IMG/VR virus record: IMGVR_UViG_3300042564_002773
Location: 1-26,420 of that record
From: a virus
Length of the DNA: 26,420 nt
Reading direction: 5' to 3' (one strand)
Below are positions 1 through 26,420 of this stretch, in pieces. The notes beneath the pieces are model-generated. The model saw only the letters and a list, made by a program, of their open reading frames with translations. It was not told the origin of the DNA and did no database searches. Numbering within the stretch: position 1 is the first letter of the stretch; each line of letters begins with the position of its first letter. Made by a program: the position numbers and the translations under genes.

Positions 1-30
1 GAAGTAGAATAACGGAATTTTAAAATAATT

Positions 31-38
31 ATATTTAT
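31..38 (+). promoter_or_regulatory. ATATTTAT box upstream of first structural gene
   Basis: The octamer ATATTTAT lies 21 nt before the start at 60. The same octamer precedes the starts at 2026, 3240, 8287 and 23441. A promoter -10-like role is inferred from recurrence and position only. Bases 1-12 could be the tail of a preceding reading frame (GAA GTA GAA TAA), but too little is visible to call a gene. Confidence 0.35.
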
Positions 39-59
39 AAACAAAGATAATATTATATT

Positions 60-683
60 ATGGGATATTTAAGTAATACCGAATTAACAGTTGACGCTAT
101 CTTAACAAAAAAAGGTAGAGAAAAGTTAGCAGCTGGACAAGGATTAAACATCACTCAGTTTGCATTGGCAGATGATGAGATTGATTACACACTTTACGAA
201 CCAGCACATCCAAAGGGGTCTGCTTTCTACGATGCAGCAATTAAAAATATGCCTGTGTTAGAAGCTAATCCGGATGAAACTCAAGTGATGAAATATAAGT
301 TAGTAACTTTACCAAAAAATACAACTCGTATTCCTGTTGTTGAATTTGGTGTTCCTAACATTGCGGTTAGTCAAAGAAGTGGTGAAGTATCACTTTCTCC
401 AACTACATCTCCTGCAGGAAATAGAAGTTTAGGATATACTATCGTATTATCTAATAAAAACGCAGGTGACATTGTAGGCGAAGGTGTAACATCTGATGTA
501 GGTTCGGTTCCTATGTTTATAGGAGATGATGTATCTGCAACCGCAGTAGTAGCAAAGGGTATAACTTTCAAATTTATTCCAAACCCATCTTTAACTTCAA
601 CTACCAGAACAACTATAACAGTTTATGGTAATGAAACGGGTGGTTCACAAACAATTCCAGTAACAGTAACTTACGTTCAATAA
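60..683 (+). CDS. Putative virion structural protein
   Basis: This 207-residue protein opens with a short charged segment containing AILTKKGREKLAAGQG, followed by FALADDEIDYTLYEP. This kind of N-terminus recurs, as I recall, in hypothetical structural proteins of large marine myoviruses. The rest (about residues 80-207) is rich in Ser, Thr, Val and Gly and looks beta-sandwich-like, ending in alternating Thr/Val strands. No enzymatic motif, signal peptide or membrane segment is visible. The next structural gene starts 9 nt downstream, so the two are probably co-transcribed. A baseplate, neck or tail accessory role is inferred from context; the family is not recognised with certainty. Confidence 0.75.
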   Translation: MGYLSNTELTVDAILTKKGREKLAAGQGLNITQFALADDEIDYTLYEPAHPKGSAFYDAAIKNMPVLEANPDETQVMKYKLVTLPKNTTRIPVVEFGVPNIAVSQRSGEVSLSPTTSPAGNRSLGYTIVLSNKNAGDIVGEGVTSDVGSVPMFIGDDVSATAVVAKGITFKFIPNPSLTSTTRTTITVYGNETGGSQTIPVTVTYVQ

Positions 684-692
684 TAAAATACT

Positions 693-1952
693 ATGGCAGT
701 AATAAGAGATAATAGAGGAACCCTTTTAGCAAGTAATTTGTCACAATACTTAGCTGGTGCAGCAAACACCACAGGGACTCCAATCGATACTAACGAATTA
801 GTTAGAATCGTAAACCAATTTTTAGGAACCGGTGAACAAATCAGTTCTGACATAACTACCATCACAAATGGTATTTATAAAAAATTTGGAACAATTGACA
901 AAGTAACCAATAGAACCGAAATCGTAACTTCTGGAATATGGAGTGGTGATACAGGTTCGTTGGATGTAAAAGCAAACTACACATCATCTGCACAAGTTGC
1001 ATCTGTAAGTGGTAGATACTATTTAGATGTTTATAATAGTCTTACTAGTTCAGGAACGGCCGAGGTTCAATTCTCAATTGCATATGGTGATGTAAATGGA
1101 TTCGGTGCACCAACTTTAACTCAAAGCGATGATTCAACTCATCCTACAAAGGCAACATATAATCAATACAAAAATGTATTATTAGATTCAGCTGACCCAT
1201 ATTTCAGTATATATTTAAGTAGTTCAACTGCCGGTATAGTTGCAGGTGGAACTGATATGGGTTCATTCTACGCAATTAACGTAAATAGAGCTAGATACAA
1301 AGAAAGATTAGACCCAGGTAATATTTCAATAGATTTATCAGGTTCAGTAGGATTTGTAACTTTAATTGATGATAGTGGTGGAACCGATGAAAATGTAACA
1401 ACTGCTGGTAGAGTTTATAACTTGGTTAGTGGTTCATTAAACATAGGAACAGCTGCTACTGCATCTATACATAGTTACGCAGCTAAAAACGGACAAGGAT
1501 ATGGTTTATTCTATCCTGATATGGGAATTATATTATTAAACCCATCTGCATTATCTGCTTCTGTTGATATTAAATTAGCACCTGCATATAATTCTATTAA
1601 AGATGTATATCATCAAAAAAGTAGCACAAACGAATCTGGTTCGGTTGCATTATTGATGGCAATTAGTGGTGGTGCAGACTTCCAAGTAAGAAGAACTGAA
1701 AATGTTTCAACTTCTCATTACTTTGTAAGAGCAAACAATAGAGAATTCAACTTCTCGAATAACCCAACATTCGTAAGTGGTTCGGTTGGTGCATTTGCTA
1801 ATCCAACATTTGAAAGAGACCCGAAAGTTTATATTACAACCGTTGGTTTATATGATGATGCAAATGAATTATTAGCAGTTGCAAAAACTTCTAAACCAGT
1901 TGAAAAATCTTTTGATAAGGAAATTGCAATTAAGGTTAAATTAGACTTCTAA
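693..1952 (+). CDS. Putative virion structural protein, paralogue 1
   Basis: This 419-residue protein starts MAVIRDNRGTLLASNLSQYL. The middle is low-charge and rich in Ser, Gly, Thr and Asn, typical of a beta-rich virion protein. The C-terminal 80 residues contain REFNFSNNPTF followed by YITTVGLYDDANELLAVAK. The next structural gene has counterparts in the same order (DEFNVSQNP and FITTIGLYDDNCDLVAVAK), so the two share a C-terminal module. A strong terminator follows 24 nt after the stop. From general knowledge, such proteins occur near baseplate and tail genes of T4-like marine phages; assembly through the shared module is inferred. No enzyme motif was found. Confidence 0.75.
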   Translation: MAVIRDNRGTLLASNLSQYLAGAANTTGTPIDTNELVRIVNQFLGTGEQISSDITTITNGIYKKFGTIDKVTNRTEIVTSGIWSGDTGSLDVKANYTSSAQVASVSGRYYLDVYNSLTSSGTAEVQFSIAYGDVNGFGAPTLTQSDDSTHPTKATYNQYKNVLLDSADPYFSIYLSSSTAGIVAGGTDMGSFYAINVNRARYKERLDPGNISIDLSGSVGFVTLIDDSGGTDENVTTAGRVYNLVSGSLNIGTAATASIHSYAAKNGQGYGLFYPDMGIILLNPSALSASVDIKLAPAYNSIKDVYHQKSSTNESGSVALLMAISGGADFQVRRTENVSTSHYFVRANNREFNFSNNPTFVSGSVGAFANPTFERDPKVYITTVGLYDDANELLAVAKTSKPVEKSFDKEIAIKVKLDF

Positions 1953-1975
1953 TCGGAGAATATATTAAAAAATGT

Positions 1976-2000
1976 AAAGCCCCCTCTTTTGGGGGTTTTT
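1976..2000 (+). terminator. Rho-independent terminator
   Basis: A G/C core CCCCC (1980-1984) pairs with GGGGG (1991-1995) across the loop TCTTTT. Flanking AAAG and TTTT can extend the stem, and a T-run completes the classic intrinsic terminator. It closes the transcription unit of the genes at 60 and 693. Confidence 0.9.
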
Positions 2001-2010
2001 CATTAAAAGA

Positions 2011-2018
2011 ATATTTAT
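2011..2018 (+). promoter_or_regulatory. ATATTTAT box after the terminator
   Basis: ATATTTAT lies between the terminator ending at 2000 and the start at 2026. A new transcript must begin around here if the terminator is efficient, so this is the best-placed copy for a promoter. Only 7 nt separate the box from the ATG, which would imply a very short or absent leader. Confidence 0.45.
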
Positions 2019-2025
2019 ATACGAT

Positions 2026-3210
2026 ATGTTAAAAAGAATACCAAAGTCGGATATTAGTATAAGACCATTTAAGGCCTATAAAGAATGGAGTTTTAATGAA
2101 ACTTCTGCTGAAATTGATTTGTTAGAAGCAAATTCTAATTCATCGGACTTATCTGGTCAATTTCCTAAAAATTCTATATACGGACAATTACGAGCACAAT
2201 TTTATAATGGCACCGAAGATAATCCGTTTTTAAGAACAGGAGACAAATCGCCAGTATATTCAATTAAACCACTTACATCGGAAAGGTATTTGAGTGGTTC
2301 GGCTAAAGTTATATCTATTCCAAAAATATATGTTGGTGAGGGTATAAAAAAAGGTTCGGTTGTTTTAACAGATAATAAAACTCTATCATCGGAGTTTGCA
2401 TATACGGATGATTCATATGGTAATTTAGAAGATTATAGAGACCAAATTAATATTTCCAAAATTGATATACAGAATGATATATTTAATTTTACCGATTTAT
2501 CCGAATATGTTTATAGTACATCGTTGGAAACATATATTGGAGCATTTGATATTCAAAATAAAACATTAGATTTAATTTATAATGGAAAACCACAACCAAC
2601 TATACAATTGATTAGTTTAGATATCAATTCGGGTATAGCTATTGCAGAGGATATTCCATTTTTACCAAAAGAATCACAAGGCATTAAAGTTGGTAATGTG
2701 TTTTATAGTCAAGGATTAATTGTACTAACCAGAAATTCTGCAGCTAAATTACAAAACCAATGGAATTTAGATTATAAATCAACACAAACTATATACGAAC
2801 ATGAATATTTGTTAATAGTAAATGAAGATGAATTTAATGTTTCACAAAATCCATCGGCAGTAGTAGAGATTGGTAAAGAAACTCAAAGATATATAACTTC
2901 CGATGGAAAAACTATGACTGTTGTTACAAATCCAGGAACCAAATATATTAGAAAAAAATCAATATTAGAAAACGGAAATGTATTGGATTATAGAATTGGT
3001 TCGGATGTAAAAGCATCTATATCAGGAGGTTTTGAACATTATGATTTAAGTGGGTCTGTGGATTCTACTGGGTCATTCTTATCACCATTTATTACAACAA
3101 TTGGATTATATGATGATAATTGTGATTTAGTTGCGGTTGCAAAACTACCACAACCAATAAAATCGGAACCAGATATTCCTGTAAACTTTATTGTCCGTTT
3201 TGATACATAA
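2026..3210 (+). CDS. Putative virion structural protein, paralogue 2
   Basis: This 394-residue protein resembles the preceding structural protein at its C-terminus: DEFNVSQNP around residue 270, then FITTIGLYDDNCDLVAVAK about 40 residues before the end. The N-terminal two thirds is not obviously related to paralogue 1. It contains phrases typical of virion proteins (LSGSAKVISIPKIYVG, KGSVVLTDN). No catalytic motif, signal peptide or membrane segment is visible. It follows a terminator and an ATATTTAT box, so it probably begins its own transcription unit. A tail or baseplate component is the likely identity, inferred from context and the shared module. Confidence 0.75.
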   Translation: MLKRIPKSDISIRPFKAYKEWSFNETSAEIDLLEANSNSSDLSGQFPKNSIYGQLRAQFYNGTEDNPFLRTGDKSPVYSIKPLTSERYLSGSAKVISIPKIYVGEGIKKGSVVLTDNKTLSSEFAYTDDSYGNLEDYRDQINISKIDIQNDIFNFTDLSEYVYSTSLETYIGAFDIQNKTLDLIYNGKPQPTIQLISLDINSGIAIAEDIPFLPKESQGIKVGNVFYSQGLIVLTRNSAAKLQNQWNLDYKSTQTIYEHEYLLIVNEDEFNVSQNPSAVVEIGKETQRYITSDGKTMTVVTNPGTKYIRKKSILENGNVLDYRIGSDVKASISGGFEHYDLSGSVDSTGSFLSPFITTIGLYDDNCDLVAVAKLPQPIKSEPDIPVNFIVRFDT

Positions 3211-3213
3211 TTT

Positions 3214-3221
3214 ATATTTAT
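3214..3221 (+). promoter_or_regulatory. ATATTTAT box upstream of small ORF
   Basis: ATATTTAT lies in the 29-nt gap between the structural gene and the small ORF starting at 3240, 18 nt before the ATG. It is one of five perfect copies placed just before starts. Confidence 0.35.
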
Positions 3222-3239
3222 TAATAAACAAAAGAAAAT

Positions 3240-3449
3240 ATGTCAAAGATTTTAGACTTATACAAAGCAGCACAATCTTCATTGGGTGTTGATAAAGTAG
3301 GATTTGCAGCTGGTGTTGCAGCAAAAACTCCATACACTACAAATGATTTAAAGAAAGCAGATGACCAAGTACTAACTGCTACGAAATTTAAAACAGGTAG
3401 AGGTGGTGAAAAGAATTTTACGAAATATTCTGATACTAAACCTGAATAA
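3240..3449 (+). CDS. Small protein of unknown function
   Basis: This 69-residue hydrophilic protein starts MSKILDLYKAAQ, with a Gly/Ala stretch VGFAAGVAAKTPYTT in the middle and a Lys- and Gly-rich tail. It sits 29 nt after a structural gene and 9 nt before the resolvase gene, on the same strand, in an A-rich leader context like its neighbours. That supports a real gene. I do not recognise the family. No DNA-binding fold, membrane segment or metal motif is visible. Confidence 0.6.
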   Translation: MSKILDLYKAAQSSLGVDKVGFAAGVAAKTPYTTNDLKKADDQVLTATKFKTGRGGEKNFTKYSDTKPE

Positions 3450-3458
3450 AAATCCTTT

Positions 3459-3887
3459 ATGGCCAAACAAAAAGTTACAAAAAAGAACAATCCTAAATGG
3501 GTTGCGAAAAAGTATGGGTTTAAGTCTGGTTTGGAAGAATCCATATCATCTCAAATTGAAAGTAGAGGCATACCCGTAGAATATGAAACCGAAAAGGTTG
3601 CATATATTATACCGGCGTCGGAACACAACTATCATCCTGATTTCAAACTACCAAATGGTATACGAGTTGAAACCAAAGGTAGATTTGTTGCCGCAGACCG
3701 TAAAAAACACCAATTAGTAAAAGAACAAAACCCTAATTTGGATATTCGTTTCGTATTTTCCAATTCAAAGAACAAAATCAGCAAAAACTCCAAAACTACC
3801 TATGGTATGTGGTGTGAAAAGAACGGATTTAAGTATGCCGACAAATTCATCCCAGAAGAGTGGTTTTTAGAAGAAAATAGACCATAA
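3459..3887 (+). CDS. T7 endonuclease I-type Holliday-junction resolvase
   Basis: This 142-residue protein lines up with phage T7 gene 3 endonuclease I almost end to end. The active-site residues can be read at a constant offset of six: Glu26 in FKSGLEES (T7 Glu20), Asp61 in HPDFKLPNG (T7 Asp55), and Glu71 and Lys73 in VETKG (T7 Glu65 and Lys67). The C-terminal block YGMWCEKNGFKYADKFIP also matches the T7 family. The enzyme cuts branched DNA (four-way junctions, replication intermediates) before packaging. The T7 enzyme is a domain-swapped dimer. Primase and the Mre11/Rad50 protein follow, forming a DNA metabolism block. Confidence 0.95.
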   Translation: MAKQKVTKKNNPKWVAKKYGFKSGLEESISSQIESRGIPVEYETEKVAYIIPASEHNYHPDFKLPNGIRVETKGRFVAADRKKHQLVKEQNPNLDIRFVFSNSKNKISKNSKTTYGMWCEKNGFKYADKFIPEEWFLEENRP

Positions 3888-3911
3888 AATATTTGGTAAT
3901 ATCAAATATTT
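3887..3911. repeat. Inverted repeat before the primase gene
   Basis: AAATATTTG (3887-3895) is repeated inverted as CAAATATTT (3903-3911) around a 7-nt spacer, GTAATAT. It lies in the 40-nt gap between the resolvase and primase genes. It has no G/C core and no T-run, so a terminator is unlikely. An operator or a weak mRNA hairpin is possible. TATATTTAG, a degenerate form of the ATATTTAT box, follows at 3916-3924. Confidence 0.4.
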
Positions 3912-3927
3912 GTCGTATATTTAGGGG

Positions 3928-4869
3928 GTGTTGAAGCAAAATGATAAGAATATAGTCGTATCTACCCTAACTGGCGTTTTAGGTAGTCATCTCACTCTTA
4001 AAGGGAATGAGTTGGCATTTTATTGTCCATTTTGCAATCACCACAAACAAAAACTACAAGTTAATACCGAAACTCAAAAGTGGCATTGTTGGACTTGTAA
4101 TAGTGGTGGTAAGAAATTGACATCTTTATTAAAAAAGTTAGATGTTGATAGAAAGACTATTTCAATCATCAGAGAAATCTACGGAGATAGCAATTATAAC
4201 CCACAATTAGAGGACGCCGATACAAAGGTGTTCATTTCCTTACCAAAAGAATTTATATCGCTTAGTGAGACTCCCAAAGGGTTTAATCCAGAATATAAAC
4301 ACGCAATACATTACCTAACTCAAAGAGGTATTACTGAAAAGGACATAATCAAATATAATATAGGATATTGTAAAGAAGGATTGTATGGACAAAGAGTAAT
4401 AATACCATCATACAATTCGGATGGGTCATTAAATTACTTCGTTTCTCGTTCGTATTATCCGGACAACAAAATGAAATACAAAAATCCCCCAATCAGCAAA
4501 AATGTAATATGTTTTGATTCACAAGTTAATTGGAATGAACCTATTATACTTTGTGAGGGTGTATTTGATGCAATCACAATCAAAAGAAATGCAATTCCAC
4601 TTTTAGGTAAATTTCCATCCAGAATATTGGTTGAGAAAATCTTTATGAGTGGTATTACCGATATTATTATTTCATTGGATAACGATGCAATTAATGAGGC
4701 ACTTAAAGCTGCCGAATATTTTAGAAAACAAGGTATTCATGTAAAAATGATGTATCTTAAAGACAAAGATGCCGCCGATATGGGGTATGAAAAATTCTAC
4801 GAAGAGTTAAAGGAAGCTAAAGAGTTTTCATCGGAAGAATTATTATTGAACAAAATAAATTCATTATGA
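3928..4869 (+). CDS. DNA primase (CHC2 zinc finger plus Toprim)
   Basis: This 313-residue protein has an N-terminal zinc ribbon, CPFCNHH (Cys33, Cys36, His38 or His39) with CWTC (Cys54, Cys57). A Toprim domain has Glu210 in ILCEGVFDA and the DND motif Asp251/Asp253. The signature KDKDAADMG follows at 278-286. It is close in size to stand-alone T4 gp61 (about 340 residues) and lacks the fused helicase of T7 gp4. It would make RNA primers for lagging-strand synthesis and needs a separate helicase, not seen here. The frame is closed by TAG at 3922, so the start is GTG at 3928 or TTG at 3931, the only non-ATG start in the window. The next gene overlaps by ATGA. Confidence 0.92.
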   Translation: MLKQNDKNIVVSTLTGVLGSHLTLKGNELAFYCPFCNHHKQKLQVNTETQKWHCWTCNSGGKKLTSLLKKLDVDRKTISIIREIYGDSNYNPQLEDADTKVFISLPKEFISLSETPKGFNPEYKHAIHYLTQRGITEKDIIKYNIGYCKEGLYGQRVIIPSYNSDGSLNYFVSRSYYPDNKMKYKNPPISKNVICFDSQVNWNEPIILCEGVFDAITIKRNAIPLLGKFPSRILVEKIFMSGITDIIISLDNDAINEALKAAEYFRKQGIHVKMMYLKDKDAADMGYEKFYEELKEAKEFSSEELLLNKINSL

Positions 4870-7800
4870 GTTTAAAAAAGATTTATCATATAGCGGATGT
4901 TCATATCCGTAATGTGAAAAGACACAAAGAGTATAGACAAGTATTTGAAAAAATGTTTGTAGAAATCCGTAAAAGAGGAACGGAAGATGCAATCATTTAT
5001 TTAGCAGGTGATATTGCCCATGCTAAATTAGAAATGTCACCAGAATTGGTCAACGAAATTAGTTGGTTATTTAAAGAGTGTGCCAAAACTTGTCCTACAA
5101 TTCTTATTACCGGAAATCACGATTGTAATATGAACAATATGGATAGAATGGATGTTCTTACTCCATTGGTTGATGCATTGGAATTGGAAAACTTTTATTA
5201 TTTAAGAGATACACAGGTTTATTCAATTGGTGGTGTTGATTTTTCGGTATTTAGTATTTTAGATAATAAAGACAATTGGATTACTGCCGATAAACTATTT
5301 GGTAATAAAAAGATTGCATTATTCCACGGACCTGTTGATAATTCTCAAACTGATATAGGTTATGTGGTAAGTAGTAGACATTTTACAACGGATATATTTG
5401 ATGGGTTTGATTTGGCACTTTTAGGTGATATTCATAAACGTCAAGAAATGATTAGTCCAAAAGGTTGTAAGGTAGTTTATGCGGGTTCACTAATTCAACA
5501 AAACTTTGGTGAGACATTGGATAGACATGGTTTTTTAGCTTGGGATTTAGATACAATGACTTACGAAGAAATTGATATCAAAAATGATTATGGTTATTAT
5601 ACTATGGATATTGACAATGGTAAAGTTCCAGTTGTAAATGATATGCCAAAACACCCTCGTTTAAGAGTAAGATTGTCAAACACCGATACTGCCGATACTA
5701 AAAAGGTAATTGCAGAAATTAAAATGAAATATGGTGTTGAGGACTTTACAATTATTAGAACGGACTCATTATCAAAAAAGAAAACAGGAGATAGAAGTAA
5801 TAAATTGGACTTTGAAGATATTACAGATATAAACTACCAAAACTCACTTATAAATGAGTATGTAGAAAGAATGATGCCGTTTGTTGATAAGAGTGATTTG
5901 GCACAATTAGAAATTATAAATAGAGATGTAAATAGTAGAATTGTACATGAGGATACTTTAAGAAACATACAATGGAAACCAATTCGTTTTGAGTTTTCAA
6001 ATATGTTTAGTTATGGTGAAGATAACAAAATTGACTTTACAAAGTTAAATGGGTTGATGGGACTGTTTGCACCGAATGCACAAGGTAAGTCGTCTATCTT
6101 TGATGCAATTTCATTTTGTTTATACGATAAAAGTAGTAGAGCATTCAAAGCGGCAAATATCTTAAACAATCGTAAAACAGATTTTAGATGTTATTTACAT
6201 TTCCAAGTTGATGGGATAGATTATCATATTGAAAGAACTGCAAAGACAATTAACAAAGGAAAGAATGTAAAAGTAGATGTAAACTTTTGGATACAAGAAG
6301 GTGATGAAAAAACATCTTTGAATGGAACGGAACGAAGAGATACAAATCAAATAATTGAACAATATGTTGGTAAGTATGAAGATTTCGTATTGACTGCATT
6401 ATCCCTGCAGGGTAATAACTCTATATTCATTGACAAATCACAAAGTGAGAGAAAAGATTTACTTGCACAATTTATGGGATTAAATGTCTTTGATAAATTA
6501 TATGAAACTGCATTAGAAGATATCAAGGAAGTTTCAGTATTGATTAAAAACTTTAAGAAAACGGACTTTACAACTGAACTAGCTGAAAAAGCAACTGAGT
6601 TGAAAGAAAAGAAAGTTGAATTAAAAACATACAATGATGAATCGGATGAATTGGTAAATGAAAGAGATGCACAAAATGCAAACATATTAGAAAAAAGTAG
6701 ACAATTGGTTCCTATCGATGGAAACTTAGACTTACCTGCATTGGAGTCAAAAAGAAAAGATATCAATGAGAAATTAGAACAATTGGTGGGATTATGTGGA
6801 ACTAAAGAAAAGAACATCACTTTCTATAAAGAAAAGATTGAAGAAGTTAAAACTTTAATAGAAGATAAGAAAACTTATAATGGATTAAATATTGATATCG
6901 CATATTCAAACTATCAAGAAGAACAAAACAAATTAGTTGAAGCAGAAAAAGTATATTCAAATGCTAAAATATATTTAAAAGGTGCAGAAGAAAAAATTAA
7001 ACATTTAGATAATCACCAATACGACCCTAATTGTAAATTTTGTTGTGATAATACATTTGTAAAGGATGCAATGAATGCAAAAAATGCATTACCAGAATTA
7101 GAACAAATAGTTAAAGATGCATTAATTGATGCCACTTCTATTCAACAAACTTTAGATAGATGGGAAGATGTTCCTAAACAATATGATGAATTAAGAGATT
7201 TAATGACATCACTTTCACAATACAAAGGTTTACTACAAACATCAGAAGCTGAACTGGAAAGTTTTGAGTCTAAACATGCTTTATTAGAAACACAATTAGA
7301 CAAAGTAGAAGAAGATATTGATACCTACTATGAAAAGGAAGATACAATTGAAGCTAATAAAAAGATAGAAGGATTTATTAAAATAATAGAAGGTGAAGTC
7401 GATGTGTTAAATATTCAAATTAAGAAATTAAACCAAACAATATCAACTACAAATGGTGTTATTTCATCATTACAGACTTATATAGACGGTATAAAACAAA
7501 AGATGAGTGATGTTAAGGAATTGGAAGAAAAGAACCGATTATACACCTATTATTTAGATGCAGTAAAGAGAGATGGTATTCCATATGAATTGATTTCAAA
7601 AGCATTACCTGTTATTGAAAGTGAGATTAACAATATATTAGGACAAGTTGTAGACTTTGGTATTACATTGGAAATGGATGGTAAATCCATCAATGCAAAG
7701 ATTGTTTACGAAGACCAAGAATGGCCATTGGAGATGTGTAGTGGTATGGAAAAGTTTGTTAGTGGACTTGCAATTAGAGTTGCACTTATTAATGTATGTA

Positions 7801-8009
7801 ATTTACCTCGTCCGAATTTCTTAGTAGTAGATGAGGGATTTGGAACATTGGATGCAGATAATTTATCATCTTTATTTATGATGATGCAATATCTTAAAAC
7901 ACAATTTGATTTTATCTGGATGATTTCTCACTTAGAACAAATGAGAGATATCGTAGATGGATTGATAGAAATAAAAAAAGAGAATGGATTTAGTAAGATT
8001 GATTTCTAA
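4866..8009 (+). CDS. Fused Mre11/gp47 nuclease and Rad50/gp46 ATPase
   Basis: This is one uninterrupted 1,047-residue polypeptide. Residues 1-350 form an Mre11/SbcD/T4 gp47 phosphoesterase: DVH (Asp11, His13), GDIAH (48-52), GNHD (83-86), His154 and GDIHKRQ (187-193). Residues 370-1047 form a Rad50/SbcC/gp46 ATPase: Walker A APNAQGKS (402-409), Q-loop-region LSLQGN (512-517), coiled coil (about 550-890) interrupted by a zinc hook CKFC (723-726), signature CSGME (958-962), Walker B FLVVDE (985-990) and the switch His1022. In T4, E. coli and eukaryotes these are separate proteins that assemble as M2R2 and process DNA ends for recombination. Here they are made in fixed 1:1 ratio. The start overlaps the primase stop. 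Confidence 0.93.
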   Translation: MSLKKIYHIADVHIRNVKRHKEYRQVFEKMFVEIRKRGTEDAIIYLAGDIAHAKLEMSPELVNEISWLFKECAKTCPTILITGNHDCNMNNMDRMDVLTPLVDALELENFYYLRDTQVYSIGGVDFSVFSILDNKDNWITADKLFGNKKIALFHGPVDNSQTDIGYVVSSRHFTTDIFDGFDLALLGDIHKRQEMISPKGCKVVYAGSLIQQNFGETLDRHGFLAWDLDTMTYEEIDIKNDYGYYTMDIDNGKVPVVNDMPKHPRLRVRLSNTDTADTKKVIAEIKMKYGVEDFTIIRTDSLSKKKTGDRSNKLDFEDITDINYQNSLINEYVERMMPFVDKSDLAQLEIINRDVNSRIVHEDTLRNIQWKPIRFEFSNMFSYGEDNKIDFTKLNGLMGLFAPNAQGKSSIFDAISFCLYDKSSRAFKAANILNNRKTDFRCYLHFQVDGIDYHIERTAKTINKGKNVKVDVNFWIQEGDEKTSLNGTERRDTNQIIEQYVGKYEDFVLTALSLQGNNSIFIDKSQSERKDLLAQFMGLNVFDKLYETALEDIKEVSVLIKNFKKTDFTTELAEKATELKEKKVELKTYNDESDELVNERDAQNANILEKSRQLVPIDGNLDLPALESKRKDINEKLEQLVGLCGTKEKNITFYKEKIEEVKTLIEDKKTYNGLNIDIAYSNYQEEQNKLVEAEKVYSNAKIYLKGAEEKIKHLDNHQYDPNCKFCCDNTFVKDAMNAKNALPELEQIVKDALIDATSIQQTLDRWEDVPKQYDELRDLMTSLSQYKGLLQTSEAELESFESKHALLETQLDKVEEDIDTYYEKEDTIEANKKIEGFIKIIEGEVDVLNIQIKKLNQTISTTNGVISSLQTYIDGIKQKMSDVKELEEKNRLYTYYLDAVKRDGIPYELISKALPVIESEINNILGQVVDFGITLEMDGKSINAKIVYEDQEWPLEMCSGMEKFVSGLAIRVALINVCNLPRPNFLVVDEGFGTLDADNLSSLFMMMQYLKTQFDFIWMISHLEQMRDIVDGLIEIKKENGFSKIDF

Positions 8010-8175
8010 GAACTACCTTATCAGCCTTCAACACACTAGATTGTGGTTTTGGAACACCAATGTGTTTCTTAATTAGATTTTCAACTAGGCTACCCATTTT
8101 AAACCCGTGTTCTTCACAATATTCTTTGAGAAGTTCATGGGTTTCTTTTTTTATTTGTAACATTGCGTATTTCAT
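7990..8175 (-). CDS. Ribbon-helix-helix DNA-binding protein
   Basis: This 61-residue protein is the only minus-strand gene supported here. Residues 5-39 fit a ribbon-helix-helix fold: a beta-strand MLQIKK, helix ETHELLKEYCEEHG, turn FKMG and helix SLVENLIKKHI. Such dimeric proteins bind operator DNA through the paired strands and often repress their own promoter. The tail (40-61) is basic and unstructured. An internal Met5 is an alternative start. It is convergent with the Mre11/Rad50 gene and overlaps its last 20 bases. Three direct copies of TTAGTTTTCT lie just upstream and are candidate binding sites, also close to the fibre gene's promoter region. Confidence 0.72.
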   Translation of the reverse strand: MKYAMLQIKKETHELLKEYCEEHGFKMGSLVENLIKKHIGVPKPQSSVLKADKVVLRNQSY

Positions 8176-8182
8176 AACTTAT

Positions 8183-8232
8183 TTAGTTTTCTTTAGTTTT
8201 CTATAATAGATTAAAGTATTTATTAGTTTTCT
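8183..8232. repeat. Three direct repeats TTAGTTTTCT (candidate operator)
   Basis: TTAGTTTTCT occurs at 8183-8192, 8193-8202 and 8223-8232. The first and third copies match over 13 bases (TTAGTTTTCTTTA). Offsets of 10 and 30 bases put them roughly on one face of the helix. They lie between the divergent RHH gene and the fibre gene. Operator function is inferred from spacing and context. Confidence 0.55.
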
Positions 8233-8235
8233 TTA

Positions 8236-8273
8236 TATAAATATGAAATAATTCTTTTTTTGAAGATATTTAT
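8236..8273 (+). promoter_or_regulatory. Promoter-like region of the fibre gene
   Basis: TATAAATA at 8236-8243 equals the phage T4 late-promoter -10 consensus. ATATTTAT at 8266-8273 is the octamer seen before four other starts, 13 nt before the fibre ATG. TATAAATA also occurs inside coding sequence near 5923, so a single match is weak evidence. No other feature is seen in 8176-8286 apart from the direct repeats. Confidence 0.4.
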
Positions 8274-8286
8274 TTAAAAAGATTAA

Positions 8287-11200
8287 ATGGCTGTTATAAA
8301 GAAAACCTTATTTGCTAAAAATTTAGATAAATTCGCAGTATTAGTAAACGATACTCAAAGTGATAGTAAATATTTTAAAATTACTGAACTACCGGACACA
8401 TTAACCGGTGGTAAGAATGCATTTTTAATCGCAGGTTCCGAACATTTGGTTCCTGATACTAAAATACAAATTGAATTAAAGGACTCAGCGGGTAATGTTA
8501 TCTATCACGAACCAGGTGAAGGTATACTGTCGTCATCTATTGATGGTACAGGTTTTATTACACAATATTATGAGGGTGTTTCGAAAGTTGTTGCAGTATA
8601 TGTTTATCCGGATACAGCATATGGCCCATGTACATTAACAATATTGGGTGAATTAACTGAGTATGAGGATGGTAATGGTATTTTAACACCCGTTCCATTA
8701 GATTGGGAAAATAAATACAATGTAAAGTGGCAAAAACAAATTGATGTTAACCCATCGTTAGCAAATACTACTAAAATTCGTTTTTACAAAAGACCAACAG
8801 TTACGATATCGGAATTATTAGACCCAATATATAGAATAGATGCAACAACTGGATTAAAAGTAAATACGGGAATAAATCAATCGTTTGCAAGTATAAAAGT
8901 ATCGAATTTAGAAACATTTGCAGGAGATGTGAAAAGAGTAAAAGTATTTAGAACATCTTTGGGTGATATTTCTGATTATGATTTAATACAAGATATATTA
9001 GTTGAGTCAAAAGAATTATTAACCACTTTTGGATTGAGTGGCAGTGTTATTGGAAATACTGGAACATTTACATCGGAAACTCTTAAAAATTATTGGATTA
9101 CAGGTTCTTTGACACCACATCTAACATCGAGTAGAGTTGAAAGTGGTGTTGCATTAAATGGTAGTGGATATTTTACACATAGTGCATCGTTAGATATTCG
9201 AAATACAAACACATATGAATTAAATTTAGATGCATTTTATTCAGCATCCGCAGATAGTAATTTGGGTATTTATTTAAGTCAAGTTACAACTTCAACAGAT
9301 GGTATAACACCTTTGGTTATATCAAGTAGTATTGCAACTTTGATAGGAACACAACCTACTAAAAATTTATTAGATACGGTTATTCCATTTAAATTAGATA
9401 GAAATTATCCAGATGCAAAATTATATTTTTCACAATCACGAGGTGAATGGCATTTAGGAAATATTAGTTTAAGATTATCACAAGATACCGCATTTTCTCC
9501 TGATGAGATTTCTTTTATTACAACAATGCCTACGGTAGTTGGTAATGAAGATTTCAATTTTAAGTTTGAATTTTATGATGTAAATAATAACTACGTTCCA
9601 GTATTGGTTACGGGTAGTGCAAATTTCACCGGCGGTTCAAATGCAATTACAAAATTGTTAACATTTGAATCGGATAGAACTGCGTTTAGATTTGCAACCG
9701 GTTCTTTTGCAAATCCACCGAATCAAAATGTAAGATTTAAAACAATAAAAACAAACTTCACAGGTGGAGTTACATATGCATCATCAGCTTTTGATGTAGG
9801 TGGAAACTATATACAACCATCCTCATATGCGGGAACTTATCCAGGTTGGTTTACATCTCAAAATGATAATGGTGCACTTTTAAGTATCGCAAGTTTTAGT
9901 GGAAGTGTTAGTAGTGTATTAGTTGGTTCAATTGTATATACCGCATCTTGTGAGGGGTTTGAAGAATATGAAACAATTTATAGATTTGAAGATGGTGACA
10001 ATGCACCGGGTGTATTTGTAACTGCCAATACAAATCAATTTATCTACAAAGCAACAGACCTATCCTTAAACCCATCAGGTCAAATTATTACAATAGAAGC
10101 TAAGAGGAAAAATTTAGCATCATCAATAACACCATTAACGGTTAATTCTGCAAGTGGGACTCCACCATTAACTTTTGTATCAACAAATCCAACAAATGGT
10201 GTAGATACTTATACATTAGCCGGTTCATCGTATCCATATTCGGTAGGAGAAAGAATTTATTATATATCAGGGTCAGACCAATTCAATAATGAATTTTCAG
10301 ATGCAATTAAAATATCTCCTGTAAAAATATTAGATGGATTGTCTGTAATTCTTACAAACGATAATGCATCATTACCTGCACTTTCTACGGGATTTATTGA
10401 GAGTGGTTCTTTTGTATTGAGTAGTGGTTCGGTTAGTGTTAAAGTTGGTAATGAAATTATAGCACATAGTAATGGGTTGTCTGCAAATAATAGATTTGAT
10501 GTTATATCAGCAGTTGCTACCAATGTTCAAACTGGTTCATTAAATTATTCTACTACCGATTATTATATAACCAGATTGGATGCTGATAGTGGTTCTTTGA
10601 ATTTGACTATAAGATACAAAGATGGAATGGGTGATACAACCGATACGACAAAATTGGTAACATATACTAAAAATAAAAAGGCTGCACCGGTATTAAACTT
10701 TGTAATTGGTAATAATAATCAAACTGTTACTGCAAAGTCAACGGGTGAACAAATCGATTCATTTGTTAATTCAACCTTTTTAGTGAATGAAACATATAAT
10801 GGAGCAACTACACAAAAGACATTTACTCCAACATCAATTACTGCTACTAATTCATATAGTGGATGGACTGCTACGGCAACATCATTAACATTACCGAATT
10901 TAGCAAATGCAACAGATTCGGTGGATATATCAGTAACCGGTTCCGTAGTTGATTCCGAAAATACAACAAGATTAGTTTATGGAAATATTTCATTAGCAAA
11001 ATCTAAAAAAGCAGTACCGAGTGTAGTAATTTCTGCAACTCCTCAGTCACAAACAGTTGCAGCCAATTCGGCAGGAGTTCAAACAGGCACATTGGCCAAT
11101 GTAACTATAACTGCTTTGGAAGGAGCAATTAGTAGATTTACATCTATGGTGATTCAAGGAACACCTGTTGGGTTTTCAACTGCACCTACGGTTAGTGGTA

Positions 11201-13977
11201 ATACTCTTACAATGACATCTGCGGTAATGAATGCCGATGAAGCATCTGTGACATTGACCATAACACATAGTGATAGTGAAGGTACTACTGGTCAAACTAA
11301 AACCATTACTATTCGTGCTTCGAGAGTTAAACAAGGAGAAAGTGGAGTAGTTGTAAATTTAAATCCTGCCTCACAAATAGTAACGGTAAGTAATACGGGT
11401 GTATATGGAACACCTACTTCATTTGTAGTTAGTGTTGTTGAAGGAGCTACTACATACACATATGATGGTACATCCCCATATGCTGCATCTACCTTTAGAA
11501 TAGCAAATTTAGTAGGAGGAACAAATACCAATGCAACGATTACACCCACTAAACCAACAACAACATCCGGAACAAATGTAACATTTGATGTAATATATGT
11601 GAACGCAGCTGGTACTTCTACAACCGTTGCACAATCCCATAAAGTATCCGTTGCATTGGATGGTCAAACAGGACCAGGTGTTGTATTTACCGGTGTGTGG
11701 GTACCTGACAGAGCATATCAATTTAGTACGGGTGCCGGTACGGGCCGTAGAGATGTTGTTCTTTGGAGTACGGATGGTAACGCTCCATATGAAGTATATT
11801 ATGCAGCAATTAGACAACATACATCTGCGACAGGAAACGTAGCAAATGGTTCACCTAATCAAACATCTCAAACCGGTTGGGAAAGTTTAGGTACACAAGA
11901 TTTCTTTGTAGCAGCTAAGATAGGTTTGTTTGAAGATTCATATGTTCAAAGTACATTAAATATTGGTACAAATAGTACTACCACATTTAATACTTCCAAC
12001 ATAACACTTGCGGGTGGTACTGCGTATCCATATTTTTCATTAGGTCAAGCTGTCGCTGGAGTATATAATGCAAATGGTATTTTTATAGGTGCGGTTAATG
12101 ATAATGGTACAAAATATAGAATGTCACTAAAATCTGCTGGTAATGCTCTTACTTGGGATGGTAGTGCACTTACGGTTACGGGAGCAATTAGTGGTGGTAC
12201 AATTGCAATTGGTAGTGGTGACACCATTTTCAAAGCAGATACAAGTGGAATTTATTTAGGAAATGCCACATTTGCAGATGCACCATTTAGAGTAACACCT
12301 GCAGGTGTAATGACGGCATCTAATGCAACAATTACTGGAAATATAACTGCTACATCTTTAACATTATCGGCTGGCGTTACTATTTCAAATACAAGAATTG
12401 ATGGATTGGGTGCACTTGCAACTAGAAATTCAGTCAATGCAACTTACATAGATAGTAATTCGATTACTACAAATCAAATTGCTGCAAATACAATTGTAGC
12501 GGGTAACATTTCATCATTAAAATTTAGTGGTAAAGATGCTAGATTTGATACTGGTTCAATCGCTGGTTGGAATATGGATACTACCGGTTTATATAAAACA
12601 ACGGGAACTTATACATTAAGATTAGCATCTAACTCACAAAGAATATCAATTACCGAAACATCGGTAAATAGTGTTGATTCGATAGATAGGGTTAGAATTG
12701 ATGCATCTGTGGATATACCTGAAATCACCGTATCAGATACCGCTTCACTTAACTGGTCAAATTCGGGTGCAAATGTGGGTGCGTTGTATGGAGACGATAG
12801 TCCAAGTGAAGAATATCATACTACCGGATATGCATTACCAGATGGTGTTTCGTATAATTATGGATATGGGTTTGGTATAATTGGATTACAATATGCAAAC
12901 GAAGAAATATTCGTTGAAGCTGAGGCTTTTCCTGATATATCAAACACCATTACTGGGTATGCAGCACTTCCAGCATTCGGTGAAACGCACACCGTTTATG
13001 GTTTTTGGAATTGTTCATTACGAGTTAGACAATACCCAACTGCAACGGATGCTCAAAATGAAACGAATGCAAATGCAACATATGGTGTAAAAGAAACTTT
13101 ACTTGGATATAGAGAATTTAGACAATCATACGCATCGGGAGTAGATGCACCACCTAATATAGATAATCAACAAGTATATGGTGCAACTATACCGGCGAAT
13201 GGTGGTGGTGGAATCAATACACCGGGTATTGCAATTTGGTATAGAGTTGAAGTGATACAAAATTGGTATTTACAAGCTACAGGTGGTAATAATGATAGTC
13301 AAATTTTTGCATATAAACCGGCAGCTGATATATTTGTGAAATATGGTAGAGTACAAAATGGTTATTCAGTATTCTCACCTGGTGGGTTGCAAGTTTATCA
13401 GGGTGTTAGAAATTATATGAATGCATCACTTCCGGCCGGTTCAACAGGAGATTCATCAAACTTTTTTATAGTAAAAGGTAAATCTCAAATTATTGGTTCA
13501 TTGAATGTGACATCTGGATTTAGTGCAAATAATAAACAATTTAAAATACAACATCCTATAAATGAAAATAAATGGTTATATCATACTTCAATAGAGGCAC
13601 CAAGAGCTGATTTGATTTATAGAGGCCATTTACAATTAGAAAACGGAAGTGGAAGTTGTTTAATAGATTTATCATCAAGAATGTCAGATGGCACATTTGA
13701 ATCATTTACAAAAAATTCACAATTATTTTTACAAAATGAAAGTGGTTTTGATAGAGTAAGGGGAAGTGTAATAAGTGGTTCTATAAATGTAATTTCAGAA
13801 AACATTAATTCAAATGATGTAATTAGTTGGATGGTAGTTGCAGAAAGAAACGACATCGATATACTAAAGTCACCATTATATGATAGAGATGGTAATTATA
13901 AAACTGAAAATTTTAAATCTCAATATCTTGATGAAACTCGCCACGAACGACTTGCAAATTTTAATAATGTTATATGA
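8287..13977 (+). CDS. Giant tail-fibre or tail-tip receptor-binding protein
   Basis: This 1,896-residue protein is rich in Ser, Thr, Gly and Asn, with no enzyme motif. A distinct N-terminal segment (about 1-180) probably attaches to the tail. Four tandem Ig-like modules span about 680-1125. Residues about 1126-1450 resemble the central and tail parts of lambda J-like tail-tip proteins: SGIYLGNATF, RVTPAGVMTASNATITG, then ITTNQIAANTIVAGN. The C-terminal 450 residues, with aromatic-rich beta segments, are the probable receptor-binding region. A chaperone or peptidase end domain was not recognised. The stop overlaps the start of a glycosyltransferase gene (ATGA). That is unusual for a virion gene and suggests coupled expression. 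Confidence 0.85.
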   Translation: MAVIKKTLFAKNLDKFAVLVNDTQSDSKYFKITELPDTLTGGKNAFLIAGSEHLVPDTKIQIELKDSAGNVIYHEPGEGILSSSIDGTGFITQYYEGVSKVVAVYVYPDTAYGPCTLTILGELTEYEDGNGILTPVPLDWENKYNVKWQKQIDVNPSLANTTKIRFYKRPTVTISELLDPIYRIDATTGLKVNTGINQSFASIKVSNLETFAGDVKRVKVFRTSLGDISDYDLIQDILVESKELLTTFGLSGSVIGNTGTFTSETLKNYWITGSLTPHLTSSRVESGVALNGSGYFTHSASLDIRNTNTYELNLDAFYSASADSNLGIYLSQVTTSTDGITPLVISSSIATLIGTQPTKNLLDTVIPFKLDRNYPDAKLYFSQSRGEWHLGNISLRLSQDTAFSPDEISFITTMPTVVGNEDFNFKFEFYDVNNNYVPVLVTGSANFTGGSNAITKLLTFESDRTAFRFATGSFANPPNQNVRFKTIKTNFTGGVTYASSAFDVGGNYIQPSSYAGTYPGWFTSQNDNGALLSIASFSGSVSSVLVGSIVYTASCEGFEEYETIYRFEDGDNAPGVFVTANTNQFIYKATDLSLNPSGQIITIEAKRKNLASSITPLTVNSASGTPPLTFVSTNPTNGVDTYTLAGSSYPYSVGERIYYISGSDQFNNEFSDAIKISPVKILDGLSVILTNDNASLPALSTGFIESGSFVLSSGSVSVKVGNEIIAHSNGLSANNRFDVISAVATNVQTGSLNYSTTDYYITRLDADSGSLNLTIRYKDGMGDTTDTTKLVTYTKNKKAAPVLNFVIGNNNQTVTAKSTGEQIDSFVNSTFLVNETYNGATTQKTFTPTSITATNSYSGWTATATSLTLPNLANATDSVDISVTGSVVDSENTTRLVYGNISLAKSKKAVPSVVISATPQSQTVAANSAGVQTGTLANVTITALEGAISRFTSMVIQGTPVGFSTAPTVSGNTLTMTSAVMNADEASVTLTITHSDSEGTTGQTKTITIRASRVKQGESGVVVNLNPASQIVTVSNTGVYGTPTSFVVSVVEGATTYTYDGTSPYAASTFRIANLVGGTNTNATITPTKPTTTSGTNVTFDVIYVNAAGTSTTVAQSHKVSVALDGQTGPGVVFTGVWVPDRAYQFSTGAGTGRRDVVLWSTDGNAPYEVYYAAIRQHTSATGNVANGSPNQTSQTGWESLGTQDFFVAAKIGLFEDSYVQSTLNIGTNSTTTFNTSNITLAGGTAYPYFSLGQAVAGVYNANGIFIGAVNDNGTKYRMSLKSAGNALTWDGSALTVTGAISGGTIAIGSGDTIFKADTSGIYLGNATFADAPFRVTPAGVMTASNATITGNITATSLTLSAGVTISNTRIDGLGALATRNSVNATYIDSNSITTNQIAANTIVAGNISSLKFSGKDARFDTGSIAGWNMDTTGLYKTTGTYTLRLASNSQRISITETSVNSVDSIDRVRIDASVDIPEITVSDTASLNWSNSGANVGALYGDDSPSEEYHTTGYALPDGVSYNYGYGFGIIGLQYANEEIFVEAEAFPDISNTITGYAALPAFGETHTVYGFWNCSLRVRQYPTATDAQNETNANATYGVKETLLGYREFRQSYASGVDAPPNIDNQQVYGATIPANGGGGINTPGIAIWYRVEVIQNWYLQATGGNNDSQIFAYKPAADIFVKYGRVQNGYSVFSPGGLQVYQGVRNYMNASLPAGSTGDSSNFFIVKGKSQIIGSLNVTSGFSANNKQFKIQHPINENKWLYHTSIEAPRADLIYRGHLQLENGSGSCLIDLSSRMSDGTFESFTKNSQLFLQNESGFDRVRGSVISGSINVISENINSNDVISWMVVAERNDIDILKSPLYDRDGNYKTENFKSQYLDETRHERLANFNNVI
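10324..11661 (+). repeat. Four tandem Ig-like modules in the fibre protein
   Basis: Modules begin near residues 680, 797, 907 and 1015, with lengths of 117, 110, 108 and about 110 residues. The last three align without gaps over their first 18 residues: KKAAPVLNF..NNQTV, KKAVPSVVI..QSQTV and KQGESGVVV..ASQIV, each followed within six residues by a Gly. The first module is offset by one residue and more diverged. Such modules act as spacers or carbohydrate-contacting domains in fibres. Confidence 0.6.
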
Positions 13978-14960
13978 TAGTTTTTATTACAACAGGTTAC
14001 GGAAAAAATGTTATAGGTGGTGCAGATTTGTGGTGCAATAACTTTATAGAAAATGTTTTACCATTAGTCAAAGACGATTATAAAATTGTAATCGATGGTA
14101 GGCCTTTAATTAAAGAATTTGGTGCAATCTACACTTACGAAAACGAAAAAGAAGTTGATAAAATTTTAAGAGAATGTGATAAAATTATATTCTTACATCA
14201 TTCTTATAAACCAAATCCAATTATTAAAAATTATTTACACAAAACCTATCTTACATTTGTCCATGCTTTTATTCCTGATATGTTGGGATTAAATTCTGAT
14301 TATGAAAATATAATGACAAAAGTAGATTGGGAATGGCAAAAAGAAATATTAGACAATTCGGATAATATAGTTTGGATTGGATATGAAAACGATACAATAC
14401 ATAAAGAATATCCACAAACAAAAACTATTACAAACTATTATGAATGGAAACATAATAAACCATTTACAGGAATTGTAAGTAATAAAATTGGATATGCTGC
14501 AAGATGCGAAACTAGAAAGAATGCACACTACTTGGATTACATTCCATCAATCATATTTTCAAACAAATATGATTACAAACGAATGTTGGAAGGGTCAAAA
14601 ACCAATTCGGACTATCATAGGTTTATAGAATTTGATTATCATTTTCATAATAAATTTTTCGAAGGAAACTTTCAAATATTTCATGGATGTTATACAAAAG
14701 AACCATTTGGATATGCAATTTTTGATGCAGTTGATAATGGTAAAGTTCCAATCATACATACGGATTGGATGAAACATATTGATTACAAATATAGAGCAAA
14801 TTCTAAAGGTGAATTTCATCAAAGATATTTAGAATTACAAGAAGACACTTTTGAAAAAATAAATTTAGAATTTTGTAAATTAAGAGACGGATTAAATGAA
14901 TATACAAATAAACAAAATTGGATTAAAGAAATATGCAGTTACTTAACGAAACACTTATAA
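13974..14960 (+). CDS. GT-B glycosyltransferase (GT4-like)
   Basis: This 328-residue protein has a GT4-like layout. The N-terminal loop is GGADLW (15-20), where GT4 enzymes have a glycine-rich loop. A mid-protein strand, IGYAARCETRKN (172-183), begins the donor domain. The donor-binding motif is EPFGYAIFDAVDNGKVPII (243-261), matching the family EPFGxxxxEA pattern with Asp251 in place of the second Glu. It would transfer a sugar from a nucleotide donor; donor and acceptor cannot be read from sequence. There is no signal peptide or membrane segment. ATGA overlap with the fibre stop implies translational coupling. The next gene overlaps its end by 28 nt. Confidence 0.8.
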   Translation: MIVFITTGYGKNVIGGADLWCNNFIENVLPLVKDDYKIVIDGRPLIKEFGAIYTYENEKEVDKILRECDKIIFLHHSYKPNPIIKNYLHKTYLTFVHAFIPDMLGLNSDYENIMTKVDWEWQKEILDNSDNIVWIGYENDTIHKEYPQTKTITNYYEWKHNKPFTGIVSNKIGYAARCETRKNAHYLDYIPSIIFSNKYDYKRMLEGSKTNSDYHRFIEFDYHFHNKFFEGNFQIFHGCYTKEPFGYAIFDAVDNGKVPIIHTDWMKHIDYKYRANSKGEFHQRYLELQEDTFEKINLEFCKLRDGLNEYTNKQNWIKEICSYLTKHL

Positions 14961-15700
14961 AAAAATATCTTACAAATAATCACACTATTAATGAAAATGG
15001 TGATGAAATATTAGAACCAATAAAGTATCGTTGGTCGCACGGTGCAACCGATTTACATCTGGGTGACGGTCTTTTGGTGTATTCTTTCATTCAGTTTATT
15101 AGAGCAAAGGTATGCGTCTGTATTGGGTCAGGAGGTGGATTTATACCTCGCTTAATGACGCAAGCTAGAAAGGATTTGTGGGAGCAAAAAATATTTAATG
15201 GTAATAATTCTCCGGAATGGGGAGATATTGGAACTACCATAATTGTAGATGCTGCAAACGGTGTTGGTGGTTTTGCCGATTGGACTGATGAGAATTCTTT
15301 TTTAAGGCAACACTTTTCACCGCAAGTTATATTGGAAACTTCAGAACGAGCATTTTACGATTATTTCGTAAGACAAGATATTAAAATTGACTATTTACAC
15401 ATTGATGGAGACCACTCATATGAAGGTGTAAAAAAAGATTTTGAATTATACTCAACAATTATGTCTGAAAATGGTATCATAACCATACACGATGTAGACC
15501 AAACATATCATGATACATTTATTGTAACCGAAAATGCAAAGCAAGATTTTGCATCCTTTGATGGCCCGGCAAAATTTATTAAAGATTTAGAAAAAAATAG
15601 TGATTGGAATTTGGTAAATTTAAAAAATTTTCGTATGTTTGATGTAAATTGTTCAAGTACTGGTTTAGCACTGCTAACAAGAAAGCTTAATAAAGATTAA
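14933..15700 (+). CDS. SAM-dependent methyltransferase (TylF/CmcI-like)
   Basis: This 255-residue protein has a class I methyltransferase fold. The SAM loop is VCVCIGSGGGF (60-70), a strand-end acidic residue follows at Asp106 (IIVDAANG), and the motif HIDGDHSYEGVKKD (156-169) is typical of the Methyltransf_24 group, which includes the sugar O-methyltransferase TylF and CmcI. The paired acids and His in HIDGDH and HDVD (186-189) probably bind a divalent metal. It would O-methylate a small molecule or sugar; in this cluster a glycan is the most likely substrate (inference). It overlaps the preceding glycosyltransferase by 28 nt and is 12 nt before the next. Confidence 0.8.
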   Translation: MQLLNETLIKKYLTNNHTINENGDEILEPIKYRWSHGATDLHLGDGLLVYSFIQFIRAKVCVCIGSGGGFIPRLMTQARKDLWEQKIFNGNNSPEWGDIGTTIIVDAANGVGGFADWTDENSFLRQHFSPQVILETSERAFYDYFVRQDIKIDYLHIDGDHSYEGVKKDFELYSTIMSENGIITIHDVDQTYHDTFIVTENAKQDFASFDGPAKFIKDLEKNSDWNLVNLKNFRMFDVNCSSTGLALLTRKLNKD

Positions 15701-15712
15701 TAAAAAAGTTAA

Positions 15713-16558
15713 ATGAATAAAGTAAGATTAGTTACAGTTACTGGTAGCAGGGTAGAGACTTTGTGGCATATGCTGAATCATTATAAAGATTTAGTAGACG
15801 AAATGTATGTCATAGTTTATGAGTGGGAGGGTTCTAGTACTTATAATGAAGTTTTAAAAATAACAAAAGAATTTGATACAGCAAAAATTGTAGAAAGAGT
15901 AACCAAAGAAAAATTTAATTGGGAATACGTTACTCAATTATATAATGAAACTAAAATGTTATTTCCTAACGATTGGTGGATAGTTTCAGATGATGATGAG
16001 TTTCATATTTACTCAAAACCATTACAGGAAATTATTTTAGATTGTAATAGAAATGGTTGGGAATTAGTACGAGGTGGATTTATTGATAGAATAGGACAAA
16101 CTGGAGATTTTCCAAAGATAAATAAAAAAGAAAATATATTTGAACAATTTCCAGTTGCAGGATTTTTTAGATATCCAATGAGTGGTGCATGTCCAAATAA
16201 AGTTTGTATAATGAAAGGTTATATAGAAATAACACCCGGTCAACATTACGCAAAAATAGATGGACAAACTACATGGAGATGGCAAGGTTGGAATCACCCA
16301 TTGATTGCACCTGTTGATGATTATAATGTTCAGGTCCACCATTTTAAATGGGATTCTACATGTGTAGAAAGAATTAAAGCAGTGGCAGATATTAAAAAAG
16401 ATTATTCATTTTCGGATGAATATTTAAAAATGTATCAAGCTTTAAGAAGAAATAATTTTGAGTTAGATGTTACAAACGATGAGTATATGTTTGAATACAT
16501 CGGCCAAAAGCAATATAAACAATGGAATAAATTATTTAAAAAAATTATATCTATATAA
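15713..16558 (+). CDS. GT-A glycosyltransferase (family 2-like)
   Basis: This 281-residue protein has an N-terminal strand VRLVTVTGSRVETLWHML, like GT-A enzymes that act on a nucleotide sugar. The metal-binding DxD equivalent is VSDDDEF (91-97), and a late His motif VHHFKW (208-213) suits the metal or phosphate site. The mid-region has several Trp residues (WELVRGGF, TWRWQGW) likely to line an acceptor pocket. It resembles the Glyco_tranf_2_4 and GT92 group more than classical GT2 synthases. No membrane segment is present, so it is not a polyprenyl-linked synthase. Donor and acceptor are unknown. Confidence 0.75.
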   Translation: MNKVRLVTVTGSRVETLWHMLNHYKDLVDEMYVIVYEWEGSSTYNEVLKITKEFDTAKIVERVTKEKFNWEYVTQLYNETKMLFPNDWWIVSDDDEFHIYSKPLQEIILDCNRNGWELVRGGFIDRIGQTGDFPKINKKENIFEQFPVAGFFRYPMSGACPNKVCIMKGYIEITPGQHYAKIDGQTTWRWQGWNHPLIAPVDDYNVQVHHFKWDSTCVERIKAVADIKKDYSFSDEYLKMYQALRRNNFELDVTNDEYMFEYIGQKQYKQWNKLFKKIISI

Positions 16559-16576
16559 ACAATAAGTTACACTAAA

Positions 16577-18034
16577 ATGGTAGATTCAAAAAAATTATCA
16601 ATCATAGTTCCGTACTCAAATCGTCTTGAAGATTTGTATAGTTTCGTCGGACACATGGAATATTTTCTAAAAGATAAATTAGATTATGAAATACATTTCA
16701 TCGAACAAATCGACGCAGATGTATATTTTAATTATGGTAAACTATGTAATATTGGTGCAGCTATAACATCGGGTAAATCTGATTATTTTGTATTTCATGA
16801 CATAGATGTTTTACCAAAGCAGGAAACATGTAATTATGATTTTGATTATTATCCAACACATCTTTGTCCTAATTTGAAACCATATCCACATTGGATTGGT
16901 GGTGCATTTAAAATATCAAAAAAAGATTTTATAACTGCAAATGGATTTAGCAATGACTATTGGGGTGGTGGATTTCATTGGATTGATTTTCTTTATAGAA
17001 TGAAGAAACACAAATTATTACCATCTAAAAGATTTTTTACAAAAAACATATACAAATCACACACATTAACCGATGTAAAGGAAGTTAGTAAATACATTAA
17101 AAAAACAATATATCCATTTATTTCAAATGAAAATAATTGTTGTTTTATTAAAGCCAACAAAACTACTGATTACATTTTTGAAGATTCTTTTACAATATCA
17201 ATGAATGTTTATATAAACGATAACCAATCAACAAATGGTTGTATAATAGGTAAGCAAGGATATGATATGGGAATTTATATTATGAAAAATGAAGCCATAG
17301 TTGTTAAATTGTGGGGAAGTAATGGTGAGTATTATCAAATTTGGTATCCACATAAGGTACACACAAATCAATGGATTAATTTATCATTTAAAGTTGATTT
17401 TGATACTAAAAAAATGACATTATATGTTGATGGGAAAAAAGTAGATAGTACAACCATTGAGTGTGATTATTTAATGGATTTTAAAGGTAAAGATTTATGG
17501 ATTGGAAGTTTGGCATTTAAAGATACATTTGAAGGCAAAGTATCAAATCTTTTATTATTCGATTATGCATTAACGGATTCGGAAATACTAAAACTATATA
17601 CCGATGGATATAAGACAAATGATGATGTCATAAACACCAACTTTGAAGCAGCAATATCAATTTCATTTAATAAAAAATTTGGAGATTTTTATGTAGACGA
17701 ATCCAAATCACATTCAAATGCAAGAATAGTTTCAACAGGCCTACATCAAGAGATTTTTTCAGAAGAATTGAACCTATCATATGAGTTTGATATGCCGGAA
17801 ATTTCAAACGGCCGTTTTCAAATTTTGGAAAATTCAAAAAAATTCAGTAACTTAGAAAACTACAACTGGAAAAGAAAAGATGAATCATTTGAAGAAAATG
17901 AAAAAATATTCTTTTATGAAATAGCAACAGGAGTATTAAATACTGACAAATTTGGTTTGAATACATTATCATATGATTTAGTATCAACCGAAGAAATAAA
18001 AACAAATGTATATAAACATCAAATAAAAATATAA
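16577..18034 (+). CDS. GT7-like protein with LamG insert, probably inactive
   Basis: This 485-residue paralogue of the next two GT-LamG proteins keeps IIVPYSNR (9-16), FNYGKLCNIG (51-60) and the DxD motif FHDIDVLP (73-80). Where GT7 enzymes have WGWGxEDDD it has WGGGFHWID (129-137), so the Glu and first two Asp are His134, Trp135 and Ile136. The C-terminal metal His aligns with Asn419, and DGLN becomes FGLN (459-462). A LamG domain fills about 190-385, ending in DLWIGSLAFKDTFEGKVS and ALTDSEILKLY. Sugar binding may survive, but beta-1,4-galactosyltransferase catalysis by the known mechanism is unlikely. A lectin, scaffold or altered-specificity enzyme are the alternatives. Confidence 0.72.
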   Translation: MVDSKKLSIIVPYSNRLEDLYSFVGHMEYFLKDKLDYEIHFIEQIDADVYFNYGKLCNIGAAITSGKSDYFVFHDIDVLPKQETCNYDFDYYPTHLCPNLKPYPHWIGGAFKISKKDFITANGFSNDYWGGGFHWIDFLYRMKKHKLLPSKRFFTKNIYKSHTLTDVKEVSKYIKKTIYPFISNENNCCFIKANKTTDYIFEDSFTISMNVYINDNQSTNGCIIGKQGYDMGIYIMKNEAIVVKLWGSNGEYYQIWYPHKVHTNQWINLSFKVDFDTKKMTLYVDGKKVDSTTIECDYLMDFKGKDLWIGSLAFKDTFEGKVSNLLLFDYALTDSEILKLYTDGYKTNDDVINTNFEAAISISFNKKFGDFYVDESKSHSNARIVSTGLHQEIFSEELNLSYEFDMPEISNGRFQILENSKKFSNLENYNWKRKDESFEENEKIFFYEIATGVLNTDKFGLNTLSYDLVSTEEIKTNVYKHQIKI

Positions 18035-18039
18035 ATTAA

Positions 18040-18363
18040 ATGGCAAAATTAAAGTTACAAAATGACTCAACACCGGATACTTCATTGGAAACCGTTGTAT
18101 TAGAAACTAGAAAAGTAAAAGCATTAGAAAAAATTGCAAATTCATTGGACGCATTAACTATATGGTTTGAAGAAATCAATAAAAACGAATGGAGTGATAG
18201 AGTTGCATACTATTTGTATGAATTTTATAACATTGCGAAAAATAATTCAAATGGTGAAACCCAATCGTTTGATGCAAATACACCAACAACCTTCCAAGAA
18301 GATGGTGAACTGGCACCACCACCAAGAAAAGTAAGACCAAAGAAAGATATAGAAAAAGTTTAA
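18040..18363 (+). CDS. Small helical protein of unknown function
   Basis: This 107-residue protein sits 5 nt after one GT-LamG gene and 3 nt before the next, so it is embedded in the same transcript. Residues about 15-67 look like two helices (KVKALEKIANSLDALTIWF, then DRVAYYLYEFYNIAKN). The tail is low-complexity, with an APPPRKVRPKK segment and a basic end. No known motif is recognised. A small partner or adaptor for the neighbouring enzymes is possible from position alone. Confidence 0.6.
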   Translation: MAKLKLQNDSTPDTSLETVVLETRKVKALEKIANSLDALTIWFEEINKNEWSDRVAYYLYEFYNIAKNNSNGETQSFDANTPTTFQEDGELAPPPRKVRPKKDIEKV

Positions 18364-18366
18364 TAA

Positions 18367-19797
18367 ATGAAATTAGGAATAATAGTTCCATATCGAAACA
18401 GAGAATCACATCTAAAGAAATTTTTAGATGGTATAAAATCATATTTTAAAACACAAAAATTAAAATATGAAATTATAATAGTTGAACAACTTGATGATAA
18501 ACCATTTAATAGAGGTAAATTATTAAATGTCGGATACATTAAAGCTAAGCAATTAGGATGTGAATATATTGTATTTCATGATGTGGATATGATACCAATA
18601 GAAGTAGATTATTCATATTCGGAATTACCATTACATCTTGCAACTAATTTTGAATTGGAATATGACAAATCAAAAAATTTAACATTTGATGATTATTTTG
18701 GTGGAGTAACAATGCTTACTGCTGATATATTTGAAAAAATAAATGGATATTCTAATTTATATTGGGGTTGGGGTTTTGAAGATGATGACCTTTTATTCAG
18801 AGTTAGTGAAAAGAAAATACCAATTGATACTAAAGTAATAGGTAAAAATGAAGTAAAAAAATTATATGGACTTTCGTTTAACGGAGAAGAATCTTATATT
18901 AAGATACCAAAAAAAGATTTATTAGATTTTGAAAAAGATACATCAATATTAATTAGTTTTAAGCCCGATGAAATAATATCAAATCCAAATAACGACTATG
19001 ATGAATATACGGTTTTTTCAATACCAGGATACGATACCTCTATAAGTTATAATTCATTTAGAAGATATAAAATTGATTTTTGGGATAATAACAATGAATG
19101 TACTTCTATAAATTCGGAAATATTAACAAATCATTTTACACAAATTTGTTTAACATATGAATACGAATCAAATCAATTTTCTTTTTATAAAGATGGTGAA
19201 TTAATTGCAACAAAACAATTGAATGCAATTCCAAAAGATTATTCCGAAGAAGAATATTTTTATTTAGGAATTGGTTCACCAAACAGAGATGAAAATAAAA
19301 ATAGTTTTTTTGGTATGATTTCTGAATTTGCAATTTATGATTGTGCTTTAAAAGAGAAAGAAATAATGGTATTATCTGAAAATGTTTTAGAAAATTCATT
19401 ATTAGAAAATTTTAGAGCTTATAAATCATCTCAACATTTAAAATTATATTATGATTTTAAATTTTATAAAAATAATTCTTTAATAGACTTATCTTTTAAC
19501 AATAACGATGGTGAAATAATCAATTCTCATTTTGTTAAATCACAAGAATCATTGGGTAAAGAAATGGTAGTACCTTATAGAAGAAAATCTTTATTTAAAT
19601 TGTTATCACATAAAACAAATAGTTGGAATGAGAAAAACTGGGTGCACAAAGAAACCAGAACAAATCAGCTTAGGTTTTTAAACCAAATCAAAACAAAATT
19701 GTATGATACGGATAAGGATGGTTTAAATAATTGTACTTATCAAATTTTAAATGATATCAAAGTAAATAACTACCATCACCTATCAGTTTTATTATAA
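18367..19797 (+). CDS. GT7 beta-1,4-galactosyltransferase-like enzyme with nested LamG
   Basis: This 476-residue protein carries the full GT7 motif set. IIVPYRNR is at 5-12, FNRGKLLNVG at 47-56, metal-binding DVD at 72-74, and YFGG at 110-113 with WGWGFEDDD at 133-141. After a gap of about 270 residues come SHKT with His415 (animal beta4Gal-T1 His347) and DGLNNCTYQIL at 451-461 (animal DGLNSLTYQVL). The gap (about 165-390) is a LamG/concanavalin-A-like domain: FNGEESYIKIP at its start, the FFGMISEFAIYDCALKEKEI signature at 314-333 and YDFKFYKNNSLIDLSF near its end. The lectin-like module is therefore nested inside the transferase fold. The residue at the Met344 position is Leu. No signal anchor is present. 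Confidence 0.85.
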   Translation: MKLGIIVPYRNRESHLKKFLDGIKSYFKTQKLKYEIIIVEQLDDKPFNRGKLLNVGYIKAKQLGCEYIVFHDVDMIPIEVDYSYSELPLHLATNFELEYDKSKNLTFDDYFGGVTMLTADIFEKINGYSNLYWGWGFEDDDLLFRVSEKKIPIDTKVIGKNEVKKLYGLSFNGEESYIKIPKKDLLDFEKDTSILISFKPDEIISNPNNDYDEYTVFSIPGYDTSISYNSFRRYKIDFWDNNNECTSINSEILTNHFTQICLTYEYESNQFSFYKDGELIATKQLNAIPKDYSEEEYFYLGIGSPNRDENKNSFFGMISEFAIYDCALKEKEIMVLSENVLENSLLENFRAYKSSQHLKLYYDFKFYKNNSLIDLSFNNNDGEIINSHFVKSQESLGKEMVVPYRRKSLFKLLSHKTNSWNEKNWVHKETRTNQLRFLNQIKTKLYDTDKDGLNNCTYQILNDIKVNNYHHLSVLL

Positions 19798-21263
19798 TGG
19801 CACATAAATTAGGAGTATGCGTACCATATAGAAATAGAGAGGAACATATGAATCAATTTGTTCCCCACATTTCTAATTTTTTAGATAAACGAGGTATAGA
19901 CCACACAATATATATTGCGCATCAAAGAGATGAATTTCTATTTAATAGAGGTTTAATGAAAAACATTGCTGCTAAACATGCATTCGATGATGGATGTGAT
20001 TACATCGTTTGGCATGATATTGATATGGTTCCTGAAGATGAGAGTTGTGACTATTCGTATCCAGAAGAAAATCCTCAACACATTGCAGTTCGTATTTCTC
20101 AATCGGATTATCAATTAAAATATCAAGAATACTTTGGAGGAGCTATATTGTTTACAAAAGAACAAGTTATGGCAACAAATGGTTATTCAAATGATTATTG
20201 GGATTGGGGTATGGAAGATGATGATTTATTTTGGAGATGTGTTAAAGAAGGTATGGTGGATAAACAAACTATTGACTTTGCAAAAGTAAAAAATGTAGCA
20301 GTATTCAATGGAGTTGATTCTTATATAAAAATACCAAATAAAGAAAATTTAAGATTAGCAATTTCAAATTCTCATACAATTTCTGTTTTAGTAAAAGCAG
20401 AACAACAAATTGAAAAAGTACCTATCTGGTTGATAGGTGACCAAAATAGACAATTTGTAGAATACCCTATTTTCAGAAAACCTGGATACGATTGGGGATT
20501 ATCTTTTAATAATAGTAGAGCATATACGGGTATGTTATGGAATGCACACAGAGAACATATATACCAGTGGTTCAAACGATATGAAGGTGAATGGACTTGG
20601 GTAACAATGGTTGTTGATGATTTAGAAAAAAAGATGCATTTTTATTTAAATGGTAATGAAAGTGACTCGAGAAACGGAACGGGTACACAATCGCCAGTTT
20701 CATATAATTATAACTTGAAAAGATATGGTACTGAACCATTTTTTATAGGCCATACACCAACAGTTGAGCCATTCCAAGCCAATGCATATTTTAAAGGTGA
20801 GATTGCTGATATAAAAATGTGGGACAGAGCATTATCAAAAGAAGAAGTTGCAGAATTGCATAAACAATATTCTACTGAAGGTTTGGTTCTTCATTATAAT
20901 TTTGATGAAATTGTAGATGATAAATTTGTAATAGACCAGGCAGAATTAAATGATGGGGTAATGTTTAATACCGAAATAATAAAATCGGAAATACAAATAC
21001 CACATGTAATTTTACCACATAGAAGGGATGGTAGATTTTTTTGTTTACCACATGAAACCGAAGGTTTGATAAATGTAAATGGAATAGATAAGTGGGCAAA
21101 GGGTGAAACAACAGCTGCAAATGAAAGACGATATGTGTTACAAATGCAACAAGATAAAATAGATTATAAAACAGATGGTATTAATAGTATGAAATACAAA
21201 TATTTGAGCACAGAAAGAATATTTGGAAATCATAAAATGATTAATGTTCATTGTATAAAATAA
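19797..21263 (+). CDS. GT7 beta-1,4-galactosyltransferase-like enzyme with nested LamG, paralogue
   Basis: This 488-residue protein has the same order as its upstream neighbour: VCVPYRNR (7-14), FNRGLMKNIA (49-58), DID (74-76), YFGG (112-115), WDWGMEDDD (135-143), then LamG (about 168-390, with FFIGHTPT at 315-322 and RALSKEEVAELH at 344-355). It is followed by PHRR and CLPHET with His419 and DGINSMKYKYL (460-470). All expected metal and base residues are present, and Cys is at the Met344 position. Trp136 of the WGWG motif is Asp. Its start codon overlaps the upstream stop (TAATG), so both should be made together. Two intact, diverged copies suggest two linkages or acceptors. Confidence 0.85.
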   Translation: MAHKLGVCVPYRNREEHMNQFVPHISNFLDKRGIDHTIYIAHQRDEFLFNRGLMKNIAAKHAFDDGCDYIVWHDIDMVPEDESCDYSYPEENPQHIAVRISQSDYQLKYQEYFGGAILFTKEQVMATNGYSNDYWDWGMEDDDLFWRCVKEGMVDKQTIDFAKVKNVAVFNGVDSYIKIPNKENLRLAISNSHTISVLVKAEQQIEKVPIWLIGDQNRQFVEYPIFRKPGYDWGLSFNNSRAYTGMLWNAHREHIYQWFKRYEGEWTWVTMVVDDLEKKMHFYLNGNESDSRNGTGTQSPVSYNYNLKRYGTEPFFIGHTPTVEPFQANAYFKGEIADIKMWDRALSKEEVAELHKQYSTEGLVLHYNFDEIVDDKFVIDQAELNDGVMFNTEIIKSEIQIPHVILPHRRDGRFFCLPHETEGLINVNGIDKWAKGETTAANERRYVLQMQQDKIDYKTDGINSMKYKYLSTERIFGNHKMINVHCIK

Positions 21264-21268
21264 AATAA

Positions 21269-22687
21269 ATGGCAGACGAAAAAAGAGCATTCTCAGAAAA
21301 TCCAATTTACCTGAGAGTAAAAGATGAGTTAAATGAAGTTGGACCTGGTATGTGTTTGGCCAAATGGACACAAGTAACTTTACAATTACAAAGTGGACAT
21401 AATCACTCATGTCACCACCCTAGAACTCATAAAATTTCCGAACAAGAAATTGCACGAAACCCATCAGCACTTCATAATACACGATATAAAAAACTTCGTA
21501 GAAAAGAAATGTTACAAGGTAGTAGGCCTACGGAGTGTGATTATTGTTGGAATGTGGAAGATAGTTCCGATAGATTTAGCGATAGAATATTTAAATCAGG
21601 AGAAAGTTGGTCTTATCCATTTATGAAAGAAATAGTTGAATCGGATTGGAGAGAAGACTATAATCCAAAATATGTAGAAGTTGCATTTAGTAATGCCTGT
21701 AACTTTAAATGTTCATATTGTGGCCCTGCGTATAGTTCTAAGTGGGTGGAAGAAATTGAAGAGTTTGGACATTATCCAACATTGGATAAATTTAATTCGG
21801 TTGATTGGATGAAGCAAGAAGATAAATTTCCAATCCCACATAGAGAACATAATCCATATGTAGAAGCATTTTGGGAATGGTGGCCGGATTTATATAAAGA
21901 CTTACATACCTTTAGAATTACTGGTGGTGAACCATTGATGTCAAAGGATACTTGGAAAGTATTGGACTATATCATTGACCACCCAAATCCAAATACTGAA
22001 TTAAAATTAGCATTCAATTCAAATTTAGGTGTACCAACTGAACTTGTAAAAAAGTTTATTGAAAAAATAAAAAGAATTGAAGACGAAGGTAGAGCTAAAG
22101 AGATTGTTATATTTACATCATGTGATACTTGGGGAGAGCAGGCAGAATATATACGAACTGGGTTGGAGTTTAATAAATTCTGGGACCACGTTAATATGAT
22201 TCTAACAGAATGTCCTAGAGTTATTATTACTTTCATGTCAACATATAATGCATTAAGTTTATTCAATTATGAAAAGTTAATACACAACATTTATAATTTA
22301 AAAGACCAATATGCAAGTTCGGATAGATATTGGAACTCAGCAGTATTTTTGGATTCATCTTATTTGAGATACCCACTACATCAGACAGTTCAAGTCCTTC
22401 CATTTGATTTTGCTAATTTAATATTAGACCAAGCTAAATTGATTACATATTATGCTGCACCTTCATTTGACCATAGACATGTGGGATATAGTGATGTTGA
22501 AGTACAAAAAGTAAAAAGAATCTATGATTGGATGTTGGCACCACAAGATTCACAACAACAAATGAAAAACAGATATAGTTTTTATCAATACTTTTCAAAT
22601 CACGATATTAGAAGAGGAACTGATTTTTGTAAAACATTCCCTGAATTAGAAGAATTTTATAACTTCTGTAAAACAATACAATTATGA
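21269..22687 (+). CDS. Twitch-domain radical SAM protein
   Basis: This 472-residue protein has the radical SAM cluster motif CNFKCSYC (Cys144, Cys148, Cys151), followed by TGGEP (218-222) for SAM binding. Upstream of the core are CHHPRTH (48-54) and CDYCW (90-94), which resemble the N-terminal region of phage-type twitch radical SAM proteins. Further cysteines (Cys285, Cys315, Cys454, Cys467) could serve an auxiliary cluster. The enzyme would generate a 5'-deoxyadenosyl radical; the substrate is unknown. Context points to a sugar or to a modified protein or nucleotide. It is 5 nt after the GT7 gene, and its stop overlaps the next start (ATGA). Confidence 0.88.
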   Translation: MADEKRAFSENPIYLRVKDELNEVGPGMCLAKWTQVTLQLQSGHNHSCHHPRTHKISEQEIARNPSALHNTRYKKLRRKEMLQGSRPTECDYCWNVEDSSDRFSDRIFKSGESWSYPFMKEIVESDWREDYNPKYVEVAFSNACNFKCSYCGPAYSSKWVEEIEEFGHYPTLDKFNSVDWMKQEDKFPIPHREHNPYVEAFWEWWPDLYKDLHTFRITGGEPLMSKDTWKVLDYIIDHPNPNTELKLAFNSNLGVPTELVKKFIEKIKRIEDEGRAKEIVIFTSCDTWGEQAEYIRTGLEFNKFWDHVNMILTECPRVIITFMSTYNALSLFNYEKLIHNIYNLKDQYASSDRYWNSAVFLDSSYLRYPLHQTVQVLPFDFANLILDQAKLITYYAAPSFDHRHVGYSDVEVQKVKRIYDWMLAPQDSQQQMKNRYSFYQYFSNHDIRRGTDFCKTFPELEEFYNFCKTIQL

Positions 22688-23436
22688 GTTTAAGAATAGG
22701 AAAAGAAGATATATATTTCATCCTTCCAGAAAGTAGATATGCGGTATCAACTAGAATTGACAAATATATGGAAGAAGATTTTACATTATATGTAAAAGCA
22801 AAATCTATAAATGAATCATTAGAAAGAGGAAAAGAAGCATTTCTATTTGCAAGAAATGGAATGCACTCAGGTATATCATTTTATAAAGATGAATTTGATG
22901 AAATTTGTATATCATTTACTTATTGGTTTAAAAATAAAGAAGGTAAAGGAGAAATCGGCCAAGTTTATTATAGATTGAATGCTGAACAAAAAGATGCATC
23001 AAATGAGTATATGATGATTTGTGATAATTTTATAGATAGAAAAATAGATTGTTATGTAAATACGGAATTAGTTGGTACTATTGATTTTAATGGTATGGAT
23101 AAACAATCATATGAAAATGGATTCTATTGGTTGGGATGTGGTAGTATGATAGGACCAGAAGAACATAGATGTATTGGTGATTTTGAATTTGATACTTTAT
23201 TTCTTTTAAATAAAAAATTAGAAAGAGCCGAAATAGATGATATATTGGATAACTATAAAGAAAAATATACTACAACGGTTCATAATGATTTAAAAAAATT
23301 CAAATCAGATTATCAATTAAGAAAGCATTTTGCATTCTTTTGCGATTTTAATCAAAGAAATAGATACAAAGTTTGGGACATAAGTTTCAATGGAAATAAT
23401 CCCCAAATTTATATAGAAGATAATATTTATTTTTAA
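22684..23436 (+). CDS. Free-standing LamG-like (concanavalin-A fold) protein
   Basis: This 250-residue protein consists essentially of one LamG domain. DFTLYVKAKS (32-41) is the second strand region. DRKIDCYVNTELVGTIDF (118-135), GFYWLGCGS (146-154) and CIGDFEFDTLFLLNKKL (163-179) form the core, and FFCDFNQRNRYKVWDISFN (218-236) closes it. The last piece matches the end of the LamG modules nested in the GT7 enzymes (YDFKFYKNNSLIDLSF), so it looks like the same module without the transferase. There is no signal peptide. It could bind the glycan made here, or be a virion component. Start overlaps the radical SAM stop. Confidence 0.7.
   Translation: MSLRIGKEDIYFILPESRYAVSTRIDKYMEEDFTLYVKAKSINESLERGKEAFLFARNGMHSGISFYKDEFDEICISFTYWFKNKEGKGEIGQVYYRLNAEQKDASNEYMMICDNFIDRKIDCYVNTELVGTIDFNGMDKQSYENGFYWLGCGSMIGPEEHRCIGDFEFDTLFLLNKKLERAEIDDILDNYKEKYTTTVHNDLKKFKSDYQLRKHFAFFCDFNQRNRYKVWDISFNGNNPQIYIEDNIYF
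23423..23430 (+). promoter_or_regulatory. ATATTTAT box upstream of SDR gene
   Basis: ATATTTAT overlaps the last codons of the LamG gene and ends 10 nt before the start at 23441. It is the fifth perfect copy and the only one in the glycan cluster, so it may start an internal transcript. Confidence 0.3.
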
Positions 23437-23440
23437 AGTT

Positions 23441-24412
23441 ATGAAAGTATTAATTACAGGTGGTGCAGGATATTTGGGTTCGGTATTAGTTGGTAAACTA
23501 TTAGAACAAAGTTATGAAGTTGTAGTATTAGATAAATTATTGTTTAATCAAACTTCATTATTACAATATACATGCAAATCAAAGTTTAAATTTATTCATG
23601 GAGATGTTCGTAATGAAGAACTATTGGAAAAACTTTGTAATGAAGCCGATGTAATTATTCCATTAGCAGCAATCGTAGGATTTCCTGCATGTGCAGCAGA
23701 CCCAAAATTGGCAAAAGAAATTAATTTTGACCAAATTGTAAACATAGTTAAGTTTACAAATAATAAAGGTAAAAAGATTTTATATCCAAATACAAATAGT
23801 GGATATGGATTGGGTACCGGTCAGTTGGAATGTACCGAAGAATCACCTCTCACACCAATATCGGTTTATGGGCAAACCAAATGTGACGCAGAAAACTTTT
23901 TAAGAAATTGTACGGACGCAATCGTATTTAGATTGGCAACTGTATTTGGAGTTTCACCAAGAATGAGAACCGACTTATTGGTAAACGATTTTGTTTATAA
24001 AGCAATAACCGACAAATATATTGTTGTGTTCGAAAAAACATTTAAAAGAAACTTTATCCATATACAGGATGTTGCATTTACTTTTTGTTTTATGATACAA
24101 CATTATGATAAATACAAAGGTGAAATTTTCAATGTAGGATTGAGTAATGCAAATCTTTCAAAACAAGAGTTATTAGAAAAGATACAAACTCATGTAAAAG
24201 ATTTTGCAGTATCTTATAATGATTTTTATGAGGACCCAGATAAAAGGAACTACATTGTATCAAACGACAAATTAGAAGCAACTGGATGGGGCCCACAATG
24301 GAATTTAGATAGAGGTATTGACGAACTTATAATGGCATACCAAATGATAGTTCCAAAAATGGGTTTTGAATTTAGAAATGGGTTTCCTTTAGGATATGCA
24401 AATCAAACATAA
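23441..24412 (+). CDS. Extended SDR nucleotide-sugar epimerase/dehydratase
   Basis: This 323-residue protein has the NAD(P)-binding motif GGAGYLG (7-13), Asp31 closing the second strand (VVVLDK, an NAD-preferring feature), GDV (54-56), and the catalytic Tyr143 and Lys147 in SVYGQTK with Ser120 in NTNSGYG. FRNFIHI-like sequence (RNFIHIQDVA) is typical of UDP-glucose 4-epimerase and RmlB/GMER relatives. It would act on a nucleotide-linked sugar; epimerase, dehydratase or reductase cannot be decided from sequence. An RmlC-type epimerase follows one nucleotide later. Together they suggest synthesis of a modified deoxysugar donor for the cluster's transferases. Confidence 0.85.
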   Translation: MKVLITGGAGYLGSVLVGKLLEQSYEVVVLDKLLFNQTSLLQYTCKSKFKFIHGDVRNEELLEKLCNEADVIIPLAAIVGFPACAADPKLAKEINFDQIVNIVKFTNNKGKKILYPNTNSGYGLGTGQLECTEESPLTPISVYGQTKCDAENFLRNCTDAIVFRLATVFGVSPRMRTDLLVNDFVYKAITDKYIVVFEKTFKRNFIHIQDVAFTFCFMIQHYDKYKGEIFNVGLSNANLSKQELLEKIQTHVKDFAVSYNDFYEDPDKRNYIVSNDKLEATGWGPQWNLDRGIDELIMAYQMIVPKMGFEFRNGFPLGYANQT

Positions 24413-24413
24413 T

Positions 24414-24959
24414 ATGAGTAACAAATGGGATGAGTTCCAAATTACTCCATCGAAAAAATTTGGTTATGATGTTCCACAATTTCAACCATCGGTATTTAGA
24501 GAATATAGAGGTGAAATATTTACAACATATCATTCCGAAGAACATCCGGTGATGAATCATATTCACTATGATAAGAATGAACTTTCTATTCACGGAAGAT
24601 TTTCTCGTTCTTATAAAGGTGTATTGAGGGGATTGCACTGGGATAATAAGACATGGAAATTAGTACAAGCAGCAGTCGGTGATATCTACTTAGTTGTGTT
24701 AGATATGAGAGAGCAATCATCGACATATGGTGAGTGGGAATCATTTATTATAAGTGAAAGATTGAGAAATCAAATATTAGTTCCACCTGGATTTGCAAAT
24801 GGACACTACGCACTAACCGATTGCATGTTTCATTATAACCTATTTTATAAAGATGGGTATGTTGATGCAGATGAGCAAGGTGTAGTTAAGTGGAATGACC
24901 CGGAATACCAAATGGAATGGCCAACAAATAATCCAATATTACAAAAAAGAGACAGATAA
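24414..24959 (+). CDS. RmlC-type dTDP-4-keto-6-deoxyhexose 3,5-epimerase
   Basis: This 181-residue protein (start ATG at 24414, one base after the preceding stop; an in-frame ATG at 24396 lies inside that gene) has the RmlC cupin signature. It contains SYKGVLRGLHW with catalytic His75 and Arg72, PPGFANGH (114-121), and a Tyr-rich strand FHYNLFYKDGY (129-139) with the expected second catalytic residue. Length matches the family (about 180). It would epimerise a 4-keto-6-deoxysugar nucleotide. No RmlA, RmlB or RmlD is visible in the window, so earlier steps must come from the host or elsewhere in the phage. Confidence 0.85.
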   Translation: MSNKWDEFQITPSKKFGYDVPQFQPSVFREYRGEIFTTYHSEEHPVMNHIHYDKNELSIHGRFSRSYKGVLRGLHWDNKTWKLVQAAVGDIYLVVLDMREQSSTYGEWESFIISERLRNQILVPPGFANGHYALTDCMFHYNLFYKDGYVDADEQGVVKWNDPEYQMEWPTNNPILQKRDR

Positions 24960-25732
24960 TGAAAATACATTTTTTTGGTTGTAGTTTTACGGAAGGTGGT
25001 GGCCTCGATAATTTTGAATATTATAATAAAAAAGAAAATAAAAATTATAATATAGACAATAATATAAGAGAGCAATTTGAAGAAGTTAGATTATTTAAAG
25101 AAGCAAATAGATATTCAACTATTGTAGGAAATTTATTGGATGTAGATGTTTACAATTATGCAGAAGGATGTAATTCTAATGAAAATATTTTAAATAAAGC
25201 TTTTGAAATTGTAAATAAAGATACTACCACATATAATGATGTTTTTATAATTCAAACATCGATTTATAGTAGAAAACATTTTTGGTATGAACCAACGAAT
25301 GATTTTTATAGTATCAATGCATTGGGAAAAACAGATTGGCCATACCAAAATAAAGAAGAATATATGCCATTACATCAATTGTATAATTTATATTCTATGT
25401 ATTCTCACAACGAAGAATATGAAATGAAAAAATTATTAAATCAAATTGATTTATTCAATTCATATTTTAAAGAAAAAAATATAAAATTATTTTGGGCACC
25501 ATGGCCGGAATTAACATCATCTATAATTAATGAAGAAATAGTAAAATTTAATAAAAGTATAGAAGATAAAAATATAATATTGTTTGATGGGTTTAGTATG
25601 GGTACATTTGCATCTAATAAAAAATTATTAATGTGTGATGAATTTGAAGATGTAACCGATAGACATAAATCAACAATGGGACATAAAACAATTGCAAATA
25701 AAATAGTAGAATTTTTAAAAGAAAAGTTATGA
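24959..25732 (+). CDS. SGNH/GDSL-type hydrolase or acyltransferase-like protein
   Basis: This 257-residue protein starts KIHFFGCSFTEGGG, a GDS-like block I with candidate nucleophile Ser9. NYAEGCNSNEN (66-76) can supply the block II/III Gly and Asn. DRHKSTMGHKTIA (234-246) resembles the Asp-His block V with His236 or His242. In this family the enzymes hydrolyse esters or remove or transfer acetyl groups on sugars. The middle (about 95-170) is Tyr-rich and not recognised. Start overlaps the epimerase stop by one base. An O-acetyl or other ester modification of the cluster's glycan is plausible. Confidence 0.65.
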   Translation: MKIHFFGCSFTEGGGLDNFEYYNKKENKNYNIDNNIREQFEEVRLFKEANRYSTIVGNLLDVDVYNYAEGCNSNENILNKAFEIVNKDTTTYNDVFIIQTSIYSRKHFWYEPTNDFYSINALGKTDWPYQNKEEYMPLHQLYNLYSMYSHNEEYEMKKLLNQIDLFNSYFKEKNIKLFWAPWPELTSSIINEEIVKFNKSIEDKNIILFDGFSMGTFASNKKLLMCDEFEDVTDRHKSTMGHKTIANKIVEFLKEKL

Positions 25733-26367
25733 TAAAAAATTTAGAACAATATCCAATAGTAAGAACCGAAACTGAAATAGGTTGGACTCCTGAAAAATTA
25801 ATTAGATTTGAAGATAGAATAGTTGAACATTGGTCTAATGCAAAAATAAGAGGCCCTATTCACTTATCAAATGGAAACGAAGAACAATTGATTGAAATAT
25901 TCAAAAGAGTTTCTGAAAAAGATTGGGTATTCAGTACTTGGCGTTCTCACTACCATTGGTTATTAAAGGGTGTTTCAGCCGATTATGCAGAGGAACTAAT
26001 CTTACAAGGTAAATCTATAACCTTATGTGATATAGACGAAAAATTCTATGCATCTGCGATTGTAGGTGGGTCTTTATCAATTGCATTAGGTGTTGCAATG
26101 GGAATTAAACAAAAGGGTAGTGATGAAAAGGTATTTGTATTCGTAGGTGATATGTCATTTGAAAGTGGTATATTTTATGAAGTGCATAAATATGCCAGAA
26201 ACTTTGACTTACCGATTATATTCATAGTAGAAGATAATGGGGTATCAACATACACCCCAACCGATGCAACTTGGAATGTTAAAAGAGAAATACCATCGGA
26301 TGTAATTCATTATACATACAAATCAAAATTTCCACATTACGGAACGGGTAAGTGGATAGCATTTTAA
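25729..26367 (+). CDS. Thiamine-diphosphate E1-alpha-like protein, short form
   Basis: This 212-residue protein resembles the alpha chain of the pyruvate/acetoin dehydrogenase E1 family. STWRSHYHWLLKG (69-81) matches the family YRxHxxxLxxG region, and IVGGSLSIALGVAMG (111-125) follows. The diphosphate-binding motif GDMSFESGIFYEV (140-152) ends in IVEDNG (166-171), the usual VVENNG. E1-alpha chains usually run to 320-360 residues. This one stops about 40 residues after the motif, so the C-terminal helices are missing. The next gene starts 2 nt later and could be a partner chain. It may transfer a two-carbon unit in sugar chemistry, but that is inference. Confidence 0.75.
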   Translation: MIKNLEQYPIVRTETEIGWTPEKLIRFEDRIVEHWSNAKIRGPIHLSNGNEEQLIEIFKRVSEKDWVFSTWRSHYHWLLKGVSADYAEELILQGKSITLCDIDEKFYASAIVGGSLSIALGVAMGIKQKGSDEKVFVFVGDMSFESGIFYEVHKYARNFDLPIIFIVEDNGVSTYTPTDATWNVKREIPSDVIHYTYKSKFPHYGTGKWIAF

Positions 26368-26369
26368 TT

Positions 26370-26420
26370 ATGATAACATTAGCTTTTGACAGATACGATT
26401 TTAAAAGAAAAACACAATAT
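26370..26420 (+). CDS. Start of a further gene, cut by the window end
   Basis: An ATG 2 nt after the preceding stop opens a frame of 17 codons (MITLAFDRYDFKRKTQY) with no stop before the window ends. Spacing fits the operon. An E1-beta partner for the upstream thiamine-diphosphate protein would be expected from family knowledge, but 17 residues cannot confirm it. Confidence 0.45.
   Translation, partial: MITLAFDRYDFKRKTQY

Follow-up and report, generated by a model that had tools for sequence, protein, structure and literature searches.

A LamG domain nested within a GT7 galactosyltransferase-type catalytic domain in tandem genes of an uncultivated phage

The GT7-LamG genes and their cassette

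The window analysed is the whole 26,420-nucleotide stretch of the IMG/VR virus record IMGVR_UViG_3300042564_002773, and the genes of the cassette described here are all on its plus strand. Two adjacent genes, P0002 (18367-19797) and P0003 (19797-21263), had originally been predicted to join a GT7 galactosyltransferase with a LamG domain, and both open reading frames are present. Each has Pfam matches above the cut-offs to Glyco_transf_7N, Glyco_transf_7C and Laminin_G_3, with E-values of 4.6e-23, 3e-17 and 3.8e-13 for P0002 and 2.3e-18, 7.8e-19 and 1.6e-15 for P0003. The two genes named were correct and the count was one short, as a third gene of the same layout, P0001 (16577..18034, 485 aa), lies upstream. 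Both GT7 profiles exceed the gathering score in all three proteins, which have in common the Pfam order GT7N-GT7C-LamG, and P0003 matches only P0001, P0002 and itself within the record. The N-terminal pieces of P0002 and P0003 match the PDB sequences of beta4Gal-T1 and T7 with E-values of 1e-23 to 1e-33. Membership of the GT7 family is well supported.

The N-terminal GT7 piece of P0002 (18367..18834, residues 1-156) contains FNRGKLLNVG, DVD (72-74), DYFGG (Tyr110) and WGWGFEDDD (133-141). The LamG insert follows at 18835..19569 (residues ~157-401, Laminin_G_3 at 172-333), and the C-terminal GT7 piece (19570..19797, residues 402-476) carries the metal-binding His415, the flexible loop and DGLNN. 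In P0003, LFNRG, DID (74-76), EYFGG (Tyr112) and WDWGMEDDD are found in the N-terminal piece (19797..20264, residues 1-156), the insert is at 20265..21011 (residues ~157-405, Laminin_G_3 at 172-352), and the metal-binding His419 and DGINS are in the C-terminal piece (21012..21263, residues 406-488). The insert of P0001, placed by its profile junction at residues ~153-410 (17033..17806), has a Laminin_G_3 match at 202-337 (E 1.2e-17).

Related loci were collected in scans of IMG/VR that took the best 80 loci per query out of 176-566 relatives found; the resulting 160 loci overlap in part. Across them, a P0002-type gene is followed by a P0003-type gene almost without exception, and the surrounding order is strongly conserved: methyltransferase, GT2, sometimes P0001, small protein, P0002, P0003, radical SAM, sometimes a LamG, epimerase and RmlC. 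In the window, these correspond to a methyltransferase (14933..15700; Methyltransf_24, E 5e-11; 111 of the 160 loci), a glycosyltransferase-2-like protein (15713..16558; Glyco_tranf_2_4, a weak match below the cut-off, E 0.00096; 148 loci), a Twitch-domain radical SAM protein (21269..22687; NF033640, E 7e-104; 153 loci), and nucleotide-sugar epimerase/dehydratase and RmlC-type 3,5-epimerase genes (23441..24959; NCBIfam GalE 2.5e-28 and rmlC 2.4e-30, both below equivalog cut-offs). The small protein, 107 aa, is encoded between P0001 and P0002 (18040..18363) and occurs at 154 loci. It has a highly conserved core, LExRKVKALEKIANSLDALTxWFEEIxKxEWSxR, and a variable tail; a Pfam search found no family for it, and it is possible that it serves as an adaptor of the cassette.

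Taken alone, P0004 (22684..23436) has no Pfam match. Profiles of the LamG insert match 42-43 of 43 P0004-like proteins (best 1.7e-17), and hhalign of P0004 against the insert gives 99.1-99.6% over ~200-212 columns. These profile comparisons identify P0004 as a stand-alone relative of the LamG insert along almost all of its length.

Other genes of the window were also noted. At the end of the cassette, near the end of the window, there is an E1-dehydrogenase/transketolase-like thiamine-diphosphate protein of 212 aa (25729-26367, PF00676). Upstream of the cassette is a fibre-like protein of 1896 aa (8287-13977) that has no Pfam family above cut-off and is a candidate carrier or adhesin. Subunits resembling SbcD and SbcC, of the T4 gp47/gp46 type, are fused in one 1047-aa gene (4866-8009), which has a full-length match, 42.5% identical, in Microcystis phage Mel-JY01. 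The phage of the window is distant from isolates.

Position of the insert in the catalytic domain

A profile built only from 10 compact GT7s collected from bacterial genomes matches P0002 in two pieces, 2-156 and 401-467, and P0003 in two pieces, 2-154 and 405-486, which in both proteins join at profile position ~155-159. The C-terminal GT7 motifs, claimed from the outset to be displaced beyond the LamG domain, are thus real, with i-E-values for the C piece of 1.5e-5 (P0002) and 4.2e-7 (P0003). P0001 is matched at 4-152 and 411-480, the latter weakly (i-E 0.011). When all gathered proteins were compared with this profile, 257 distinct proteins matched in two stretches and 90 distinct proteins in one. 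Median profile positions in the 257 are 158 (quartiles 156-159) for the end of the N segment and 154 (152-157) for the start of the C segment, and the two segments are separated by 202-326 aa (median 246); in 225 the C segment alone has an i-E below 1e-3. The same junction is seen when split and compact enzymes are aligned. Since the N and C segments of the 257 proteins meet at one profile position, the split layout is, on the evidence of these alignments, an insertion at one point of a single catalytic domain.

AlphaFold2 models of P0002 and P0003, made from alignments generated in this analysis, have pLDDT of 93.8-94.1 and pTM of 0.86 and 0.88. Compared with bovine beta4Gal-T1 by VIA-align, the P0002 model gives Z 26.6 and an rmsd of 2.4 A over 213 residues (span 1..476), and the P0003 model Z 28.8 and 1.7 A over 216 residues (span 1..488); alignments to beta4Gal-T1 cover 211-218 residues and reach both ends of the models. 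Because the superposition extends across both GT7 pieces of each protein, the pieces are modelled as one GT-A core, with the C piece packed on the N piece. Model residues ~163-406 match the LamG domain of PAPP-A, the Bacteroides protein 4dqa and pentraxins with Z 17-22, the P0003 insert matching PAPP-A and pentraxins with Z 18-22 over 164-406. The superposition suggested with the original prediction therefore bears it out at both points, the packing of the C-terminal residues and the LamG sandwich in the middle. The LamG assignment has both a Pfam match above cut-off and, in the P0002 and P0003 models, the beta-sandwich fold. A circularly permuted LamG, considered on account of a 'YDF...DLSGNGNDG' stretch at the insert end, was dropped, as the model aligns with PAPP-A and pentraxins over the whole insert.

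An insertion had been correctly recognised, and its size was underestimated at about 225 residues; it is 245-251 aa in P0002 and P0003. Its location also differs slightly from the one first proposed, the flexible acceptor-side loop. The insert is in the turn of a beta-hairpin a few residues before the strand of the metal-binding His (P0002 residues 156 to 401), ~14 residues ahead of His 415/419. In beta4Gal-T1 the flexible loop closes on donor and metal binding and makes the acceptor site (PMC4202792). In P0002 and P0003 this long loop is C-terminal to the His347 equivalent and is uninterrupted; it is the stretch of lowest confidence in the P0003 model (72-75). DSSP assigns long strands that cross both junctions (P0002 154-172 and 388-402; P0003 155-171 and 393-406), and since these strands run through the junctions the LamG appears in the models to be mounted on a continued beta-ribbon, not on a loose linker. 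Taken across sequence, profile and structure models, the nesting of LamG in the GT7 catalytic domain is strongly supported.

Catalytic residues, P0001 and distribution

P0002 and P0003 both have the DxD, E317/D318, His347 and DGL motif residues, and the Tyr289 equivalent is kept (Y110 and Y112, respectively). All 62 P0002-type proteins compared keep, without exception, the equivalents of both DxD aspartates, Tyr289, W314, E317, D318, D320 and His347 (H415) and the glycine of DGL (G452); the catalytic residues are nearly invariant in P0003 relatives. Tyr289 favours Gal over GalNAc, and UDP-Gal is the predicted donor for P0002 and P0003. In beta4Gal-T1 the metal ligands are D254, M344 and H347, and R359, F360 and I363 are acceptor-pocket residues (PMC7565966). 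At the position of M344, most of the proteins studied here have L, S or C.

P0001 retains DxD and GL. It has WGGGFHWID in place of WGWGxEDDD and has lost the catalytic base and the metal-binding His, so that the equivalents of E317, D318 and His347 are absent (H134, W135 and E/N at 418-419); it is predicted to be catalytically dead. The loss is common to P0001 and its close relatives, and several more distant P0001-type proteins retain ED and H. Purifying selection acts alike on the N piece, insert and C piece (dN/dS ~0.05-0.40), with values of 0.06-0.40 across the pieces of P0001. Because it is under purifying selection despite its lost catalytic residues, P0001 is probably a kept non-catalytic subunit, a pseudo-glycosyltransferase, and not debris. 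Columns conserved at 90% or above make up 6-12% of the insert versus 30-35% of the catalytic pieces, a pattern consistent with variable recognition, although a generic spacer would give it too.

In a tree made from the GT7 pieces only, a single branch separates all 50 split proteins from the 40 compact proteins, requiring one change, with moderate support (75). The P0001, P0002 and P0003 types form largely separate groups among the split proteins. One insertion followed by duplications would fit this tree.

Nearly all of the 257 split proteins are on IMG/VR phage contigs. Those on three contigs from metagenome-assembled genomes (MAGs; L164-L166) are in the same cassette, and these are probably phage contigs binned with their hosts. 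On a further MAG contig of 66 kb (L168:2244-8903), a split GT7-LamG gene has an ABC exporter, a GT2 and an LRR-protein-kinase gene as its neighbours; because of these, a cellular member using the layout is likely here, which weakens the view that the layout is a phage-only trait. A tblastn search with P0002 and P0003 found no match among 50,697 phage records. The best 50 BFVD matches to each model cover one domain only, with query TM-scores of at most 0.40, and none of these has the full layout. The open-access papers searched contained nothing relevant on phage or viral proteins that combine LamG with a GT7 or other galactosyltransferase domain. The split layout thus recurs in hundreds of uncultivated aquatic phages, whereas searches of cultured-phage genomes and of solved structures did not find it. 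The original statement that no enzyme of this layout had been described held in PDB sequences and folds, in those BFVD matches, in cultured phages and in those papers.

Proposed function and comparison with other transferases

It is clear that the layout is real and well conserved, and that ordinary predicted chemistry is combined with an unusual architecture. The explanation considered fairly probable as a whole is of a GT7 enzyme rebuilt around LamG, which presents the acceptor for galactose transfer in the making of a phage-encoded glycan. A complete LamG/pentraxin-type sandwich was inserted into the beta-hairpin turn preceding the metal-binding strand, with the C-terminal piece packing on the N-terminal piece to rebuild the beta4Gal-T1 fold and active site, as the profile and models show. 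Because the DxD, E317/D318, His347 and Tyr289 equivalents are conserved, P0002 and P0003 are most likely inverting enzymes that use UDP-Gal to transfer galactose. Two continuous strands next to the metal site connect the LamG with the catalytic core, and the LamG would most likely bind an acceptor glycan or glycosylated carrier and present it to the active site; such built-in acceptor recognition is offered as a hypothesis. Together, P0002, P0003, the inactive P0001, the free LamG, the methyltransferase, the other transferases and the sugar-nucleotide enzymes may build a phage-encoded glycan, the target of which would be the virion or the host surface.

LamG/pentraxin folds often bind proteins or lipids, not sugars, and carbohydrate binding is not universal among them. 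It is possible, but less probable, that the LamG serves in protein docking or oligomerisation and does not bind acceptor sugars; it would then join all three GT7-LamG proteins with the free LamG in a multi-enzyme complex or anchor them on a virion protein. The closest solved folds, pentraxins and PAPP-A, act in assemblies; three tandem copies and a free LamG are within one cassette; and selection on a P0001 that has lost catalytic residues is as expected of a scaffold subunit. However, the insert adjoins the catalytic metal strand, and attachment at an end would be simpler for a docking domain. It is quite improbable that the proteins serve chiefly as lectins or virion components and that GT7 activity is vestigial in all copies. 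Phage structural proteins commonly carry LamG domains, P0001 is degenerate and the cassette is just downstream of the fibre-like gene, but the catalytic residues are conserved among P0002 and P0003 relatives as described above, and sugar-nucleotide enzymes and other transferases are encoded in the cassette. Nothing was found in favour of a chimeric assembly or a chance fusion between neighbouring genes, and both are refuted by 257 distinct split proteins with one junction, in single open frames on many contigs, and by high-confidence models of a single fold.

A bolder reading, which is rather doubtful, is that the cassette encodes a dedicated polymerase of several subunits for a phage glycan. 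It would consist of two active GT7s and an inactive paralogue, each with an in-frame LamG to hold the growing chain, and one nested insertion, later duplicated, would have made a processive or acceptor-gated system out of a galactosyltransferase that acted in a single step. Such a polymerase would be a convergent counterpart of the paired GT7-containing chondroitin-synthase subunits. Built on the best-studied galactosyltransferase fold, kept in hundreds of phages and occurring here in three tandem copies, the layout offers a natural design to couple acceptor recognition with catalysis, and the cassette points to an undescribed glycan of abundant aquatic phages, on the virion or the host surface.

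Animal beta-1,4-galactosyltransferases (B4GALT1, B4GALT7) share with the phage proteins the fold (Z 23-29), DxD, WGWGxEDDD, the metal-binding His, the DGLNS motif and the Tyr289 equivalent. Unlike the phage proteins they are compact, leading from the WGWG motif to the metal-binding His with no intervening domain. The insert is also absent from compact bacterial GT7s of the same family, such as one of 221 aa from Parachlamydiaceae, which share ~31-49% identity with the N piece of P0002, and from compact viral members, such as one of 253 aa. The LamG domains of LamG proteins, pentraxins and PAPP-A have the fold of the insert (Z 17-22), without nesting in a transferase in any match found.

Alpha-lactalbumin alters the acceptor choice of beta4Gal-T1 in trans (PMC7565966), and lectin-assisted transferases are known in the GalNAc-Ts with a ricin lectin (PMC4432651) and in MGAT4A and POMGnT1 (PMC9296478). 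The LamG beside the metal strand may be a covalent counterpart, in cis, of alpha-lactalbumin or of such appended lectin domains. GalNAc-Ts, MGAT4A and POMGnT1 likewise combine a GT-A catalytic domain with a domain of carbohydrate-binding type in a single polypeptide, where the lectin assists or guides the enzyme. They differ in that the enzymes belong to other GT families and their lectin domains have other folds and are appended at the N or C end, and in the GALNT type the lectin is outside the catalytic domain, whereas the phage LamG separates the two stretches that match a single catalytic profile. In the cases compared, the lectin domains that help a glycosyltransferase are thus attached at an end, and the nesting of a lectin-type domain next to the strand of the catalytic metal departs from them.
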